Shown here: positions 1-64,000 of the stretch, piece after piece | How positions within the stretch are numbered: position 1 is the stretch's first letter | Layout of the letters: the number at the start of each line of letters is the position of its first letter | IMG/VR virus record: IMGVR_UViG_3300034375_007061 | Coordinates: 1-64,000 of that record | Length of the DNA: 64,000 nucleotides | Strand: one strand, 5' to 3' | From: a virus | The notes under the pieces: generated by a model | Databases searched by the model: none | The model's input: the letters and a program-made list of their open reading frames with translations, nothing else | What the model was told of the DNA's origin: nothing | Position numbers and translations under genes: made by a program

Positions 1-1
1 A

Positions 2-1393
2 GACAACGTGCTAGGTTATGGTGTCATTCCAGATACAAACGTTGCATTCTCAGAAGCAACGGTTAGCCGTTATGCACTAGGTATCTACACAACAGATACG
101 AACGTAACAGCAGGTATTAATGGTTGGAGTACCCAAGCAGACGGATACAATGGTACAACTTATACAGATGCCGACGGAAATTCTGTAAATTATGGTAATG
201 GTGACGACACTATTGGTATCAGTTGGACTTGGACAGGTGTTAGCGCAGGCGACATAATGGAAGCAAGTTATGCATACATCTTTGGACCAAGTGCGTTTGA
301 TGCAGCAGAAGATGCTATTACAGGTGGTGCTGGCGGTGGTGCTGACGTTAGTAGTTGGGGTACATTAGAGGATGTTGGTTCAGCAACAGATGCGGCAAGC
401 GGCGGAGGTTCAACTCCAGAACCAGTTATCACAACTGAAACCGTAGTTGACACAAGTCGTCCAGTACTAACAGCAAGTATTACACACCATGAGTCAAGTG
501 TAGCAGCAGGCGTTCAAACTATTGATCGTGAAACTACTACAACTACAACTACTCCAATGGTAACCAACACTTACACAGATGGTACACTTACTTCAAGTGC
601 AGTAGCAGATAGTGCTATAACTTCAGCAGTCACAGATCCAGGTGCATTTGTTGGACGCATGGATCAAGTTGATCAAATGATGGCACTAAATCCACACAAA
701 AGCCTAGGCATTGCTGATGGTGTATCAGGCGGCAGAATATCACATGATATGGGCAACGGCTACAGCGCAGAAACAACAGCATACGGACTAGGACATAGTG
801 TTGGCACAGACAACGGAATGTTAGTAAGTGGCGGCATCAACTTTGCTGATACAACGCTAACAGGTGAAGGCAGTAGTGGTGAAATGAGCACAATGATTAT
901 TCAAGGTAGAGTTGGTAAAACATTGGACAATAGAGATGCAACCGTTAGTGTTGGTGCTCACATGGCCAACAGCGATATATCATACAACAGAACCATTGGA
1001 GACTTTGGTGCAGCAGGTGAAACCACAAGCAGAGATATGGGTGCAACCATTATGGTAGAAAAGTCAACAGGCACCGTTCGTCCGTTTGCTGGTTATACAC
1101 TTGGATCACAATCTACAGATGCTTGGACAGAAACTGGCGATGTACAAGCGGTTATTGATCATGCAGCAGCAGATGAATCATATCGTTATGCTACCATTGG
1201 TATGAATATTGATACTGGTGTATTCACAGCAAGTTTCGCTAAAGACTTTGACGATGCAGAAACAATGCGCATAGGCTTAGGTATCAACAAAGATATCAAT
1301 CAGCGTGTGAGTTTTGGAGCAAATGCAAACAGAGTCACAGCAGGTGACAACACGAGCACATATATTAGTGCTGGTATTAAAATTCGATTCTAA
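2..1393 (+). CDS. Outer-membrane beta-barrel protein, C-terminal part (5' end outside window)
   Basis: The frame is open from the first bases of the window, so the gene starts upstream; a GTG at 8 is only an internal possibility. About 463 residues are visible. The first ~130 are Gly/Asp/Thr-rich and passenger-like, followed by a Thr/Ser-rich linker. From about residue 215 to the end, amphipathic strands alternate with short turns and the protein ends in Phe (IKIRF), the usual C-terminal signal for outer-membrane insertion. This resembles an autotransporter-type or simple OMP barrel. Its last 17 bp overlap the convergent gene on the other strand. A phage-encoded OMP could change the host surface, for example for superinfection exclusion, but no exact family is recognised. 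Confidence 0.7.
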   Translation, partial: DNVLGYGVIPDTNVAFSEATVSRYALGIYTTDTNVTAGINGWSTQADGYNGTTYTDADGNSVNYGNGDDTIGISWTWTGVSAGDIMEASYAYIFGPSAFDAAEDAITGGAGGGADVSSWGTLEDVGSATDAASGGGSTPEPVITTETVVDTSRPVLTASITHHESSVAAGVQTIDRETTTTTTTPMVTNTYTDGTLTSSAVADSAITSAVTDPGAFVGRMDQVDQMMALNPHKSLGIADGVSGGRISHDMGNGYSAETTAYGLGHSVGTDNGMLVSGGINFADTTLTGEGSSGEMSTMIIQGRVGKTLDNRDATVSVGAHMANSDISYNRTIGDFGAAGETTSRDMGATIMVEKSTGTVRPFAGYTLGSQSTDAWTETGDVQAVIDHAAADESYRYATIGMNIDTGVFTASFAKDFDDAETMRIGLGINKDINQRVSFGANANRVTAGDNTSTYISAGIKIRF

Positions 1394-1910
1394 TAATCGA
1401 ACAACCTAAAGCAGTGGCAGCCGCATCTTGTATATCAAAGCGGCTGTCGCCTAGTTCTTTAGCAACACCTACAGCAAGTGCAGCGGCACAGCCTTTCCAT
1501 CTGCTACCTGTGTAGTATGATACCGTTTCACCCACAGCAGCACCAACTAAAATATGTCCTATTTTATCGTCGTCTCCTGTCAAACTATAGTTACCATATG
1601 CAGCATGAGCATGAATAATGCTCATTGGAATTGCTAAAATATCCAATCCTTGATCGTGCATCCAATAGTTTAATCCAATACGAGCAGCAAAATATAATGC
1701 TACTTCTCCTTGACTAGGATATGGACCCATGATTATGTTTTTTTCTCTGTATCCGTCCCAACCCCTACTAGCAATCATATCTGTGCTATGCCAGTCTAAT
1801 GCTATCCAAGCACTACTTCGCCAGAAGTTATCTCGTGTTTGTTTGTCCCAATCTTCCCATGATAGTGCTATATTTGGTAAAAATACCAGTAAAAATGCTA
1901 AAATCCTCAT
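1377..1910 (-). CDS. YfiM-like (DUF2279-type) periplasmic protein
   Basis: This 177-residue protein has a clean signal peptide (MRILAFLLVFLPNIALS). I chose the second ATG at 1910 because GAGGG lies 8-12 bases upstream; the ATG at 1925 would put that Shine-Dalgarno inside the gene. The C-terminal half has the spaced motif DDKIGH...G...G, then AKELGDSRFD, then DAAATALG, with several hydrophobic segments. This resembles the H...KE.xD...D.xA.xxLG pattern of YfiM/VanZ-like small membrane proteins. Gene ends overlap the convergent barrel gene by 17 bp. The product is probably exported and envelope-associated; its function is unknown. Confidence 0.6.
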   Translation of the reverse strand: MRILAFLLVFLPNIALSWEDWDKQTRDNFWRSSAWIALDWHSTDMIASRGWDGYREKNIIMGPYPSQGEVALYFAARIGLNYWMHDQGLDILAIPMSIIHAHAAYGNYSLTGDDDKIGHILVGAAVGETVSYYTGSRWKGCAAALAVGVAKELGDSRFDIQDAAATALGCSIIRIEF

Positions 1911-1931
1911 TGTTGGCGCCCTCATTCTAAT

Positions 1932-1949
1932 AGTATTTAACTAAATAGT
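1932..1949. promoter_or_regulatory. Divergent late-promoter-like near-palindrome
   Basis: The 18 bases AGTATTTAACTAAATAGT carry a TAAATA core on each strand. The plus-strand core (CTAAATAG) precedes the gene starting at 1964 and the minus-strand core (GTTAAATAC) precedes the gene starting at 1910. They resemble the phage's late motif (NATAAATAT). The arms are inverted repeats with one mismatch. Assignment is by pattern only. Confidence 0.45.
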
Positions 1950-1963
1950 TTGAGGGCTATAAT

Positions 1964-2341
1964 ATGAAATATTTAATGATCGCTGTTCTCGCGGTGTGGG
2001 CAACTTCCGTGAGTGCAAGTGAGTCAAACAAAATGGCTAAATGGTGTGTGGATAATACCGCAAACTGGAATGCCGCCGCAAGTTGCCACGCAGAATATAG
2101 ACAAAAAGTTCGTGCTGAACAATATGCCGAACTACGAGACTTTCTCAAACACAATCCAAGATATCGTGTGCCAGGACAGAGTTTAAATCGCTGTTGGGGC
2201 AAACCACGAGAAATGCCATTTGAAAGTGCTTATATTAAAGTTGACAATAATGGGTTTGAAGCAGGTGTAAATTACAAAGATAAACTGCCAGCAGGTTGTT
2301 ATGAAAATGCTCCTTGGGACAACAGGGAGGCAAAACAATGA
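1964..2341 (+). CDS. Exported small protein with signal peptide
   Basis: This 125-residue protein begins with a typical signal peptide (MKYLMIAVLAVWATSVSA), so the mature form is probably periplasmic. It has four Cys (CVD, SCH, NRCW, GCY) that could form disulfides, and many Trp and Asn. No family is recognised. It is the first gene of a tight plus-strand series: its stop overlaps the ATG of the next gene by 4 bp, and the cyclase and hydrolase genes follow within a few bases. A late-type TAAATA element lies just upstream. It may act on or sense something in the periplasm together with the cyclase; that is inference only. Confidence 0.6.
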   Translation: MKYLMIAVLAVWATSVSASESNKMAKWCVDNTANWNAAASCHAEYRQKVRAEQYAELRDFLKHNPRYRVPGQSLNRCWGKPREMPFESAYIKVDNNGFEAGVNYKDKLPAGCYENAPWDNREAKQ

Positions 2342-2496
2342 AATGGCTAGTACTTGTTACAATCTTAACTTTTGTTGGACTCGCAATGGTAGTGTATGAT
2401 GGACCTAGTAAATCTTATTGGGAAGATGTTGGACCTTCATGGGACCGTATGCTTAATCCAAATAAATACAAGGAACAGCAAGATGAAGGAAGTTAA
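2338..2496 (+). CDS. Small single-pass membrane protein
   Basis: This 52-residue protein starts at ATG 2338, supported by an AGGGAGG Shine-Dalgarno at 2324-2330. Residues ~3-20 form a hydrophobic helix (WLVLVTILTFVGLAMVVY); a polar tail rich in Trp, Asp and Lys follows. The start overlaps the previous stop by 4 bp, and the cyclase ATG follows 2 bp after this stop, so the three are probably co-translated. Function unknown; it could be a partner of the membrane cyclase. Confidence 0.55.
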   Translation: MKWLVLVTILTFVGLAMVVYDGPSKSYWEDVGPSWDRMLNPNKYKEQQDEGS

Positions 2497-2498
2497 TA

Positions 2499-4553
2499 AT
2501 GTTGAAAAAAATTCTCCTGTCACCTCTGTGGAGCGTAGTGGTTTTAGGCGTCTTAGCCTACACGATTTGGTTGTCGCCAAACTTCCTGCAGAGCATCCAG
2601 TTACGGTACTTCGACCAACTGATAATCAGTCAACCAAAAATTGAAAACAATATCTACACGGTAGACATTGACGAAGCAGCAATCGATCAGTATGGACAAT
2701 GGCCGTTTCCTAGAGGCGATTACGCAGCAATCATAGAGGATTTATACAACAGAGGCGCAGGTTTGGTTGTGTGGAATGTGCTTATGAGTGAGCCAGACAG
2801 ATCAGGCGAAGATCAAGAACTTGCCTTGACAATGCAGTCATTTCCAGTTATACTTACTATGTTAGGAGCCGAGGAGAGCAAGAATGAAGCAATCAATCCA
2901 GGTGCTACTATTGTTAATAGTGAGTTTAGGGATAGGATACCTAGTGTTCCGGGAACCATCGCAAATATACCAGATATTGAATACAGCGCCGTTGGTAGTG
3001 GAATCACCAATAGCTGGCCCGAGCTTGACGGAGTCACAAGAAGAATCCCACTAGTTGTTCGTGCTGAAGACACAGACACGCTATATCCAAATGTTACAAT
3101 GGAAGTTTTGCGTGTACTTGCAGGCGATCCTTCGTTCCAAATAAAATTAAATGAGTTTGGTGTAGACAAATTACGCATACCAGCATACGGCTTCCTACAA
3201 ACAAATCCTAGTGGTGAAGTATGGATAGACTGGAGCCAAGGATACAAGTCACACAGCGTAACCAACTTGCCAGATGATTTTGCTGGCGGTATAGTATTTG
3301 TAGGACCTACAGCAGCAGGTGTAACACAGCCAATAGCAACAGCAGCAGGTTCAGTGTTTCCGCATCAAATACAGGCAGTAATGCTTGGAACCGTTTTTAA
3401 TGAATCAAACATAAGCAGACATCCTGACGCAGAACAATGGGCTGAACTAGCAGCGTTTATTGGTGCAGGTATTCTGTTAATCGCACTCGCCCGATGGACA
3501 TATGTAGGTATAGCCTTTTTTATTATGTCAGTAGGCGGCTTTATCGGAGTTAGTATATATGTATTCAATACACAAAACATTCTTATTGATGGCGCTACTA
3601 TCAGTGCTTTCCTCTTGCTGGTGGGTCTCAAACGATACGTGCTTAAATTCATCGACGAGTTCTTGCAAAAGCAAGCCATTAAAAAACAATTCGAAGGATA
3701 CGCCAGCCCAGCAGTTGTACGAATACTACAGGAAAATCCCGCTCTTGTTAAAGATGGGATAAAGAAAGATGTGAGCATTGTATTCTCAGACTTGCGTGGC
3801 TTTACGCCACTAGGTGAATCATTTGGAGATGATGTAAAAGGACTTACAAGAATAATGAATGGCTATATGGATGCCATTACACAACCTGTGCTAGATGCAG
3901 ACGGAATGATTATCAAGTATATAGGTGATGCTAGTATGCACATACACAACGCACCTATAGATGATGAAAGACACGCACACACAGCAGTGCAGTGTGGATT
4001 AGATATGCTTAAAGCAGTGGAGAAGTTCAATGAAGAAATCATTATACCAGAGGGTAGGCCACCTGTTGGTATGGGTGCTGGTATCAATACTGGTCTTGGG
4101 TACATTGGCGAAATGGGCTCAACTAAGCGCCATAGTTATGACGTACTTGGGGATGCGGTAAGCACAGCAGCAAGAGTTGAAAGTAAATGTAAAGAATACG
4201 GATGTCTATTGCTTGTTGGAGAAGCGACATACAAACAAACCAAAGACGACTTCTTCTGGCTCAAAGTAGATGACTTGCAGGTTAAAGGTAAAAGTGTTGG
4301 CTTATCAATATACACCGTGTTAGATGATGTGAAACCAGTTTGGGCTAGTGCGCAGAAGAAACACGAACAAATGCACGAAGACTATCGTGCGCAGCGTTTT
4401 GATGATGCTATAGATAAATGTCGTATGCTACACGATCACTTTGATCACAAGATGCAAGGTTATTACGATATGTGGATCGAACGCTGTGAGTATATGAAAA
4501 CACAAGACTTGCCATCAAACTGGAATGGTGTGTTTATCGCAACAAGTAAATAG
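2499..4553 (+). CDS. CHASE2-domain transmembrane class III adenylate cyclase
   Basis: This 684-residue protein has the complete layout of a bacterial receptor cyclase. TM1 is at ~10-27, an extracytoplasmic CHASE2-like sensor at ~30-310 (IYTVDIDEAAIDQYGQWPFPR), three more TMs at ~313-380, and a class III cyclase domain at ~424-610. Metal-binding Asp431 (FSDLRGFT) and Asp477 (KYIGDASM) are present. Lys473 and Asp548 (SYDVLGD) are the adenine-selecting pair, so ATP is the expected substrate. Arg559 of the transition-state pair is present, but the usual Asn is Ser555 (GDAVS). A TPR-like tail (~618-665) ends the protein. It should make cAMP at the inner membrane if active. It sits in a tight operon with two small exported/membrane proteins and a hydrolase. 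Confidence 0.9.
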   Translation: MLKKILLSPLWSVVVLGVLAYTIWLSPNFLQSIQLRYFDQLIISQPKIENNIYTVDIDEAAIDQYGQWPFPRGDYAAIIEDLYNRGAGLVVWNVLMSEPDRSGEDQELALTMQSFPVILTMLGAEESKNEAINPGATIVNSEFRDRIPSVPGTIANIPDIEYSAVGSGITNSWPELDGVTRRIPLVVRAEDTDTLYPNVTMEVLRVLAGDPSFQIKLNEFGVDKLRIPAYGFLQTNPSGEVWIDWSQGYKSHSVTNLPDDFAGGIVFVGPTAAGVTQPIATAAGSVFPHQIQAVMLGTVFNESNISRHPDAEQWAELAAFIGAGILLIALARWTYVGIAFFIMSVGGFIGVSIYVFNTQNILIDGATISAFLLLVGLKRYVLKFIDEFLQKQAIKKQFEGYASPAVVRILQENPALVKDGIKKDVSIVFSDLRGFTPLGESFGDDVKGLTRIMNGYMDAITQPVLDADGMIIKYIGDASMHIHNAPIDDERHAHTAVQCGLDMLKAVEKFNEEIIIPEGRPPVGMGAGINTGLGYIGEMGSTKRHSYDVLGDAVSTAARVESKCKEYGCLLLVGEATYKQTKDDFFWLKVDDLQVKGKSVGLSIYTVLDDVKPVWASAQKKHEQMHEDYRAQRFDDAIDKCRMLHDHFDHKMQGYYDMWIERCEYMKTQDLPSNWNGVFIATSK

Positions 4554-4556
4554 TAT

Positions 4557-5207
4557 ATGCTAAACTATATCAAACAAATATTTGGAACCTTGCCTGCGGA
4601 AGAAAAACGCACTACTAATGACATCAATGTGATATGGTGCCATGGTGCAAACCAAACAAGTCTAAGTTTCAAGTATTTGCAAACCAAAACTCAATTTCCA
4701 AATGAAATAATGGTAAACTATTCAAGCATGAATCGATTTTATGATAACTTGGAAATGATAGCAGATACATGTAAAGGCAAAGGTCCACATTTTGTTATAG
4801 GACATAGTATGGGCGGGTTGTATGCACTACACTTAACCAAATATGTTAGAGTTGTAGGTGGTGTGAGTATTAGCACACCGTTTCGTGGTAGTAGTACAGC
4901 AGATTGGGCAAAATATATTGTGCCAAGTTATCCGCTGTTCAAAGACATTGGTAGAAAAAGTGATCCAATCAAAGAAGCAAATGAAATAAAACTAACTATA
5001 CCTTGGACACAAATAGTTACTACAGCAGGTTCAGTTCCTTATCACAACGGACCTAATGATGGAGTTTGCACAATTGCTAGTATGTCTCATAGAACTGATA
5101 TGACGCACACGGAAGTAAATCACACACACTACGAAACTATGGTTTCTGATCGTGTTGCAGAAATTATTCAGACTTGTTACTCTCGTGCTTTAACAAAAGC
5201 GCATTAA
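4557..5207 (+). CDS. Alpha/beta hydrolase, lipase/esterase-like
   Basis: This 216-residue protein starts with a strand and oxyanion region (INVIWCHGANQ). It has the nucleophile elbow GHSMGG (Ser ~82), a later acidic segment (GPNDGVCTIASM) that can supply the Asp, and a C-terminal His (EVNHTHYE). This is the order of a lipase/esterase catalytic triad, close to PGAP1/triacylglycerol-lipase-like proteins. No signal peptide is visible, so it acts in the cytoplasm or from its hydrophobic face on the inner membrane. The start is 3 bp after the cyclase stop. The 3' end overlaps a convergent minus-strand gene by 44 bp. A role in membrane breakdown or lysis is possible but unproven. Confidence 0.75.
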   Translation: MLNYIKQIFGTLPAEEKRTTNDINVIWCHGANQTSLSFKYLQTKTQFPNEIMVNYSSMNRFYDNLEMIADTCKGKGPHFVIGHSMGGLYALHLTKYVRVVGGVSISTPFRGSSTADWAKYIVPSYPLFKDIGRKSDPIKEANEIKLTIPWTQIVTTAGSVPYHNGPNDGVCTIASMSHRTDMTHTEVNHTHYETMVSDRVAEIIQTCYSRALTKAH

Positions 5208-5391
5208 CTTCGTCAGTCTTTACTAGCCACCCTGCCTCATTTACAATAAACACATCGCCCGGTTTGTATAACCAATGATCCTTTGGTGTGCCATCTTTTT
5301 GAACACCCATTACTTCGCCAGGCCAATCACCTTTAACACGGAATGCGTGTCCGTTGCCGGCACTTTCTACAATATAGTCCATCCAAATCAT
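5164..5391 (-). CDS. Hypothetical protein, 75 aa
   Basis: The sequence (DYIVESAGNGHAFRVKGDWPGEVMGVQKDG) suggests a small beta-rich fold; no family is recognised. It is the last gene of the minus-strand operon that begins at 6646, and its ATG overlaps the stop of the gene before it by 4 bp. Its 3' end overlaps the hydrolase gene on the other strand by 44 bp. Confidence 0.5.
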   Translation of the reverse strand: MIWMDYIVESAGNGHAFRVKGDWPGEVMGVQKDGTPKDHWLYKPGDVFIVNEAGWLVKTDEVNALLLKHESNKSE

Positions 5392-5660
5392 ACTCGTTCA
5401 ATCCTTTGCTTGCCATGTTTAATACCAAACAACAATGCTTGATCTTCATTGTCAATATCAACATATATGTCGCAACGACAATACGTATCTGCTACAAAAC
5501 CATCGCTCTTTAGCAATACAAGTGTGTATTCTTTTTCGTTGATTTCTCTGTATAGGTCTTCGCCTATTTCACGGCGCACCCATATCTGTTCCATGCGCTC
5601 GTTGCCCTTCTCGGCAGTGTGCGACCATTTATACTCGCATTGTCCTAAGTAGTATCTCAT
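5388..5660 (-). CDS. Hypothetical protein, 90 aa
   Basis: A charged soluble protein with a short CRCD motif and alternating beta-like segments (YTLVLLKSDGFVADTY, CDIYVDIDNEDQALLFGIKHG). No family is recognised. It lies between the Cys-rich small gene and the 75-residue gene in the minus-strand operon. Confidence 0.5.
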   Translation of the reverse strand: MRYYLGQCEYKWSHTAEKGNERMEQIWVRREIGEDLYREINEKEYTLVLLKSDGFVADTYCRCDIYVDIDNEDQALLFGIKHGKQRIERV

Positions 5661-5668
5661 ATAGATAC

Positions 5669-5794
5669 TTATTTTTGTTTACTATCCTTGCAATCACATC
5701 TGGTACAAACGTCATTAACACAATCCTTGCAATCAGGTGAATAGCAATGACATTTGTGTCCGCAGCTTTTACAAGTGCGTTCTTTTCCTATCAT
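5669..5794 (-). CDS. Cys-rich 41-residue protein, likely metal-binding
   Basis: A very short gene: ATG at 5792-5794 on the minus strand, stop at 5669-5671. The 41-residue product has nine Cys and two His (CKSCGHKCHC, then PDCKDC, VCTRCDC), enough for one or two zinc sites or a metallothionein-like cluster. Its ATG overlaps the TGA of the upstream membrane-protein gene (ATGA), a coupling typical of this operon, which supports it as a real gene. Function unknown. Confidence 0.6.
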   Translation of the reverse strand: MIGKERTCKSCGHKCHCYSPDCKDCVNDVCTRCDCKDSKQK

Positions 5795-6183
5795 CTACTG
5801 GTTCTCTTTTTCATAGGTTCTTTTTTTGGTTCTTCTGGCGCAGGCGCCTCTTTCGTTTTTTCTTCTTTACCAGTGCTGTTAAATGCTTGACTAGTGCTTT
5901 GATATTTTGCTACAACAGAATCTAATTCAGCTTGTTGGTCTTTGTCCATCATTGCACGATGTTCTAATACCATACTCAACTTGCTGTTGAGTCGTATCAT
6001 ATCATTGTCTAACATACGCACACGATCAACAAGTTTAATCAGCGTACCCATTGTTTCACCTAGCACAGGATCAATGGTTTCTGTCACCCATTTCCAGATG
6101 AAGAAGATAAAATATCCCATTCCCATAGCAGCAATGATAGGAAATCCGTACTCACTAACCGCTTGTGCTAGATCAAATTCCAT
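5791..6183 (-). CDS. Holin-like membrane protein with coiled coil
   Basis: This 130-residue protein has an N-terminal hydrophobic segment (~13-33, FPIIAAMGMGYFIFFIW). A heptad-like region follows (TLIKLVDRVRMLDNDMIRLNSKL), then a Lys/Glu/Pro-rich tail. The plan, one N-terminal TM plus a cytoplasmic coiled coil, is like BhlA/UviB-type holins. The gene at 6368-6646 is a clear relative (shared GFPI and NDxxxxxxxLS patterns), so the two may be a holin and its antiholin. The position between a hydrolase and small membrane genes fits lysis, but this is inferred. No endolysin is seen nearby. Confidence 0.5.
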   Translation of the reverse strand: MEFDLAQAVSEYGFPIIAAMGMGYFIFFIWKWVTETIDPVLGETMGTLIKLVDRVRMLDNDMIRLNSKLSMVLEHRAMMDKDQQAELDSVVAKYQSTSQAFNSTGKEEKTKEAPAPEEPKKEPMKKRTSR

Positions 6184-6387
6184 TTATTCTCCGAACATTC
6201 CTATTAAGTCTGGACCAAAACTGCTGGCTGCCCATCCTACAGCTAACATAGCAACCACTCCTAAAAACAGCCATTTCATTTTGAAATCGTCAACTGACAT
6301 TTTAATTGCTACTAGTTCATTGCCTAGTATGCGCAGTTGTATCTCCATTTTACCTTTATCGTCTACATTAGTCTCTTCTGGCATCAT
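6184..6387 (-). CDS. Small tail-anchored membrane protein
   Basis: An AAGGA Shine-Dalgarno sits just before two consecutive ATGs (6387 and 6384), so I start here rather than at 6399; the product is 66-67 residues. An acidic/amphipathic N-terminal half (MEIQLRILGNELVAIKMSVDDF) precedes a hydrophobic helix (WLFLGVVAMLAVGWAASSF) near the C terminus. It lies between the two related holin-like genes and overlaps the first by 20 bp. It could be part of the same membrane complex. Confidence 0.5.
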   Translation of the reverse strand: MMPEETNVDDKGKMEIQLRILGNELVAIKMSVDDFKMKWLFLGVVAMLAVGWAASSFGPDLIGMFGE

Positions 6388-6646
6388 TCTTTCCTTCATT
6401 TGCTGCTATACGATCTATGTTAGGTTTTACATTAAGAGCATAACTCAGTAATGCATCTATTTTAACAAGATCGTTGTTCATTGTTTGAACACGATTATCT
6501 AGTTGCCCTATGATATTTTTTAATGTTGTTACACTACCTGTAACACCAGCAAGTATGAATTTAAGAGTAAGAAAGACAAAGCCTCCTGCTGCTAATGCCC
6601 CTGCAATTGGAAAACCTACATCTCCTACTAGTGTTAAAAAATCCAT
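6368..6646 (-). CDS. Holin-like membrane protein, paralogue of the 5791-6183 product
   Basis: This 92-residue protein has an N-terminal hydrophobic region (~12-35, FPIAGALAAGGFVFLTLKFIL) and a following amphipathic helix (LKNIIGQLDNRVQTMNNDLVKIDALLSYAL). It shares layout and short motifs with the protein at 5791-6183. It is the first gene of the minus-strand operon. An ACTAAATAC late-type element lies about 30 bp upstream. Confidence 0.5.
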   Translation of the reverse strand: MDFLTLVGDVGFPIAGALAAGGFVFLTLKFILAGVTGSVTTLKNIIGQLDNRVQTMNNDLVKIDALLSYALNVKPNIDRIAANEGKNDARRD

Positions 6647-6675
6647 GTTTGTGCGCCCTCACGCTCTGCTATATT

Positions 6676-6684
6676 GTATTTAGT
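6676..6684 (-). promoter_or_regulatory. Late-promoter-like element for the holin-like operon
   Basis: On the minus strand this reads ACTAAATAC, a variant of the phage late motif, and lies 30 bp before the ATG at 6646. It partly precedes the divergent host-type promoter at 6687-6714. Confidence 0.4.
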
Positions 6685-6686
6685 TG

Positions 6687-6714
6687 TTGACAATACTAAA
6701 ATTGGTGTTATAAT
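6687..6714 (+). promoter_or_regulatory. Sigma70-type promoter (TTGACA-16-TATAAT)
   Basis: The -35 is a perfect TTGACA (6687-6692) and the -10 a perfect TATAAT (6709-6714), with a 16 bp spacer. The expected transcription start (~6721) is one base before an ATG at 6722 and 13 bases before the Shine-Dalgarno-linked ATG at 6734. It drives the plus-strand small-gene series. Confidence 0.8.
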
Positions 6715-6733
6715 AAGACAAATGGAGAATATT

Positions 6734-7459
6734 ATGGCTACAAGTGAAGAAAAACAAGAAACAATTGATACATTAAAAGGTGAACGCTATTATCGTGTGT
6801 TAATCAGCGGCTACGGCGGCGAAGCAGCATATATGAGCATTTCGAAAGAAGCACATGATTTTTGGAAACCTATCTTAGATGAACACGGTGACAATGATCT
6901 AGTAGCATATATGGCCGCCGACGATGATGAAGAACCAGAGTATGATGAGATTGATGGTGTACCAGAAGAAGCACAATTCTTACATGACAAAGAAGATGAC
7001 AACTACAAGCGTCCTTGGTATGAATCACACACAGAGTTTGAACATCAGTATGGCGGAACTTGGGATAGTTGCCATATTTGTATTGATGAAGTAGATTCAG
7101 AAGAGTATAATGCAAGCGTAGTTGCAGAAGTGCTTGACGAACGTATTGATGAACTGAATGATCGCTTAGGTGAAGAAAGTGATTACGAAGTTGAGTTGGT
7201 ACAAATGGGTGTTTGTGATGAAACACCAGAAGGCACTGAATATATTGCTCAACTTTACAGCAGTGAAAAAGGCACATTCTTTGAAGGTTGTATTACTACC
7301 TATGGTGACTTTGATGTTAAAAAACTAACCATTGTAACTACAGAGTTCTTGAATGGTGAAGATACTATTACTGAAGTCGAGTATGATGGTCAAATTGTTG
7401 ATAACGGCGGAGGAGACACAAACGGCAAAGGTTATTATGCCAGTGTTTGGAAAGCATGA
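6734..7459 (+). CDS. Acidic hypothetical protein, 241 aa
   Basis: I start at ATG 6734 because GGAG lies 6 bases upstream; an in-frame ATG at 6722 could be used on a leaderless transcript. The protein is strongly acidic, with Asp/Glu runs at ~55-75 (AADDDEEPEYDEIDG) and throughout. Such acidity is typical of DNA mimics and of some phage host-takeover proteins, but no family is recognised. It is the first gene after a consensus host promoter, which suggests early expression. Its stop overlaps the next ATG by 4 bp. Confidence 0.6.
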   Translation: MATSEEKQETIDTLKGERYYRVLISGYGGEAAYMSISKEAHDFWKPILDEHGDNDLVAYMAADDDEEPEYDEIDGVPEEAQFLHDKEDDNYKRPWYESHTEFEHQYGGTWDSCHICIDEVDSEEYNASVVAEVLDERIDELNDRLGEESDYEVELVQMGVCDETPEGTEYIAQLYSSEKGTFFEGCITTYGDFDVKKLTIVTTEFLNGEDTITEVEYDGQIVDNGGGDTNGKGYYASVWKA

Positions 7460-7641
7460 GTATGATGCAGAATTATAACATCGAAACAACTTGGACACAA
7501 CCGTATAGGACACATGGTTGTCTTTGGGAAGCAATTGAAACACAGGCAATCTGTGACGAAATGGAAGAACTAGAAAGCCAACTACGCACCACAGCACTTG
7601 CGGAGCGTATGCTGAATGATATTGGAGTAAAGATCAAATGA
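7456..7641 (+). CDS. Hypothetical small protein, 61 aa
   Basis: Starts at the ATG overlapping the previous TGA (ATGA). The second half is helical with a C-terminal tail AERMLNDIGVKIK. A similar tail (AKQMLQSIGVKLA) ends the gene at 58464-58691, suggesting a shared short motif or distant paralogy. Function unknown. Confidence 0.5.
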   Translation: MSMMQNYNIETTWTQPYRTHGCLWEAIETQAICDEMEELESQLRTTALAERMLNDIGVKIK

Positions 7642-7829
7642 TTGTAATTGGATATAGACCAAACGCTAACTTTGTGGAAGCACAGATTGCCATCAGCAAG
7701 CACACTCATTTCAATCTAAGTGAAAGTAAGGCAATTTGTGATGCCATACAAGAAGGACAAGGTGTAAAGTTACCTGATGATTTTGTGTTGCGTGAAGATT
7801 TAGAAGACCTTAACTTTTTGGTGGATTGA
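7638..7829 (+). CDS. Hypothetical small protein, 63 aa, L7/L12-C-terminal-like pattern
   Basis: The first half (AQIAISKHTHFNLSESKAICDAI) resembles the helix-turn-helix of the ribosomal L7/L12 C-terminal fold (a basic helix, then a LSESKAI-type segment like GLKEAKDLV). The match is visual and weak. It sits two genes before IF-1 and overlaps both neighbours by a few bases. Confidence 0.45.
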   Translation: MIVIGYRPNANFVEAQIAISKHTHFNLSESKAICDAIQEGQGVKLPDDFVLREDLEDLNFLVD

Positions 7830-8017
7830 TGGTAAATAATAATCTAATTGAATACAAAGTAGAAGACATTTTTGAGGACGATCCGGACAATCCTGAAAAT
7901 GTGTTAATGAAAATACCAGACGAAATTGCAGAACGCATGGGCTGGCAACCAGGAGATACGTTGAGTATTAAAGTAGAAGACAAAATGATGTCCATTACGA
8001 AAGTGGATAATGGCTAA
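7829..8017 (+). CDS. AbrB/SpoVT-like DNA-binding protein
   Basis: This 62-residue protein contains [20 protein letters not shown], matching the swapped-hairpin AbrB/MazE pattern (IPxxIxxxLGxxxGDxLxI), followed by a short strand (KMMSITKV). Such proteins are transcription regulators or antitoxins. No toxin gene is next to it; the downstream partner is IF-1, overlapping by 8 bp. The ATG shares its first base with the preceding TGA. Confidence 0.65.
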
Positions 8018-8225
8018 AGAAGGTATATTAGAATTCGAAGGCAGCATTGTAGAAGTGCTGCCTAATCAAATGTTCAAAGTAAAATTAGACAACGAACATA
8101 TAGTCACATGTTATACAGGCGGAAAGATGCGCCAGTTTAAGATTAGACTAGTAGGCGGTGATAGAGTGCTTATTGAAATGACACCTTATGATTTAGACAA
8201 AGGTCGTATCACTCGCAGATTGTAG
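8010..8225 (+). CDS. infA: Translation initiation factor IF-1
   Basis: This 71-residue protein matches bacterial IF-1 (72 aa in E. coli) over its whole length. It starts [19 protein letters not shown] (compare MAKED-IEFEG-V-E-LPN), continues [12 protein letters not shown], then the [20 protein letters not shown] segment and ends SPYDL-like [13 protein letters not shown]. All are hallmarks of the IF-1 OB fold that occupies the ribosomal A site with IF-2 and IF-3. It overlaps the AbrB-like gene by 8 bp. A phage-encoded IF-1 could bias initiation toward phage mRNAs or replace host IF-1 after takeover. Confidence 0.95.
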
Positions 8226-8226
8226 G

Positions 8227-8255
8227 TTGACAACCATTGTTTGCTATGCTATAAA
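8227..8255 (+). promoter_or_regulatory. Sigma70-type promoter (TTGACA-17-TATAAA)
   Basis: TTGACA at 8227-8232 and TATAAA at 8250-8255 with an ideal 17 bp spacer, placed just after the IF-1 stop. The expected start (~8262) leaves a short leader with AAGGAGG (8265-8271) before ATG 8277. Confidence 0.8.
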
Positions 8256-8276
8256 GTATGCAACAAGGAGGGCAAC

Positions 8277-8579
8277 ATGGCTGTATTAGAATTAGCAAGT
8301 TTTGAAATGATTAAAAAAGCTGAAGATTATTTGGGCAATCATCAGTGTGTGTTGAGTTTTGGCGACGAATACGAACTTAGCATTATCACAGGCGAAGGTG
8401 TTTACAGCACAGAATCTGCTCCATATGAGATTGCTGTTATTAAAAACGGTGATTTGATATACATGCCTGGCATCACAGATGAAGATGATACCGTCAAAGG
8501 TTACTTGACAGAAGCAGATGTAAGTGCTATAATAAAGAAAATGTACTTGTTAACTGGCAAAACACCGAGGCAAATATGA
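8277..8579 (+). CDS. Hypothetical protein, 100 aa
   Basis: The start ATG 8277 is fixed by the strong AAGGAGG six bases upstream. It is a mixed alpha/beta protein (MAVLELASFEMIKKAEDYLG, SIITGEGVYSTESAPYEIAV). No family is recognised. Its stop overlaps the start of the metalloprotease-like gene by 4 bp, and it has its own consensus promoter. Confidence 0.55.
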   Translation: MAVLELASFEMIKKAEDYLGNHQCVLSFGDEYELSIITGEGVYSTESAPYEIAVIKNGDLIYMPGITDEDDTVKGYLTEADVSAIIKKMYLLTGKTPRQI

Positions 8580-8974
8580 TATATGTACAAGGCGGCACAA
8601 AAGCACAACGCAAGTATGCTTACAGCATGGCAGACTACGTTTGTAACAAATTTAATATAAATCCTGACATTGAAATCTCATTCCGCAGACTTACAAACGA
8701 TCGCAGTCTAGGTGGTTGTGTGCAAGTTGATAATCACGAATACGAAATTGACATCAAACGTAGTTTGCGACTACGTGACTTACTTACTACTCTTGCACAC
8801 GAGCTTGTGCATGTAAAGCAATATGAGCTCGGTCAACTCAATCATTGTGCAGAAGAAGAATTTGACTATTGGGACAAGCCTAGCGAAATCGAAGCGCATG
8901 GCAGAGAAACAGGTTTGTTTGTTACATGGGCTGAACAAAACAAACTAGCACATAAGAAGTGGACACAAGTATGA
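8576..8974 (+). CDS. SprT-like zinc metalloprotease
   Basis: This 132-residue protein carries a metalloprotease motif HELVHVKQ (His ~79/83 with Glu80) on a helix that follows a strand-rich region. A downstream acidic segment (PSEIEAHGRE) could supply the third zinc ligand. The size and arrangement resemble small SprT/WSS1-like or DUF-type phage metallopeptidases. The substrate is unknown; such enzymes can cut DNA-protein crosslinks or host proteins. It overlaps its neighbours by 4 bp on both sides. Confidence 0.7.
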   Translation: MIYVQGGTKAQRKYAYSMADYVCNKFNINPDIEISFRRLTNDRSLGGCVQVDNHEYEIDIKRSLRLRDLLTTLAHELVHVKQYELGQLNHCAEEEFDYWDKPSEIEAHGRETGLFVTWAEQNKLAHKKWTQV

Positions 8975-9474
8975 GTAAATTCTTTTTTGAACGTTTGCAT
9001 CAAGGATACAAAGGTCAAAAATATTCATCAAATATTAGATGTAATTATCATTTTTGTAATAATAATGCTACATTAAATAAGGGTGTTGGTGAACGTTACT
9101 GCGATCATCATCAAAGTTTACTGAGAGAATATGGCGGACCTGCACGGACAGATCGCCCGTGGACCTTTAATAAAAAATCTTGTTGTGATTTCTGTGGCAA
9201 GGATCCATGGCAGCATCCTAAAGTAAAACAAATCAGTGACGAGCTTATACGTGATCGTGTTGCATGGGGAATGTTGATTGTTGATCATATTATCCCACAA
9301 AAATATGGCGGTAGTGATGCACCTGAAAACTGCCAAACACTTTGTTTAGATTGTAATCAAATTAAAACCACGCTGGCTTGTGATAGTATGCCAAGAGCAT
9401 TATACAATGATAAATCAGAATATGATTCAGTAAAGCAAAGATTAAAGCCTTGGTTAGATAAGTTATTTGGTTGA
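8971..9474 (+). CDS. HNH endonuclease
   Basis: The start ATG 8971 overlaps the previous TGA. The 167-residue product has an N-terminal Cys/His cluster (CNYHFC...CDHH). An HNH fold with a zinc knuckle follows: CDFCGKDP, then VDHIIPQKYGGSDAPENCQTLCLDCN, where the DHI His and the Asn of ENCQ are the active-site HNH residues and the two CxxC bind structural zinc. It may be a free-standing homing endonuclease, or a phage nuclease that attacks host DNA. Confidence 0.85.
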   Translation: MSKFFFERLHQGYKGQKYSSNIRCNYHFCNNNATLNKGVGERYCDHHQSLLREYGGPARTDRPWTFNKKSCCDFCGKDPWQHPKVKQISDELIRDRVAWGMLIVDHIIPQKYGGSDAPENCQTLCLDCNQIKTTLACDSMPRALYNDKSEYDSVKQRLKPWLDKLFG

Positions 9475-9476
9475 CA

Positions 9477-10241
9477 ATGGATGATTATCCTGCTATTATA
9501 AGTTATAAAGAAAACTTAGGCACAATAAAGGCACTGATAAAACAAATGACTACATACAAGACAGAATATCTAATTGCGTTGGCATATGCTGCATATCGTG
9601 TAAACAACGGCTACGAGAAACAAACTCGTAGACACAGCGAAAACCCTCCTACTTACAGCAACAAAGAATTGATTGCTTATACTGCAAGTGCAAACAACGA
9701 GCAAAGTCCTTTTATTCCAGAAGACTTTACTCCACTGCAAGTAACAGACGCAGACCATGCGTCTGTTGCTGAAGGCAAAAAACATATGCGCCGTTACACA
9801 ATGCTTGCAATGGGTGACTTGCCTCAATTTGAAGCAGACTTGTTTGCAGCATATAGCAGTGACGAAATGCCAATTGGTCGGATAGGTTTGATTGCTTATT
9901 TGCCAGCGTTTATTGATCGTCAAGTTAAAGACAAGGTTTATAAACAACGTATCAAAACAGAGTTTGCAGATAGTAAACATCTTGTTGGAGATCGTATTGA
10001 ACCTAGTGAGGTAGAAATCCTTAAAGTCATTCCTCTAAACAATGACTTTTATGGTGAGCCAGCATACTTGCACTTTGGTGCTATTGGAAAAGATTTGGTG
10101 TGCTTTTCAGTAAAACAAATGTATGCTGTTGGAGATACGTATGACATTGTCGCACGTATAAAAGGGGAGGATCTCGAGCGTGATTCAAAAACACCAATGA
10201 CACGCTTAAACTACGTTAAACTCAGAAAACAGGAGATCTAA
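9477..10241 (+). CDS. Hypothetical protein, 254 aa
   Basis: Starts at ATG 9477, just after the HNH stop; a TTG at 9471 in the same frame is less likely. The N-terminal part is helical (IKALIKQMTTYKTEYLIALAYAAYRV). The C-terminal part is beta-rich (EPSEVEILKVIPLNNDFYGEPAYLHFGAIG shows an OB-like strand pattern, then YDIVARIKGE). No family is recognised; single-strand nucleic-acid binding is only a guess from the beta pattern. Confidence 0.6.
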   Translation: MDDYPAIISYKENLGTIKALIKQMTTYKTEYLIALAYAAYRVNNGYEKQTRRHSENPPTYSNKELIAYTASANNEQSPFIPEDFTPLQVTDADHASVAEGKKHMRRYTMLAMGDLPQFEADLFAAYSSDEMPIGRIGLIAYLPAFIDRQVKDKVYKQRIKTEFADSKHLVGDRIEPSEVEILKVIPLNNDFYGEPAYLHFGAIGKDLVCFSVKQMYAVGDTYDIVARIKGEDLERDSKTPMTRLNYVKLRKQEI

Positions 10242-10242
10242 T

Positions 10243-10485
10243 ATGAATCGAGTTACAAAAAAATTCTTACTAAAACTATCACCATTTGCTATCGGAGTTG
10301 TCTATACTTGGATTGCTCTAGAAGTTGCAGGTTTATTTGAAGATCCATTACACGGAATCTTTGCTGCAGGTGTTATGGTAATTGGACCAATGATAATTTA
10401 TATGCTTCGCGAAACATGGCTACAAGCCAAGCGTGAAGTAGATTGGGAAAACGAAACAATGATGAAAACATTGAAGGATTCATAA
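10243..10485 (+). CDS. Two-TM membrane protein, 80 aa
   Basis: Two hydrophobic segments (~13-32 FAIGVVYTWIALEVAGLF; ~37-56 GIFAAGVMVIGPMIIYML) separated by a short acidic loop, with a charged C-terminal tail. Spacing from the previous gene is one base (CAGGAGATCTAATATG gives an AGGAG Shine-Dalgarno). Function unknown. Confidence 0.55.
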   Translation: MNRVTKKFLLKLSPFAIGVVYTWIALEVAGLFEDPLHGIFAAGVMVIGPMIIYMLRETWLQAKREVDWENETMMKTLKDS

Positions 10486-10661
10486 TGTTTAATTATTATA
10501 ATGTTTGGCTAGTAGATAGTGAAGGTCGTAAGATTAAACATATTGATACGGTTAAATGTCTAAGCGAAAGCACTGCGGAACAGCAGTGCTTTATGCACTA
10601 TGGTTCAGCGAGTAAATATAGTGGATGGGGCAGAGACAATTTTAAGGCGGAAAAATGTTAG
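10485..10661 (+). CDS. Hypothetical small protein, 58 aa
   Basis: ATG 10485 shares its A with the preceding TAA stop (TAATG), a coupled start. The product (MFNYYNVWLVDSEGRKIK) looks like a compact beta-hairpin protein with Cys near the end. No family is recognised. Confidence 0.5.
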   Translation: MFNYYNVWLVDSEGRKIKHIDTVKCLSESTAEQQCFMHYGSASKYSGWGRDNFKAEKC

Positions 10662-10882
10662 AACAAATTTTGTATAATGAAACGACATACTGGTTGTTGG
10701 GCACAGCAATACTTTTTACTTTTGTAGGACGTTGGATGAGTTTTCGTGACATTGTAGGTCAGGTAACTGAAGCAACTATTGATAGTTTGATTCGAGATGG
10801 TTATCTTAAGACTCGTGGCGTAGGACGTGACATGGAAATCTTAAAACACGGGGAAAATGATGACAAAACTCTACGTGATTGA
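10655..10882 (+). CDS. Single-TM hypothetical protein, 75 aa
   Basis: An N-terminal hydrophobic segment (~11-27 TYWLLGTAILFTFVG) is followed by a soluble helix ending in the motif TIDSLIRDGYLKTRGVGRDMEILK, which resembles a short winged or ribbon segment. An AAGGCGG Shine-Dalgarno lies just upstream. Function unknown. Confidence 0.5.
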   Translation: MLEQILYNETTYWLLGTAILFTFVGRWMSFRDIVGQVTEATIDSLIRDGYLKTRGVGRDMEILKHGENDDKTLRD

Positions 10883-11015
10883 TACAGCAGAAACAGAATA
10901 TCACATTTATGCATTAGATATAGACGATGCTTTAAATACATTTGATGGACGTTCAGACGACATTATTTGTATTAAAGAATACGAAAATTATTCACAAAAT
11001 GACACGTTACACTAA
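10860..11015 (+). CDS. Hypothetical small protein, 51 aa
   Basis: ATG 10860 lies within the end of the previous gene, with GGGGAAA as possible Shine-Dalgarno. The product starts MTKLYVIDTAETEYHIYALD and is a short alpha/beta protein (AETEYHIYALDIDDALNTF). Overlap on both sides fits the packing of this region. No family is recognised. Confidence 0.45.
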   Translation: MTKLYVIDTAETEYHIYALDIDDALNTFDGRSDDIICIKEYENYSQNDTLH

Positions 11016-11142
11016 AGAAAGTAGTAAAAAACTATATAAGAAATGGAAACAACATTTAAGCAATAGTAGGCTTACTGAAGAAGAAATTGTGCGTAGAGCA
11101 AAAACTTTTACAAGGAAAGGAATGAAGCCAAATGAGTCATGA
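10999..11142 (+). CDS. Basic small protein, 47 aa
   Basis: I use ATG 10999, which overlaps the previous gene by 17 bp; an upstream in-frame ATG at 10942 would overlap by 74 bp. The product is Lys/Arg-rich (TKESSKKLYKKWKQHL) and helical, so nucleic-acid binding is possible. Function unknown. Confidence 0.4.
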   Translation: MTRYTKESSKKLYKKWKQHLSNSRLTEEEIVRRAKTFTRKGMKPNES

Positions 11143-11335
11143 TTACTTGGGTTTTGAGAACACCTTGGATGAAGATGATTACGGATTCATTTTGGATCAA
11201 GAAGGTAACCTAAAAGGTATTTGGATACCAAAAGGTCATGAAGATGAAGACGTGCCAGAAGCTATTGTGCAGTTGCTCAAAGAAAAATGGGGCATTGATC
11301 CTAATGATGATTCAAATTACGGATATTTACATTGA
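11132..11335 (+). CDS. Hypothetical small acidic protein, 67 aa
   Basis: The sequence (MSHDYLGFENTLDEDDYGFILDQEGNLKGIWIP) has an acidic start followed by a beta-turn segment and a helix (PEAIVQLLKEKWG). AGGAAAGGA precedes the ATG. No family is recognised. Confidence 0.5.
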   Translation: MSHDYLGFENTLDEDDYGFILDQEGNLKGIWIPKGHEDEDVPEAIVQLLKEKWGIDPNDDSNYGYLH

Positions 11336-11562
11336 CACCTGTAGAAATTTTTGAGTACAAACAACGATGGAAACCTGGTTATTCAGTAAGATTACATAGT
11401 GATGTAGTTGACAGAGGTAAAGCATTTGCTAAACGTAACTGCCAAAAACATCAATGGAGTGTTACAACTTGGACTAATGTATATGAGCATACCTTTCATT
11501 TTGAGTATGAAGAAAGTGCTAGAAAATTTAAAATTGCAATGGGAGAATTCGCAGATCAATGA
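11332..11562 (+). CDS. Hypothetical protein, 76 aa, probable TTG start
   Basis: The only start consistent with full coverage is TTG 11332, which overlaps the preceding TGA (TTGA), the same coupling geometry as the ATGA junctions around it. No clear Shine-Dalgarno is seen, so re-initiation after the upstream gene is likely. The product has aromatic strand-like segments (HQWSVTTWTNVYEHTFHFEYEE). No family is recognised. Confidence 0.45.
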   Translation: MTPVEIFEYKQRWKPGYSVRLHSDVVDRGKAFAKRNCQKHQWSVTTWTNVYEHTFHFEYEESARKFKIAMGEFADQ

Positions 11563-11846
11563 CAGAAACTTTGACAAAAACAGAAGCAGTAGGTAGGCTT
11601 ATTGAACTAGCTAAAGAAATGGAAGTTACAGATCCAATTGATTGGTCTAAGGTTAATGTTACTGAAGATCAAATTTATGAAATGATGGCCGGAAGTGTTT
11701 TAGACCAGATGTATAGTGTGCCATTAGAACATAGAGAAACGGTTAGCATGGCAACGCTTACTAAATTACTGGTAGAAAATTTCACACTTAAATTTAACTT
11801 AGAAGAGGAAAAGAAAAAACATGCCCTTAGTGCCAATAGTCGTTGA
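11559..11846 (+). CDS. Hypothetical helical protein, 95 aa
   Basis: Almost entirely helical by pattern ([51 protein letters not shown]). It overlaps the gene before by 4 bp and ClpP after by 26 bp. The direct linkage suggests co-expression with ClpP, but no known ClpP adaptor is recognised. Confidence 0.5.
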
Positions 11847-12438
11847 ATCAGAAGCAAGAGGCGAACGTAGTTACGATATCTATAGCAGACTACTAAAAGA
11901 CCGTATTATTATGCTTAACAGCGTAGTAGAAGATAATATGGCTAATTTAATTGTAGCACAGATGTTGTTCTTAGAAGCAGAAAATCCTGACAAAGATATT
12001 AACTTGTATATTAACTCGCCAGGTGGTTCAGTTACAGCAGGTCTTGCTATCTATGATACAATGCAGTTTATCAAACCGGATATTAAAACTATTGTAATGG
12101 GTCAAGCTGCAAGTATGGGTAGTTTTCTAGCACAAGCTGGTGCAAAAGGCAAACGTTGTGTGTTGCCAGAATCACGCACTATGATCCATAGAGTGTCAAG
12201 TGGTACTAGAGGTACAAGCGGTAGTGTGCATGTACAAGAACTAGAGTTTGAAGATGCACGTAGACATTTTGAAGAAAGTAAACGGTTAAATGAACGTCTA
12301 ACAGAACTTTATGTAAAACACAATACTGCTGGCAAAACTTATGAAGAACTATTTGAAACTATGAAGTTTGATACCTTCTTAAGTGCAGAACAAGCAGTAG
12401 AAAACGGTTTTGCAGATAAAGTTATCGAACAACGATGA
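11821..12438 (+). CDS. clpP: ATP-dependent Clp protease proteolytic subunit
   Basis: This 205-residue protein aligns with ClpP from the mature N terminus ([10 protein letters not shown] matches the processed E. coli end), so it seems to be made without a propeptide. The triad is visible: Ser98 (GQAASMG), His123 (MIHR) and Asp184 (FDTFLSA). The [11 protein letters not shown] and [10 protein letters not shown] motifs are present. Between His and Asp it has about 12 extra residues compared with E. coli ClpP, in the handle region ([19 protein letters not shown]). No ClpX/ClpA gene is in the window, so it must use host unfoldases or form mixed rings. It overlaps the genes on both sides. Confidence 0.95.
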
Positions 12439-13058
12439 AATACAGCACAAATATAGACTTTAAGACATGCGACATGCATGACTTATATTGGAGTGAGTTT
12501 GGACACAAACTTGATGATCCAAAACTATATTTTGCTGATAAAAGAATATTACCAGTGGTTACAGGATTTTTAATCACTGGTAAAGACATACAATGGCCAG
12601 TTGATAGTTTAATGAACACACTTGGTCTTACATTAGTAACAGCAAGATTGTTTGTTACTAATCCAAATAGGAAATTGCAAATACATAGAGATTGTGTAGC
12701 ACAAAGTAAAGAACTTAGATCTTGGGCTATCAATATACCAATTTCTCATTGTGATTTGGGTACTAATGAATGGTTTGCAGATGACGAAAATGATTTTGGT
12801 AAAGAAACTTATGCACCCGGCGGCAGTGCTATTATGCCAGAAAAATACGACAACGATTATGTTGTAAGTGAATCTTGTGTGTTAAATAGTATTAAGTTGA
12901 TTAGAACAGATGTTATGCATCGTAGTAATAATTTAGGCAATGATAATCGTAGAGTTGTTTTAAGTTTACGTGGTGATAATAATTTATCTTATGATCAAGT
13001 AAAGGAGAGAGTAGATGGCTTCAACCGAAGAGTTGCAGAAGACTTTAGCAGATCTTAA
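12435..13058 (+). CDS. 2-oxoglutarate/Fe(II)-dependent oxygenase-like protein
   Basis: This 207-residue double-stranded beta-helix protein has the iron facial triad His84-x-Asp86 (QIHRD) and a distal His162 (MHRS), followed by Arg172/173 for 2-oxoglutarate. The spacing fits small phage hydroxylases of the aspartyl/prolyl type. It overlaps ClpP by 4 bp. It is one of four such proteins in the window (with 13359, 14635 and 17818). The substrate is unknown. Confidence 0.75.
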
Positions 13059-13362
13059 AGGCATTCCTACAAGACAGGAACTTCTTGATTTATTAGCAAA
13101 AGAAATTGTTGATGTTACGTTTGATAAATTGAGTGGCGACGAACGCACTATGAAATGTACTTTAGTTCCTAGTATGTTACCACAAGCAGAACGTGATGAT
13201 AAATTAAGCCAAACTAAAATTAGAAACTTAGAAGACAAAGTATTTGTTGTATGGGCGATTGACATTGAACCAAGTGCATGGCGTAGTTTCCGCTATGACC
13301 GTGTTAAAAAGGTTGAAGTTGATTATATGTGGGGTAACGGCGGAGGTTACAACGACGGATGA
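13015..13362 (+). CDS. DUF2693-like small SH3-fold protein
   Basis: This 115-residue protein has an N-terminal helix ([26 protein letters not shown]). The beta segment GDERTMKCTLVPSMLP...VFVVWAID.....WRSFRYDRVKKVEV matches the DUF2693 pattern common in phages (a strand, then xWD.x..WRSFR..x). Function unknown. AAGGAGAG precedes ATG 13015. It overlaps both flanking oxygenase genes. Confidence 0.6.
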   Translation: MASTEELQKTLADLKGIPTRQELLDLLAKEIVDVTFDKLSGDERTMKCTLVPSMLPQAERDDKLSQTKIRNLEDKVFVVWAIDIEPSAWRSFRYDRVKKVEVDYMWGNGGGYNDG

Positions 13363-13922
13363 TATACAATATTAAAACAGGATACGATTTAACACCTTTT
13401 TTGACTGCGGATTACGAACAGCATAAAGGCAGTTGTATAAGTTATCAAGTACGTGAACAAGAAGATATACACAAAACATTTGGTGGCTTTCCTGATAGCT
13501 ATCACGAAGATAATACACGTATACAACAGCTATGGTTTGATGATGGCGATCCGGGTGTAGATTACTTTACACTAGGTGCATTGCTTGGTATTGACATTGT
13601 AACTATTAGCAGCATACTTCAGCCACCAGGCAACACCATTACAATGCATAGAGATACATTTTTTAAAATAAACAATATGTATCCTGCTGATACTCGTAAA
13701 AAAGTTCGTGCTAACATTTATTTAGAAGACTGGGCACCTGGACACTTTATCAATTATCAAGATGAAAACAAAGAATGGCAAACCAGCACACATTGGAAAG
13801 CTGGCGAAGGATTTATTTGGGATAGCGAACATTTGCATTTAAGTTCAAATGCAGGACTTACACCAAAATATACTCTACAAGTATCAGGATTTTGGAATAA
13901 AAAGGTTGACATGTTTGTATAA
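13359..13922 (+). CDS. 2-oxoglutarate/Fe(II)-dependent oxygenase-like protein
   Basis: This 187-residue protein carries His97-x-Asp99 (TMHRD) in a strand, an Arg/Asn-rich strand (VRANIYLEDW) and a distal His near 158-160 (SEHLHLSSNAG), with Lys170 or a nearby basic residue as a possible cosubstrate anchor. The GHFINY...W.xGEGFIWD segment is typical of cupin-like hydroxylases in marine phages. The start overlaps the previous stop by 4 bp. The -35 of the following promoter overlaps its last codons. Confidence 0.75.
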   Translation: MIYNIKTGYDLTPFLTADYEQHKGSCISYQVREQEDIHKTFGGFPDSYHEDNTRIQQLWFDDGDPGVDYFTLGALLGIDIVTISSILQPPGNTITMHRDTFFKINNMYPADTRKKVRANIYLEDWAPGHFINYQDENKEWQTSTHWKAGEGFIWDSEHLHLSSNAGLTPKYTLQVSGFWNKKVDMFV

Positions 13923-13941
13923 GTGTTTATAATATAAATAT
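13906..13941 (+). promoter_or_regulatory. Combined host-type and late promoter
   Basis: TTGACA (13906-13911), a 16 bp spacer and TATAAT (13928-13933) form a near-consensus host promoter. The next bases give TATAAATAT (13933-13941), the phage late motif, sharing one T. The downstream gene (ATG 13962) can thus be read early and late. Confidence 0.75.
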
Positions 13942-13961
13942 AGGCACACGGAGAGGCTAAC

Positions 13962-14468
13962 ATGAAAAAATTATTGATTACAACTGCTGTTCTTTTTGCA
14001 ACTGCAACTAGTGCATTTGCAGCAGAATATGCAAGAATTACTAAAGTTGAACCACGTTACACAACAGGTTATAACAACGTTCCTAGTACACAATGTAGAG
14101 ATGTTGAAGTTCCTATTTACAGAAATGTGCAAGGCGGTGGCAATGCCGTAGAAGGTGCTGTCGGAGGTGCAATCATTGGTGGCATTTTAGGGCAAGCACT
14201 AGGCGGTGATAAACAATCACGCAATGCTGGTGCTATTTTTGGTGCTATTGTAGGCGGCGATAAAGCAGCGAACGGAACACGACAAGAAATTATTGGATAT
14301 GAAGTTCATAGAGAATGTTCAGAAGTAATTGTACGCCAACAAGTGAATCAAATTAGAGATTATCTTATTACATTTGAATGGAATGGTGTATATGGTAGCC
14401 AGTACACTTATAATAACTATAGCGTAGGGCAACGTATTCCTATTACCGTAAGTATAAGAGCCAAATAA
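13962..14468 (+). CDS. Glycine-zipper outer-membrane-type protein (17 kDa antigen/SlyB-like)
   Basis: This 168-residue protein has a clear signal peptide ending in SAFA-AEYA. A glycine-zipper segment at ~62-92 (GAVGGAIIGGILGQALGG, then AGAIFGAIVGG) is typical of the Rickettsia 17 kDa surface antigen/YmgG/SlyB families. The flanking parts are beta-like (RDVEVPIYRNV; EIIGYEVHRECSEVIVR). There is no lipobox Cys at the cleavage site, so it is periplasmic or membrane-inserted by the zipper. A dual early/late promoter lies upstream, with CGGAGAGG as Shine-Dalgarno. It could stabilise or alter the host envelope during infection. Confidence 0.8.
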   Translation: MKKLLITTAVLFATATSAFAAEYARITKVEPRYTTGYNNVPSTQCRDVEVPIYRNVQGGGNAVEGAVGGAIIGGILGQALGGDKQSRNAGAIFGAIVGGDKAANGTRQEIIGYEVHRECSEVIVRQQVNQIRDYLITFEWNGVYGSQYTYNNYSVGQRIPITVSIRAK

Positions 14469-14638
14469 TGACGCCAACATATGAAATACAACAACTTCTA
14501 TACGAAGTTTTAGATAGACTATCTCGTATTGAAAAAAAATTACAAATAGAAGATACATCTTCGTCAGAATCTGACGGAGGTGTAAAGTTCTCTGTAGTAT
14601 CAAACGAAAAAATTATAGAGTTTCCAAAATTAGACTAG
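14468..14638 (+). CDS. Small coiled-coil protein, 56 aa
   Basis: ATG 14468 overlaps the TAA of the previous gene (TAATG). The product has a leucine heptad helix (IQQLLYEVLDRLSRIEKKLQ), then a Ser-rich linker and a short strand (KIIEFPKL). It ends at 14638, overlapping the convergent oxygenase gene by 4 bp. Function unknown. Confidence 0.5.
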   Translation: MTPTYEIQQLLYEVLDRLSRIEKKLQIEDTSSSESDGGVKFSVVSNEKIIEFPKLD

Positions 14639-15354
14639 GTTTTTACAACTTGTTTTTGGAAAAAATTAAAAAATCCTGTTAGAGTTAATCTAACATTTTC
14701 ACCTGCATCTTTATCTACACGAGTAATACCGTGTACTACATTTTTACCAATTAAAACAAGTCTATTTGGTTTAGGAGACACAAAGGTGCCTAATCCATAA
14801 TCTATTAAGTTTTTTTGTTTTTCTGATTGCTCAAACATTTCTAACGTGCCGACACCTGCGTAAGTATCTATTTGCTTTGTACCAGGCAACTTAGGCATTA
14901 TTTGTTTGTAATGTACGCTACCTTTTGGCAAAACTAATAGTGTGCTATCCCAATTGATTTGCCAGTGCTTGTGCAAGTAATAGGAATATGTTACACCTCC
15001 CATGTCGCTATGCCAAGGATTTTTTGATCCTACAGGATAACCGTGGCAACGCATTGCAATATCTGTATAACCTTTTACAAAGTCTTGAGCTTCTACGCAA
15101 TTGTCGGCAAAGTCACGTATTGCTTCTGCCCATATATCATAGTTATTGTCAAACGGTGCATCTCTTAAAAAACGTTTGCTGGCTTTATAGTTTGGTCCAT
15201 CGGTTATGTGCCAATACTTGTCATCAGTTTGACTTTGTGTCCATTCATCACACTGCACTTGATTGTGCAATCTATCCCAACTATCTTGATCTAAGAAATC
15301 ATCAACTACTAATATTTCGGGTGTTTTCATTACAACATTATACATAACTTTCAC
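14635..15354 (-). CDS. 2-oxoglutarate/Fe(II)-dependent hydroxylase, prolyl-4-hydroxylase-like
   Basis: This 239-residue protein starts at GTG 15354, supported by GAAGGA just upstream; ATGs 3 and 8 codons later are alternatives. The iron triad is His115-x-Asp117 (PWHSDMGG) and His208 (NVVHGITRV), with Arg222 (VRLTLTGF) for 2-oxoglutarate. This is the P4H/PKHD-type layout. It is co-transcribed with the amidinotransferase gene, which it overlaps by 17 bp, and the pair is divergent from the tRNA promoter. The two enzymes may act on one small guanidino compound or on a protein; that is inference. Confidence 0.75.
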   Translation of the reverse strand: MKVMYNVVMKTPEILVVDDFLDQDSWDRLHNQVQCDEWTQSQTDDKYWHITDGPNYKASKRFLRDAPFDNNYDIWAEAIRDFADNCVEAQDFVKGYTDIAMRCHGYPVGSKNPWHSDMGGVTYSYYLHKHWQINWDSTLLVLPKGSVHYKQIMPKLPGTKQIDTYAGVGTLEMFEQSEKQKNLIDYGLGTFVSPKPNRLVLIGKNVVHGITRVDKDAGENVRLTLTGFFNFFQKQVVKT

Positions 15355-16336
15355 ACGTTCCTTCTCTAGTCAAATCCAGTGTAACACAATGTAATCCTCC
15401 ATCCCAAAAGAACTTGTGTCTAAAGTTAAATGGTACCATTTCTACACTATAGCGTTTTAATTGTGCAGCAATGTCTTTGTCATACCCATTGGTAATAACA
15501 AGTTCAGGTGACACACTTACAACATTCACATCAAATATAGTTTCGTCTACGTGTCCAATCCAACTATCTAACCAAGTTGCTACATTTTTAGCACGTAATG
15601 GTTGCATTTTACTTTGCCAAAATTGTTCTGGGACAGGTTGTTTTGGTACTTGTATGTAGTCCCAATGCTTTAGTTCGTCTGGAATCATTTCAGGCAACCA
15701 ACACATAAGCAGTCCAGGTTTGATCAATGCTATCTTTCCATCTGCGTGTCCGCTTTCGTGTAAACCAATCCATTTAGCATCGATTTTGTTTTGTATCCAT
15801 TCTAAGCCTGCTTGTGTGCCTCTGCCAAATTGTCTAGTCATTGGATATGTGCTGTCGTTGTATGGTGCTGTATACAGCAGCGTATCGCCGCATTTGAGTA
15901 TGTTAGCAGCGTGATACAATGGTGTACCTTCCATAGCACGATATGGTTGATAAAAACTGCCTAGTGTAGGAGTAGGCATAGCACTATAACGTCTATCCAA
16001 GTTGAGTATAATATCATTGTAGTGCTGTCTTTCGTAAAATCTATTTGGATCTCCTCCAATAGTACCTACAACTTGATCACCGTATACAACGTGCATATCA
16101 CGAGGACACACAGCAGGATAACGAAAGTCACCTTTGTACTCGCAACGTGGTCTGTGTACTTTAACACCATAACTTTCAAAAAGTTGTGCCAAATCGTAGA
16201 AGTCTTCTTCTGACTCTTCAAATATTCTTTGTAGACCGTTGCGAAACTCTATATCTTCTATGTGTGCTATATCATTTGGATCATACACACGCCCAACAAT
16301 GATTTCTTTTAGGGGATCCCATTCTGTCCATATCAT
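15338..16336 (-). CDS. Glycine/arginine amidinotransferase-like enzyme
   Basis: This 332-residue protein has the guanidino-group-modifying (pentein) fold. It starts WTEWDPLKEIIVGRVYDP, shows CPRDMHVV (Asp80), ESGHADGKIALI with the catalytic His197-x-Asp199-Gly, and ends DGGLHCVTLDLTREG with nucleophile Cys317. The order and spacing fit glycine or inosamine amidinotransferases (human AGAT about 420 aa, bacterial forms about 350). The expected reaction is transfer of an amidino group from arginine to an amine acceptor, releasing ornithine. It overlaps the hydroxylase gene. This is an unusual metabolic gene in a phage. Confidence 0.85.
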   Translation of the reverse strand: MIWTEWDPLKEIIVGRVYDPNDIAHIEDIEFRNGLQRIFEESEEDFYDLAQLFESYGVKVHRPRCEYKGDFRYPAVCPRDMHVVYGDQVVGTIGGDPNRFYERQHYNDIILNLDRRYSAMPTPTLGSFYQPYRAMEGTPLYHAANILKCGDTLLYTAPYNDSTYPMTRQFGRGTQAGLEWIQNKIDAKWIGLHESGHADGKIALIKPGLLMCWLPEMIPDELKHWDYIQVPKQPVPEQFWQSKMQPLRAKNVATWLDSWIGHVDETIFDVNVVSVSPELVITNGYDKDIAAQLKRYSVEMVPFNFRHKFFWDGGLHCVTLDLTREGTCESYV

Positions 16337-16368
16337 AAAATTATTTACAAAAAAGAAACATTCAATGG

Positions 16369-16397
16369 TTGACTTCTGGTAAGTAATATGGTATATT
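16369..16397 (+). promoter_or_regulatory. Sigma70-type promoter for the first tRNA cluster
   Basis: TTGACT at 16369-16374 and TATATT at 16392-16397 with a 17 bp spacer, ~44 bp before the first tRNA. Confidence 0.65.
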
Positions 16398-16440
16398 GTA
16401 TAAGTAAGCAGTAATGCTTACATGCTGTTTGAAATATTTA

Positions 16441-16530
16441 GGACAGGTGGCTGAGTGGTCGAAAGCGGCACCCTGCTAAGGTGTTGAGGGGGCAACTCCT
16501 CCCAGGGTTCGAATCCCTGTCTGTCCGCCA
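16441..16530 (+). tRNA. tRNA-Ser (GCT)
   Basis: A 90-base gene. Acceptor GGACAGG pairs with TCTGTCC, the anticodon loop CTGCTAA gives GCT, and there is a long class II variable arm (GAGGGGGCAACTCCTC region). The T-arm is CAGGG-TTCGAAT-CCCTG and CCA is encoded. It reads AGC/AGT codons. Confidence 0.95.
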
Positions 16531-16531
16531 C

Positions 16532-16607
16532 GCTGGTTTAGCTCAGTTGGTAGAGCGCTTCACTTGTAATGAAGATGTCGCGAGTTCGAATCTTGCAACC
16601 AGCACCA
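16532..16607 (+). tRNA. tRNA-Thr (TGT)
   Basis: A 76-base cloverleaf: acceptor GCTGGTT/AACCAGC, anticodon stem CTTCA/TGAAG with loop CTTGTAA (TGT), T-loop TTCGAAT, encoded CCA. Confidence 0.95.
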
Positions 16608-16610
16608 TAT

Positions 16611-16695
16611 GCGGATATGGTGGAATTGGTAGACACGCTAGATTTAGGTTCTAGTGCCGCAAGGCGTGGGGGTTCAAGTCCCTCTATCCGCACCA
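16611..16695 (+). tRNA. tRNA-Leu (TAG)
   Basis: An 85-base class II tRNA: acceptor GCGGATA/TATCCGC, anticodon stem CTAGA/TCTAG with loop TTTAGGT (TAG), variable arm TGCCGCAAGGCG, discriminator A, encoded CCA. Confidence 0.95.
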
Positions 16696-16710
16696 AATTA
16701 AAAAAAGTGG

Positions 16711-16741
16711 TTGACAAACCAAACTAAATAAAGTATAAATA
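16711..16741 (+). promoter_or_regulatory. Combined host-type and late promoter of the microprotein unit
   Basis: TTGACA (16711-16716), 17 bp spacer, TATAAA (16734-16739). The -10 is part of TATAAATA (16734-16741), identical to the T4 late-promoter core. Expected start ~16746. Confidence 0.75.
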
Positions 16742-16765
16742 AGTATAGACAAAAGGAATACTAAC

Positions 16766-16828
16766 ATGATCAAGACTAACACAACATCGATAATAGGTTG
16801 GCCATCACGAAAGTGGGGTATGTCTTGA
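16766..16828 (+). CDS. 20-residue microprotein with its own promoter and terminator
   Basis: ATG 16766 is preceded by AAAGGA with 8-base spacing; the stop is TGA 16826-16828. The 20-residue product starts MIKTNTTSII and has GWPSRKWGMS at the C terminus, with two Trp and a basic Arg-Lys pair. It sits alone on a transcript of about 145 bases defined by a dual promoter and a strong terminator (16857-16891), between two tRNA groups. It could be a secreted or regulatory peptide, a peptide precursor, or a leader ORF on a small RNA. No family is recognised. Confidence 0.55.
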   Translation: MIKTNTTSIIGWPSRKWGMS

Positions 16829-16856
16829 CGTGACTTTTTAAAAAGTTATTTGAGAT

Positions 16857-16891
16857 AAGCCCCTAGCATTAAGTTGTTAGGGGCTTTTTTT
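16857..16891 (+). terminator. Rho-independent terminator
   Basis: Stem AAGCCCCTA/TAGGGGCTT (9 bp), 12-base loop, followed by a seven-T run at 16885-16891. It ends the 20-codon unit and separates it from the downstream tRNAs. Confidence 0.9.
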
Positions 16892-16917
16892 ATTAAAGGA
16901 GTGAAACATAGTTTTTT

Positions 16918-17005
16918 GTCGGTTCGGTGCAGTTGGAGTGGCACACTGGTCTCCAAAACCAGGATTAGAAATAATCAGGGGGTTCGAATCCCTCAACCGA
17001 TGCCA
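16918..17005 (+). tRNA. tRNA-Trp (CCA) with an extra-long variable arm
   Basis: An 88-base gene. Acceptor GTCGGTT/AACCGAT (G1-T72 wobble), D-stem GTGC/GCAC, anticodon stem CTGGT/ACCAG with loop CTCCAAA (CCA). The anticodon arm and discriminator G73 match bacterial tRNA-Trp. The variable region is 15 bases and can fold as GATTA-GAAA-TAATC, a class II-like arm that tRNA-Trp normally lacks (about 5 bases). T-arm GGGGG-TTCGAAT-CCCTC, encoded CCA. All 5' and 3' arms pair, so it looks functional. Confidence 0.8.
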
Positions 17006-17007
17006 AT

Positions 17008-17084
17008 CTTGGTGTGGCCTAGTCTGGTAAGGCGCTTGATTTGGGTTCAAGAGATCGCAGGTTCGAATCCTGCCACCAAGACCA
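17008..17084 (+). tRNA. tRNA-Pro (TGG)
   Basis: A 77-base cloverleaf: acceptor CTTGGTG/CACCAAG, anticodon stem CTTGA/TCAAG with loop TTTGGGT (TGG), T-arm GCAGG-TTCGAAT-CCTGC, encoded CCA. Confidence 0.95.
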
Positions 17085-17088
17085 TTAT

Positions 17089-17161
17089 GCGGATGTTCTC
17101 CTGGGAGAGGACTCAGCCTTCCAAGCTGATGGAGTCGGTTCGAATCCGGTCATCCGCTCCA
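17089..17161 (+). tRNA. tRNA-Gly (TCC)
   Basis: A 73-base cloverleaf: acceptor GCGGATG/CATCCGC, anticodon stem TCAGC/GCTGA with loop CTTCCAA (TCC), discriminator T, encoded CCA. Confidence 0.93.
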
Positions 17162-17165
17162 ACAA

Positions 17166-17253
17166 GGAGAGTTGGCCGAGCGGTCGAAGGCGCTAGTCTT
17201 GAAAACTAGAGTACGGCAACGTACCGTGGGTTCGAATCCCACACTCTCCGCCA
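17166..17253 (+). tRNA. tRNA-Ser (TGA)
   Basis: An 88-base class II tRNA: acceptor GGAGAGT/ACTCTCC, anticodon stem CTAGT/ACTAG with loop CTTGAAA (TGA), variable arm GTACGGCAACGTACC, discriminator G, encoded CCA. Confidence 0.95.
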
Positions 17254-17257
17254 TAAT

Positions 17258-17334
17258 GCTCCTGTGGTGTAACGGTTAACACTCACCGCTCATAACGGTC
17301 GCGATTGTAGGTTCGAATCCTACCGGGAGCACCA
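17258..17334 (+). tRNA. tRNA with CAT anticodon (elongator Met or Ile2)
   Basis: A 77-base cloverleaf: acceptor GCTCCTG/CGGGAGC, loop CTCATAA (CAT), T-arm GTAGG-TTCGAAT-CCTAC, encoded CCA. The outer pair of the anticodon stem is C-C (27-43). Met and lysidine-modified Ile2 cannot be told apart by eye. Confidence 0.85.
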
Positions 17335-17337
17335 TAT

Positions 17338-17431
17338 AGTCCCATAGTTTAGCGGTAAAACACCCGGCTTATATCCGGCATTGTCTCCAGATTAGAGAGC
17401 GTCCCAGGTTCGAATCCTGGTGGGACTACCA
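17338..17431 (+). tRNA. tRNA-Ile (TAT) with an extra-long variable arm
   Basis: A 94-base gene: acceptor AGTCCCA/TGGGACT, D-stem GTTT/AAAC, anticodon stem CCGG/CCGG (outer C-C mismatch) with loop CTTATAT (TAT). The 24-base variable region can form TCTC-CAGATTA-GAGA. T-arm CCAGG-TTCGAAT-CCTGG, discriminator A, encoded CCA. A1-T72 and A73 suit an isoleucine tRNA that reads ATA. A class II-like arm is not expected for Ile, so the identity needs checking. Confidence 0.75.
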
Positions 17432-17433
17432 TA

Positions 17434-17442
17434 ACTAAATAT
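17434..17442 (+). promoter_or_regulatory. Late-promoter-like ACTAAATAT
   Basis: A variant of the late motif directly after the last tRNA and only 4 bases before ATG 17447, so a leaderless or later start would be needed. Weak. Confidence 0.3.
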
Positions 17443-17446
17443 CTTT

Positions 17447-17677
17447 ATGTATAGTGTAGAATTTGACCACGATGAAGTTTGTATAACTATTTTAGATGAT
17501 AATGGCAATCATGGCGATTTGATCGTAAATAGTTTTGATGATTTAGTTTACATAAGGCAATACGATCCAGAAACAGATACAGATTATATTATTGAAATAA
17601 GTCCTGAAATGTGGGAGGAATTAATTTCTGCTATACACAGCAAAGAAGGCTTTTTCAAAAGGGTACGCAATGTTTAA
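17447..17677 (+). CDS. Hypothetical acidic protein, 76 aa
   Basis: A beta-rich acidic protein (MYSVEFDHDEVCITILDDNGNHGD; VYIRQYDPETDTDYIIEISPEMWEELISAI) with a helical end. No family is recognised. The first gene after the tRNA cluster; it overlaps the zinc-ribbon gene by 8 bp. Confidence 0.5.
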   Translation: MYSVEFDHDEVCITILDDNGNHGDLIVNSFDDLVYIRQYDPETDTDYIIEISPEMWEELISAIHSKEGFFKRVRNV

Positions 17678-17828
17678 AGCAACAAAAGAAGTGATATGGC
17701 ATCTTACCTGTCAAAAATGCAAAAATTGGTTTACATATGCAACAATGGAAAAAATGTGTATTAATAGATACAACTTTCATTGTCCGCATTGTGGTAATAA
17801 AGGAAACGTAGAACAAGATGATCAATAA
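17670..17828 (+). CDS. Small zinc-ribbon protein, 52 aa
   Basis: The product carries two zinc knuckles, TCQKCKNWF and FHCPHCGNKG, spaced as in rubredoxin-like zinc ribbons. Such mini-ribbons are frequent among T4-like marine phages and may bind nucleic acid or a polymerase. The gene overlaps its neighbours by 8 and 11 bp. Function not known. Confidence 0.65.
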   Translation: MFKATKEVIWHLTCQKCKNWFTYATMEKMCINRYNFHCPHCGNKGNVEQDDQ

Positions 17829-18297
17829 CGAAGACATATTGGTCTTCGATTTTGATTTTGATAAGAGCACACTGCTTGATTTTTGGAATCAAAATCAAGA
17901 TAATACCGAACCCTACACAGACCGACGTTTTGGTAAGTTTGTAATGAACAACTGGCGTATACTTAAAAATATTGAAATAGAATATGCAAAAAAACTTTGT
18001 GAATATTTTGACATTGAAGCAGATCCAAAGTTTTATGTACTAAAAGCAAACACTCAATTACTTCCCCATATAGATCAAGATACAACATGCAGCATCAACT
18101 TTTTGTTAAGCGACGGTGCTGCTCCAGTGCGGTTTACTGATAGTGAATATTATTATCGCACAGCATTATTAAACACAAGTAGAAAACATTCAGTTGACAA
18201 ATATCCAAAAGACCGTATACTATTTAAGTTAAGTGTAAAGAATGAGGGTTTTGGTATAGTTAAGCAAAAGATAATAAATACTATATCAAGGAGTTAG
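17818..18297 (+). CDS. 2-oxoglutarate/Fe(II)-dependent oxygenase-like protein
   Basis: This 159-residue protein has His84-x-Asp86 (LLPHIDQD), a strand CSINFLLSDG, a distal His124 (SRKHSVD) and Arg133 (KDRILFKL). These are the iron triad and 2-oxoglutarate anchor of the aspartyl/asparaginyl hydroxylase-like family. It is the smallest of the four oxygenases here. A host-type promoter motif for the next gene lies inside its 3' end. Confidence 0.7.
   Translation: MINNEDILVFDFDFDKSTLLDFWNQNQDNTEPYTDRRFGKFVMNNWRILKNIEIEYAKKLCEYFDIEADPKFYVLKANTQLLPHIDQDTTCSINFLLSDGAAPVRFTDSEYYYRTALLNTSRKHSVDKYPKDRILFKLSVKNEGFGIVKQKIINTISRS
18194..18221 (+). promoter_or_regulatory. Possible sigma70 promoter inside the oxygenase gene
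   Basis: TTGACA (18194-18199), 16 bp, TATACT (18216-18221). The expected start (~18228) is 71 bp before the nucleotidyltransferase gene at 18299. It is within coding sequence, so a chance match is possible. Confidence 0.45.
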
Positions 18298-18298
18298 T

Positions 18299-19045
18299 AT
18301 GGGCGGAAAAGTATTTGACGGTACAAGTGATTTTGATCACAATGCTATAGAAGAATTATTAGACGATGTAAACAACAAAGTGCTAAAAGGCACAGGCATT
18401 GAATGTATTCCAGTAGGAAGTGCTGCAACACCTACACCAGGTAAACGTAGTGGCGACTTAGATGTAATTGTAGATGAAAATGCTATAATTAGTTTTTTCA
18501 ACAGCAAAGATGTCAAAGAAGCAAAACAACAACTTGCTCAATACATTAACCAAAAAGGTTACAATACAAAAGTAATAGGCACTAATGTACATGTACAGAT
18601 GCCACTAGGTAGCAAAAGTCATCAACTAGATATTATGGTTGTTACTGATGCGGCAAAAACTGCCAAGTTCCATACACATGATATTCCGCAAGGATCTCCC
18701 TACAAAGGTATTCACAAACAACTTGCAATGAGTAAGATAGCCAAAGCTAAAGGTTTATTATGGAGTGCTTGGAAAGGCTTGTTCAAACGTAACGAACAAG
18801 GTAAAACAGGCGAGTTTATCACTAATGACTTAAACGAAATAGCAAGAATACTATTAGGCGACAATCGCAGTGCAAACGACTTGGGTAGTTTAGAAACTAT
18901 ACTTGCTGCTATGCCCAAAGATCAAGCAGATGCACTTATGGCAGAACTAGAACAAGATCGCAATTGGAACGTACCTCCTAAAGTAGAAAGTCTAGCAGAT
19001 AAAAATCACAACAGAATTGTTGAATTATTAAAGGCAATGGCATGA
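18299..19045 (+). CDS. Pol-beta-superfamily nucleotidyltransferase
   Basis: This 248-residue protein shows the nucleotidyltransferase signature: GSAATPTPGKRSGDLDVIV (Gly-Ser, then Asp-x-Asp at ~52-54) and a third Asp in HQLDIMVV. A helical C-terminal part follows. These are the metal-binding carboxylates of family X/CCA-adding-like enzymes. An AAGGAG Shine-Dalgarno precedes the ATG. It overlaps the ligase-like gene by 4 bp, and a third nucleotidyl-transfer gene follows. A role in adding nucleotides to nucleic-acid ends or in RNA repair is plausible but unproven. Confidence 0.7.
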   Translation: MGGKVFDGTSDFDHNAIEELLDDVNNKVLKGTGIECIPVGSAATPTPGKRSGDLDVIVDENAIISFFNSKDVKEAKQQLAQYINQKGYNTKVIGTNVHVQMPLGSKSHQLDIMVVTDAAKTAKFHTHDIPQGSPYKGIHKQLAMSKIAKAKGLLWSAWKGLFKRNEQGKTGEFITNDLNEIARILLGDNRSANDLGSLETILAAMPKDQADALMAELEQDRNWNVPPKVESLADKNHNRIVELLKAMA

Positions 19046-20166
19046 GATATCAAGAACTAATTGAAGCAAAACAATTAGGTAGGGCATTTAATCACCTAGA
19101 AGACCTTGTTTTCTTCTATGGCAGTGAAGGCGCACAAGAAGCAGTGCAACACTTAGAAGATTTTGCAAGTGACAGCGGATCACAAAGTATTAGAATGAAA
19201 TGGGATGGAAATCCACAAATTTATTGGGGTAGAGAAGTTGCAGGCGGCCCGTTGATTTTAGGCGGACACAACGGATGGGCAAAAGGTGAAAAAACTGATA
19301 GTCCAGAAGCTATCGAAGATTTTATATTAAACAAAAGTGGCAATCCAAAAACAGCAGAAGAGATACAAGCACGTAAAAAGTTTGCTCAAAAATTTGGTAG
19401 TTTATACAATGATTTTGATCGTGCAACACCGCAAGACTTTGTAGGTTTTGTATATGCAGATGGATTGTTTTTAGATAAACCTAAATTAGAAAATGGTGTT
19501 TACACATTCTGTCCAAATCCAAAATCGCAAACTTGTTATCATGTTAAAGAAACAAGCGATTTAGGACGTAGGATCTCAAATGCAAATATAATGGTTGTAG
19601 GACACGCTTTCTTTCCTGAATGGGGAATGCCAGATGCTTCACAAGAACCTATGCAGGATTTTAGTTCATTTGATAACAATCCAAATTTAATTGTGTTAGG
19701 ACCAGTTTATAATCAAAATAAAGTAGAAATAAACACCAGTGCATTACAAAAGATAAGTGATTATGCACAAAAGACAAAAAGTCAAGTTGACGAATTTTTA
19801 GCAGGTATGCCAGGATTAAGCGATTTAAAAAATATAATTTACACATATGTAAATCAAACTGCAAAATCAAAACAATTAAACAATCTTGGATCTAATCATT
19901 TTTTTACTTGGTTAGAAACAAGCAGAGTTAGTAATCCAAAAAGAGAAAAAATAAAACAATTACAACAAAATACAAAAGGACTAGATCATGTTTTTGCACT
20001 AGTTTCTATGATACAAAAAGCAAAAGACAATGTGATAGATCAAGTAGAAGGCGAACAAGGTGATATTTGGGACACAAACGGAGAAGGTCGTGTTCGCTAT
20101 GCAGATCCAAATAAAAAATTTGGTAATGTAAAACTTGTTCCAAGAAAAAGGTGGACCCCAGCATGA
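19042..20166 (+). CDS. Ligase-like covalent nucleotidyltransferase (KxDG motif)
   Basis: This 374-residue protein has KWDGNP at ~54-59, the KxDG adenylation motif of ATP-dependent DNA/RNA ligases, followed by GGHNGWAKGE. FVGFVYADGLFL at ~132-143 may be motif III, and VKLVPRKRW at the very end is like motif V. It belongs to a family seen in marine T4-like phages, usually annotated as unknown. If active it would seal nicks or breaks in RNA or DNA. It is linked by 4 bp overlaps to a nucleotidyltransferase and an HxGH nucleotidylyltransferase. Confidence 0.65.
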   Translation: MRYQELIEAKQLGRAFNHLEDLVFFYGSEGAQEAVQHLEDFASDSGSQSIRMKWDGNPQIYWGREVAGGPLILGGHNGWAKGEKTDSPEAIEDFILNKSGNPKTAEEIQARKKFAQKFGSLYNDFDRATPQDFVGFVYADGLFLDKPKLENGVYTFCPNPKSQTCYHVKETSDLGRRISNANIMVVGHAFFPEWGMPDASQEPMQDFSSFDNNPNLIVLGPVYNQNKVEINTSALQKISDYAQKTKSQVDEFLAGMPGLSDLKNIIYTYVNQTAKSKQLNNLGSNHFFTWLETSRVSNPKREKIKQLQQNTKGLDHVFALVSMIQKAKDNVIDQVEGEQGDIWDTNGEGRVRYADPNKKFGNVKLVPRKRWTPA

Positions 20167-20750
20167 GACTAAGACAACTATTCGAAGCACCAGGTGAAAC
20201 GGTAGGACTTATATTTGGAAGATTTAATCCTCCGCACAAAGGTCATAAAGCAGCATGGGAAATGGCTTCTAAAGAAACGCACTGGTATGTTGGTACTAAT
20301 GAAAGCACGGTTGGTCCTAAAGATCCGTTGCCAGCTCAAGTTAAAGTGCTTGCAATGGAGACTATCATGCCAGAAGTGTCAGACCATATTGTATTCAGTC
20401 AAAGTTGGTTGACACTTGCTAGTGAACTATATGCAAAACACCCTGATGCAACATTGGTTTTATTTACAGATGAAGCGTGGGTACCAAAAACAATACAGCA
20501 ATATAATGGTAAAGAAGGTCCACACGGTGTATACAATTTTAAAAATATTGAAACAAAACCTACACCAAGGTTGAGCAGTGCAACAGCGTTACGTAAAGCT
20601 GTTTTGGATAATAGCCCTGAAGAATTTGAAGATGCAGCAGGTGTACCAGCTGATACAAAAATAAATGTACCAGGTGAGGATATAACTTTCTTTGATATGG
20701 TTGCAAAATATTTAGAACCACACAGAGAAAAATTACTTGCTAAAAAGTAG
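20163..20750 (+). CDS. HxGH nucleotidylyltransferase (NMN adenylyltransferase/cytidylyltransferase-like)
   Basis: The start ATG 20163 overlaps the previous TGA. The 195-residue product starts with GLIFGRFNPPHKGHK, the HxGH nucleotide-binding motif, and has RLSSATALRKAV near residue 143, the S-x-S-T/A-x-x-R motif that binds phosphate. This is the Rossmann-type alpha/beta phosphodiesterase family (NadM, CoaD, cytidylyltransferases). It could recycle NAD or activate a small substrate. It ends the three-gene series. Confidence 0.75.
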   Translation: MRLRQLFEAPGETVGLIFGRFNPPHKGHKAAWEMASKETHWYVGTNESTVGPKDPLPAQVKVLAMETIMPEVSDHIVFSQSWLTLASELYAKHPDATLVLFTDEAWVPKTIQQYNGKEGPHGVYNFKNIETKPTPRLSSATALRKAVLDNSPEEFEDAAGVPADTKINVPGEDITFFDMVAKYLEPHREKLLAKK

Positions 20751-20765
20751 AAAATCTAGTATACT
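20737..20765 (+). promoter_or_regulatory. Sigma70-type promoter for the radical SAM operon
   Basis: TTGCTA (20737-20742), 17 bp spacer, TATACT (20760-20765). The predicted start is ~20772, at the ATG itself, so the first gene may be translated from a leaderless mRNA. No Shine-Dalgarno is visible. Confidence 0.5.
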
Positions 20766-20771
20766 ACACTT

Positions 20772-21971
20772 ATGGATTGCTACTTTTTGTTAGATGAGGT
20801 GCTGAATACTCCTCATGCGCCTTTAACAATTAAAACAAATACTTTTATGCAAGATAAAGCAACAAAGTCTATTGACAATTTGTTGGCACATTTTGATGAT
20901 TTTTCTTACAAAAACTTTTTTAATATTAATAGAGTTGATTTACTAGATAAAGACAAACCAAAATTTATATTTAATTTTATGCACATGCCAAGTGAACACA
21001 CACCTCATGTGACACCATTAGCAAAAAAACTTTTGACAAAAAATAAAAATGTGTACCTTATGATTTTTAGTGTGTTAGAGTATCATTTAGATGTAAAACA
21101 GCTAATCAATGAATGCAAAAAGAATAGTTTACCTTTGCAAAAAATAATTGTAGTGTGTAGCAACATTGAATTGCACGGTAAATCATTTGAAGGAATAAAA
21201 TTTATTTGTATAAATTTTTGGGAAAGTTATAGTAGGTTTCATCATCAAATTTTGCCAGAAATTTCTTATGCAACACCTGAAAATTTTAAAAAGGATATTT
21301 TATTAGCACGTAAAGTTTTCCTAAATTTCAATAGGAATATCAAACCGCACAGGATTTGGTGGTACTATTGTATGATTAGGCAAAAGGTTATAGACAAAGG
21401 TCACGTAAGTTATCATTTGCCAAATTTAAACAATAAGGAATATTATCAAGTCAGTAGAAGCACCAACACTACAAAAAGAATTCCACCTGATTTAGAGCAA
21501 GATTTTTTGTATGCATTGGTTAGAGAAATGCCTCCAAGGACACTAGATCCTATTTTACGAACGAACATAATAAATTATAAGTTATCTAGTAATCCATTTT
21601 TTAGAGATAGTGTTGTAAGTATTATCACTGAAAGTGATGCAAGTGTAAACTTTATCACAGAGAAAACCTATAAATCTATAGTTAACTTACATCCGTTTTT
21701 TATTATAGGTAATCCTGATCAGCATTCTTTATTAAGAGCACGGGGTTATCACACCTTTGAAGAATTATTTCAATTAGAACGTGTTACAAATTATGAAGAA
21801 GGCGTAAGTTTATGTAATTGGATACAAAACACAGAGATTGAAAACCTAAAGCGTACGGTGGCCACACAATACATAGATAAATTAATATACAACCAGCAAC
21901 TATTTTTTGAAAGACAAATTAGTTGGAAAACCATTGAAAAAGAGTTGATCAAAACTGCAAATGAAAAGTAA
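20772..21971 (+). CDS. Glycosyltransferase-like protein, 399 aa
   Basis: No signal peptide or TM is seen. The C-terminal third contains VSIITESDASVNFITEKTYK followed by HPFFIIGNPDQHSLLRARGYHTFEEL. This pattern (TEKxxx...HPFxxxGxxxxLxxLRxxGFxTF) is like the nucleotide-sugar-binding end of GT10-type and other phage glycosyltransferases. The N-terminal two thirds are Lys/Asn-rich and of unknown fold. It heads the ten-gene overlapping operon (overlap 11 bp with the first radical SAM gene). It may glycosylate a lipid, a protein or a small molecule. Confidence 0.55.
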   Translation: MDCYFLLDEVLNTPHAPLTIKTNTFMQDKATKSIDNLLAHFDDFSYKNFFNINRVDLLDKDKPKFIFNFMHMPSEHTPHVTPLAKKLLTKNKNVYLMIFSVLEYHLDVKQLINECKKNSLPLQKIIVVCSNIELHGKSFEGIKFICINFWESYSRFHHQILPEISYATPENFKKDILLARKVFLNFNRNIKPHRIWWYYCMIRQKVIDKGHVSYHLPNLNNKEYYQVSRSTNTTKRIPPDLEQDFLYALVREMPPRTLDPILRTNIINYKLSSNPFFRDSVVSIITESDASVNFITEKTYKSIVNLHPFFIIGNPDQHSLLRARGYHTFEELFQLERVTNYEEGVSLCNWIQNTEIENLKRTVATQYIDKLIYNQQLFFERQISWKTIEKELIKTANEK

Positions 21972-23172
21972 TTTTCCAAAACACTTTTGCATGGCACCTT
22001 GGACACACATGAGCGTGTGGCAAACAGGCGATGCTTATCCATGCTGCATATACCATTGGGATATGCCAATTGACAACATTAATCGAAGCGGACTTAAAGG
22101 TGCTTGGAATAGTGAAAAAATGCGTGACTTAAGATTACGTATGTTAAGCAATCAACCAAGCGAAGGTTGTGTCAAGTGTATTAACTATGACGAGCAAGGC
22201 ATTATCAGTTATAGACACAAGTTTAATACAGAATACAATCATCATTACAATATTGTAAACACAACACAAGAAGACGGAACCGTCGAGCAAATGAATCTAG
22301 CGTATTTTGATGTGCGATTCAGTAACTTGTGTAATATGAAGTGTCGTAGTTGTGGACCACACTTTAGTAGCAAGTGGGCTGAAGATATAAACGGAAAGCC
22401 AGAAGTGGTTGAAATTAATCATCAAGATATGTGGGAAGAAATAGAAGAAGTGCTTCCTAACATTGAAGAAATATATTTCACAGGTGGGGAAAGTTTGTTT
22501 ATGCCGCAGCATTATAGATTACTAGACATGTTGATAGAGCGTGGACTCAAACCAAAGCTAACATACAACAGCAACGCAACACGCCTCAGTCTTAAAGGCA
22601 AACACATTAAAGATTACTGGCAACATTTTGATCGTATCTTCTATTGTGTTAGTTTAGATCAAATAGGACACAAAGCAGAGTATACACGAGCAGGTCAAAC
22701 CTGGGATACGGTGTTTAATAATCTGTGTTGGATACGTGATAACTTTGAACATAATTATGAAAAAGGTGTAGTAATTCAACCAACACCAACTATCAGTGTT
22801 TTTAATATTTTAGATTTACGTAAGATTGTTAACTATTTGTTCGAACACAATATTCCTACAGAATATGATATTAATTTAAGCAATGTTTTAGTAGGACCTG
22901 ATTTTATGAGTATTACTATTTTACCAGAAAAAATAAAACAATATGCTAAAGAAAATATTGAACTATTAAAAGAAGATATAGATAAAATGGATATGTATCC
23001 TCAACGCAAAGAATTTTTATATACTGGACTAGACAATATCATTAATTTCATGTATAGTAAAGATGATTCACATCGAATTCCAGAGTTTAAAAAATACATG
23101 CAAGACCTTGATATGAAACGTAAAGAAAACTTTGTGAATGTGTTTCCAGAATTAAAGGATTTGTATGTCTAA
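21961..23172 (+). CDS. Twitch-domain radical SAM protein (1 of 4)
   Basis: This 403-residue protein has an N-terminal Cys-rich segment (Cys10 in FCMAPW, Cys28/29 in YPCCIYH, Cys70/73 in GCVKC) that may hold an auxiliary iron-sulfur cluster. The radical SAM motif C124-x3-C128-x2-C131 (NLCNMKCRSCG) follows, then a TGGES SAM-binding strand. This order, auxiliary domain before the barrel, is shared by the proteins at 23165, 26531 and 28700. The substrate is unknown; relatives modify peptides or sugars. It overlaps the next gene by 8 bp. Confidence 0.85.
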   Translation: MKSNFPKHFCMAPWTHMSVWQTGDAYPCCIYHWDMPIDNINRSGLKGAWNSEKMRDLRLRMLSNQPSEGCVKCINYDEQGIISYRHKFNTEYNHHYNIVNTTQEDGTVEQMNLAYFDVRFSNLCNMKCRSCGPHFSSKWAEDINGKPEVVEINHQDMWEEIEEVLPNIEEIYFTGGESLFMPQHYRLLDMLIERGLKPKLTYNSNATRLSLKGKHIKDYWQHFDRIFYCVSLDQIGHKAEYTRAGQTWDTVFNNLCWIRDNFEHNYEKGVVIQPTPTISVFNILDLRKIVNYLFEHNIPTEYDINLSNVLVGPDFMSITILPEKIKQYAKENIELLKEDIDKMDMYPQRKEFLYTGLDNIINFMYSKDDSHRIPEFKKYMQDLDMKRKENFVNVFPELKDLYV

Positions 23173-24370
23173 AGATTTAACCAAAAGCAAACATTTTTGT
23201 ATGATGCCATGGGTTCATATGCACATGTGGCCTGCAGGATATACCTATCCTTGTTGTATGAGCGATCCTGCGTATCCAATTGGAAATACACAAGATCAAA
23301 GTTTACAAGATATTTGGAATGGTGAGGAATTACGCAACATAAGAATGAATATGTTGCAAGACAAACCTAGTAAAGAATGCCGTCGGTGCTATGAACTAGA
23401 AGAAAGCGGTATGAGCACACTTAGAACTGGCAGTTTACAAAATTATAAACATCATATGAACAAGGTTTATGAAACAAGCGACGACGGTAGTGCTGGTGAC
23501 GTCAATATGGCGTATATGGATATACGTTTCAGTAATTTGTGTAACTTGAAATGTCGTAGTTGCGGCCCTCAGTTTAGCAGCAGTTGGTTTGAAGATCATA
23601 AACAAACACACGGCGACCCAGGACATCCAAAAATACTCAAAGTGCGTGATGACATGTTAAACTTCATGGACGAACTTGAACCATTACTTAAAAGTGTTGA
23701 ACGTGTGTATTGGGCAGGCGGTGAACCGCTAATTACAGAAGAACATTATCGTATACTTGATTATTGGATTGAAAATAACGTTAGTCCAGCAATGGATTAT
23801 ACAACTAATTTTACACAAATGAAATATAAACGTAAGACTGCGTTTGAATACTGGAATGCATTTGAACGTGTAAGAGTTGCAGCAAGTTTAGATGCTAACC
23901 ATGCAAGAGGTGAATACCTGCGTAAGAATATGGATTGGGAACAAGTTGTACAAAATAGACGAGACATGATAGAACAATGTCCTCATGTTTATTTTGAAAT
24001 AACTCCTACCGTAAGTGTGTATAATGTGTTAAATTTACCCGATTTTCACAAAGAATGGATTGAAGAAGGGTTGCTAGAACCGCAAAATATTAGAATTAAT
24101 ATTTTATTAGATCCAACCTACATGAGATTACAGCTACTTTATCCTTGGATGAAAGATAAAGTTACTAAAAGATACCATAAGCATATTGATTATTTAAAGC
24201 AATTTGAAAATACAAGTTGGGTGATAAAAGATTTTGAAAGTGTACTACAATTTATGGAAACTGACAGATCAGATGAAATTGACACGTTTAAATTTAAAAC
24301 ATTTAAAATAGACAAACTAAGACAAGAAGCAGTATTTGATATATTTCCTGAACTAGGTGATTTTGCATGA
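23165..24370 (+). CDS. Twitch-domain radical SAM protein (2 of 4)
   Basis: A 401-residue paralogue of the preceding gene. N-terminal Cys at 12, 30, 31, 72 and 75 are in the same relative positions. The radical SAM motif is C126/C130/C133 (NLCNLKCRSCG), and WAGGEPL binds SAM. The C terminus (FDIFPEL) also matches that of the first copy (VNVFPEL). It overlaps the B12-type gene by 4 bp. Likely arose by duplication in the phage lineage. Confidence 0.85.
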   Translation: MSKDLTKSKHFCMMPWVHMHMWPAGYTYPCCMSDPAYPIGNTQDQSLQDIWNGEELRNIRMNMLQDKPSKECRRCYELEESGMSTLRTGSLQNYKHHMNKVYETSDDGSAGDVNMAYMDIRFSNLCNLKCRSCGPQFSSSWFEDHKQTHGDPGHPKILKVRDDMLNFMDELEPLLKSVERVYWAGGEPLITEEHYRILDYWIENNVSPAMDYTTNFTQMKYKRKTAFEYWNAFERVRVAASLDANHARGEYLRKNMDWEQVVQNRRDMIEQCPHVYFEITPTVSVYNVLNLPDFHKEWIEEGLLEPQNIRINILLDPTYMRLQLLYPWMKDKVTKRYHKHIDYLKQFENTSWVIKDFESVLQFMETDRSDEIDTFKFKTFKIDKLRQEAVFDIFPELGDFA

Positions 24371-26538
24371 CACAACAAAAAACATTTCACGATTACAAAG
24401 ATCCGAATAGAATTACACCAGAAAAACCTACTGGAACTCTAGCTGAAGACAAACACGTTGCAACTTTAAAGGTTATAGAAAAATATAGCAAGCCTGTACA
24501 AAAAGGCTTAGAAGATTTAAAAATTGAATATGCAGTTAAAAGAGCTACAAGAGTAGCACTATGTTTATTACCAGAATGGGATCCTAGTTTTCCTCCATAT
24601 AACACAGCAAAACTTGCCAGTGCCGTAAAACGTGCAGGATATGAATGCAGAAGTTACGATATCAATGTAGAAGCATATGATAGATATTCAAAAAACCCTT
24701 GGCCAATTGAATTTAATCCTTGGGATGCATTACGTGACTGGCATTGGTACGAAGAGCCCTACTTTAAAGATATACATGAACATCTTGAACCTATTTTATT
24801 AGAGTATGTAGAAAAACTTGTTGAGTACGACCCTCATGTTGTTGGGTTTAGCTTATATTATTGTAATGAACAACCAACAAAATGGATGGCATATGAACTG
24901 AAAAAAAGATTGCCTAATGTTAAAATTGTTGTAGGTGGCCCTGCCACACATGCTAGTTATTACAAAGGAGAAGAAATTTATGATTATGTTGTAAATGGTG
25001 AAGGCGAACAACCTTTACTAGGTATGTTAGCTAATATGGAACGTGAAACAAAAATAATTTACAACGAACAAGCAAAAAGCAAAATTATTAGACAACCAGA
25101 AAATCAGCGTTATAATCTAAGCACATTACCGTTACCTGATTATAGCGATTTTGATTTTAGCAAATACAAGTTTCCAAATGGTGCATTGTGTGAAATATCA
25201 CGTGGATGTATTGCCAAGTGTACATTTTGTGAAGAAACACACTTTTGGAAATATAGACAACGCAATGCTTTAAGTACATTAAATGAAATTGAACATATGT
25301 ATTATGAGCATGGTACAAATGTATTTTGGTTTATTGACAGCTTGGTTAACGGTAATTTAAACGAGCTACGTGGATTTGTAAAAGGCGTAGCTGAAAAAGG
25401 TTTGGATATCCATTGGACAGGATATTGTCGCTGTGATGGACGTATGGACTTAGAATATTATAAAGATCTAAAAGCAGGTGGATGCGAAGTTCTCAACTAC
25501 GGTATTGAGTCTGGAAGTCAAAAAGTTTTAGATCTTATGGACAAAAAAGTTACCGTTGCAGAAATGGAACAAAACTTTGAAGATGGATATAAAGTTGGTG
25601 TTGATGCAATGACCAACTGGATAGTTGGCTTTCCAAATGAAGGACACAAAGAACTTGAAGATACGTTAACATTTTTATGGAGAGTACGTAATAAAGGTTT
25701 AATAGCAATCAGTCAAGGTACAGGATTCAGCGTTGGTGTTGATACTATTGTAGGACAAAATTTTGACAAATTTAATCTTTCACCATTTTATTATTATGAT
25801 CATTGGATTACCAAAGACTTCAAAATGAGTATTGTACATAAATTAATACGGATGAAATGTTTTAGTATTTTCACTGATTTTATAAAAACTGAAAAAACAT
25901 GTAGTAAACCGACAAGACATAATCTAGCAAAAAAACATTATACAATAGAATTCAATCATCCTGATAGAGAAAATGTTATAGATTATGTTTCCGAAGATTT
26001 TGATTATAATATCATTAAACCTAATATTGGTAATTTTGCTGATAGTTTAGTAAATGAAATATGGCCATTTTTACACATTGTATGGAAAATCAAAGGTGGA
26101 TACAAACTCAATCTAAAATTTAAAAAAGAATGGGAATATGAAGAATGGGGTGAACGTAATGCTGCGCCATTGAATGCAGAATACAAGTTTGAAATAGATG
26201 ATGAAGGAAACTGGAAAGCAGACTTTGGTTGGGATTATAGACAAGACCCATATAACGATTGGAACGACAAATACTGGATAGAAAATGGTTTTCAAAAAGT
26301 AAGCGTTGATCCTTGGAGTCCAATTTGGGCAATAATGGATTTTACTAGAGATAATGGTAATGCAGTTGTTAGAGCTAGAAAACTAGCATGGAAAGGCACT
26401 GACAAAGCAAAACGAGATCCATACGATGCATTTGACAGACACGTATTTAGAGAGCACGAAAGAGAATTTATGAAGACTAGAAATATTGATTTTAGTTTTG
26501 TTTACTTTTGGCAGGGGGAAGGAAAATGGAGTGAGTAA
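24367..26538 (+). CDS. B12-binding-domain radical SAM protein
   Basis: This 723-residue protein has a Rossmann-like cobalamin-binding region at ~60-225 (VALCLLPEWDPSFPPYNTAKL, VGFSLYYCNEQP, VVGGPATHA, VVNGEGE) and a radical SAM motif C281-x3-C285-x2-C288 (GCIAKCTFC). The B12 region lacks the DxHxxG base-off motif, as in many class B radical SAM methylases and ring-contracting enzymes. A long C-terminal extension (~500-723) is Trp- and Asp-rich with unknown role. Expected chemistry is methyl transfer or rearrangement at an unreactive carbon. Overlaps: 4 bp upstream, 8 bp downstream. Confidence 0.88.
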   Translation: MTQQKTFHDYKDPNRITPEKPTGTLAEDKHVATLKVIEKYSKPVQKGLEDLKIEYAVKRATRVALCLLPEWDPSFPPYNTAKLASAVKRAGYECRSYDINVEAYDRYSKNPWPIEFNPWDALRDWHWYEEPYFKDIHEHLEPILLEYVEKLVEYDPHVVGFSLYYCNEQPTKWMAYELKKRLPNVKIVVGGPATHASYYKGEEIYDYVVNGEGEQPLLGMLANMERETKIIYNEQAKSKIIRQPENQRYNLSTLPLPDYSDFDFSKYKFPNGALCEISRGCIAKCTFCEETHFWKYRQRNALSTLNEIEHMYYEHGTNVFWFIDSLVNGNLNELRGFVKGVAEKGLDIHWTGYCRCDGRMDLEYYKDLKAGGCEVLNYGIESGSQKVLDLMDKKVTVAEMEQNFEDGYKVGVDAMTNWIVGFPNEGHKELEDTLTFLWRVRNKGLIAISQGTGFSVGVDTIVGQNFDKFNLSPFYYYDHWITKDFKMSIVHKLIRMKCFSIFTDFIKTEKTCSKPTRHNLAKKHYTIEFNHPDRENVIDYVSEDFDYNIIKPNIGNFADSLVNEIWPFLHIVWKIKGGYKLNLKFKKEWEYEEWGERNAAPLNAEYKFEIDDEGNWKADFGWDYRQDPYNDWNDKYWIENGFQKVSVDPWSPIWAIMDFTRDNGNAVVRARKLAWKGTDKAKRDPYDAFDRHVFREHEREFMKTRNIDFSFVYFWQGEGKWSE

Positions 26539-27739
26539 TACATATTGTGTATATCCATTTATAAACGTACACACAAACACGGACGGACGCTGTAAACTTT
26601 GTTGTCATGTATATGGCGAAGATTATATACAAGTAGACGGCAAAGATGCTGTTCTTGGTAAAACAGATTGGAACAACATATGGAATAGTCAGTACATGTT
26701 AGATGTACGGGCAAATATGTTAGCAGGTAAGTTAGTTAAAGAATGCGGTCGCTGCTACGAGCACGAAGCAAAAGGTTTACAAAGCAGTAGGCAGTGGGCA
26801 AATGAAAACTATAAAGCACCCATGTTGCATAGCAATCCTACTCACCTGGAACTTAGGCTTGGTAATCACTGCAACTTAAAATGTAATAGTTGTTGGAGTG
26901 TTAGCAGCGACAACATTTACAAAGAACGCAAAAAGATTATGAGCAAAGAACGTTTGCCAACTTGGTTACATGATCAATGGGCTCACGAAATCCGCAGTGT
27001 AGAAGAACACGATTGGCAATGGTACGAAACACAAGAGTTTCGCGACTTTGTAGATGCGGTAGCACCGACACTAGAAAGATTGTATATGACAGGTGGTGAA
27101 CCTACACTAATACAAGCAAATCAATATGTATTAGATAAACTTGTAGAGGCAGGTAATGCAAAATGTCATGTTGCATGGACTACAAATATGACCACATGGC
27201 CAGAAGGATTTTATGATAAACTAGATTTCTTTGATAGTAGTGAGATACAGATGAGCATAGATGGACATGGCGATCATAACATGTATATACGTTATCCTAC
27301 AGATTGGAACAAGGTAGAAGAAAATTTTGCCAAAGCAATGACACTGCCGGAAAAAGTACAATTAAAAATATATTTTGTATACCAAGCGTGGAACGTATTT
27401 GATGTATCGCCACTTGTGAAATGGTTAGAAAGCACACAAACACGTAGAGTAGATTTTGTACCTATATTCTTAGAACATCCAGATCAAATACATAGTTGTG
27501 TTTGGCCAGAAGATATCAGACACAAGACACTTGACGATTTACGTATGATTAATACAAAATTACATAAAGATGCTATCCAAAGAATCATTAACTACACACA
27601 TAATACTAATAAATATTCAATAGAAAATTTAAAAAGAATGCGCCAATTTATAAACATCAACGACAAATACAGGAGATACAAGTTTAACGAAGTATTTCCA
27701 TTTTTAGACTATGTATTGGAAACATCATGCAAGATATAA
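26531..27739 (+). CDS. Twitch-domain radical SAM protein (3 of 4), GTG start
   Basis: I start at GTG 26531, which overlaps the previous stop (GTGAGTAA) and has GGGGGAAGGAA upstream; no better ATG exists before the conserved region. The 402-residue product has N-terminal Cys6, Cys21, Cys24/25, Cys72 and Cys75, and the radical SAM motif C114/C118/C121 (HCNLKCNSC), then TGGEPT. It is more divergent than the first two copies. The overlap with the next gene is 13 bp. Confidence 0.83.
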   Translation: MSNTYCVYPFINVHTNTDGRCKLCCHVYGEDYIQVDGKDAVLGKTDWNNIWNSQYMLDVRANMLAGKLVKECGRCYEHEAKGLQSSRQWANENYKAPMLHSNPTHLELRLGNHCNLKCNSCWSVSSDNIYKERKKIMSKERLPTWLHDQWAHEIRSVEEHDWQWYETQEFRDFVDAVAPTLERLYMTGGEPTLIQANQYVLDKLVEAGNAKCHVAWTTNMTTWPEGFYDKLDFFDSSEIQMSIDGHGDHNMYIRYPTDWNKVEENFAKAMTLPEKVQLKIYFVYQAWNVFDVSPLVKWLESTQTRRVDFVPIFLEHPDQIHSCVWPEDIRHKTLDDLRMINTKLHKDAIQRIINYTHNTNKYSIENLKRMRQFININDKYRRYKFNEVFPFLDYVLETSCKI

Positions 27740-28719
27740 GAGCAATTGTTCCAGCTAAAGAAAAATGGGTAAGTCTAGTATGGCAAGTAAACGATTGGTG
27801 TAACTTCCGTTGTACCTATTGCAGTGAATGGAACTGGGCAGGACGCAATAAGAATGATAAAGATATTCATCTAATTGTAAACACTTTAGAACGTATTATG
27901 TTGCACTACAAAGATAAAGGATACAAATATTTTAAATTGTATCTCAGTGGCGGCGAACCTACATACTGGGCTGCACTTATTCCTGTTGTAGAAAAGTTTA
28001 GAGAAATTGCAGAATGGCCGGGTAGTTGTGTAGGTATAAACACAAATATGAGTAGGCCTGTTAGCTGGTGGGAACAACACCATCATTTGTTTGAAGATGT
28101 AGTTGCTAGTTATCACGCTGAATGGAGTAAAGATGACAAATATATGGCATCGTATAAATTTTTGCAAGATAAGAAAAACTACTTGTGTGCAAGAATAATG
28201 ATGCACCATAATTATTTCCAGCAGTGCGTAGACTTTGGTAATAGAATCAAAGAAGAATGCAATAATTATATGATTGAATATGCACCAGTATACGATGAAC
28301 TACGTCCTAGTACAGATCCTTATCATTACGATGAGAAATGGCAAATGGATTTCTTCAAGGAAAATAGCACAGCACAACAACAATTAATACCAATTAAAAA
28401 AGATCCAAACTATGCTTGGGCTAAAACACAATTCATTGACGGTAGTGAAGAACCAATTAATACAAATGGAATCATTACTGAAGGTAAAAACTTTTTTAAA
28501 GGATGGTTGTGTAATATTCATGAAAGTTTACACATACATCCAAATGGAAATATTCAACAAGCAAGCTGCGGTGTCGGTCCAATTGTAGGAAATATTGTGC
28601 AGGGAGAATTTAATGCCACACTAAGTGAAGGTGTGTGGTGTCCTAAATCACACTGCCATTGTGCAGCAGATTTTAATATTAGTAAAGCAAGGCCAGAATA
28701 TGCAGAACAAATTAGATAA
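27727..28719 (+). CDS. Radical SAM protein with SPASM-like C terminus
   Basis: This 330-residue protein has the radical SAM motif right at the N-terminal part (C25/C29/C32, WCNFRCTYC), SGGEPT for SAM binding, and a C-terminal Cys cluster (GWLCNIHE, NIQQASCGVG, WCPKSHCHC) resembling a SPASM/twitch auxiliary-cluster domain. The layout is the reverse of the four N-terminal-twitch proteins around it, so it may catalyse a separate step. Overlaps: 13 bp upstream and 20 bp downstream. Confidence 0.83.
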   Translation: MQDIRAIVPAKEKWVSLVWQVNDWCNFRCTYCSEWNWAGRNKNDKDIHLIVNTLERIMLHYKDKGYKYFKLYLSGGEPTYWAALIPVVEKFREIAEWPGSCVGINTNMSRPVSWWEQHHHLFEDVVASYHAEWSKDDKYMASYKFLQDKKNYLCARIMMHHNYFQQCVDFGNRIKEECNNYMIEYAPVYDELRPSTDPYHYDEKWQMDFFKENSTAQQQLIPIKKDPNYAWAKTQFIDGSEEPINTNGIITEGKNFFKGWLCNIHESLHIHPNGNIQQASCGVGPIVGNIVQGEFNATLSEGVWCPKSHCHCAADFNISKARPEYAEQIR

Positions 28720-30037
28720 ACTACCAGAAAAATATTGTTACTTTGCTATGCAAGGATACAGCACACATCCACATGGAAGAACACGCCCTTGTTGTTTTAG
28801 TAGAATTGAAACTAATGCGTACATGCCAAGTGTTAATATTGGTGCAGTACCATACTGGCAAGAACACAAAAACTGGAATAGTCCTGATATTGCTGATTTT
28901 ATGAATGATCCAAAACTAATGGATATTAGATCACAACTTTTAAAAAATGAAACTCCAGAAGGTTGTAAAAGTTGTTTTGCTTTAGAAGATCAAGGTATAC
29001 GTAGTTTTAGACAAACATGGAATGAAATTTATGAAGATGACATAGATGAATCTCTTTCCAATGTAAGTGAAGACGGATACGTAGATCCAAAAGCAGTTAC
29101 TTATTTAGATATTAGTTTAGGTAATGTGTGCAATCTAAAATGCCGTAGTTGTAATCCATGGGCTAGTCATAGATGGATCGAAGAAGGTCCAACGGTTCCT
29201 CATACCGATTGGGACGAAACTGCATATCTTGTAGGAACTATGAGTAGTAAAAATCCTTGGTTTGTACAAGCATTTGAAGACAACTTCTTTGATGAAGTAT
29301 TACCTAATGTAAGAGTAATTAATTTTATCGGCGGTGAACCATTGGTTGTTGAAGAACACTATGCATGGCTAGAGCATATCATTGATAATGGTTGGGCACA
29401 AAACATAGAGCTACACTACAATACAAATGGTACAACTATTCCAGATAGACTTTTACGTATTTGGGATAAGTTTAGAGGTATTGTATTAAGTCTAAGTATA
29501 GATGCTATTGGAGATTTAGCATACTATGTACGTTTTCCTAGCAAATGGAAAATAGTTCAACGTAACGTAGACAAGTTAGCAGAGTTTAGTAAAACAAGAC
29601 ATGGTGTGGTTGTACATACACATGTAACTCTTAGCTTGTTAAATTTACATCAATTACCAGAAATACTTGGATGGTGTAAAGAACAATACGATAAATGGCA
29701 CTACACATGGGATTGGGGTAATCATGGATATCAAAATTGTTTACCTCATTTTAATATTGTTGAACACCCAAGACATTTGAATATTAGAAACCTACCAGCT
29801 GATAGAAAAAAACTAATGAATCAAATGCTAGAAGAACAATATAATAAATTTAAAATAGCAGGATTACCTGACTGGGAAAATTGGGCTATTGAAAACATTA
29901 TTAACTTAAAAAATGTTTTAAACCAAGAACCAAACGAAGGCGACTGGAAAGTATTTGTAGATAACACCAATGCTAGTGACAAATTTAGGAAGGTTGATAT
30001 AAATAATTACATTGATTGGGTTAAGGAGTATTTTTGA
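28700..30037 (+). CDS. Twitch-domain radical SAM protein (4 of 4)
   Basis: The start ATG 28700 (MQNKLDKLPEKYC) lies within the end of the previous gene. The 445-residue protein has N-terminal Cys13, a CC pair (PCCFS) and GCKSC, then the motif C144/C148/C151 (VCNLKCRSCN) and IGGEPL. It has a longer insertion before the barrel than its paralogues. The following TTG start overlaps its TGA. Confidence 0.83.
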   Translation: MQNKLDKLPEKYCYFAMQGYSTHPHGRTRPCCFSRIETNAYMPSVNIGAVPYWQEHKNWNSPDIADFMNDPKLMDIRSQLLKNETPEGCKSCFALEDQGIRSFRQTWNEIYEDDIDESLSNVSEDGYVDPKAVTYLDISLGNVCNLKCRSCNPWASHRWIEEGPTVPHTDWDETAYLVGTMSSKNPWFVQAFEDNFFDEVLPNVRVINFIGGEPLVVEEHYAWLEHIIDNGWAQNIELHYNTNGTTIPDRLLRIWDKFRGIVLSLSIDAIGDLAYYVRFPSKWKIVQRNVDKLAEFSKTRHGVVVHTHVTLSLLNLHQLPEILGWCKEQYDKWHYTWDWGNHGYQNCLPHFNIVEHPRHLNIRNLPADRKKLMNQMLEEQYNKFKIAGLPDWENWAIENIINLKNVLNQEPNEGDWKVFVDNTNASDKFRKVDINNYIDWVKEYF

Positions 30038-30645
30038 AACTTGCAGTTTTTGGTGACGAATTTTGTCATGGTGAAGGAACATTTGGAGGCTTTATTGCAG
30101 ACAAATTAAATATTGAATATGCAGATTGGACATTACCTGATACATCCAATCAACGTATATTCCAAGATGTAATTAATTATGTTTGTACACACCATCCTCA
30201 GGAAAACAATCACATTTTGCTTATTGGATGGACTGATCCTGCAAAAGTAGATGTGTATTTAGATAGTAGATATTATACATTCCAAAAAGATCGTAAGTCT
30301 TATCCTCATTTAATGGTTAACAATTTACATATAGCAGATAGATATTTCTTTGATTCTAATCTAGTTATGAATGATTGGGCAACTATGATTGTTAGTTTAC
30401 AAGGAATGTTAAATTTTATGGGAGTAAAATACTATATGTTTAACACCAGCACCAGTATTCTTAACAATGATCTTACACAGAAAAAATGTGCAGCAATTGA
30501 TACCAAATACTATTGGAATCCTATGAGTGCTAAACACACTTTTAAAAGATTCTGTGATGATAGGAAGATAACTGATGTACCAATGAAGCAAAAAACTTGG
30601 GGCAAACAATTAATGATAAAAATACGTGAGGCAAATTTGTTATGA
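30034..30645 (+). CDS. SGNH-hydrolase-like protein, probably inactive; TTG start
   Basis: TTG 30034 overlaps the TGA of the previous gene (TTGA), and AAGGAG lies 9-10 bases upstream, which fixes this start. The 203-residue protein looks like an SGNH/GDSL fold: strand plus GDEFCHG where active enzymes have GDSxxxG, DTSNQ, and HILLIGWTDP. The nucleophile Ser is replaced by Glu and the C-terminal Asp-x-x-His is not seen, so it may bind rather than cleave. It is followed by an intact relative. Confidence 0.6.
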   Translation: MKLAVFGDEFCHGEGTFGGFIADKLNIEYADWTLPDTSNQRIFQDVINYVCTHHPQENNHILLIGWTDPAKVDVYLDSRYYTFQKDRKSYPHLMVNNLHIADRYFFDSNLVMNDWATMIVSLQGMLNFMGVKYYMFNTSTSILNNDLTQKKCAAIDTKYYWNPMSAKHTFKRFCDDRKITDVPMKQKTWGKQLMIKIREANLL

Positions 30646-31367
30646 AGATACTAGTTGCATTTGGTTGTAGCCATACACATGGAAGTATGATTGATGGCAA
30701 AGACGGTAGTAGTGAATATAATATTCGTAATGGGTTTCCTGGCATGTTTGCAAAAAGGAATGGATACCAACTTATCAATATAAGTAAGCCAGGTGGTAGT
30801 AATCAGTATATTCATAGACAGGTAATTGAATTTATAACTGGACATATGAATCCATCTCATGAATATCTTTTTTTGATTGGTTGGACAAGTTCAAATAGAA
30901 TTGAATTACGGTATCCAGACTATGAAGACCATACCTATCACACCTTAGGAGATTATCAAGATAGAAAGTATGTTGCATTTAGTCAAGGAACTAGTCCAAA
31001 TGTATTTCATACAGACCCTATTAAAAAATTATTAGATTTTACACCGTTATTTCTTGATACATCTGCAATGGAAACTAAATGGGCTGCCTATGCTTGTAGT
31101 TTACAAAATATATTATACAGCAAAGGTATTCCATATTTAATGCACAACACTTGCACTGAATTAAGAAAAAATCATATGAATAATGACATTGTACATGCTA
31201 TCGATACAACATATTACCCTCATCACACTAACAAAAAAATGTGTATGGTACAATATTTACTAGATAAAAAAGTTCCTAAAACTGAGTGCTGGCACTTCCA
31301 AAAAGAAGGACACGCTATGTGGGCAGATAAATTAAGTTTATGGGCTAATCAAGCTGGATTGGTATGA
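30642..31367 (+). CDS. SGNH-hydrolase-like protein
   Basis: This 241-residue protein has FGCSHTHG (possible nucleophile Ser10), SKPGGSNQYI (block III Asn), LFLIGWTSSNRIE, and a late His in CWHFQKEGHAMWADKL. These match the SGNH blocks of small phage and bacterial acyl-esterase-like proteins. It may deacylate or acylate the product of the radical SAM/glycosyltransferase pathway. It is linked to both neighbours by 4 bp overlaps. Confidence 0.65.
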   Translation: MKILVAFGCSHTHGSMIDGKDGSSEYNIRNGFPGMFAKRNGYQLINISKPGGSNQYIHRQVIEFITGHMNPSHEYLFLIGWTSSNRIELRYPDYEDHTYHTLGDYQDRKYVAFSQGTSPNVFHTDPIKKLLDFTPLFLDTSAMETKWAAYACSLQNILYSKGIPYLMHNTCTELRKNHMNNDIVHAIDTTYYPHHTNKKMCMVQYLLDKKVPKTECWHFQKEGHAMWADKLSLWANQAGLV

Positions 31368-32005
31368 TACGTGATTGCAAATCTAGAAAATTTAGTTATC
31401 AAAGTTTAGAATACAACTTTAGATATGGGCAACCAGATGAAAAGTTTTTTCAACAAGTTTTGTTTGATCGTAGAGTAGAATTTTGGAAAAATATTTTTGT
31501 TCAAGAATTAGATATACAACACGCTATACATTACAATATTTTCCAATCAAGTTTAGATACATTTTGTATTTTTGTAGCAGCAAAAGAACTAGGTCTTGAT
31601 TTTGATAAATCTGGCTTTGACTTTAATGTATTTGTTTATACAAAATTTGCTAACAAAAAAATAAAACACGATCCTGATATTAGTGCTATTTCTAATAATA
31701 TAGTTGTACCAAACATAAAACTAAAAGGAACCGTGATGCACACGAACTACGGTTTAAATAATGATATGTTCATGCAATATTTGTTTCCTACAATGTGTAA
31801 TGATAAAGTTGAAAAACATAGTTGCTTAGGATATACAGATAGAGAAATTGGCATTCCAAAACTTGCAAGGATATGTAAGTATCTTACACCTAACCATATT
31901 TGCTTTCCTAATAAAAATGATGCAACTTACTTTAAAAATTTGTTAGAAACAGAAAATCCTATAAGAATATATTTTATGGTTGACAATAAATTAGAAATTT
32001 GTTAA
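31364..32005 (+). CDS. Hypothetical protein, 213 aa
   Basis: No family is recognised. The protein is rich in Phe, Tyr, Asn and Lys with a mixed alpha/beta pattern (QHAIHYNIFQSSLDTFCIFVAAKELGLDF; TPNHICFPNKNDATYFKNLLE). It is the last gene of the overlapping operon that starts at 20772, so its role is probably tied to that pathway. Confidence 0.55.
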   Translation: MIRDCKSRKFSYQSLEYNFRYGQPDEKFFQQVLFDRRVEFWKNIFVQELDIQHAIHYNIFQSSLDTFCIFVAAKELGLDFDKSGFDFNVFVYTKFANKKIKHDPDISAISNNIVVPNIKLKGTVMHTNYGLNNDMFMQYLFPTMCNDKVEKHSCLGYTDREIGIPKLARICKYLTPNHICFPNKNDATYFKNLLETENPIRIYFMVDNKLEIC

Positions 32006-32008
32006 GTT
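31980..32008 (+). promoter_or_regulatory. Possible sigma70 promoter for the metallophosphoesterase gene
   Basis: Perfect TTGACA (31980-31985), 17 bp spacer, weak -10 TAAGTT (32003-32008). It straddles the end of the operon and is followed by AGGAGG and ATG 32027. Confidence 0.45.
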
Positions 32009-32026
32009 ACTTCATAGGAGGAAATA

Positions 32027-32560
32027 ATGGGCATAAACAATATATGGGTCATAAGTGACACACACTTTAACCACAAAGCTATTCTAACATTTAAAGATTA
32101 TGCTGGCAAACCTCCTAGGGGTGGGTTTGATAATGTAGATCAAATGAACGAGTGCATGATGGATAATTGGGCTGCGGTTGTAAAGCCTAATGATACAATA
32201 TATCATTTAGGTGATGTATTGTTTGGTCAAAACAAACCTGGTTGGTTGGAAGATAATTTTACCAAATTGCCAGGTAAGAAAAAACTCATACTAGGCAACC
32301 ACGACAATCCAAAGTTTCTAGCACCATTCTTTAAAGAGATAATGCTGTGGAAGGATATGAGTGATATAGGTTTGTTGTTAAGTCACACACCCCAACACGC
32401 AAGTACACTTGCAGAGTCACATAGATTTGGTACTAATCCTGTATTAAATGTTCACGGACACATACACAGCAATCCTTCACCTGAAGGACCATACAAATGT
32501 GTGTGCGTTGAGCAAACAGATTATAAACCTGTAAATGTAGAGGATCTGTTAAATGCTTGA
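32027..32560 (+). CDS. Calcineurin-like metallophosphoesterase
   Basis: This 177-residue protein has all the metal-site motifs in order: ISDTHFNH (Asp, His), HLGDVLF (Asp), LGNHDN (Asn, His), LLSHTP (His) and HGHIHSNP (His-x-His). This is the compact phage form of the family, close to YfcE-like and other small phosphodiesterases. The substrate (nucleotide, RNA end or phospho-protein) cannot be told. AGGAGG lies 5 bases before the ATG. It overlaps the next gene by 8 bp. Confidence 0.9.
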   Translation: MGINNIWVISDTHFNHKAILTFKDYAGKPPRGGFDNVDQMNECMMDNWAAVVKPNDTIYHLGDVLFGQNKPGWLEDNFTKLPGKKKLILGNHDNPKFLAPFFKEIMLWKDMSDIGLLLSHTPQHASTLAESHRFGTNPVLNVHGHIHSNPSPEGPYKCVCVEQTDYKPVNVEDLLNA

Positions 32561-32867
32561 TGATCACGCAGCAAAGATATTTGCAAAAAATATCAATATG
32601 ATGGTGCCATGGTATCTCATGGCATCATACGCTTACTACAAACAAGACGATGCTATCTTCTCAGATGGCTTCTTTGACGAAATGGGCAAAACAATGTTGG
32701 CCTGTTGGAATGACATTGAACACTTCCACAAAGAACACATAACCGTAGGCGACTTAGAAGCAGGCACTTTCCTAGGAGAGTATCCAAGTCGTGTAGAAGG
32801 TGGATTAGCAGAAGTGCGCAAAAAGTTTTTTACTAAAACAGGTAAGGTAAGGAAAAATGTCTCGTAA
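32553..32867 (+). CDS. Hypothetical protein, 104 aa
   Basis: A mostly helical protein (HAAKIFAKNINMMVPWYLMASYAYYKQDD; FDEMGKTMLACWNDIEHFHKEHIT) resembling short proteins common in T4-like marine phages. No function is known. It overlaps the metallophosphoesterase gene by 8 bp and the following mini-gene by 11 bp. Confidence 0.55.
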   Translation: MLDDHAAKIFAKNINMMVPWYLMASYAYYKQDDAIFSDGFFDEMGKTMLACWNDIEHFHKEHITVGDLEAGTFLGEYPSRVEGGLAEVRKKFFTKTGKVRKNVS

Positions 32868-32937
32868 AGATGACTATGATTGCAACCTCCGTCTCAAACA
32901 CGCTCTCGAAATAGTTCTTGACTATTACGGGGATTGA
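32857..32937 (+). CDS. Possible 26-residue mini-protein
   Basis: ATG 32857, with AAGGTAAGGAAAA upstream, opens a 26-codon frame ending at TGA 32935-32937 (MSRKDDYDCNLRLKHALEIV). It overlaps the previous gene by 11 bp and fills an otherwise empty gap. Real expression is uncertain. Confidence 0.35.
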   Translation: MSRKDDYDCNLRLKHALEIVLDYYGD

Positions 32938-32969
32938 CTATATAGTAAGACATAACAAAGGAGAATGTA

Positions 32970-33164
32970 ATGTCTAAGTATGGTCCGCGAGTTTATGCTA
33001 GTGAAATAGTAAATACAAAAAAGCATTGGGCAGTTGGCACCGTTTGGACTGCTGAAGGCAGCAAAGGCATATACCACATTGAAATGAAGGACAATGGTTT
33101 TACTTGTGATTGTCCAGCGTTTAAAAAGTGTAAACACATCAAAGCAGTTGAGGAGGCATTCTAA
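32970..33164 (+). CDS. SWIM zinc-finger protein, 64 aa
   Basis: This small protein ends with the SWIM motif CDCPAFKKCKHIKAV (CxCx6CxH), which binds zinc and often nucleic acid or protein. The N-terminal part forms strands (AVGTVWTAEGSKGIYHIEM). AAGGAG precedes the ATG. Its last base is the first base of the next gene's ATG. Possible role in DNA binding with the downstream Lys-rich protein. Confidence 0.75.
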   Translation: MSKYGPRVYASEIVNTKKHWAVGTVWTAEGSKGIYHIEMKDNGFTCDCPAFKKCKHIKAVEEAF

Positions 33165-34369
33165 TGGCAAGGGCAAGTAAAGTAGCAGCAAAACCCAAAA
33201 AGAAAACGGCAAGAGCAGTTCGTCGTGGCGCTAATATGATGCCTCTTATGCCTATGAAAGACATCACTTGGCACAAAGCTCAGTACTATACACACTATGA
33301 AGTAGAATCAAAGGAGTGGTTAACCGTTGTTAAAAACTATATTAAAAAACACTATGATAAAAAGATGGTTACTGCAATCAACAAGTTACCGGATTGGAAG
33401 ATTGGTGGGAAGAGCCATTGGGCGACTGCGGCATTTTTAATTGACAATGATAAAGCAGACATTGTTCCAGAAGGACACAGCAAAGGACTAGATAGATGGA
33501 TCAAAGAACTTACTGAAGAAGGTGCTGCTGTTGTTGAAGAAAAGAAAGCAGAAGAAAAAACTAAAAAGAATGTGTATGTTCCTAGTATTCAAGAACGTAT
33601 CCGTGATCAAGCATATGATGCATGTGAAGCTATTGAAGAATGGCTAGATGGATTTATTACAGACAAGAAAAACTTTGATGCTAAAGGTTTTGACTTTGTT
33701 TCACACTTTGCCAAGTTTAAGGTAACACAAGCACATGCCCGCAAGATTAAAGCATTCTATACTAGCGAATATGAAGAAGCACGTCTTATTCAAAAACTTC
33801 CAACTCCTGGAGAAATCAATCGTTGCAAAGACGAGCGTGAAGCTGACATGCTACAGCAGCTAAGAGAAGGCTACAACCATCTAACCAAAGCAGATGCTAA
33901 AGCATACTTAGAAGCATTAGAGACGCTACACGGCGCTTGTGACGTTGTTATAGACGCTGCTAAAGCAAATCGTAAACCTAAAGCTAAAAAAGCACCAAGT
34001 AAAGAAAAACTGATTGCCAAAATTAAGTACATGGAGCGTGATGATAAACTACAACTTGTTAGCGTTAATCCTTTAGAACTATTGGAGGCTACAGAAGTAT
34101 GGGTTTATAATACCAAGACACGTAAACTTGGCAAGTATGTAGCAGATGAATATCAAAAAGTTATAGGAGTAAAAGGTGCAAGTTTGGTTGGATTTAACGA
34201 ACACAAAAGTATCCAAAAGACACTTCGTAAACCAGATGAAACACTAAAAGCATTTAAGAAAGCAGGCAAGGTTGCATTACGCAAGTTTATGGATGATATA
34301 AAAACTACAGACATTAAACTAAACGGACGTCTAAATTCTGATACTATTATTCTAAAATGTGTAAAATAA
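33164..34369 (+). CDS. Lys-rich hypothetical protein, 401 aa
   Basis: The N terminus is very basic (VAAKPKKKTARAVRRG), followed by helical regions (EAIEEWLDGFITDKKNFDAKGF; EADMLQQLREGYNHLTKADA), a second Lys cluster (KANRKPKAKKAPSKEK) and a C-terminal beta region (ATEVWVYNTKTRKLGKY). Similar proteins of unknown function occur in T4-like marine phages. DNA binding or a virion/scaffold role is plausible. It starts on the last base of the SWIM gene. Confidence 0.6.
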   Translation: MARASKVAAKPKKKTARAVRRGANMMPLMPMKDITWHKAQYYTHYEVESKEWLTVVKNYIKKHYDKKMVTAINKLPDWKIGGKSHWATAAFLIDNDKADIVPEGHSKGLDRWIKELTEEGAAVVEEKKAEEKTKKNVYVPSIQERIRDQAYDACEAIEEWLDGFITDKKNFDAKGFDFVSHFAKFKVTQAHARKIKAFYTSEYEEARLIQKLPTPGEINRCKDEREADMLQQLREGYNHLTKADAKAYLEALETLHGACDVVIDAAKANRKPKAKKAPSKEKLIAKIKYMERDDKLQLVSVNPLELLEATEVWVYNTKTRKLGKYVADEYQKVIGVKGASLVGFNEHKSIQKTLRKPDETLKAFKKAGKVALRKFMDDIKTTDIKLNGRLNSDTIILKCVK

Positions 34370-34376
34370 ATATAGT

Positions 34377-34682
34377 ATGACATTAGAGAAACTTGAACGA
34401 CAGGTGTTGTTGTGGAACAGAGCTGCCATACTAGCACCTATTTTTTTTACTGGCCTATTGATGGTAGCATACTTTTTCCAAGTATGTGATTTACAAACAT
34501 TATTCTTTATAGCCTGTGGGTTATATTTTGGTACAGCAGTGATTTGGTGGTGGTGGACTATGAAAAGTATACACCTATTGGTTAAAACACTTACCAGCAC
34601 AAGAGAAGGTGTAATAGAAGTAGCAGCAGAACTCAAAAGTATTCGAGAAGAACTACAGGTTGACAAGAACACTGCTAAGTAG
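34377..34682 (+). CDS. Two-TM membrane protein with C-terminal helix, 101 aa
   Basis: Two TMs (~16-34 AAILAPIFFTGLLMVAYFF; ~41-62 LFFIACGLYFGTAVIWWWW) and a long amphipathic C-terminal helix (LTSTREGVIEVAAELKSIREEL). It could be a holin-like or anchoring protein; no family is recognised. An AATAAATAT motif lies only 4 bases before its ATG. Confidence 0.55.
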   Translation: MTLEKLERQVLLWNRAAILAPIFFTGLLMVAYFFQVCDLQTLFFIACGLYFGTAVIWWWWTMKSIHLLVKTLTSTREGVIEVAAELKSIREELQVDKNTAK

Positions 34683-34688
34683 TATTAT
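34660..34688 (+). promoter_or_regulatory. Sigma70-type promoter upstream of the QueD-like gene
   Basis: TTGACA (34660-34665), 17 bp, TATTAT (34683-34688). The -35 overlaps the end of the previous gene; the start would be ~34695, upstream of a late promoter at 34719. Confidence 0.6.
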
Positions 34689-34718
34689 TAACTAAAGTGG
34701 ACTAGGTGTTCGACCCAC

Positions 34719-34727
34719 TATAAATAT
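34719..34727 (+). promoter_or_regulatory. Late promoter TATAAATAT
   Basis: An exact T4-type late core 32 bp before ATG 34759, with GAGGAG as Shine-Dalgarno. Flanking AGTGG...CCACT repeats could form a hairpin in the early transcript. Confidence 0.7.
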
Positions 34728-34758
34728 TCCGCACACTCCAGTAGCCGAGGAGTATAAT

Positions 34759-35208
34759 ATGAGTTACTATAGCACAAAAACATACGGGCACAACATTGGA
34801 TTGAGTGCCTGCTTTAGACAACCTAAAGCACATAGCCATTGTAGATTTTTACACGGATATAGTTTGCAATTTAGATTTACATTTGCAGCAGACGAACTAG
34901 ACGAAAAGAACTGGGTTGTAGATTTTGGTGGATTGAAACCACTTAAAGCATGGCTTGAAGATACATTTGATCATAAAGTTGTCCTAGACAGAGATGATCC
35001 AATGATGTATAAGTTTGCAGAACTGGAAAACGCAGGACTTGCTGAACTGACTATACTAGACGGTGTAGGTGTAGAGAAGTTTGCCTATCATGCTTGGAAA
35101 CAAGCAAACGAACTTGTACAAGAAATGACAAACGGACGTTGTCGTTGTGTAGAAGTAGAATGTGCTGAGCACGGAGCAAATAGTGCAATCTACAAAGCAA
35201 TGGACTGA
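34759..35208 (+). CDS. QueD/6-pyruvoyl-tetrahydropterin synthase-like protein, variant zinc site
   Basis: This 149-residue protein fits the QueD/PTPS fold: SHCRFLHGYSL (catalytic Cys28; HGH motif reads His32-Gly-Tyr34), WVVDFGGLKPLKAWLEDTFDHKVVL, and a C-terminal Glu (VEVECAEHG). In classical QueD three His bind zinc; here one is Tyr34 and the first is Cys18 (LSACFRQ). It may be a distinct subfamily with another metal site. The normal reaction makes 6-carboxy-tetrahydropterin, an early step to queuosine and 7-deazaguanine DNA bases. A QueC-like gene is present at 56456. Confidence 0.8.
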   Translation: MSYYSTKTYGHNIGLSACFRQPKAHSHCRFLHGYSLQFRFTFAADELDEKNWVVDFGGLKPLKAWLEDTFDHKVVLDRDDPMMYKFAELENAGLAELTILDGVGVEKFAYHAWKQANELVQEMTNGRCRCVEVECAEHGANSAIYKAMD

Positions 35209-35965
35209 AACTAAAGCAGAAAGAAAAGCTAGGAAGGCCCGTGAAAAAACGGGTCTTTCTAGTGATAAAAAATATGTAGTTTGTTTAAAATGGGGACAAA
35301 AATATAGTGCAGAATATGTAAACAAATTGTATGATATGGTTGATCGTAATATAACCATAGATTATGAATTTGTTTGCTTTACAGAAGATACAAATGGTAT
35401 AAACAAAAATATCGAAGTTAAACCTTTGCCTAATATTCCTGCAACAGGTTGGTGGTACAAACCATATTTTGTAGGTGCTGATGTTCCTTTAAAAGGTACA
35501 ATGCTATTTTTAGATTTAGATGTTATTGTATTTAAAAACATAGACAAACTTTTTGAATATGATAATGATAAGTTCTGTATTATTAGAGATTTTAACAGGC
35601 ATTTACGTCCAACTTGGGATAGAATGAATAGTAGCGTTTTTAAAACTCCAGTTGGTTTAAATGATACACATTGGCAAAATTTTAAAAAAGGTGCAATGAA
35701 CGAAATGAAGAAAAATAGAGGTGATCAAGATTGGATGTTCAAACACATTAGAGGGCACAAGTTTTGGCCTGATGAATGGATAATGAGCTACAAATGGGAA
35801 ATGCGTGATCGTAGAGATTTACAACTTAACACAACAACTAGAAAACGTAATTTTGTTGTTGATGCACCGCCAAAAATTCATAATGATACGTGCATTGCAG
35901 TATTTCATGGTGAACCTAATCCTGCGGATGCAAATGATAGTTGGGTTAAACAACACTGGGGTTGA
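35162..35965 (+). CDS. Glycosyltransferase with DxD motif (GT8-like)
   Basis: I start at GTG 35162, the first start in the frame; it overlaps the QueD-like gene by 47 bp and lacks a good Shine-Dalgarno, so the true start is uncertain. The product (~267 residues) has a Rossmann-type start (KKYVVCLKWGQKYSAEYV), FVCFTED, and TMLFLDLDVIVFKNID with the metal-binding Asp-Leu-Asp. Then come GDQDWM and WPDEWIMSYK, typical of GT8-like transferases. A 9 bp hairpin lies within its first 100 bases (35234-35258). The acceptor is unknown. Confidence 0.75.
   Translation: MLSTEQIVQSTKQWTETKAERKARKAREKTGLSSDKKYVVCLKWGQKYSAEYVNKLYDMVDRNITIDYEFVCFTEDTNGINKNIEVKPLPNIPATGWWYKPYFVGADVPLKGTMLFLDLDVIVFKNIDKLFEYDNDKFCIIRDFNRHLRPTWDRMNSSVFKTPVGLNDTHWQNFKKGAMNEMKKNRGDQDWMFKHIRGHKFWPDEWIMSYKWEMRDRRDLQLNTTTRKRNFVVDAPPKIHNDTCIAVFHGEPNPADANDSWVKQHWG
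35234..35258 (+). terminator. Hairpin that could end the QueD-like transcript
   Basis: AAGGCCCGT and ACGGGTCTT form a 9 bp stem (one G-T pair) around a GAAAA loop, followed by the short TTTCT. It lies 26 bp after the QueD-like stop, inside the 5' part of the glycosyltransferase frame. A weak terminator or regulatory structure. Confidence 0.4.
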
Positions 35966-35990
35966 CAAAATGCATAATCTTTATTATAGT
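35962..35990 (+). promoter_or_regulatory. Sigma70-type promoter (TTGACA-17-TATAGT)
   Basis: TTGACA (35962-35967), 17 bp, TATAGT (35985-35990). The expected start, ~35997, coincides with the ATG at 35997, so transcription may be leaderless. The -35 contains the TGA stop of the glycosyltransferase gene. Confidence 0.6.
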
Positions 35991-35996
35991 ATTAGT

Positions 35997-36170
35997 ATGG
36001 TTAGAACTTATATGATGTATGCAGGTCTTACTTTTCTTGGCTACGAGTATGGCGAGACAGAAGACGCAGTGATTTTTAGAACGGTGGCTAAGTTTGGTCA
36101 TCCAAACAAATGGAATGAAGATGAATATACAGCAAAACTTATTCCACATCCACAAGAGGCAGTAGCATGA
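35997..36170 (+). CDS. Hypothetical small protein, 57 aa
   Basis: Starts at ATG 35997 (MVRTYMMYAGLTFLGYEYGE), at the predicted transcription start; ATGs at 36012 and 36015 are alternatives. The product has a hydrophobic start and a beta/turn C-terminal part. No family is recognised. It overlaps the UV-endonuclease gene by 4 bp. Confidence 0.5.
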   Translation: MVRTYMMYAGLTFLGYEYGETEDAVIFRTVAKFGHPNKWNEDEYTAKLIPHPQEAVA

Positions 36171-37201
36171 CTAAACGCATAGGCTTTGCTTGTAAGTATC
36201 TACATTACAATCAAAATCAACCTAAGAAACTATTAGAAGAATTGCAACGTCCACTTACAGAAAAGTGTACAACCGTTGCGTGGCTAAATAGACAAACAAA
36301 GGATGTTGCAGAAGAACGCTTGTGGGATATCATGGTTCATAATGCAGCAGCAGCAAAAAGGTTAGTAGAATATGTGGGAAGCCTTCCTCCAGAACTTCGT
36401 ATGGTCCGATTGGGTAGCAATCAGCTTCCTTGTGCTACCGAGTCTAGCTGGCGCTATTTTTGGAGCAAGCCTGATGTGGTGGCGTACTGCGAGAAACACT
36501 ACGCAGCAGTCGGTGAAGCAGCCAGACGCTTGGATGTTAGACTCTCAATGCACCCAGGACAATTTACGGTCCTTGCTTCAGATAACGATGAAATCGTCGA
36601 AAGGTCAATAGATGAGTTTGAATATCACGTCAACTTACTACGGTGGATGGGCTACGGCAAGAAGTTCCAAGACTTCAAGTGTAATGTCCACATCTCAGGC
36701 AGAAAAGGTCCAGCCGGTATCAAAGACGTCCTTAAACGTCTCTCGCCGGAAGCAAGAAACACTATTACAATCGAGAACGACGAAAACTCGTGGGGACTCG
36801 ACGCCAGCATTGAACTTGCAAACGATCTCGCTCTGGTGCTAGACATACATCACCACTGGGTGAAAACAGGAGAATACATTGAACCAAATGACGACCGTAT
36901 TGGAATTATTATTGATAGTTGGCGTGGTGAGCGTCCTGCTATGCACTATTCTTTATGCCGTGAGGATTACTTACAGGATGCTGACCCAAGTGTACTACCG
37001 AACATGGACACATTACTTGAATCCGGATATAAAAAACAAAAACTAAGAGCACACAGCGATTACTGCTGGAATACAGCAAGTAACGAATGGGCATTGTCAC
37101 ACTGGGAATGGGCAGACATTATGGTCGAAGCAAAGATGAAAAATCTAGCAAGTGCGCAACTTTATAGTATGACTGAAGAGTCAAAACGTATGGCTGCATA
37201 A
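36167..37201 (+). CDS. uvsE: UV-damage endonuclease (UvdE/UVSE family)
   Basis: This 344-residue TIM-barrel enzyme shows the family's markers: IGFACKYLHYN at the start, RLGSNQLPCA, RLSMHPGQFTVL, KCNVHISGRKG, ITIENDENSWGL and LALVLDIHHHW. These carry the His and Glu residues that bind the metals. It nicks DNA 5' of UV photoproducts, suiting a phage in sunlit water. The central ~490 bases (36370-36860) are visibly richer in G+C than the gene ends and the surroundings, suggesting a recombined or recently acquired segment. Confidence 0.9.
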   Translation: MTKRIGFACKYLHYNQNQPKKLLEELQRPLTEKCTTVAWLNRQTKDVAEERLWDIMVHNAAAAKRLVEYVGSLPPELRMVRLGSNQLPCATESSWRYFWSKPDVVAYCEKHYAAVGEAARRLDVRLSMHPGQFTVLASDNDEIVERSIDEFEYHVNLLRWMGYGKKFQDFKCNVHISGRKGPAGIKDVLKRLSPEARNTITIENDENSWGLDASIELANDLALVLDIHHHWVKTGEYIEPNDDRIGIIIDSWRGERPAMHYSLCREDYLQDADPSVLPNMDTLLESGYKKQKLRAHSDYCWNTASNEWALSHWEWADIMVEAKMKNLASAQLYSMTEESKRMAA

Positions 37202-37205
37202 ATAC
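37197..37205 (+). promoter_or_regulatory. Late-promoter-like CATAAATAC
   Basis: Overlaps the UV-endonuclease stop and lies 17 bp before ATG 37222, which has GGAGAAAA as Shine-Dalgarno. Confidence 0.5.
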
Positions 37206-37221
37206 TACATGGAGAAAACTA

Positions 37222-37512
37222 ATGAGTTATCTAAACAAAATGTATGCTGCAAAGTCGGCCCAGACCCAATCATCATCTAAAAATCCTAATAGAGTTTTAG
37301 GTGGTTTAAAGGGTGCTGGCGTGAATAGTTTCACTATGTTAGGCGAAGACGAAACAGAAAAACAGATTCCAACTTATGCTTATGTACAAGCATTGGAAGA
37401 AAAGCTCAAGAGACTAGAACAAACCGTACTTGAGCAAGACAAACACATTAGGAGATTGAGAAATGATCAAAGATTGGATCGAGAATCGTTTAAAACAACG
37501 TTCAACCGTTGA
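37222..37512 (+). CDS. Hypothetical protein with C-terminal coiled coil, 96 aa
   Basis: The N-terminal part is Ser/Gly-rich (YAAKSAQTQSSSKNPNRVLGGLKGAGVNSF); the C-terminal part is a long heptad helix (AYVQALEEKLKRLEQTVLEQDKHIRRLRN). It follows a late-promoter-like element and overlaps the next small gene by 50 bp. A virion or assembly role is possible. Confidence 0.5.
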   Translation: MSYLNKMYAAKSAQTQSSSKNPNRVLGGLKGAGVNSFTMLGEDETEKQIPTYAYVQALEEKLKRLEQTVLEQDKHIRRLRNDQRLDRESFKTTFNR

Positions 37513-37627
37513 TGGAATACTTATGGTTGCAGCAGGTGCAGCAATCATTGTTTTTTCACCATTAACTAAATTAATTGCATATGGCGCAATTGCATATGGA
37601 GCATATACAATTTGGCGTCAGAGCTAG
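37463..37627 (+). CDS. Small membrane protein, 54 aa
   Basis: ATG 37463 is preceded by GGAGATTGAG. The product starts MIKDWIENRLKQRSTVDG and has a long hydrophobic stretch (GILMVAAGAAIIVFSPLTKLIAYGAIAYGAY). Similar one- or two-TM proteins of this size and start (IKDWxENRL) are common in T4-like marine phages. Function unknown. It overlaps the gene before by 50 bp and the one after by 16 bp. Confidence 0.6.
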   Translation: MIKDWIENRLKQRSTVDGILMVAAGAAIIVFSPLTKLIAYGAIAYGAYTIWRQS

Positions 37628-38229
37628 ACAAATTAATATATGATTCTAAAATAAATCATGACAAAAAATTAATACATATTTTTACACCAAAGTGTGGCGG
37701 TTCGTCCGTCACACAATGGTTGTATGATTTAGATCCTAAATCAACTTGGTCTAAATTTCCACAGCTTGCTAAATCTATACCACCTGGTTATACATCTTTC
37801 GCAACAATACGGTCTCCAATACCTTGGGTTGTAAGTGGATACAGAATGTTTAAATCAAGATATAACTTACCTTTTGATTTTGAAACTCATTGCGAAATGA
37901 TCATAAATCCGTTGCCATTAATAAGGAATGAATATAAAAATAGAAAACAGGATCCTGAAAATGCTGTTCCGTGGGGAAGTTATTGGTGGCACTGCGGAAT
38001 AACTCCTGATACACATTTATTACCATCTACATATACGTTTAAACTAGAAAAGATAAGCTCTTTACAAAACTGGATGCGTAGATTTTATTCAAATGCATTA
38101 GATGTTCCTTTTGTACACACAAACAAATCTGAAAAAATACCAGTGCAAATGACTAGGACTACTCAGGAACTTATCAAAAGAAAAATGCATTATTATGCTG
38201 ATAGATTTGACTATGGCTGGAACACATGA
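37612..38229 (+). CDS. Sulfotransferase-family protein, TTG start
   Basis: TTG 37612 has GGAG 10 bases upstream. The 205-residue product has HIFTPKCGGSSVTQWL, the 5'-phosphosulfate-binding loop (PKxGGSS/T), and TIRSPIPWVVSGYRMF, the 3'-phosphate-binding R...S motif of PAPS-dependent sulfotransferases. It would transfer sulfate from PAPS to a sugar or protein acceptor. The APS kinase at 60865 could supply PAPS. It overlaps the SGNH-like gene by 4 bp. Confidence 0.75.
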   Translation: MASELDKLIYDSKINHDKKLIHIFTPKCGGSSVTQWLYDLDPKSTWSKFPQLAKSIPPGYTSFATIRSPIPWVVSGYRMFKSRYNLPFDFETHCEMIINPLPLIRNEYKNRKQDPENAVPWGSYWWHCGITPDTHLLPSTYTFKLEKISSLQNWMRRFYSNALDVPFVHTNKSEKIPVQMTRTTQELIKRKMHYYADRFDYGWNT

Positions 38230-38825
38230 AAATAGCAACCTTTGGGTGTAGTTATACAAACTACATATATCCTACTTATGCAGATATTCTAGCACAAGAA
38301 CACGAAGTAAAAAACTTTGGATGGAGTGGTAGTGGCAATGACAAAATTTGGTATCTGCTACACAAAAAAATTGATGAAATAAAAGATCATTTTGTAATTG
38401 TACAATGGAGTTCGTGCAATAGATTTGATTATCTTAAAGGTGCTAAATGGCTAGGCGGTGATGGTAGCATTTTTTTTGACAAAACACATTGGCCTTTAGT
38501 AAAAGATTTTTTTAATGAATCCTACGAATTAGGTAAACTACACAATTATTTAAGAAGCACACGAGCACTATTTCCAAATTCTTTGCAAATGTCAATGAAT
38601 AAAATACAATCAAAATATATAGATGTAAATGATTTATTCGGTACATATAAAGGAACATACAAGTTTAAAGGTGATATAGACTGGCATCCTAATTTATTAC
38701 AACATTTAAAAATTGCCAAAAGTATTGCTCCAGTATCATATGATACAGAGTTAAAAGTGAAAAACTTGCATAATAAGCTGCAAGATGAAGGTTTACACAA
38801 TGACAATACTATTACAATTTGCTAA
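38226..38825 (+). CDS. SGNH-hydrolase-like protein
   Basis: This 199-residue protein has FGCSYTNY (possible nucleophile Ser9), WSGSGNDKIW (Gly/Asn block), FVIVQWSSCNRFD and a C-terminal DWHPNLLQH (Asp-x-His). It belongs with the proteins at 30034 and 30642 and has the most complete catalytic set. It is linked to the sulfotransferase gene by a 4 bp overlap, suggesting a shared glycan or lipid substrate. Confidence 0.65.
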   Translation: MKIATFGCSYTNYIYPTYADILAQEHEVKNFGWSGSGNDKIWYLLHKKIDEIKDHFVIVQWSSCNRFDYLKGAKWLGGDGSIFFDKTHWPLVKDFFNESYELGKLHNYLRSTRALFPNSLQMSMNKIQSKYIDVNDLFGTYKGTYKFKGDIDWHPNLLQHLKIAKSIAPVSYDTELKVKNLHNKLQDEGLHNDNTITIC

Positions 38826-39099
38826 TAGGAATACTAGAGCTTGCTTTCATTTGCCAAACTTTTTTAGCATTTACTCCTCTTTGTTGCGCAAAGCGTTTTG
38901 CATCGCAATTGTCGCAAACATGGAAATAATTATTGTTTAGTCTTTTAGGATCCATACTACCTCGAGGGCGAGTAAATTCTGTATCGCAAGCATCACAACG
39001 TAATACAACCATAGTTTTTTTACGATTGTATGTGTGTTGCTTGCCTAACTTACTTCGGCGCATATGCCAAGTGTCAATTGAATATTCTTTAATGTACAT
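38812..39099 (-). CDS. Zinc-finger protein, 95 aa
   Basis: The product has two Cys pairs (LRCDACDTEFTRPRG and FHVCDNCDAKR) spaced about 25 residues apart with a basic linker, so a zinc-ribbon fold is likely. The N terminus is basic (MRRSKLGKQHTYNRKK). It is an isolated minus-strand gene with its 3' end overlapping the SGNH-like gene by 14 bp. DNA or RNA binding is likely; function unknown. Confidence 0.6.
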   Translation of the reverse strand: MYIKEYSIDTWHMRRSKLGKQHTYNRKKTMVVLRCDACDTEFTRPRGSMDPKRLNNNYFHVCDNCDAKRFAQQRGVNAKKVWQMKASSSIPISKL

Positions 39100-39132
39100 A
39101 ACACTATTTACATTAAGATTATAAAAAGCAAC

Positions 39133-39141
39133 GATAAATAT
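39133..39141 (+). promoter_or_regulatory. Late promoter GATAAATAT
   Basis: 15 bp before ATG 39156 with GAAAGGA as Shine-Dalgarno; the first of a series of identical GATAAATAT sites in the virion block. Confidence 0.75.
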
Positions 39142-39155
39142 TAGAAAGGAACACT

Positions 39156-39518
39156 ATGAGTATACTAACTTTAACACCATCAGCAGAAGCACAAATTGAT
39201 TTACTTTGTAATGAAAATGAATGTTATGGAATCAGTCTTAATATAAAAGGCGGAGGATGTGCAGGCTTTGAATATGATTGGGGCACAATTGCATCGCCTA
39301 TGGATTTAGAAGACGGCGATGAAGTTGTAAAAACAGCAAATGGTTGTGCATTTGTAGTAGGTTCGCATAGTTTAATGTTTCTCATAGGAACAGAAGTTGA
39401 TTATGTAAAAAGTTTAGTTGGCGCTAACTTTGAAATACGCAATCCTAATGCACAAAGTTCATGCGGTTGCGGAGTAAGTGTTAACTTTGATATGGACAAT
39501 TTAGTACCAGAGTGGTAA
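39156..39518 (+). CDS. A-type iron-sulfur carrier (IscA/HesB family)
   Basis: This 120-residue protein has GGGCAGFEYDW and a C-terminal SSCGCGVSV, supplying the three conserved Cys (C, CxC) that bind the cluster. It delivers Fe-S clusters to target proteins. The late promoter right before it and the tail-fibre gene 12 bases after it suggest late expression with virion genes, a placement also seen in other marine T4-like phages. It may serve Fe-S enzymes in the cell or an iron-binding virion part. Confidence 0.85.
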   Translation: MSILTLTPSAEAQIDLLCNENECYGISLNIKGGGCAGFEYDWGTIASPMDLEDGDEVVKTANGCAFVVGSHSLMFLIGTEVDYVKSLVGANFEIRNPNAQSSCGCGVSVNFDMDNLVPEW

Positions 39519-39530
39519 AGGAAAAAGTAA

Positions 39531-42500
39531 ATGGCAAGACAAGAAATTGATATTGGTGTAGAGGGTAATGACGGCACAGGCGATAGTATTCGTGAGTCAT
39601 TTAAAAAAGTCAATACAAACTTTCAAGAATTGTATGCAGTATTCGGTTTAGGTGGATCTATTAGTTTTAAAAACTTAGACGATACACCTGACTCTTATCT
39701 AGCAAATCAATTTGCAGTAACCGCAATTAATAGCACTGAAACACAAATCCAATTTTATAAATTTGTAAGTGACAGCGGTCTCAATAACAATGACAAATCT
39801 TCGCCATCTGAAACAACCAATAGTGTATTTGTTGAATTTGATGATGTAGATCCAGCAACACCTGATCTAAGTGGTACAATCAAAATTAGTATTGTTGATC
39901 CACACATTAACAGAGATCCAGATCCAAACTTAACTGCACCGTTGAACATGGAAGCACCTATTGCTTATAGTTCAGTAGTCAATACTAAACTTAGGAACAC
40001 AGGCGCTGGAGATAACATTAACACTCTAGTGACCGAATGGGAAAACGTGCATACAGGTGCACCAGCAATATCAGTAGACAACCTTGTTATTTCAAAAGGT
40101 TATGCAGATGACACATATGTAAATGTCGCAGGGGACACAATGACTGGTGCATTATCAGTACCATCAGGTGCAACCGGAGCACAAGTACCGCAAACACAAG
40201 AAGTTATTACAAGAGCAGGTAGCGTAGCAAACAGAACAATGTTGGATGAATTGTATCTTAATGATCATCCATATCCGCTTGCAGGCGCAGGTACACCAAA
40301 TGGTCCAGACGACTTGCTTGCTGTTTCAAAGTTATATGTAGATACGCAAGGTTTTAGTAGTAGCACGAACTTGTATGTTGCAACAACAGGTGATGATGCG
40401 CAAACTCTAACACCTGCAGGACAAGAAGGGCGCTCACCTCAATATGCATATAAAAGTGTTAGCAAAGCTATGCAACGAGCAACACAAATTATTGAAGCTA
40501 CACCTATCGAACCAGGTCCGTATATTCAAGTTGTTACACATTCGCAAAAGAAATTTAATAGTACAATTTTATCAACAGCAGGATTTACTGCAAGTATTGC
40601 AACAGCAGATGTAGCAAGTAATACTGCAATTGATAACATTGAAGTTGCACAAGAAGCTGTTGTTGATTATTTGACAGCAACTTATCCTGATTTTATATAT
40701 GATAAAATAATTTGTCAACGTGATGCTAAACTTATGATTGATAGTGTGCGTTTAGATGTTCAGCAAGGTTTATCTGCAAACTATTTGACTAGATGGGCAG
40801 CAATAAGATACAATGCAAGTCCTAGTGCAATTAAAGCAAGAACATTACAACTTACACAAACCGTAGAAAGCATTGGTATAATTAAAACAACTATTGTAGA
40901 TGCATTTAATGCATTGAACACTGCCACTCCTGGAAGTATTTCTGCAAGTGTTATTACCGCATATCAAAATCGTTTCGATGAAATTATTTCTATACTTAAT
41001 AACGGAGGAGATATTCCAGGTGCAATTACACAAAACGATGGTACAGAATACGTATTTAATTTTGACAACGGTAATAACTCTGCTGTTGACCAAGGTGTTG
41101 TTGGTAACCCAGATTTGCGTGAAGGTAAAGTCATTGTTGGTAGAACAAGTGGTGCAAAAGGTATTATTACAGATTATGTACGTAACCAAGATGTTGGTAT
41201 AAGTGATAGAGTTAGTATTCAACTACTTGAACCAATTGAATTCCAAATTGGTGAAGAATTAGAATTTGGCGCAAGAACTAGAAGTAACCAAATTACGGTA
41301 AGAGTTGAAAGTGGAATTTATTTTGAACATCTACCAATCAAACTACCAGAAAACGTAAGTATCAAAGGTGATGAATTTAGACGAGTTGTAATTAGGCCAA
41401 AACCAGGAGTATCACAATCTCCATGGGCACCTACATATTTCTATAGAGACATTAACGTAGATGGTTTAATAGCAGCATACTCTCCAATAGCAACAATAAA
41501 CAATGTGAGTGGAGCAGATGTAAGTCGTGCAGCTGGTACATACGCAATCGGTGCAGATGATTGGTCTAGCCCAGGTATTGGCCAAGACGCAACATTTAGT
41601 GTTGTTGTGGACGGATCAGGTGCAGCAACCGTTACCGTTACAAATGCAGGTGATGGATTTATTCAAGGCGAAACAATTACAATCAATGATAGTGATTTGG
41701 GTGCAGGCGGTGGAGCAAATTTAACATTTGATGTTGCTACAACAGGAGGTGGATATAACTTTACACATCCAATCACAGGAATACAAGGTAAGTACGGTCG
41801 TCATTATATGACAGATCCTAGCGAAGATATTCAAATCGGTACTGATGCATCTAGTAATCCTGGCAACTTTGATGATGCAGCAAGATTAATTGAATTGAAC
41901 AAAGATTTTCTTGTTGAAGAAACTATTGCTTTTGTAAATGATACTTATCCTGCTCCTGGATTTACATACAATGAAGCCAAATGTAGACGTGATACAAGAC
42001 TAATTATAGACGGCATTGTAAACGACTTGAGAATTGGCGGTAGAGAAAACACCTTGACTAATCAAGGTGCATACTATGCAGGTGCAGTCAGTGGACAAGA
42101 AACTGAAACAGAAGCAGCAATTTTACATTTAAAACCAGTTATTACAAATATCTTAGCAAACGATAGTGGTAATGGTTTTGTAGTAACTACAGGAAATACC
42201 GAACCTCAAGTATTTGATGAAGATTATGCAGCAGAAACAAACGCTGAAACAAACGCACTTGAACTAGTTGATTGTGTGGCTTTTGCATTTGATCCTGCTT
42301 ACAATCCTCCATTAAACAACAGCGAAATGGATGTGTTCTTGTGTAATGATGGTACTATTGTAAGAAACATTACCGTGCAAAGACATGGCGGATTTATGAT
42401 GACACTAGATCCAGAAGGTCAAATCCTAACACGATCTCCTTATTGCCAAACAGGCACAAGTTTCTCACAATCTAAAGGTGTAGCAAGAAGTTTTGCTGGA

Positions 42501-45500
42501 GGTTTGTTTATTGATGGTTATGCATCTAATATGCCTGCAGATATCATTGGAAAAACTGATAACTTTAATTTACAAGTGCAATCACCAAATGGTGAGGGTT
42601 TATATATTAGAAAACCAGAAACACCATTTCCGTTTTTCAAAGATGGCGCACGTTACCAAGTAAATGTTATTAAAGATTGGGATCAAGCAACAGGTACAGC
42701 AACGCTTGTACTAGACGAAACAAGTAATCCTAGTAGTGTGTTTACAAGAAATATTACAAGTATAACAAATGCAGATCCAGCAGTGATTACAACTACCGTG
42801 GCACATGGATTAGTAGATGGCGATGCTATTACTATTACCGGTGTATCTGGAATGACTGATGTTAATGGTAATACATATTATGTTAATGCTCCGACTACAA
42901 CTACATTACAACTTTATATCGATGAAGATAGAACAGCATCAGTGGATTCTACAGGTTTTGGAACCCATACAGCAGGTACAGGTATAGTTAGAGCACTGGC
43001 AACTGGTAGAGGTTATACTGCAACAATACCAGGTGTACCGCCCTATGATAGCATATTCTTGCAAAGTGGTGGTAACCGATCGATGCTTGCGAACGACTTT
43101 ACTCAAATTAACGACTTAGGTTACGGTGCATTGCTTACAAACAATGCACTTGCAGAACTTGTTAGTATGTTTACATACTATTGTCATACTGGTTATATGG
43201 CTGATAAAGGTTCCCAAATCCGCAGTTTGAGTGGTAACAACTCTTATGGATTCTATGGTCTTGTTGCAGCAGGTGCTGATCCAGATGAGATTCCAACTGA
43301 TGTGACTCTTGCCGATGACATGGTATTTCCTGCAAAGGTATTTAGATCTGCAGGATATTTAGACTTTGCCAGCGCAACACCAGGTACCGTGGTAGCTGAT
43401 CAATTATTATCACAAGGTGCAATCAACGCAAGTATTACAAGCACCAGTACAACCAACCCAGTGCGTGTAACTGCTACAGCACACGGATTATCAAGCAATG
43501 ATGTTGTAACAATAAGCAGTGTAACAGGTATGATTGAGTTAAATGGTAGAACATTCTATATAAGTGTAATTGATGCCAATAACTTTGATTTGTATATCGA
43601 TAGTGGTTTGACAAATGGTGAAGACGGAACAGCTTACTCTGCAGGTACAGGCGGCCTAGCAAGTAAATCAGCAACTGCAACTGCTAAAATTAGTTTTAAA
43701 GGTGAAGGAAATAAAAGACTTTACTTGTATGATATAACAGGTACGTTTAATACAACTGAAACCTGTACAACTCCAACCGGTTCAGCAGGCATACCTAGTA
43801 GTTTTACATCTCAAGAATATGATGCAGACACAGGTGCACTCAAAGTTTTTGCATATGACTTGTCTGGTTATCCATTGAATGTTAGTGAAGCGGAAATTTA
43901 TCATGGAAGTGGGTTGTATCAGCCTTATGAAATTACTAATGCAAATGGTGAAGATTTTAGACTAGGTTCTTACAGCTTTGATGCCACCGATTATGCAACC
44001 GTTGTTACAGGCGGAACTGCTACACCTAGTACAAATGCTCAACTTACAATCACTAAAACTCGTACAGACGGCTATGGTGTAATTGTAGACGATGGTGGCG
44101 GCGGATATGCACAAGGCGAAACTATTGTTATCGATGGACAATACCTAGGCGGTGCTACAAGCACAAACGATGTAACAATTACTATTGATAGTGTATCAAG
44201 TGGTGCAATTGTTACAGCAAGTGTAACAACAGGCGTAGCACAATTAGATGATAGTACACCTATTATTGATGGTAAGGTTTGGACGTTTAACTTAGGCACA
44301 GGTATCGAAGGTACGGCCGAAAATGGATTACAAGAAGCTACATTACACGATAATAGAATTGTTGTAAGACATAAACAAAACTTTGTTTTAGACAACTTCC
44401 CAGAAGAAGAGCTACCTGTTAGACCAAGTACAGCCTTTGTATTTACAGATGATACTACAGATTACACTTATAGAACAATTGCATTCACCACTACAATTAC
44501 AGGGGGTGTGAATGCAACTGGAGATCAAAAAGTTGTAACATTTGATGCAAACTTTAGATATATAGATCTAGTTGTTGATAGTGCAATTTGTGGTGTAACT
44601 GAAGTTTTCTTTAACAGCAATTCTACCGTTGATCCTAACTATACAGATATTGTAGGGACTGCATCATCACCTGCACCAAGTTCTTTAATTACACTTGGTA
44701 ACACAGCGGCAACAACTTCAACAGATGGTAGTAGATTTATTGCAATAAGCCCGCTTGATAGCACAGATCAAGCAAGAATTGCAGGCGGCGAAATGCTTGT
44801 TTCATGGGGCGGTAAAACTTATACAATTGATGCATATGCTGAATATGATTTCAGTGGTGCTACTCATGCAAGTTTTGGAAACGTAACACGTACGGTTGGT
44901 ATAATAGAAATTACAGAAGTTGCTAATAGTGATATCAACTTTCCACAATTGTCAGGTAGTGTATACGGCGGCTTAGGTGCAGCTCTTTATACAGGTACAA
45001 ACGGCGCAGGTATAACATTAAAAGGTGGCTTAGCAGGTGGCGAAGAAGCAGAAATTACCGTTAACATCAGTACATGTCGTGCAACCGGTCATGATATGCT
45101 GGACATCGGTGTTGGTGGATTTAATACTGCAAACTATCCAGAACGTATTTACGGTCAGCCGTTTGGTTATGAAGCAGTGTCTACTAACGATGCTATTGAC
45201 AGCACTGGCAATAAATCAGCGGCACAAACACAAGAAAGAAACAAAGGTCGTGTGTTTAGTGTTTTAACTGACCAAGATGGTTTCTTCCGTGTAGGTAGAT
45301 TCTTTACGGTTGACCAAGGTACTGGTGCTGTTACATTTAACGCTGCACTTGTTCTTACAAATATTGACGGTATTGGATTTAAACGAGGTGTACGTGTAAA
45401 TGAATTCTCAAATGATGACACTTTTACAGATGCAAAAGGTGATGCAGTACCAACACAAACAGCAGTTGAAGGATATATCAATGCACGTTTAGGCTTTGAT

Positions 45501-46760
45501 AGAGACGGAGCAACTGGTGTAAGCACAATTGGTCCAGGAGTTATGAGCTTGGGTGGTCCAGGTTATAGCGAAACACCAATGAACGGCAACCTTAATGTTG
45601 GTAGCAATAGAGTTATAAATGTTTCAGATCCACTTGCTTTAAGTGATGCAGCAACTAAAAACTATGTTGATAATAAAACTGATGAATTAAATGATATTGG
45701 TGACGTAACTATCACAGGTGCAGGTAACACTATTCAAGCACAAATTTTAGGCTTTACTGGTCAAGGTTCAGTAACTGATCAACTCAGTGAAAATATGGCA
45801 GTAACTGGTGATATTGGTTTGACATATGATCCACTTATTCCTAACACAATAACAGCAGCTATTTCGTCAGGTGTGATTGTTAACGGCGATATAAGCGCAA
45901 CAGCAGCTATAGATCAAAGCAAACTGAACATGACTATAGCAACAGCAACAGCAGCAGCACCTACAGGTGATGCAGCAGCTATACAAGCAGCAAGTGGTCT
46001 AGCAAGTTTTGATAGTGCAAACTTTGAAATTACAGACGGATGGGTTGGCATTAAAGCAAACGGTGTTAGTAATGCAGAACTAGCTAACAGCAGTATTACT
46101 ATTGGTAGTACAAGTATTAGTCTTGGTGGTACTGCAACAAGTATTGCTGATATGACAGGCATTGATTTTGCAAGTGGTGTGCTAGGTGGTACATTTACAA
46201 TTAACTTAGATGACGGTGCTAACACGGTGTTCTCTGTTGATTCATCTGGTAACATCTTAGGCCCTGCAAACACAAGCGGTAATGCAACAGGAGATAACGC
46301 TGTTAGCATAGGTGGAAGTTTAAATCGTTATAATACGGTTTGGGCAACTACATTTAATGGTGAAGCAACTAGTGCATTATATGCTGACCTTGCTGAAAAT
46401 TATTTAGGGGATGCTGATTATGAGCCAGGTACCGTTCTAGTATTTGGTGGCGAACAAGAAGTAACCGTATGCACTGCAAAAGGTCAAACTAGTGTAGCAG
46501 GTGTTGTAACTACAAATCCAGCGCACCTAATGAATAGCGCATTAGAAGGCGACAATGTAGTAGGTTTAGCTCTAACAGGGCGTGTGCCATGTAAAGTAAT
46601 AGGTCGGGTGCAAAAAGGTGATATGCTTGTAACTAGTGCCGTTCCGGGTTATGCAATAGTAAACAACTCTCCAGGCGTTGGACAAGTAATAGGTAAAGCA
46701 GTCGGTGTCAAAGATCACGAAGACCGCGGTATAGTTGAAGTAGTGGTAGGGAGAGTATAA
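39531..46760 (+). CDS. Giant tail-fibre/baseplate-associated protein, 2409 aa
   Basis: Residues ~1-40 (IDIGVEGNDGTGDSIRESFKKVNTNF) form a module shared with three later genes and probably attach to the baseplate. Repeated parts follow: two helical modules (~355-465 and ~780-880), two beta modules with IQGETITI/AQGETIVI (~690 and ~1510), and two FCCH-like modules (~1075-1160 and ~1300-1385, HGL...GM...NG). The C terminus (~2283-2409) starts YADLAENYLGD and resembles the Peptidase_G2-like chaperone/assembly domain of phage fibres. The spacing to IscA suggests a shared transcript. Confidence 0.85.
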   Translation: MARQEIDIGVEGNDGTGDSIRESFKKVNTNFQELYAVFGLGGSISFKNLDDTPDSYLANQFAVTAINSTETQIQFYKFVSDSGLNNNDKSSPSETTNSVFVEFDDVDPATPDLSGTIKISIVDPHINRDPDPNLTAPLNMEAPIAYSSVVNTKLRNTGAGDNINTLVTEWENVHTGAPAISVDNLVISKGYADDTYVNVAGDTMTGALSVPSGATGAQVPQTQEVITRAGSVANRTMLDELYLNDHPYPLAGAGTPNGPDDLLAVSKLYVDTQGFSSSTNLYVATTGDDAQTLTPAGQEGRSPQYAYKSVSKAMQRATQIIEATPIEPGPYIQVVTHSQKKFNSTILSTAGFTASIATADVASNTAIDNIEVAQEAVVDYLTATYPDFIYDKIICQRDAKLMIDSVRLDVQQGLSANYLTRWAAIRYNASPSAIKARTLQLTQTVESIGIIKTTIVDAFNALNTATPGSISASVITAYQNRFDEIISILNNGGDIPGAITQNDGTEYVFNFDNGNNSAVDQGVVGNPDLREGKVIVGRTSGAKGIITDYVRNQDVGISDRVSIQLLEPIEFQIGEELEFGARTRSNQITVRVESGIYFEHLPIKLPENVSIKGDEFRRVVIRPKPGVSQSPWAPTYFYRDINVDGLIAAYSPIATINNVSGADVSRAAGTYAIGADDWSSPGIGQDATFSVVVDGSGAATVTVTNAGDGFIQGETITINDSDLGAGGGANLTFDVATTGGGYNFTHPITGIQGKYGRHYMTDPSEDIQIGTDASSNPGNFDDAARLIELNKDFLVEETIAFVNDTYPAPGFTYNEAKCRRDTRLIIDGIVNDLRIGGRENTLTNQGAYYAGAVSGQETETEAAILHLKPVITNILANDSGNGFVVTTGNTEPQVFDEDYAAETNAETNALELVDCVAFAFDPAYNPPLNNSEMDVFLCNDGTIVRNITVQRHGGFMMTLDPEGQILTRSPYCQTGTSFSQSKGVARSFAGGLFIDGYASNMPADIIGKTDNFNLQVQSPNGEGLYIRKPETPFPFFKDGARYQVNVIKDWDQATGTATLVLDETSNPSSVFTRNITSITNADPAVITTTVAHGLVDGDAITITGVSGMTDVNGNTYYVNAPTTTTLQLYIDEDRTASVDSTGFGTHTAGTGIVRALATGRGYTATIPGVPPYDSIFLQSGGNRSMLANDFTQINDLGYGALLTNNALAELVSMFTYYCHTGYMADKGSQIRSLSGNNSYGFYGLVAAGADPDEIPTDVTLADDMVFPAKVFRSAGYLDFASATPGTVVADQLLSQGAINASITSTSTTNPVRVTATAHGLSSNDVVTISSVTGMIELNGRTFYISVIDANNFDLYIDSGLTNGEDGTAYSAGTGGLASKSATATAKISFKGEGNKRLYLYDITGTFNTTETCTTPTGSAGIPSSFTSQEYDADTGALKVFAYDLSGYPLNVSEAEIYHGSGLYQPYEITNANGEDFRLGSYSFDATDYATVVTGGTATPSTNAQLTITKTRTDGYGVIVDDGGGGYAQGETIVIDGQYLGGATSTNDVTITIDSVSSGAIVTASVTTGVAQLDDSTPIIDGKVWTFNLGTGIEGTAENGLQEATLHDNRIVVRHKQNFVLDNFPEEELPVRPSTAFVFTDDTTDYTYRTIAFTTTITGGVNATGDQKVVTFDANFRYIDLVVDSAICGVTEVFFNSNSTVDPNYTDIVGTASSPAPSSLITLGNTAATTSTDGSRFIAISPLDSTDQARIAGGEMLVSWGGKTYTIDAYAEYDFSGATHASFGNVTRTVGIIEITEVANSDINFPQLSGSVYGGLGAALYTGTNGAGITLKGGLAGGEEAEITVNISTCRATGHDMLDIGVGGFNTANYPERIYGQPFGYEAVSTNDAIDSTGNKSAAQTQERNKGRVFSVLTDQDGFFRVGRFFTVDQGTGAVTFNAALVLTNIDGIGFKRGVRVNEFSNDDTFTDAKGDAVPTQTAVEGYINARLGFDRDGATGVSTIGPGVMSLGGPGYSETPMNGNLNVGSNRVINVSDPLALSDAATKNYVDNKTDELNDIGDVTITGAGNTIQAQILGFTGQGSVTDQLSENMAVTGDIGLTYDPLIPNTITAAISSGVIVNGDISATAAIDQSKLNMTIATATAAAPTGDAAAIQAASGLASFDSANFEITDGWVGIKANGVSNAELANSSITIGSTSISLGGTATSIADMTGIDFASGVLGGTFTINLDDGANTVFSVDSSGNILGPANTSGNATGDNAVSIGGSLNRYNTVWATTFNGEATSALYADLAENYLGDADYEPGTVLVFGGEQEVTVCTAKGQTSVAGVVTTNPAHLMNSALEGDNVVGLALTGRVPCKVIGRVQKGDMLVTSAVPGYAIVNNSPGVGQVIGKAVGVKDHEDRGIVEVVVGRV

Positions 46761-47059
46761 TGGCACAAAAAATAATTAATGTTGGAACAAAAGCAAATAG
46801 CGGAGGGGGTGATCCTCTCCGCGATGCAATGATTAAAATTAATGAAAACTTTACAGAGGTTTATGCTGACATAGCAGCATTAGAAGATGGCAATGTTACA
46901 ACTGATATAAAAGGTAGTGTGTTTGCCGACGATAGTACATTACTTGTTGATGCTGTAAATGGTGTTATTCCGGGTTATGTAAGTTTAGCAACATTGCAAT
47001 CTGAAGTAGCAGCAAGCGCAGACTTTGCTGACTTTCAAGCAAGAATAGCAGCATTGTAA
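46760..47059 (+). CDS. Short protein with shared fibre-attachment module, 99 aa
   Basis: The first 35 residues (IINVGTKANSGGGDPLRDAM) repeat the N-terminal module of the giant fibre. The rest is a short helical tail (ATLQSEVAASADFADFQARIAAL). Its ATG shares the last base of the previous stop (TAATG). It may be a mini-fibre or a baseplate adaptor. Confidence 0.65.
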   Translation: MAQKIINVGTKANSGGGDPLRDAMIKINENFTEVYADIAALEDGNVTTDIKGSVFADDSTLLVDAVNGVIPGYVSLATLQSEVAASADFADFQARIAAL

Positions 47060-47065
47060 ATATAC

Positions 47066-47074
47066 GATAAATAT
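47066..47074 (+). promoter_or_regulatory. Late promoter GATAAATAT
   Basis: 22 bp before ATG 47097. Confidence 0.75.
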
Positions 47075-47096
47075 AAAAAAGAACAGGATTTAGAGA

Positions 47097-48509
47097 ATGG
47101 CAAATAGATTTCCACTAGTAGTAGATACAGATGACGGTAACAAAATTAAAGAATTACCAAGTGGTGATGTCCTTAATTTAGCTAATAGCGGTCTTACAGG
47201 ATTAAGCAGTTTGAGTGTAGTTGGCGCATTAAGTGGTGGTACACTTGCTAGTTCAGGAGATGCAAGTGTAGGCGGTAATTTTACGGTTACTGGTACAAGC
47301 ACTTTTACTGGAAGCATCACAAGCGGCGCTATTTCAAGCACTGGTTCAATTATCACTACTGGCAATATAAGCAGTGGAACCTTAACCGTAAACGGCGAAA
47401 CCGTAGCAGCACAAGTTCAATCAGATTGGGCTATAGCAAACCAAAACGATGTAAGATTTATAAGAAATAAACCTGATTTAAACAATATTAACGAACTAAA
47501 TGATATTGGCGATGTATTTGTTTCTGATGCATTACCAGGCGAAGTTCTAACATGGGACGGATTTAGTTGGCAATCTGAGCCAGCGGCTGGCGGTATAGCA
47601 CTGGCAGATCTAGAAGTAATATCAAATCCGCCATCAGGATCGGGTAGTCTTACATATAACGATGCAACTGGTACATTTACTTTTACTCCTGCTGATCTTC
47701 CTACTACATTACAAGAATTGTCAAATGATCCCGGAGTTAATCCTGATTCATTCTATGTGAACGTTGGTTATCTAAATACAAATGAATATTTAAAACAATC
47801 TAGTGTTCTTGTGACCGCTGGTAGAATTAGTTTAGATAAAACCGTTGACGGAGTAATTACAATTAGTTTTGATGCAAGTGGTTTACTTACTGCTGAAACA
47901 GACACACTTGCAAGTGTTGCTGCACGTGGAGCCGATGCAGAAACTGCTATTGTTGCAACAGCATTTAATGTTTCAGGCACAAGTGTTTTAACAAGTACAT
48001 TAAAAGATGTAGTTGTTGATAGTTTAGATAATGTTGGAAATTATACAACAACAAATGGTAATATCACAACAACAAACGGAGCTATCACTGCTGGCGGCAC
48101 TATACAAGGTAATACACTAACTGCTACGTCCGAAGGTAATATTCCAATCATCAATGGTGTAACACGAGTGCAAAACAGCGGTGGTAATGTTTTACTTAAT
48201 GGTACACGAATAGATATTGACAACGGCTTACTTACATTACGTTCTAGTGCAATTGGCGGCCCTGCTTCACCAACTATTGGCGATATATATTCAGATGGTG
48301 TTACAATATACTTTTATGCGCAGGACAACGGTAGCGGAAGCAATGGGTGGGTACAAATGCCAGGTCAATTTGGTACACTTGGTTTAAATTTACCTGTATT
48401 TGATAATGCAACTCCAGCAGGTGCAGTTAGAGGTGCAATGATATACGACGAAAATGATTTTAAAGTAAAAGTCTTTAATGGTACCAGTTGGGAAACCGTA
48501 GGTCCGTAA
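47097..48509 (+). CDS. Tail-fibre protein, 470 aa
   Basis: A repetitive, Gly/Ser/Thr-rich beta-structure (SSLSVVGALSGGTLASSGDASVGGNFTVTGTSTFTGS) as in trimeric fibre shafts. A conserved NELNDIGDVFVSDALPGEVLTWDG box and a C-terminal AGAVRGAMIYDENDFKVKVFNGTSWETV segment follow, both frequent in marine T4-like fibre proteins. It has its own late promoter. Probably part of the host-recognition apparatus. Confidence 0.8.
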   Translation: MANRFPLVVDTDDGNKIKELPSGDVLNLANSGLTGLSSLSVVGALSGGTLASSGDASVGGNFTVTGTSTFTGSITSGAISSTGSIITTGNISSGTLTVNGETVAAQVQSDWAIANQNDVRFIRNKPDLNNINELNDIGDVFVSDALPGEVLTWDGFSWQSEPAAGGIALADLEVISNPPSGSGSLTYNDATGTFTFTPADLPTTLQELSNDPGVNPDSFYVNVGYLNTNEYLKQSSVLVTAGRISLDKTVDGVITISFDASGLLTAETDTLASVAARGADAETAIVATAFNVSGTSVLTSTLKDVVVDSLDNVGNYTTTNGNITTTNGAITAGGTIQGNTLTATSEGNIPIINGVTRVQNSGGNVLLNGTRIDIDNGLLTLRSSAIGGPASPTIGDIYSDGVTIYFYAQDNGSGSNGWVQMPGQFGTLGLNLPVFDNATPAGAVRGAMIYDENDFKVKVFNGTSWETVGP

Positions 48510-48526
48510 TCATTAATACTTTCCGT

Positions 48527-48535
48527 GATAAATAT
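48527..48535 (+). promoter_or_regulatory. Late promoter GATAAATAT
   Basis: 17 bp before ATG 48553, with CGGAG in the leader. Confidence 0.75.
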
Positions 48536-48552
48536 ATAAAACGGAGATTAAT

Positions 48553-49230
48553 ATGGCAGTCCAAACTATTAACGTAGGTGCTCTTGCTAATGACGGCACA
48601 GGCGATGACCTAAGAGAAGCATTTATAAAAGCAAATGCTAATTTTGAAGACCTTGATATACGTCTAAGCAATGCTACAGATATTGTAGGTGCAAGTGTTG
48701 GCGAAGGTCAAGCAGTTTTCAAAGAACAAGTAGGTACAACATTAAATTTTAGAAAACTTAGTGTAGACCCACTATTTCCAGAAACAATGGCAATACGTGT
48801 AAGCGATGACGGAAATACACTTTATTTTTCAAGCACACAAGCATATTACAGATTCACAGACGGCACTTACACATTAACTTCTCCTGTAGAAAGTGTAATT
48901 AATTTAACAGGTACTCAAGGAGCACAAGTAAGTGTAGATAACTCAACAAAGACAATCACTTTTGATAGTCAAATTGTTAGAGAAACAGCACCTCAATTAA
49001 ATGCAGATCTGAATGCTGATAATAACGCATTGGTTAATGTATCTAGGTTGAATGATATATTACGTGAAGAATTGGATCGTGCATTTAGTTGGGATTTTGG
49101 AGAGCTAGGATCAAATCGCACAAGTTTAATTGACTGGTTTATTAATGAAATTGATGTTGACTTTGGAACATTTATCTTAGGTAAAGATGTAAGTGTTGAT
49201 TTAGGTTTGTTACCAGCAGTTTCGCCGTAA
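48553..49230 (+). CDS. Baseplate/fibre protein with shared N-terminal module, 225 aa
   Basis: Starts INVGALANDGTGDDLREAFI, the same module as at 39531 and 46760. A beta-rich middle follows (TMAIRVSDDGNTLYFSSTQAYYRFTDG) and a C-terminal segment with VNVSRLNDILREELDRAFSWDFGE. The size and position before the large Ig-repeat protein suggest a baseplate wedge component. GGAGG ends the intergenic gap to the next gene. Confidence 0.7.
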   Translation: MAVQTINVGALANDGTGDDLREAFIKANANFEDLDIRLSNATDIVGASVGEGQAVFKEQVGTTLNFRKLSVDPLFPETMAIRVSDDGNTLYFSSTQAYYRFTDGTYTLTSPVESVINLTGTQGAQVSVDNSTKTITFDSQIVRETAPQLNADLNADNNALVNVSRLNDILREELDRAFSWDFGELGSNRTSLIDWFINEIDVDFGTFILGKDVSVDLGLLPAVSP

Positions 49231-49240
49231 GGAGGGTTAA

Positions 49241-52200
49241 ATGGCATTACCACAATGGACGGTTGCAACAGGTGCAGAATTAGCAACTTTTCAAGAACGC
49301 ACAAATGTAGATATTGCTTTACCTTTAGATAGTACTGAAGGTATTACAATAAGTCATATTGCTGGTACTATACCTCCAGGCTTGAGAATAGAAAATTATA
49401 ATTTAAAAGGAGTGCCTTTTGAAGTAGGAAAAACTACAGAATTTGAGTTTGTTGTAAGAGCAAGCAATGATGAAGGTATTGCTGATAGAACTTTACGTGT
49501 AAGAATTGAAGGCGAAGATGCACCACGTTGGATTACTCCTGCAGGTGATCTAGCAATTAGCACAACTCTAAGAAACAAGTATTGGATTGACACAGAAAAT
49601 ACCAATTGGGGAATATTTGCAACAGGCGACACTAGTGTTTTTACTGCACAAACAATCACAATTTACAAAGGTATTCCAAGTAGAGACACAGGAGAAAATG
49701 GAGATTTTGCTTTTGTTACCGATGTACAACAATTTTGGTATAAAACAAATGATCGTTGGTATAGAGTTAACGAAACACAAATGAAAGGAGCTCTTGGAAC
49801 TGATACCGTATTAAAAGTTGATGCTACAACTCCTAATGCAAACTTAACAGACTTTTGGTTTAATTTAAACAAAACTACAAACGGACTTAATTTAAGATTT
49901 AGATTTTATGACGAATCTGGCAACTCACCTGTTTGGAAAAATGTTGATTATACCGTAAGTAAAACAGCACCAATTGATCCTATAAACGATCAACTTTGGG
50001 TGCAAGTTTTTGATAACACATTTGATTTTATAATAAAAATATATGACTCTTTAGAAAAGAACTGGGAAGTTCTTAATGTAATATTTGACAACACACCTCC
50101 AGACAGAGTAAACCAAGCATATTTTGTTTTAGATAGTAGTGTTGTAGATTTCCAATTGCAAGCTATAGACAGCGATTTAGCAGCAGGAGAAAAGTTAAGA
50201 TTTTTCATAGGTGACGATGATGGCGAGTTGCCTCCTGGTTTGAGTCTATCAGAAGATGGTAGAATTACCGGTATTGTAGATCCTATATTAGCACTTGACA
50301 TCGATGCAGAACCAGGGTATGATAGCGGAACATATGATAATAATCCATTAGACTTTGGCAATATAGCAGACGACGATGGGTTTGATAGTTATTTTTATGA
50401 CACAACTTTTTATGGATTTAGTACTCCTACTAGAGCTCCAAAAAAATTAAACAGATATTATAATTTTAGAGTTACGGTGGAAGATGATGTAAGTTCAGTA
50501 AAACGTGAGTTTAGAATGTATGTTGTAGGAGATGATTTTTTAAGAGCTGATAATACTATTATGAAATCCGGTACTGGTTTGTTTACAGCAGACAGCACAT
50601 ACTTACGTAAACCTATTTGGTTGACACCTGGAAATCTAGGATTCAAACGTGCTGATAATTATGTTACACTATTTTTAGATGTGTTTGATCCAAATTCACT
50701 TTTAGGCACAATTAGTTATAGTATAATGCCATTTAATGATGACGGCACACCAAGTGTCATTCCTCCAGGTTTAAAATTAGATGGACTAACAGGTGAGCTT
50801 GCAGGTATTATACCATATCAACCATCAGTTACAAAAGAATATCGTTTTACTATTGAAGCACTAAGACAAGAAAGTGATAGCAATGATATAGTAGAAATTA
50901 ACACAAGTATCATAGAAGACACATTATCTGGTAAATCAAATATTAAAATTAGGAAATTGCCAACGACCAGAGATGATGGTATAAGTGACTTAGATAGTTT
51001 ATTAGGTCAGACAATTAACATTGATAATAACATGTATGATGTTGAATCTGTTAGTGATATGAACGAGGATTATGATGTCTTAGAACTATCAAGACCATTA
51101 GAACCTACATATAAAGCAAGTAAACCATTAGAAATCTATAGAGATGCAATTAATGGTGATGGATTTTTATATGTTAAAGAATTAAGTCAAGCAGATTTAG
51201 ATTTTTATAAAAACAAAACATTAAATTACTCTTCGACAGAATCGTACAAATTAGTGGATGATTATTTAACTACAACATTATGGAAAGAATATGTTGAATA
51301 TGAAATACAATCGGATGATAGTAGCGGAGATTTACAATTTAACTACACTTTAGCTGGAATTGAACCAGTTCCGGGTGAAACATTTAGAGAAGCATTTGAA
51401 AGATATTTGCTTACATTTGATGTTACAACAAGTGAATACAGAATTATCACATTTAGCGATAGATATATAAATTTTGAAATATTAAGCACTGATAAAACAA
51501 GAACAAGAAATAAATTTGTTAGTGTAATTAGCAGTGACGATAGCAGTGTTGTAAACACCACACGTAGTGATCCTTTTTACAAAGTTCCTTTGAGTGCAAA
51601 TTTAACAAGATCAATTTCAAAAAATACACAAATTACTTTTGGTGCTTTAGCTCAAACATTAATTGTACAAAGAATAAGCACAACTAATATAGAGGTTGTA
51701 TCTACACAGAAAACATTTACAATAAATGTTTTAGGAGATGTATCAAGTGAAATTAACTGGATAACTGGTAACGATTTAGGTAATATACTTGCTAACAGAA
51801 TCAGTACATTGAAAATAGAGGCAACTACAACATTGGAAGGGTCTTCATTACGATATGATTTGATTGGTGGTAAACTTCCATTTGGTTTAACATTAAAACG
51901 TGATGGTGAACTTGTTGGTAAAGCAAACCAATATAGTAATTCACAAGGGTTAGGTCTGACTACAATTGACTCACGTACTACGACATTTGACGGTAGTACT
52001 ACAACTATTGACAGGAAATATAGATTTAAGGTTTTGGCTAGAGATCGTTTTGGTTATAGTGCAAGTGTGCGTGAATTTACTCTTGTAGTCAATGATGTTG
52101 ATTCTAAAGTATATTCAAATGTATTCATGCAACCATTTCCTAATATTACACAAAAAACTGCATTCGAATCATTTATAAATGACTATAGAGTTTTCACTCC

Positions 52201-53128
52201 TGAATACATTTACAGACCATTTGATGAAAATTTTGGGGTACAAAAAAATCTTCGTACACTAGCCTATGCAGGAATAGAAGCTAAATCTATAAGTTACTTT
52301 GTAGCTGCTGCTACAAAAAATCATAAGAAAAAGCAGTTTAGATTTGGAGAATTAAAAACTGCCATAGCAAAAAAACCTGGTACAAACGATGTTGTCTATG
52401 AAGTTGTATATGTTGAAATTGTTGATCCTATGCAACCAAATGTAGGAAACACAAATTTTACGGTAAGGTCTAAAACAGGAGAAGCATTAAAAGTCAATGA
52501 TGTAAAATTAGAAACTAAAGATGATGTTACTGCTATAGATGAAGGTGCTGATGTTTATACTATTACGCCAAGAGACGGTGAAATTATACGTATTCCAACT
52601 AGTCAAGGAACTATTTCTATTACTACAAGAGAAGGAGTAGTAGAGGTACCAGCACAAGCACAATTAGAAATTGTTGCACAAGATGGTACAATAATTGTAT
52701 TTAGATCAACAGGTACAACTGCTGCTAATGATACAGCTACAAATAGACTGAGACCAAAATATGATGTAATTACTATTGATAATAACAGCATACTTGTAAG
52801 TCAAAATGCAAATGTACTACGTTATATTAGTAACATAGGAAATATGCGAAAGCGAATAGAAGAAATAGGAGCAAATGAAAGAGAATATTTGCCTCTTTGG
52901 ATGCGTAGTAGTCAAACCACTACAGGACAAGAACTTGATTATGTTACAGCAATGCCATTATGTTTCTGTAAACCAGGAACAGGTGAGTTGGTAAAAGAAA
53001 ATATTATCAATAATGGATTTGAGTTTAATCAAATTAAATACGAAATTGACAGATATATTGTAAGTAATACAGCTAATAACGAAAATGAACAATTTGTTGT
53101 ATTTGGAAATTATAAGTATAATGTTTAA
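49241..53128 (+). CDS. Large virion protein with Ig-like repeats, 1295 aa
   Basis: Four He_PIG-type Ig-like repeats are recognisable by PPGL...L.G: ~45-65 (GTIPPGLRIENYNLKG), ~325-345 (ELPPGLSLSEDGRITG), ~503-520 (IPPGLKLDGLTGELAG) and ~875-895 (KLPFGLTLKRDGELVG). An early aromatic box (FWYKTNDRWYRV) also resembles marine T4-like structural proteins. The end (WMRSSQTTTGQELDYVTAMPLCFCKPGTGE) is distinctive. It is probably a baseplate-wedge or long-fibre adaptor protein; an equivalent of T4 gp7/gp10 is only a guess. Confidence 0.75.
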   Translation: MALPQWTVATGAELATFQERTNVDIALPLDSTEGITISHIAGTIPPGLRIENYNLKGVPFEVGKTTEFEFVVRASNDEGIADRTLRVRIEGEDAPRWITPAGDLAISTTLRNKYWIDTENTNWGIFATGDTSVFTAQTITIYKGIPSRDTGENGDFAFVTDVQQFWYKTNDRWYRVNETQMKGALGTDTVLKVDATTPNANLTDFWFNLNKTTNGLNLRFRFYDESGNSPVWKNVDYTVSKTAPIDPINDQLWVQVFDNTFDFIIKIYDSLEKNWEVLNVIFDNTPPDRVNQAYFVLDSSVVDFQLQAIDSDLAAGEKLRFFIGDDDGELPPGLSLSEDGRITGIVDPILALDIDAEPGYDSGTYDNNPLDFGNIADDDGFDSYFYDTTFYGFSTPTRAPKKLNRYYNFRVTVEDDVSSVKREFRMYVVGDDFLRADNTIMKSGTGLFTADSTYLRKPIWLTPGNLGFKRADNYVTLFLDVFDPNSLLGTISYSIMPFNDDGTPSVIPPGLKLDGLTGELAGIIPYQPSVTKEYRFTIEALRQESDSNDIVEINTSIIEDTLSGKSNIKIRKLPTTRDDGISDLDSLLGQTINIDNNMYDVESVSDMNEDYDVLELSRPLEPTYKASKPLEIYRDAINGDGFLYVKELSQADLDFYKNKTLNYSSTESYKLVDDYLTTTLWKEYVEYEIQSDDSSGDLQFNYTLAGIEPVPGETFREAFERYLLTFDVTTSEYRIITFSDRYINFEILSTDKTRTRNKFVSVISSDDSSVVNTTRSDPFYKVPLSANLTRSISKNTQITFGALAQTLIVQRISTTNIEVVSTQKTFTINVLGDVSSEINWITGNDLGNILANRISTLKIEATTTLEGSSLRYDLIGGKLPFGLTLKRDGELVGKANQYSNSQGLGLTTIDSRTTTFDGSTTTIDRKYRFKVLARDRFGYSASVREFTLVVNDVDSKVYSNVFMQPFPNITQKTAFESFINDYRVFTPEYIYRPFDENFGVQKNLRTLAYAGIEAKSISYFVAAATKNHKKKQFRFGELKTAIAKKPGTNDVVYEVVYVEIVDPMQPNVGNTNFTVRSKTGEALKVNDVKLETKDDVTAIDEGADVYTITPRDGEIIRIPTSQGTISITTREGVVEVPAQAQLEIVAQDGTIIVFRSTGTTAANDTATNRLRPKYDVITIDNNSILVSQNANVLRYISNIGNMRKRIEEIGANEREYLPLWMRSSQTTTGQELDYVTAMPLCFCKPGTGELVKENIINNGFEFNQIKYEIDRYIVSNTANNENEQFVVFGNYKYNV

Positions 53129-53131
53129 GGT

Positions 53132-53140
53132 GATAAATAT
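53132..53140 (+). promoter_or_regulatory. Late promoter GATAAATAT
   Basis: 21 bp before ATG 53162, with AGAGAGGAA in the leader. Confidence 0.75.
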
Positions 53141-53161
53141 ATTTGTTAGAGAGGAATAATA

Positions 53162-53773
53162 ATGGCCAGTAATATTAGTGTTGAGCAAATTGATGTAAAT
53201 TTTCCAATTGCAGGACAAGATAATGATTCACAAGGATTTAGAGATAATTTTAATATTATCGAAAATAATTTTGTAGAAGCAAGGGGTGAAATTAATGCTT
53301 TGCAAGCAAATACTATTTTAAAAGGTCCTTTGGCATCAGGGGATGTTATTGATAACAATTTTAATAACGAAACAATCTATAGATATGTTGCGAAAGAGCA
53401 ATCATTAACACATACTAACAGACTCTCTGGTATTTCTGCCGATGCTGAATTAAGTTTTCAGTCTGGTCACTATTTTACAATTACCGCACAAGCCAATATT
53501 ACATTAACAATAAACGGATGGCCTACTAATGACGAATATTCAGAATTGTATATTCATGTTTATGGTGACGGTGGTGCAACAAGGACGGTAACATTTGCAA
53601 GTGAGTATGGTGCAAGTCAAAGTAGTTTAATGCAAGTTGATGCATCTTTTAGTGGTAGTCCACAAATTACCACAACACTAGCAAGCAACGACAGCACTTT
53701 AATTAAAGCATTTACTTATAACAATGGTGGTAAAGTGTTTTTGCAAAACTTAGGTGCATATTCTCAAGTATGA
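53162..53773 (+). CDS. Baseplate/fibre protein with divergent shared module, 203 aa
   Basis: The start (QIDVNFPIAGQDNDSQGFRDNFNIIENNFVEA) is a divergent copy of the module shared by 39531, 46760 and 48553. The C-terminal part is a beta-sandwich-like domain (HYFTITAQANITLTINGWP; LYIHVYGDGGATRTVTF; TLIKAFTYNNGGKVFLQNLG). It is likely a virion protein. It overlaps the next gene by 4 bp. Confidence 0.7.
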   Translation: MASNISVEQIDVNFPIAGQDNDSQGFRDNFNIIENNFVEARGEINALQANTILKGPLASGDVIDNNFNNETIYRYVAKEQSLTHTNRLSGISADAELSFQSGHYFTITAQANITLTINGWPTNDEYSELYIHVYGDGGATRTVTFASEYGASQSSLMQVDASFSGSPQITTTLASNDSTLIKAFTYNNGGKVFLQNLGAYSQV

Positions 53774-54006
53774 TTCATCCTTTACAAGAAAATCTTGCAG
53801 AATATTCTGACGCAGTTTTAGAACAAAAACTTCTAAAATTAAATCATATGTATTTTGTTACGGATAATCCAGATGTAAGACATCAAATGATATTGTTAAT
53901 GGATGGATATAAATTAGAATTAGAAGCAAGAAGAACTGCTGCTAAGTTAAAACAACAACAAGAAAATGGTGATAATTCTCTTGACGATTTAATAAACGTG
54001 TCATAA
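53770..54006 (+). CDS. Hypothetical helical protein, 78 aa
   Basis: An all-helical protein (LEQKLLKLNHMYFVTDNPDVRHQMILLMDGYKLELEARRTAAKL) of a kind often found beside structural genes in T4-like marine phages. It may be an assembly factor or a minor virion part. The start overlaps the previous stop by 4 bp. Confidence 0.6.
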   Translation: MIHPLQENLAEYSDAVLEQKLLKLNHMYFVTDNPDVRHQMILLMDGYKLELEARRTAAKLKQQQENGDNSLDDLINVS

Positions 54007-54015
54007 AATACATAT

Positions 54016-54549
54016 ATGCTTATGAGAACTGATGATTTAGGTATCCCACGATTTAGTAATCGCGATTTAATCGATATGATTTATAGTGGTCAATCGGATA
54101 AAGTTCATGTGGTATTGTGTAATCCAAGTGATGACGTAGACAAATTTAATGCGGCAATGGAAGAACAAGGGTTTAACAAACTACAGAAGTATATTCCACT
54201 AGATGTAGATCAAAAGACTTTTGACGGTGTATGTCAAAGTGAATGGTTTATGCCTGATGAATATAAAGCGATTAGCGTATATGAATATGTTCTAGGTAAA
54301 GCAGAAACACCTTGTCCACAACACGTACAAGATCGCATTTGGGAAGAACTAGATGCTTTTAAAGAACGTAATATGCATAACTTACTACGCTATATGATCT
54401 ATCTTGTAGATTTTATGCGTGAGAACGATATTGTATGGGGTGTAGGACGTGGATCTAGTGTAGCAAGTTATGTATTGTATTTGATTGGTGTACACAGAAT
54501 TGATAGCATAAAATACAATTTAGACTGGCGTGAATTTTTACGTGACTAA
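54016..54549 (+). CDS. DnaE-like polymerase fragment (GRGSS motif protein), 177 aa
   Basis: Residues ~140-176 (VWGVGRGSSVASYVLYLIGVHRIDSIKYNLDW) match the palm motif of bacterial DNA polymerase III alpha (GxGRGSxxGSLVxYxLGITxIDPLxYxLLFERFLN), including the nucleotide-binding GRGSS. The remaining palm Asp motif, PHP, fingers and thumb are absent, so it cannot be a full polymerase. It lies among virion genes, not replication genes. It might bind nucleotides or DNA, act as a decoy, or be a relic under selection. Confidence 0.7.
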   Translation: MLMRTDDLGIPRFSNRDLIDMIYSGQSDKVHVVLCNPSDDVDKFNAAMEEQGFNKLQKYIPLDVDQKTFDGVCQSEWFMPDEYKAISVYEYVLGKAETPCPQHVQDRIWEELDAFKERNMHNLLRYMIYLVDFMRENDIVWGVGRGSSVASYVLYLIGVHRIDSIKYNLDWREFLRD

Positions 54550-54553
54550 ATAT
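54545..54553 (+). promoter_or_regulatory. Late-promoter-like ACTAAATAT
   Basis: At the end of the DnaE-like gene and 22 bp before ATG 54576. Confidence 0.45.
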
Positions 54554-54575
54554 GTGTATATTTTAGGAGATGCCA

Positions 54576-55007
54576 ATGGCAATGAAACAAAAAGGTCGTA
54601 AGACATATAGGAGTATGAAAGGTAAGGTTGTTGATTTAGACTTGCTGATCAAACGCAATGAACTCACACCTGCTGTCGGTAATGCTCGTGTAAATGCTCG
54701 TGGCGACGAATTAGGTCCTGGCGGTAAAATTATTCGTAAAAGAGAAGAAGTGATGCAGGACTACTATAAAGGATCGGCACCTGTTGTTCACGAAAGTGCA
54801 GAAGTAGATGCACCTGTTGAAACAAAATTAACATCAGCAGAAGTTCAAAAACTTGCTGAATTTGACGAAGAACCTGTTCCGCCAAAACCACAAGCACAAG
54901 CACAAGCACAACCAAAAAAAGCATCAGCAACTACAAGCAAAAATACTTCTTCTACGCCTGAATGGGTGGAAGATGAAGATGGAAATTTTGTAAAAAAAGG
55001 TGAATAA
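54576..55007 (+). CDS. Hypothetical protein, 143 aa, Ala/Gln-rich tail
   Basis: I prefer ATG 54576 over 54570 because AGGAG ends at 54569, giving 6-base spacing. The N-terminal part is basic (KQKGRKTYRSMKGKVVDLDLLIKRNE), the middle has GDELGPGGKIIRKREEVMQDYYKG, and a low-complexity (AQ)n repeat (QAQAQAQ) precedes an acidic end. This type is common upstream of the co-chaperonin or structural genes in T4-like marine phages. It may be a scaffold or a capsid-assembly factor. Confidence 0.6.
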   Translation: MAMKQKGRKTYRSMKGKVVDLDLLIKRNELTPAVGNARVNARGDELGPGGKIIRKREEVMQDYYKGSAPVVHESAEVDAPVETKLTSAEVQKLAEFDEEPVPPKPQAQAQAQPKKASATTSKNTSSTPEWVEDEDGNFVKKGE

Positions 55008-55405
55008 TGGCAATTAACACAAATATTATTAATGGTAAATTATCTCCAATTGGTAACAGAGTGATAGTAAGTAATATGTATTTTGGAGAACAAAAAACCA
55101 AAGGTGGATTAATCATTAGAGATGATGATGGTACTACAAGAGGTATTTATCCACGTTGGGGTCAAGTCCATTCTAAAGGCCCTGATAACATTGACGATTA
55201 TCAAGTAGGCGATTGGGTTTTAGTTGAACACGGACGTTGGACAAGAAGTGTAAAAATCGATGAAGGCAAAGGTGAGACTGAACTACGTATGGTAGAAGCA
55301 GAAAGTATTTTAGGATTTAGTAAAGAAAAACCAAATGATGTGCAGTTTGGTGCAGAATATTCTGACGGTCCTGCAGAAATCAAACCTGAATCATTTGTAA
55401 ACTAA
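55007..55405 (+). CDS. Co-chaperonin, GroES/gp31-like
   Basis: This 132-residue protein has the GroES beta-barrel pattern: LSPIGNRVIVSNMYFGEQKTKGGLIIRDD (roof and mobile-loop region), then GIYPRWGQVHSKGPDNIDDYQVGDWVLVEHGRWTRSV. T4 gp31 replaces host GroES to fold the large capsid protein; this gene very likely does the same with host GroEL. Its C-terminal ~40 residues (GFSKEKPNDVQFGAEYSD) extend past GroES. The ATG overlaps the previous TAA by one base. Confidence 0.85.
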   Translation: MAINTNIINGKLSPIGNRVIVSNMYFGEQKTKGGLIIRDDDGTTRGIYPRWGQVHSKGPDNIDDYQVGDWVLVEHGRWTRSVKIDEGKGETELRMVEAESILGFSKEKPNDVQFGAEYSDGPAEIKPESFVN

Positions 55406-55414
55406 GAGGTTGTA

Positions 55415-55774
55415 ATGACAAATCCATTTGAAGATATTGAACGCTTTGGCTCAGCGTGTGATCAAGAGCCATCAGAAGCAAACTATGATATGTATCTCAG
55501 CCTTATTGCAGAAGAATACAACGAACTTGCAGATGCTATTGCAGCAGATAATCGTGTAGAACAACTAGATGCACTAATCGATATTCTTGTTGTTACTATG
55601 GGTGCTATACGTGCCGGTGGCTACGATGGTGAAGGTGCTTGGCGTGAAGTAATGGATACTAACTTTGCAAAGATTGACCCAGACACAGGTAAAGTTCGCA
55701 AACGTGAAGATGGCAAGGTACTAAAGCCAGAAGGTTGGGAACCACCACAACTTGCTAAATTTATAGGAGATTGA
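55415..55774 (+). CDS. MazG-like nucleotide pyrophosphohydrolase
   Basis: This 119-residue all-alpha protein has LIAEEYNELADAI and LDALIDILVVTMG, the EExxE...D metal-binding helices of the MazG/phosphoribosyl-ATP pyrophosphohydrolase family. It would hydrolyse nucleoside triphosphates or alarmones. GAGGTTG lies upstream, and the next gene starts one base after its stop. A second MazG-like gene is at 58850. Confidence 0.8.
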   Translation: MTNPFEDIERFGSACDQEPSEANYDMYLSLIAEEYNELADAIAADNRVEQLDALIDILVVTMGAIRAGGYDGEGAWREVMDTNFAKIDPDTGKVRKREDGKVLKPEGWEPPQLAKFIGD

Positions 55775-55775
55775 T

Positions 55776-56459
55776 ATGAATACTAGAACAATGACCAGTG
55801 CTTACTATGACGAAGCACTGAGAACTTTTATGCTTGCACTATATAACTACACTGCAATTGGTTTGGCAATTACAGGTTTAGTTGCATATCTAACTTATGC
55901 AAGTGGATTAATGTACGCAATGGGTCCACTAATGTGGGTAGCAGTGTTTGCTCCACTTGGTATGATCCTATACTATAGTTTTGCTGGACAAAACTGGAGT
56001 TTTGAAACTACAAGAACTTTCTACTATGTGTTTACAGCAGTAATGGGCATTAGTATGAGCACAATCTTTGCTGTATATACAGCAATCAGTATTGCTCAAG
56101 TGTTCTTTATTACAGCAGCAACATTTGCTAGTGCTAGTTTGTATGGTTATACTACCAAAAAAGACCTAAGCGGTTGGGGTAGTTTTTTACTAGTTGGATT
56201 GATTGGTATTATCATTGCAAGCATTGTTAATATCTTTTTGCAAAGCAGTGCTCTTGAATTTGCAGTAAGTGTGATTGGGGTGTTGATTTTTACAGGTCTT
56301 ACAGCATACGATACACAACATGCTAAAAGTATGTTTGTAAGTGGACGTATGAACGCAAAAGAAACAGCCAAATTTGCTATTCAAATGGCACTGAGCTTGT
56401 ATCTAAACTTTATCAATCTATTCCAAATGTTGCTGAGTTTACTCGGCAATAGAGAATGA
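55776..56459 (+). CDS. Bax inhibitor-1/YccA family membrane protein
   Basis: This 227-residue protein has about seven TM segments and the family signatures GLTAYDTQHAKSMF near residue 178 and ALSLYLNFINLFQMLLSLLG at the end. In E. coli YccA is an FtsH substrate and modulates FtsH; other members are proton-dependent Ca2+ leak channels. In a phage it may restrain host FtsH or stabilise membranes late in infection. Overlap with the QueC-like gene is 4 bp. Confidence 0.9.
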   Translation: MNTRTMTSAYYDEALRTFMLALYNYTAIGLAITGLVAYLTYASGLMYAMGPLMWVAVFAPLGMILYYSFAGQNWSFETTRTFYYVFTAVMGISMSTIFAVYTAISIAQVFFITAATFASASLYGYTTKKDLSGWGSFLLVGLIGIIIASIVNIFLQSSALEFAVSVIGVLIFTGLTAYDTQHAKSMFVSGRMNAKETAKFAIQMALSLYLNFINLFQMLLSLLGNRE

Positions 56460-57070
56460 TTCTTTGTGACGTAGAATTTGAACTACCAAAAGGCCCTGTC
56501 GGTGTGTTGTGCAGCGGCGGGGCTGATAGTTCATTAATCCTTTATTTGTTAATGAAACATAGTAATCAACCATTACATGTCCTTACAATGGCAAATAGAA
56601 AAAAACATTTTACTAATGCTATAGTTGTAAGTAAAGTAATAGATTGGTGTATGAAAAAAACAAACAATAATAATATTGTACATACCGTAAAATACGTCGA
56701 TGAGCAAACAGACGAGCAATTACAACAACTAACAATTCAACATCTAAAAGTATTCCGTACAATTTACATTGGTGATACTTGTTATCCACCAGAAGATATA
56801 CATGATGAATTTGTACAAAATACAGGCGATAGTTTTAATAAACTAGAAGATAGAAAACCAAATAAAAATCGTGCAACAAAAGCAGGGCCAATATATGTTC
56901 CATTTACAAATTATAACAAAAGAAAAATAGCCGAAATATACGAACATCTTGATATTATGGAACTTGCAGATATTACTCGCAGTTGCGAAACATTTGAAGA
57001 TATTGGTACAAAACATTGTGGTAACTGCTGGTGGTGCAAAGAAAGAGAATGGGCTTTTGATAAACGGTAA
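56456..57070 (+). CDS. QueC-like PP-loop ATPase
   Basis: This 204-residue protein has GVLCSGGADSSLIL (PP-loop SGGxDS) and ends with RSCETF...HCGNCWWCKEREWAF, matching the QueC zinc motif C...CGxCxxCxxRxxAF. QueC makes preQ0 (7-cyano-7-deazaguanine) from CDG, used for queuosine tRNA or for 7-deazaguanine DNA in phages. The QueD-like protein at 34759 belongs to the same pathway; QueE and FolE are not in the window. The middle portion is divergent, so another substrate is possible. Confidence 0.75.
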   Translation: MILCDVEFELPKGPVGVLCSGGADSSLILYLLMKHSNQPLHVLTMANRKKHFTNAIVVSKVIDWCMKKTNNNNIVHTVKYVDEQTDEQLQQLTIQHLKVFRTIYIGDTCYPPEDIHDEFVQNTGDSFNKLEDRKPNKNRATKAGPIYVPFTNYNKRKIAEIYEHLDIMELADITRSCETFEDIGTKHCGNCWWCKEREWAFDKR

Positions 57071-57914
57071 AATTATTAATGACAAAATTCTAGTGCATAC
57101 AGCTCAATGGTATATTACTCATACATGTAATATATCATGTAATCATTGTTTGAGTTACAATAACTATAATATTAAAGGACATGACAATTTTAAAGAAAAT
57201 TTAATTTATGCTAAAGAATGGGCTAAAAAAATTATAATCAAAGACTTTACAATTGTAGGAGGCGAAGTTTTTACACACAATAACCTTAATCAATGGGTTT
57301 TTGGCTTACGAGAAATTTTTCCTGACATAGAAAATTTTAAAGTTCTTACCAACGGTACCGTACTATCAAAGTATGCAGATAGCTTTGATAAATGGTTTGA
57401 AAAAAATATAATTATTGAAATTAGTTTTAAAAGAGAAGAAGATTATAATGATCTTTACGAAATTTTAAAAAGATATAAAAATGTTGAACGTAAAATTCAC
57501 TTTATGTATGATGAGGCAATCTATATAAACGGTAAACTTTGTTTCTTAGTTGAATATTGTGACTCGCATATGCAATGGGGAATAAAAGAATACAAAGAAG
57601 GATTTTATGAATTTTATAATAGTAATAGCGAAGAAGCTCATAAATCATGCTGGCAAAAAGATTGTCACTATTTTTACAAAGGCAATTTATACAAATGCGG
57701 AACTATTGTTGGTGCTCAAGAATTTGTAAAAAACTTTCCTGTAAAAGAGCATATTAAAAGTAGAATAAATGGATATGCACCTTTGAAATATGATCATCCT
57801 GAGTTACTTGAACAAATTAAATCTTTAAATAATCATATTCCACAATGCTCATTGTGTCCATCTATTGCTTTAGATGATAAATTAGTTGTTGACAATAAGA
57901 AAATATTGCCGTAA
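57057..57914 (+). CDS. Radical SAM protein with C-terminal Cys cluster
   Basis: I use TTG 57057 (GAGA about 10 bases upstream); GTG 57093 is an alternative. The radical SAM motif C-x3-C-x2-C is at ~24-31 (HTCNISCNHC), followed by IVGGEVF. The C-terminal part has CWQKDCHYFYKGNLYKCG and CSLCPS, a likely SPASM-type auxiliary cluster. It overlaps the QueC-like gene by 14 bp, so it may act with it, but it is not a standard QueE. Confidence 0.75.
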   Translation: MINGKIINDKILVHTAQWYITHTCNISCNHCLSYNNYNIKGHDNFKENLIYAKEWAKKIIIKDFTIVGGEVFTHNNLNQWVFGLREIFPDIENFKVLTNGTVLSKYADSFDKWFEKNIIIEISFKREEDYNDLYEILKRYKNVERKIHFMYDEAIYINGKLCFLVEYCDSHMQWGIKEYKEGFYEFYNSNSEEAHKSCWQKDCHYFYKGNLYKCGTIVGAQEFVKNFPVKEHIKSRINGYAPLKYDHPELLEQIKSLNNHIPQCSLCPSIALDDKLVVDNKKILP

Positions 57915-57917
57915 TAT
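57889..57917 (+). promoter_or_regulatory. Possible sigma70 promoter for the exonuclease gene
   Basis: TTGACA (57889-57894), 17 bp, TAATAT (57912-57917), followed by CGGAG and ATG 57943. Confidence 0.5.
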
Positions 57918-57942
57918 GTATTAGTAAAAATACGGAGTATAT

Positions 57943-58482
57943 ATGTCTATTCATGCAATGATTGATCTAGAAACACTAGATGTTACGCCAAGTGCAGCAG
58001 TTCTTACCGTTGGTGGAGTTAAGTTTGATCCTAATAGTGATGCAGAACCACACAGCGAATTTTACTTCAAGTTAGATTTAGATGCACAAAGTAGTCGCAA
58101 GGTCAATGATAGTACTATTGCGTGGTGGGGACAACAAGATTCTAAGGTGCAGGAAGAAGCGTTCAGCGAAGATGGTAGAACACATCCACAAGTGTTTCTA
58201 GATCATTTGCCTAAATGGATGGTAGGAGTAGATGTATTATGGGGACATGGCTACGGTTTTGACATTACAATTATCGAAGACATGCTAAGACAACTTGGTA
58301 AACCTATTCCTTGGCAATTTTGGCAAGTGCGTGATAGCCGTACATTGTTTGCTTGTTGTAAAACGGATCCACGTAAATCCATGCAAAGCGACTTGCATAA
58401 TGCACTAGCAGACGCATACTTTCAAGCAAAAGGTGTTCAAATGGCATACAAGGAACTAGGGTTATGCGAATCGAAGGTCTAA
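57943..58482 (+). CDS. dexA: DEDDh 3'-5' exonuclease, DexA-like
   Basis: This 179-residue protein has AMIDLETLDV (Asp, Glu), GHGYGFDITIIEDML (Asp) and SDLHNALADAYFQA (His, Asp), the four DEDDh metal/catalytic residues. The compact size and starting motif (IDLETL) resemble T4 DexA and Rv2179c-type exonucleases. Likely degrades host DNA or trims nucleic-acid 3' ends. It overlaps the next gene by 19 bp. Confidence 0.85.
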   Translation: MSIHAMIDLETLDVTPSAAVLTVGGVKFDPNSDAEPHSEFYFKLDLDAQSSRKVNDSTIAWWGQQDSKVQEEAFSEDGRTHPQVFLDHLPKWMVGVDVLWGHGYGFDITIIEDMLRQLGKPIPWQFWQVRDSRTLFACCKTDPRKSMQSDLHNALADAYFQAKGVQMAYKELGLCESKV

Positions 58483-58691
58483 CACAAGCACAATGCGACA
58501 TGCTAGATGCAATGTGGGCATTAGATACTGCTGAAGAATTGTATAATTACTTTCAAACTTTAAGTAATGAAGAATATCAAATAGCTATTACATTACAAGA
58601 AATACTTATTCAAGAATGCGAAGAAGATGAAGTAAAAAATACTAATATGGCAAAACAAATGCTACAAAGCATTGGAGTAAAACTTGCTTAG
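58464..58691 (+). CDS. Hypothetical small helical protein, 75 aa
   Basis: A helical acidic protein (LTQAQCDMLDAMWALDTAEELYNYFQTLSNEE) with the C-terminal tail MAKQMLQSIGVKLA, similar to the tail of the protein at 7456. Common in T4-like marine phages next to the following membrane gene; function unknown. Confidence 0.6.
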   Translation: MRIEGLTQAQCDMLDAMWALDTAEELYNYFQTLSNEEYQIAITLQEILIQECEEDEVKNTNMAKQMLQSIGVKLA

Positions 58692-58860
58692 ATGGTATGA
58701 TTATCCTATAGCATTTTTAGCAGCAGATTTTATATGGGCTAGTGTTCAACTTGCTCTATTTCATGGCATGTGGTTGGGTGGCATTGGTGCATATGCTGTT
58801 TATAAATATGGCTGGGATTTTTATTGTAACTGGAGGTATGAACAAGAATATGGAGAATAG
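58684..58860 (+). CDS. Small membrane protein, 58 aa, TTG start
   Basis: The frame opens at TTG 58684, overlapping the previous gene by 8 bp. The product (LLRWYDYPIAFLAADFIW, then LALFHGMWLGGIGAYAVYKYGWDFYCNWR) has a hydrophobic core and a WDFYCNWR end. Proteins with a YDYPxAFLAAD start and WDYYCxWR end are familiar in T4-like marine phages. It fills an otherwise uncovered gap. Confidence 0.55.
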   Translation: MLRWYDYPIAFLAADFIWASVQLALFHGMWLGGIGAYAVYKYGWDFYCNWRYEQEYGE

Positions 58861-59128
58861 TCCTATAAACACACTACAGCAGTTGATGACAATCACAATG
58901 GAAGAGTGTGGTGAACTCGTACAACGTTGTAGTAAAATAATGCGCAAGTATGAAACTTTAGACTTGATTGAAGAAGAACAACGTGTTAAACTAGTGGAAG
59001 AACTAGGGGATGTATTTTGTATGATGGAACTAATGGTTGGACACGGTATTACAGATTGGCGTGAATTGCATGATCGTGCAGATGTAAAGAAAAACAAACT
59101 TAAAAAGTGGAGCACACTGATTAAATGA
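58850..59128 (+). CDS. MazG-like nucleotide pyrophosphohydrolase
   Basis: This 92-residue all-alpha protein (if started at ATG 58850; ATG 58838 is in frame and nearer the GGAGG) has ITMEECGELVQRCSKIMRKYE and LVEELGDVFCMMELM, the EExxE and ExxD motifs of MazG-like enzymes. It probably hydrolyses dNTPs or related nucleotides. A separate paralogue is at 55415. The end overlaps the next gene by 4 bp. Confidence 0.8.
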   Translation: MENSPINTLQQLMTITMEECGELVQRCSKIMRKYETLDLIEEEQRVKLVEELGDVFCMMELMVGHGITDWRELHDRADVKKNKLKKWSTLIK

Positions 59129-59595
59129 AAGTGTATATAGGATCATATCCTAATCATAGGTTTTATCACAACTGGTTATACAACTGGTTTGGGTATTCAC
59201 CTAAGCAACGAACAAGTATAAAGATCCACAAATACGATACGTGGAGTATGGATCATACTCTTGCTCCTATTATCCTGCCTATGCTTGTACAGCTAAGAGC
59301 TACAAAGCACGGCGCTCCTATGGTAGACATGAAAGATGTTCCAAAAGAACTACGTGCTACCAAGAAGCAACTGGACGCATACGGCAAGAACGGTGATGTT
59401 GATCCAAAGCACTTTGATCGTTGGGACTGGATCATGGATGAAATGATCTGGGCGTTCGAACAAAAGTGTCGTGACGATTGGATGGAAGATTACTACTACA
59501 ACAAGTGGGATCAAGAAGGTGTGAAAGCACATCAAGATCGTATGTCGAATGGTTTTAGACTTTTTGGCAAATATTATGAAAATTTGTGGGATTAA
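59125..59595 (+). CDS. Hypothetical protein of a common phage family, 156 aa
   Basis: The product begins MKVYIGSYPNH and contains DTWSMDHTLAPIILPMLVQL and HFDRWDWIMDEMIWAFEQ, segments I recognise from a widespread family in marine phages and large viruses with no known function. The bases at ~59240-59500 are richer in G+C than the surroundings. It starts 4 bp inside the MazG-like gene. Confidence 0.7.
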   Translation: MKVYIGSYPNHRFYHNWLYNWFGYSPKQRTSIKIHKYDTWSMDHTLAPIILPMLVQLRATKHGAPMVDMKDVPKELRATKKQLDAYGKNGDVDPKHFDRWDWIMDEMIWAFEQKCRDDWMEDYYYNKWDQEGVKAHQDRMSNGFRLFGKYYENLWD

Positions 59596-59598
59596 AAA

Positions 59599-59775
59599 AT
59601 GACTAGACTTCGTAAGAAAAGGCTGCTATTGTTAGCAAGAGATGGTGGAGATCACAAACGCTGGTATAGTCAATACTGCAAACTAATGAAAGAAGGCTTG
59701 ATTACTTGGCAAATTGGCATTGCCTTTTTAACAGATGAAGGCGCTATAGAATTGTATGAAATGGAAAACAGATGA
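59599..59775 (+). CDS. Hypothetical small protein, 58 aa
   Basis: ATG 59599 to TGA 59775. The product has a basic start (MTRLRKKRLLLLARDGGDHKRWYSQ) and a helix-strand end. It overlaps the following gene by 4 bp, consistent with a real gene in this packed stretch. Confidence 0.5.
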   Translation: MTRLRKKRLLLLARDGGDHKRWYSQYCKLMKEGLITWQIGIAFLTDEGAIELYEMENR

Positions 59776-59957
59776 AAGTAACAATGTGTGATCCGCCCAG
59801 CGGTTGGCGATATGGCTTTCCTAAACCGTTGCCAGCAGACTTAGGTGAAGATGAGAGTATTATTCCTTGGCTGTTGAGTGAGGGGTATCCGCAGAAAGAG
59901 ATTGACAACTGCGGCAAACACTTTTATTGTAGATATTGGGAACAGGAAGAAGAATGA
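59772..59957 (+). CDS. Hypothetical small protein, 61 aa
   Basis: The sequence (MTVMCDPPSGWRYGFPKPLP in outline, then LLSEGYPQKEIDNCGKHFYCRYW) looks like a family common in T4-like marine phages; function unknown. The overlap with the clamp-loader start is 4 bp. Confidence 0.55.
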   Translation: MKVTMCDPPSGWRYGFPKPLPADLGEDESIIPWLLSEGYPQKEIDNCGKHFYCRYWEQEEE

Positions 59958-60868
59958 AAGAACTATGGGTAGAGAAGTATCGTCCAAAAACGGTGGACGG
60001 TTATGTATTTAGAGATGACGCACAAAGAAAACAAGTTAAGACATGGATCAAAGATAAAACTATTCCGCATTTGCTTTTTAGTGGCAATGCTGGGATTGGT
60101 AAAACTACTCTTGCTAAGTTACTTTTTAACGAGCTCGACATAAATCCATTAGACATATTAGAGATTAACGCAAGTCGCACAAACTCAGTAGATGATGTGC
60201 GAGACAAGATTGTTGCGTTTGTGCAAATGATTCCATTTGGTGACTTTAAAGTTGTGTTGCTAGATGAGGCTGATTACTTGTCGCCAAACGCACAGGCAGC
60301 ATTGCGTGGTGTTATGGAAGAATATCACAATACAGCAAGATTTATTTTAACGTGTAACTATCCAAACAGAATTATTCCAGCGATCCACAGCAGATGCCAA
60401 GGCTTCCACATTGCTAAAATTGATCAAACAGAGTTTACTGCTAGAGTAGCAGAGATTCTTATCACAGAAGGTATTACTCCAGATTTAGATACGCTTGATA
60501 CATATGTAAAAGCAACTTATCCAGACTTGCGCAAGTGTATCAATATGGTACAAATGAATTCAGTTGAAGGGAAACTTGTATCTCCACAAGAAGGCGATAG
60601 CGGAGAAGCTGACTGGAAACTGGACATGGTTGAGCTGTTTAAAGCAGGTAAGATTCATGATGCAAGAAAGTTGTTGTGTGGTACGGTACGTGCTGAAGAA
60701 ATGGAAGAAATTTATCGTTGGTTGTATGACAATATTGAATTGTTTGGAACAGACGAACAACAAGACCAGGCCGTGCTAATTATTAAGCAAGGATTGGTAG
60801 ATCACACATTGGTTGTAGATCCAGAGATTAACTTAGCAGCTACATTGATTCGTTTAGGAGCATTATGA
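59954..60868 (+). CDS. Sliding-clamp loader large subunit (gp44-like)
   Basis: Starts at ATG 59954, overlapping the previous TGA. The 304-residue AAA+ protein has WVEKYRPKTVDGYV at the start, Walker A GNAGIGKTT, Walker B VVLLDEADYL, sensor 1 LTCNYPNRI and the Arg finger SRCQG. These match T4 gp44/RFC. It loads the phage clamp on DNA together with a gp62-like subunit, which is not found in the window. Confidence 0.93.
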   Translation: MKELWVEKYRPKTVDGYVFRDDAQRKQVKTWIKDKTIPHLLFSGNAGIGKTTLAKLLFNELDINPLDILEINASRTNSVDDVRDKIVAFVQMIPFGDFKVVLLDEADYLSPNAQAALRGVMEEYHNTARFILTCNYPNRIIPAIHSRCQGFHIAKIDQTEFTARVAEILITEGITPDLDTLDTYVKATYPDLRKCINMVQMNSVEGKLVSPQEGDSGEADWKLDMVELFKAGKIHDARKLLCGTVRAEEMEEIYRWLYDNIELFGTDEQQDQAVLIIKQGLVDHTLVVDPEINLAATLIRLGAL

Positions 60869-61293
60869 AAATTCTAATATTTGGTTTGCCCGGATCGGGT
60901 AAAACCACATTGGCAAAACCTTTTGCTGAACTTATAGGCGGTGTGCATATTAATGCAGACAATGTGCGTAGTCATTATGCTGATTGGGATTTTACACCAG
61001 AAGGACGTATGCGTCAAGCGGCACGTATGCGTTATCTAGCAGACGGTGTTGTAATGGCAGGCAAAGTAGCAGTTGCAGATTTTGTTGCGCCTACTGATCA
61101 AGCACGTATGGAGTTTAATCCAGATTTTACGGTATGGATGGATACTATTAAAGAAGGTAGATTTGCAGACACAAATAAAATGTTTGTGCCTCCTGCCCAT
61201 TTTGATTATCATGTAAGTAAATGGTTTACGGATACACATGAACAACTTATGAAAATTGTTGCAACTTTTATGGATAGAAATAAAAATGTTTGA
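60865..61293 (+). CDS. cysC: Adenylylsulfate kinase (APS kinase)
   Basis: This 142-residue P-loop kinase has FGLPGSGKTTLA (Walker A), HINADNVRSHYADWDFTPEGRMRQAARM, and VVMAGKVAVADFVAPTDQAR, as in CysC. It makes PAPS from APS and ATP. It is shorter than typical CysC (about 200). The gene is followed by an HxGH nucleotidylyltransferase that overlaps it by 8 bp. PAPS could feed the sulfotransferase at 37612 or sulfur assimilation. Confidence 0.85.
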   Translation: MKILIFGLPGSGKTTLAKPFAELIGGVHINADNVRSHYADWDFTPEGRMRQAARMRYLADGVVMAGKVAVADFVAPTDQARMEFNPDFTVWMDTIKEGRFADTNKMFVPPAHFDYHVSKWFTDTHEQLMKIVATFMDRNKNV

Positions 61294-61675
61294 TTGGAAA
61301 AAACCAACAGCACAAATGCTTGGGCGGTGGCAACCTTGGCATGATGGGCATACAGAATTATTCAAAAAAGCCTTGACAAATACTGGTCAAGTTTGTATAA
61401 TGATAAGAGATGTTTGCGGTGTTGATGCAGGCATGGGGAACAATGATAATCCTTTTAACTATAGAGTAGCAAGGAAAAATATCATAGACGGGCTTGCTAA
61501 ACACGGTTACACTTGCGGTGAAGAATATGAAATAATAAGTGTTCCTAATATTGTTGATATTAGTTACGGAAGAAGTGTTGGATATACTTTTACACAACAC
61601 AACTTAGGGGAAGAAATACACAATATTAGTGCCACAAAGATTAGAGCAAAAATGAGAGAGAAAGGCGAACTATGA
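61286..61675 (+). CDS. HxGH nucleotidylyltransferase next to APS kinase
   Basis: Starts at ATG 61286. The 129-residue protein has [16 protein letters not shown] (HxGH-type binding loop, HDGH) and ends with [13 protein letters not shown] (the ISxTxxR motif). This is the compact NMNAT/cytidylyltransferase fold. The link with APS kinase suggests a role in making APS, as ATP sulfurylase does, but the motif differs from the classical sulfurylase, so this is inference. A perfect sigma70 promoter sequence lies inside the gene. Confidence 0.7.
61373..61401 (+). promoter_or_regulatory. Perfect sigma70 consensus inside the nucleotidylyltransferase gene
   Basis: TTGACA (61373-61378), exactly 17 bp, TATAAT (61396-61401). 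It would drive the ferredoxin, ThyX and downstream genes from ~61408. It encodes protein at the same place, so it may be fortuitous. Confidence 0.5.
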
Positions 61676-62013
61676 CATATATTGTAAATGATCAATGCAT
61701 TAAATGTAAACACATGGATTGTGTTGAAGTTTGTCCAGTAGATTGTTTCTACGAAGGTGAAAACATGTTGGTGATAAATCCGCAAGAATGTATTGATTGC
61801 GGAGTCTGTGAGCCAGAATGCCCTGCTGACGCCATTTGGCCTGATACAAAAGAAGGAGCAGACAAATGGGTAGAATTTAATCAAAAATATGCAGACTTAT
61901 GGCCAGTTATTACTGAAATGCGTCCAGAGGATGTGCCAGAGGATGCAGATAAATGGCACGGGATGGAAGGCAAAATGGAATACTTCAGTGAGGCACCAGG
62001 ACGTGGCGACTGA
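61672..62013 (+). CDS. 7Fe-type ferredoxin (FdxA-like)
   Basis: This 113-residue protein has C9-x2-C12-x4-C17-x3-C21-P ([14 protein letters not shown]) and C40-x2-C43-x2-C46-x3-C50-P ([12 protein letters not shown]), the pattern of bacterial 3Fe-4S/4Fe-4S ferredoxins, and the usual ~60-residue helical tail. It carries low-potential electrons; seven radical SAM enzymes in the window could use such a reductant. It overlaps the preceding gene by 4 bp. Confidence 0.93.
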
Positions 62014-62188
62014 TAACAAAAGTTTGATAAATGATATTGTAAGAGTAAGTGTATTAGAAGAAGAAATAGAATATTACAAAACACTTTTACAGCCTAGTGA
62101 CACTGGACATATCCACACAACAATAAATTTTTTAAGTCAAAGACTATCTAACATCAAAGGAGAATTAGCGGGATGGCCGTTCGATTAG
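62003..62188 (+). CDS. Hypothetical helical protein, 61 aa, GTG start
   Basis: GTG 62003 follows CCAGGAC and overlaps the ferredoxin gene by 11 bp. The product ([32 protein letters not shown]) is helical with a DTGHIHTT turn, a pattern known from many T4-like phages without a function. It overlaps ThyX by 16 bp. Confidence 0.6.
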
Positions 62189-62865
62189 TAAGTTACACAA
62201 AAGCAACAGAAGAATTTGTAAAAGAAGGCATCAACAACGATGATTTGTTGGATTTGGTTGCATTTTGTGCTAGGGTAAGTAATCCTGCCAATCAAATGAA
62301 TAGTGAAACAAGTGAAAAACTTGTAAAGTATTTGATCAAACACGCACACTGGTCACCACTGGAAATGGTAAACGTGTGTATGGAGATTGACACTACACGT
62401 GATATTGCACATCAGATTGTGCGTCACCGTAGTTTTGCTTTCCAAGAGTTTAGTCAGCGTTATGCAGAGCCTGGCGATATGGGCGAAGTATTTGTAACAA
62501 GTGAAGCAAGACTACAAGATACTAAAAATAGACAGAACAGCATTGAACTAGACTTAGGCGCAGAAGGCAATGCCGAACTTGTTTCACGTTGGGAGGAGCT
62601 TCAGCAAGATGTTTGCTTTACAGCAGGCAAAGCATATGACTGGGCAATCAATAACGGTATTGCTAAAGAAGTTGCACGTAAAGTACTGCCAGAAGGACTT
62701 ACAAAAACAAGATTGTATATGAATGGTACACTGCGTAGTTGGGTGCATTATATTGAGTTGCGAGGTGCTAATGGAACACAAAAAGAACACATGGAGATCG
62801 CTTGGGAGTGTGCTAAGGTCATCGCAGAGATATTTCCTCTTGCAGCAGAACTCAATGCCTCCTAG
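62173..62865 (+). CDS. thyX: Flavin-dependent thymidylate synthase
   Basis: This 230-residue protein has the ThyX motif RHRSFAFQEFSQRY (RHRxxSxxxxSxR type), a preceding HAHWSPLEMVNVCMEI, and LRSWVHYIELR at the end. It makes dTMP from dUMP with folate, NADPH and FAD, securing thymidine for an AT-rich genome. Overlaps the genes on either side. Confidence 0.95.
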   Translation: MAVRLVSYTKATEEFVKEGINNDDLLDLVAFCARVSNPANQMNSETSEKLVKYLIKHAHWSPLEMVNVCMEIDTTRDIAHQIVRHRSFAFQEFSQRYAEPGDMGEVFVTSEARLQDTKNRQNSIELDLGAEGNAELVSRWEELQQDVCFTAGKAYDWAINNGIAKEVARKVLPEGLTKTRLYMNGTLRSWVHYIELRGANGTQKEHMEIAWECAKVIAEIFPLAAELNAS

Positions 62866-63115
62866 TATTGAAATAGATGTAGAATGGAAAGAACACTATG
62901 CATGGTGGCCTGTGCGTAGTAGTTGGAGTAAAAAACTAATATGGTTTAAAAAATATTGGAAAGGAGAAATCTTCTATGATGCTATGGGAAGACCGCCAAT
63001 AAAGGAAAGTAGTTGGAAACTCGTCTACACGGAAAACGAGTATTTGCTGTATCTTTTAAAACAGGATGAAAAATACAATCATCCTTTAGCATTCAAGAGT
63101 GTAAGGGCTATCTAG
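62855..63115 (+). CDS. Hypothetical protein, 86 aa
   Basis: ATG 62855 overlaps the ThyX end by 11 bp. The product is aromatic and basic (VEWKEHYAWWPVRSSWSKKLIWFKKYWKGEIFYD), probably beta-rich. Its TAG stop lies inside the inverted repeat at 63101-63122. No family is recognised. Confidence 0.55.
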   Translation: MPPSIEIDVEWKEHYAWWPVRSSWSKKLIWFKKYWKGEIFYDAMGRPPIKESSWKLVYTENEYLLYLLKQDEKYNHPLAFKSVRAI

Positions 63116-63122
63116 CCCTTAC
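63101..63122. terminator. Perfect inverted repeat between convergent genes
   Basis: GTAAGGGCTA-TC-TAGCCCTTAC, a perfect 10 bp palindromic arm pair, located between the 86-residue gene and the end of phoH. A short T stretch (CTTTAT) follows on the plus strand. It could act as a bidirectional terminator, but the T run is weak. Confidence 0.55.
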
Positions 63123-63123
63123 T

Positions 63124-63855
63124 TTATGCGTCTCCGTAAATTTCTAAGACTTCTTTAACAGCTTCATGTCTTTCAATATCTCCTTTGTGGAAGTTTACCA
63201 CACTAATTGTTTTAGTTTCTGTATTATTTAATTGATTAGTAAAATGTATTAGTCCATTATCTTTGAGCCTATCAGCTTGTGCTAGGTCTCCTGTAACAAC
63301 CATTTTACTACCTTTCCCAATACGTGTAAGCAACATTTTCATTTGATTTGGTGTTGCATTTTGCATTTCGTCAGCAACTATAAAACTATTTTTAAATGTC
63401 CGTCCACGCATGTATGCTAGTGGTGATATTTCAATTACACCTTCTTGAATCATGGATTCAATTTCATTAGCATAAAAATATTCGCGAAATACATCAAAAA
63501 TAGGTCTTGTCCATGGAGCCATTTTTTCTTCTAATGTACCAGGCAAGAATCCTAGATCTTCGTCTGCACTTACAGCCGGTCTAGTGACAACAATTTTTTC
63601 TACATCTGTATCTATAAATGCCTTCACTGCTGCCTGACAGGCTAGTAATGTTTTACCTGTACCTGCTGGACCAATTCCAAATACAATATTTTTCGATTCG
63701 TCTAAAAGTTCAATTACATAATCTTCTTGACTTCTATTTCTTGGAAGTAAAGATACTGATTGACTTTTTTTTGGAAGGAAATTATTTAATCTAACAACAT
63801 TATTACTATTGTTTGCTTTTACAAATGCTTGCCGTCTAGCTTGCTTTTTACCCAT
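63124..63855 (-). CDS. phoH: PhoH-like ATPase
   Basis: This 243-residue protein has FGIGPAGTGKTLLA (Walker A), VTRPAVSADEDLGFLPGTLEEKM, FIVADEMQN (Walker B) and VVTGDLAQ, the hallmarks of PhoH, an ATPase related to RNA/DNA helicases and widespread in marine phages. An AGGAGG Shine-Dalgarno precedes the ATG. The 5' leader can fold (63876-63910). Confidence 0.95.
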   Translation of the reverse strand: MGKKQARRQAFVKANNSNNVVRLNNFLPKKSQSVSLLPRNRSQEDYVIELLDESKNIVFGIGPAGTGKTLLACQAAVKAFIDTDVEKIVVTRPAVSADEDLGFLPGTLEEKMAPWTRPIFDVFREYFYANEIESMIQEGVIEISPLAYMRGRTFKNSFIVADEMQNATPNQMKMLLTRIGKGSKMVVTGDLAQADRLKDNGLIHFTNQLNNTETKTISVVNFHKGDIERHEAVKEVLEIYGDA

Positions 63856-63875
63856 TTACACCTCCTATGAGTTAG

Positions 63876-63910
63876 GCAGGGTCTTCCATTTGCAGGAAGT
63901 GGCTCCCTGC
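63876..63910 (-). promoter_or_regulatory. Stem-loop in the phoH leader
   Basis: On the minus strand GCAGGG pairs with CCCTGC across the element, and an inner CTTCC/GGAAG stem encloses a TGCAAAT loop. It sits ~20 bp before the phoH ATG and its AGGAGG. It may affect phoH translation or mRNA stability. No known riboswitch is recognised. Confidence 0.4.
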
Positions 63911-63979
63911 TAATGTATTTACATTTGATTTGCTATCATAAAGTGCGTACTGAATTTAAACCTATATAGATCTTAAAGT

Positions 63980-63988
63980 GATAAATAT
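63980..63988 (+). promoter_or_regulatory. Late promoter GATAAATAT at the window edge
   Basis: An exact late motif on the plus strand followed by AAAAAGAGAAA; it probably drives a late gene just beyond the window. The rest of 63911-64000 shows no gene. Confidence 0.65.
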
Positions 63989-64000
63989 TAAAAAGAGAAA

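Follow-up and report, generated by a model that had tools for sequence, protein, structure and literature searches.

Phages can alter the surface sugars of their hosts with a small number of genes. The gtr-type clusters behind O-antigen conversion encode a glucosyltransferase, a flippase and a bactoprenol glucosyltransferase, or an acetyltransferase, and are not known to include enzymes of the radical SAM type. Radical SAM enzymes that act on sugars and aminocyclitols, such as BtrN, NeoN, DesII, AprD4 and GenK, are found in bacterial antibiotic pathways.

Radical SAM genes have also been described in marine T4-like viruses. The viral genome TARA_ERS488813_N000010 contains 12 of them along with an iron-sulfur (Fe-S) carrier, which was read as Fe-S cluster use, with no glycan link and no conserved operon described (Nishimura et al., 2017; PMC5332604). 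According to the portion of the pelagimyophage study considered here, radical SAM cassettes come and go in the hypervariable host-recognition cluster and freshwater pelagimyophages carry neither LPS-related nor radical SAM genes; the cassettes are mentioned there in passing, without enzyme families, operon anatomy or function (Zaragoza-Solas et al., 2020; PMC7029224).

The operon described below resembles these systems in several respects. As in TARA_ERS488813_N000010, to which it is likened by description and not by sequence, many radical SAM genes and an A-type Fe-S carrier occur in a marine virus, here one that is probably T4-like. With the pelagimyophage cassettes, so far as the same portion of that study describes them, it shares a marine and probably T4-like phage as carrier and an island with tail fibers and glycosyltransferases, a likeness of gene content only that implies no membership. 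The gtr-type clusters are alike in proposed purpose, namely the alteration of a host surface glycan by phage genes that block superinfection, and the BtrN-type enzymes in twitch/SPASM or B12 radical chemistry, which the phage enzymes would likewise apply to carbohydrate carbons. The view of the first-pass annotation that no phage pathway of this content had been described is right for the pathway, within the literature considered; phages rich in radical SAM genes were already known in 2017 and 2020, without a pathway.

Layout and conservation of the operon

The window, a stretch of 64,000 nucleotides, belongs to a virus record of 113,734 bp. Positions 20772-32005 on the + strand hold ten intact, in-frame open reading frames, each with just one stop codon, at its end:

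20772..21971, + strand: g1, glycosyltransferase of predicted GT-B fold, no Pfam family
21961..23172, + strand: g2 (tw1), N-terminal-twitch radical SAM enzyme (NF033640)
23165..24370, + strand: g3 (tw2), N-terminal-twitch radical SAM enzyme (NF033640)
24367..26538, + strand: g4, B12-binding radical SAM enzyme, optional (PF02310, PF04055)
26531..27739, + strand: g5 (tw3), N-terminal-twitch radical SAM enzyme starting with GTG (NF033640)
27727..28719, + strand: g6, radical SAM enzyme that lacks the N-terminal twitch and has a Cys-rich, SPASM-like C-terminus (PF04055)
28700..30037, + strand: g7 (tw4), N-terminal-twitch radical SAM enzyme (NF033640)
30034..30645, + strand: g8, SGNH-like, catalytic Ser and His missing, probably non-catalytic (alignment to the g9 family)
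30642..31367, + strand: g9, candidate esterase or acyltransferase of SGNH fold (DUF6071; PF19547, fold)
31364..32005, + strand: g10, no family assigned, fast-evolving, close clade only

The junctions from g1 to g10 overlap by 11, 8, 4, 8, 13, 20, 4, 4 and 4 bp, provided that g5 starts at GTG 26531 and g7 at ATG 28700, and the ten overlapping genes of the first-pass annotation were thus recovered with the lengths it had claimed. A ribosome-binding-like site, GGGGGAAGG, precedes the GTG start of g5. Overlaps are common in phages and weak as sole proof of translational coupling; only their conservation counts. The window has 5 copies of the T4 late-promoter motif TATAAATA, where 8.8 would be expected, and none lies directly ahead of g1, so the timing of expression is unreadable from this motif.

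In about 20 viral contigs, g2-g7 retain their order, their overlaps and 70-90% identity, unlike g1, g8, g9 and g10, which diverge fast. Among 16 syntenic relatives, g2 and g3 overlap by 8 bp in 15, g5 and g6 by 13 bp in every one, and g6 and g7 by 20 bp in each that could be measured, with the start codon in relatives taken as the codon nearest to the homologous start, a choice that favors agreement. The gene for the B12 enzyme is optional, since it is cleanly absent from four otherwise syntenic operons (L156, L166, L168 and L223), each of which has a direct 4-bp overlap between g3 and g5. The check that had been set beforehand, co-occurrence conserved among further phages, gave a positive result, and neither scattered, unlinked genes nor frameshifts, named in advance as contrary evidence, were seen. 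What is inherited together in this tightly packed unit is a set of five distinct radical SAM enzymes that are not of the B12 type, joined in some operons by a B12 radical SAM enzyme, along with a glycosyltransferase of predicted GT-B fold and proteins of the SGNH type. It is highly improbable that metabolic or Fe-S auxiliary genes, each serving a separate function, were gathered here outside any common pathway: an Fe-S carrier is present and the published view is that such phages favor Fe-S use (PMC5332604), but the strict co-inheritance, the fixed order and overlaps and the distinct ortholog groups speak against it.

Against 50,697 phage records, megablast with the operon and 25 kb of the window and tblastn with g1 and g6 gave no matches, and g4 gave weak matches only. 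The record of Vibrio phage K566 contains four twitch radical SAM genes interleaved with two GT8 genes and one GT4-like gene, and this related cluster in a named phage may make the question testable at the bench.

The radical SAM enzymes and their partners

The CxxxCxxC motif is intact in all six radical SAM enzymes (g2-g7), and the family matches agree with their earlier division into four N-terminal-twitch enzymes, one B12-type and one SPASM-like enzyme. Over their full length, g2, g3, g5 and g7 score 366.9, 393.2, 297.7 and 319.1 bits against NF033640 (N_Twi_rSAM), all above the curated cut-off of 170 bits. They thus belong to a database family of twitch domain-containing radical SAM proteins that carries no assigned function. 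The motif is located at 124 in g2 (twitch cysteines 10, 28, 29, 70 and 73), at 126 in g3 (12, 30, 31, 72 and 75) and, as CNLKCRSC, at 144 in g7; C12, C30, C31, C72, C75 and C126/C130/C133 are invariant in the 16 rows of the N-terminal-twitch alignment. The four paralogs are separate ortholog groups, each forming one clade across phages, and these four subgroups stand together in the phage operon. In bacteria the gene neighbors of N-terminal-twitch enzymes are mixed, which weighs against the glycan reading proposed below. The twitch of the phage enzymes resembles that of BtrN but is N-terminal, whereas it is C-terminal in BtrN.

Both PF02310 (37.9 bits) and PF04055 (57.1 bits) match g4 above their cut-offs, which places it in the B12-binding radical SAM superfamily, with CIAKCTFC at 281. 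Membership in the C-methyltransferase families of the TIGR03975 type was rejected, as every score lies far under the cut-off (98.2 against 281.85 bits for TIGR03975, the RiPP maturation C-methyltransferase and best NCBIfam match; other models were likewise below). When 84,980 species of bacteria and archaea were screened for g4 in a pattern-limited way, 106 pattern matches and no relative came out. PF04055 also matches g6 above its cut-off (CNFRCTYC at 25), and the C-terminus of g6 has a weak match to the SPASM region of TIGR04303 at 242-296.

The best NCBIfam match of g4, to TIGR03975, and the many weak matches of the twitch enzymes to RiPP maturases raise the question of a RiPP-type pathway, in which SPASM and B12 radical SAM enzymes modify a phage-encoded peptide or a phage or host protein. 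We find this quite unlikely. All such matches are far under their cut-offs, the ten genes overlap end to end with no intergenic space and no precursor candidate, and the families listed among the viral neighbors include no recognition element, peptidase or exporter, and sugar genes instead.

The sequence profile of g1 retrieved nothing useful from the PDB and no GT10 sequence, and g1 matches no Pfam family, so folds were compared instead. The AlphaFold2 model (pLDDT 90.2, pTM 0.88) had as top Foldseek matches in the PDB nearly exclusively GT-B glycosyltransferases, such as trehalose-phosphate synthases, SPY and a GT10 fucosyltransferase. The Foldseek TM-scores in this analysis are modest, about 0.4-0.6. 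The predicted fold upholds the earlier description of g1 as glycosyltransferase-like; assignment to the GT10 fucosyltransferases was rejected, since the likeness is limited to the fold, without sequence-family membership. R194, E287, E297-K298, G325 and N374 are invariant in 38 relatives.

Two SGNH proteins had been proposed, of which g9 shows the fold in its model. It matches PF19547 (DUF6071) with 31.9 bits (cut-off 27), and its AlphaFold2 model (pLDDT 91.1) retrieved GDSL/SGNH hydrolases, CE2 carbohydrate esterases and the peptidoglycan O-acetyltransferase PatB from the PDB with Foldseek. Its motifs are GCSHT, GGSN and CWH; the serine and the C-terminal histidine of the SGNH blocks are present, and block III reads IGWT, not GxND. 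The modeled fold makes g9 a candidate esterase or acyltransferase. When g8 is aligned with the g9 family, GDEFC replaces GCSHT and the terminal histidine is missing, and g8, related to SGNH proteins but with neither catalytic residue (Ser, His), is probably non-catalytic. No credible match to g10 was found in Pfam, PHROG or NCBIfam, and its 12 loci (about 28% identity) are restricted to a close clade.

Sugar genes and the proposed product

The operon itself contains no nucleotide-sugar enzyme, and its link to sugars runs via relatives and a second island in the same record, where other loci of interest are:

34759-35208 of the window: QueD
39156..39518, + strand: A-type Fe-S carrier at a separate locus (PF01521, E 1.2e-14)
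39531-46757 and 47097-48506: tail fiber genes, 7.5-17 kb downstream of the operon
86683-86973 of the record: UDP-sugar dehydrogenase, second island
about 87.8-89.3 kb of the record: TGT-like ORF
92036-92677 of the record: epimerase, second island
93.9-96.1 kb of the record: second g1-type glycosyltransferase and fifth twitch radical SAM enzyme, second island

Neither the epimerase nor the UDP-sugar dehydrogenase was found in G003, a nearer radical SAM-bearing record. Orthologs of several of the radical SAM enzymes occur in the distant viruses L022, L030, L033-L036 and L039, where they run, with overlapping ends, into members of the g1 family, a UDP-sugar dehydrogenase, an NDP-sugar C-methyltransferase, an Stf0 sulfotransferase and an NAD epimerase. 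Carbohydrate families account for at least 16 of 109 non-redundant proteins neighboring radical SAM genes (three DegT, three carbamoyltransferases, three epimerases, two UDPGDH, two Stf0, a ManP isomerase, a C-methyltransferase and a CMP-sugar transferase), against 0 of 97 in the same genomic island of phages lacking radical SAM genes (Fisher p 2e-5); these control phages are of different lineages, so lineage is confounded with the enrichment. One neighbor family common beside the radical SAM sets (c0, about 323 aa) has no Pfam match.

The sugar genes in the operons of relatives and the lack of space for a peptide precursor narrow the original reading, a cell-surface glycan, lipid or peptide, toward the glycan, with a lipid-linked target as a less likely option. 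That a lipid or lipid A is modified, and not a saccharide, is very unlikely in our view. There are weak twitch matches to tetraether lipid synthase and a gene annotated as PagP near the K566 cluster, but the listed viral-cluster families include no acyl-chain genes, and SGNH and glycosyltransferase genes better suit sugar tailoring.

We consider it fairly probable that the operon is a phage cassette that builds or tailors an unusual glycan, which probably belongs to the surface of the host. The glycosyltransferase genes within the K566 cluster speak for this as well, as does the joint absence of LPS-related and radical SAM genes from freshwater pelagimyophages (PMC7029224). The twitch enzymes would use the 5'-deoxyadenosyl radical to alter unactivated sugar carbons by dehydrogenation, epimerization or deoxygenation; BtrN and NeoN are twitch/SPASM enzymes that perform such chemistry on aminocyclitols and aminosugars. 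Where present, g4 would C-methylate the product, g1 would transfer the sugar and g9, partnered by a non-catalytic g8, would attach or remove an acyl group. The A-type carrier, present in 13 of 24 viral records with radical SAM genes, is a plausible iron-sulfur supply and may help to load the clusters of these enzymes. The most likely target would be a host surface polysaccharide (LPS O-chain or capsule), and the altered surface would present a changed receptor, thereby excluding competing phages.

Ranked second, and unlikely, is that the same chemistry decorates the tail fibers or the capsid. The tail fiber genes lie downstream and membrane export genes were not recognized within the operon, but no result here points to a protein acceptor, and the part of the pelagimyophage study considered here views the glycosyltransferases of the host-recognition island as altering the O-chain (PMC7029224). 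As regards T4-like affiliation, the capsid protein Gp23 was found in the related records G009, G010 and G013, not in G000, possibly a partial record, which has a phage clamp-loader gene (phrog_168).

Modification of phage DNA bases with a sugar or other group built by g1 and the radical SAM enzymes appears highly improbable. The DNA glucosyltransferases of T4 are also GT-B enzymes, and QueD and the TGT-like ORF fit such a role. The thymidylate-synthase/dCMP-hydroxymethylase family is, however, absent from G000 and from eight of ten other records searched, which are possibly partial, and QueD with its neighbors d3-d6 persists in phages without the operon, for which reason QueD was rejected as an operon component.

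Returning to the glycan reading, a bolder and rather doubtful version is that the five core enzymes and the optional B12 enzyme form a virus-specific pathway to a sugar unknown from cellular life, destined for the infected-cell surface or the virion, as a counterpart of antibiotic-type deoxy- and branched-sugar biosynthesis. A widespread marine virus lineage spends 11 kb on oxygen-sensitive radical enzymes, and one record of 86 kb has 18 radical SAM matches. If these act on glycans, they would represent an unusually large viral radical-enzyme pathway and a source of new carbohydrate chemistry, account for the Fe-S carrier genes noted in ocean viruses and offer a way into marine phage-phage competition.

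The overlapping ten-gene operon

The first-pass annotation had claimed an overlapping ten-gene operon, and this was borne out: positions 20772-32005 are filled by ten plus-strand genes (g1-g10) that overlap at each junction, by 11, 8, 4, 8, 13, 20, 4, 4 and 4 bp in gene order, and none contains a frameshift. The G+C content is 33.3% in the operon versus 36.7% in the window, and the virus record containing it (G000) is 113,734 bp long.

The CxxxCxxC motif is intact in all six radical SAM proteins (g2-g7). Four of them, the paralogs g2, g3, g5 and g7 (here tw1-tw4), pass the cut-off for the N-terminal-twitch family NF033640 and retain the twitch cysteines. The g4 protein combines B12-binding and radical SAM domains; it belongs to none of the curated B12 radical SAM subfamilies, and its profile match to TokK lies within the B12 domain. 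The g6 protein, also of the radical SAM class, ends in a SPASM-like tail. No sequence family was found for g1, and its predicted structure (pLDDT 90) is that of a GT-B glycosyltransferase, the model matching trehalose-phosphate synthases, SPY and GT10 fucosyltransferases. The g9 model has an SGNH fold nearest to GDSL esterases and CE2 carbohydrate esterases, with the PatB O-acetyltransferase ranking lower, and g8 is akin to g9 but lacks the Ser and His.

Gene order is fixed in a close clade of about 20 IMG/VR contigs, in which g2-g7 are about 70-90% identical and the fast-diverging members are g1 (35-50%), g8 (25-32%), g9 (37-53%) and g10 (about 28%). Relatives preserve the 8, 13 and 20 bp overlaps.

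In a maximum-likelihood tree of 124 proteins, inferred by a quick method that leaves some deep forks open, tw1, tw2, tw3 and tw4 form four separate, strongly supported clades; distant viral clusters hold relatives of tw2, tw3 and tw4, and bacterial sequences intervene between the groups. The four are therefore old, distinct enzymes rather than recent copies, and each probably carries out a step of its own. The operon lacks g4 at four loci (L156, L166, L168 and L223), where g3 and g5 overlap by 4 bp, and g4 was not found elsewhere in the records of L156, L166 and L223, which may be partial. The B12 step thus appears to be a dispensable tailoring step, as would be expected of a C-methylation.

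An A-type Fe-S carrier gene, which plausibly serves to provide the radical SAM enzymes with iron-sulfur clusters, is located at 39156-39518, and an Fe-S carrier occurs in 13 of the 24 radical SAM-bearing records. The same pairing is found in a T4-like genome with 12 radical SAM genes and an A-type Fe-S carrier, reported in 2017 (PMC5332604). An additional SGNH-family protein (38226-38825; E 3e-8 to the g9 profile) has an endonuclease and the Fe-S carrier on either side.

Genomic setting

Upstream of the operon is a cytidylyltransferase-like gene, u4, which is followed by other genes at L148, L150, L154 and L157 (87-92% identity in u4; short downstream stretches), and likewise by non-operon genes in more distant phages. 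The downstream flank (d3-d6), which includes QueD and a glycosyltransferase, is also found without the operon, and tail fibres follow at 39.5-48.5 kb. This island setting fits the pelagimyophages, in which radical SAM cassettes have been noted in a hypervariable host-recognition cluster (PMC7029224). An array of nine tRNA genes (16441-17431) lies just upstream of the island.

Association with sugar genes

An alignment search identified 112 viral relatives of g4, and a pattern-limited search found none in bacterial genomes. Where the radical SAM set occurs in distant relatives, it leads, again with overlapping gene ends, into the g1 family, UDP-glucose/GDP-mannose dehydrogenase, NDP-sugar C-methyltransferase, Stf0 sulfotransferase and NAD epimerase, and others contribute GT9, DegT aminotransferase, carbamoyltransferase and CMP-sugar transferase. 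Carbohydrate enzymes account for at least 16 of 109 non-redundant radical SAM neighbours versus 0 of 97 same-island proteins in phages lacking radical SAM genes (p 2e-5, indicative since the control phages are of a different lineage). A second island in G000, beyond the window (84960-98641; L028), contains, along with an SGNH protein and a PLP-enzyme-like ORF:

genes for a nucleotidyltransferase, a UDP-sugar dehydrogenase and an epimerase, with HAD phosphatase-like and GT-B-like ORFs
93915-95201: second g1-type glycosyltransferase
95182-96105: fifth twitch radical SAM gene, overlapped by the preceding gene

Twitch radical SAM genes are also interleaved with GT8 and GT4-like genes in Vibrio phage K566, two of the four proteins scoring above the NF033640 cut-off and two somewhat below. 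A gene annotated as PagP is close to this cluster.

The analysis establishes the enzyme classes, the conservation, the coupling, the optional B12 gene and the glycan context. As a phage enzyme module the operon is real, conserved and for the most part undescribed, and its parts fall in known superfamilies. Its likely purpose is a change of surface glycans, a phage strategy of a known kind. The chemistry could turn out to be categorically new. The radical SAM substrate would be a sugar or sugar nucleotide, which the twitch enzymes may oxidise, epimerise or deoxygenate; g4 would methylate the product and g1 transfer the modified sugar, probably to the host surface, with a virion glycan as the rival target. 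Less likely rivals are a RiPP pathway, action on DNA or on a lipid, and unrelated auxiliary roles for the individual genes. A QueD homolog (34759-35208) and a 518 aa tRNA-guanine-transglycosylase-like ORF in the second island (G000, ~87762-89318) may belong to a deazaguanine modification of DNA that is unconnected with the operon.

Radical SAM genes in other genomes

The bacteria with N-terminal-twitch proteins include Bdellovibrionota, Flavobacteriales and Rhizobiales-type genomes, and the gene neighbours there are mixed, among them GT2, carbamoyltransferase and other radical SAM genes. The viral-type cluster of twitch radical SAM, g1, SGNH and sugar genes is also present on three MAG contigs (L096, L119 and L120) named Rhodobacteraceae NAT686 and Rickettsiales MED657, which are either binned phage contigs or true host loci. 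A further radical SAM gene in the window (56949-57914) has weak likeness to anaerobic ribonucleotide reductase activase. Finally, 18 radical SAM matches are spread over the two strands of a viral record of 85,789 bp (G007, L022), and a jumbo viral record of 518,643 bp (G010, L041) with a Gp23 capsid has 21 NF033640 matches in several clusters.
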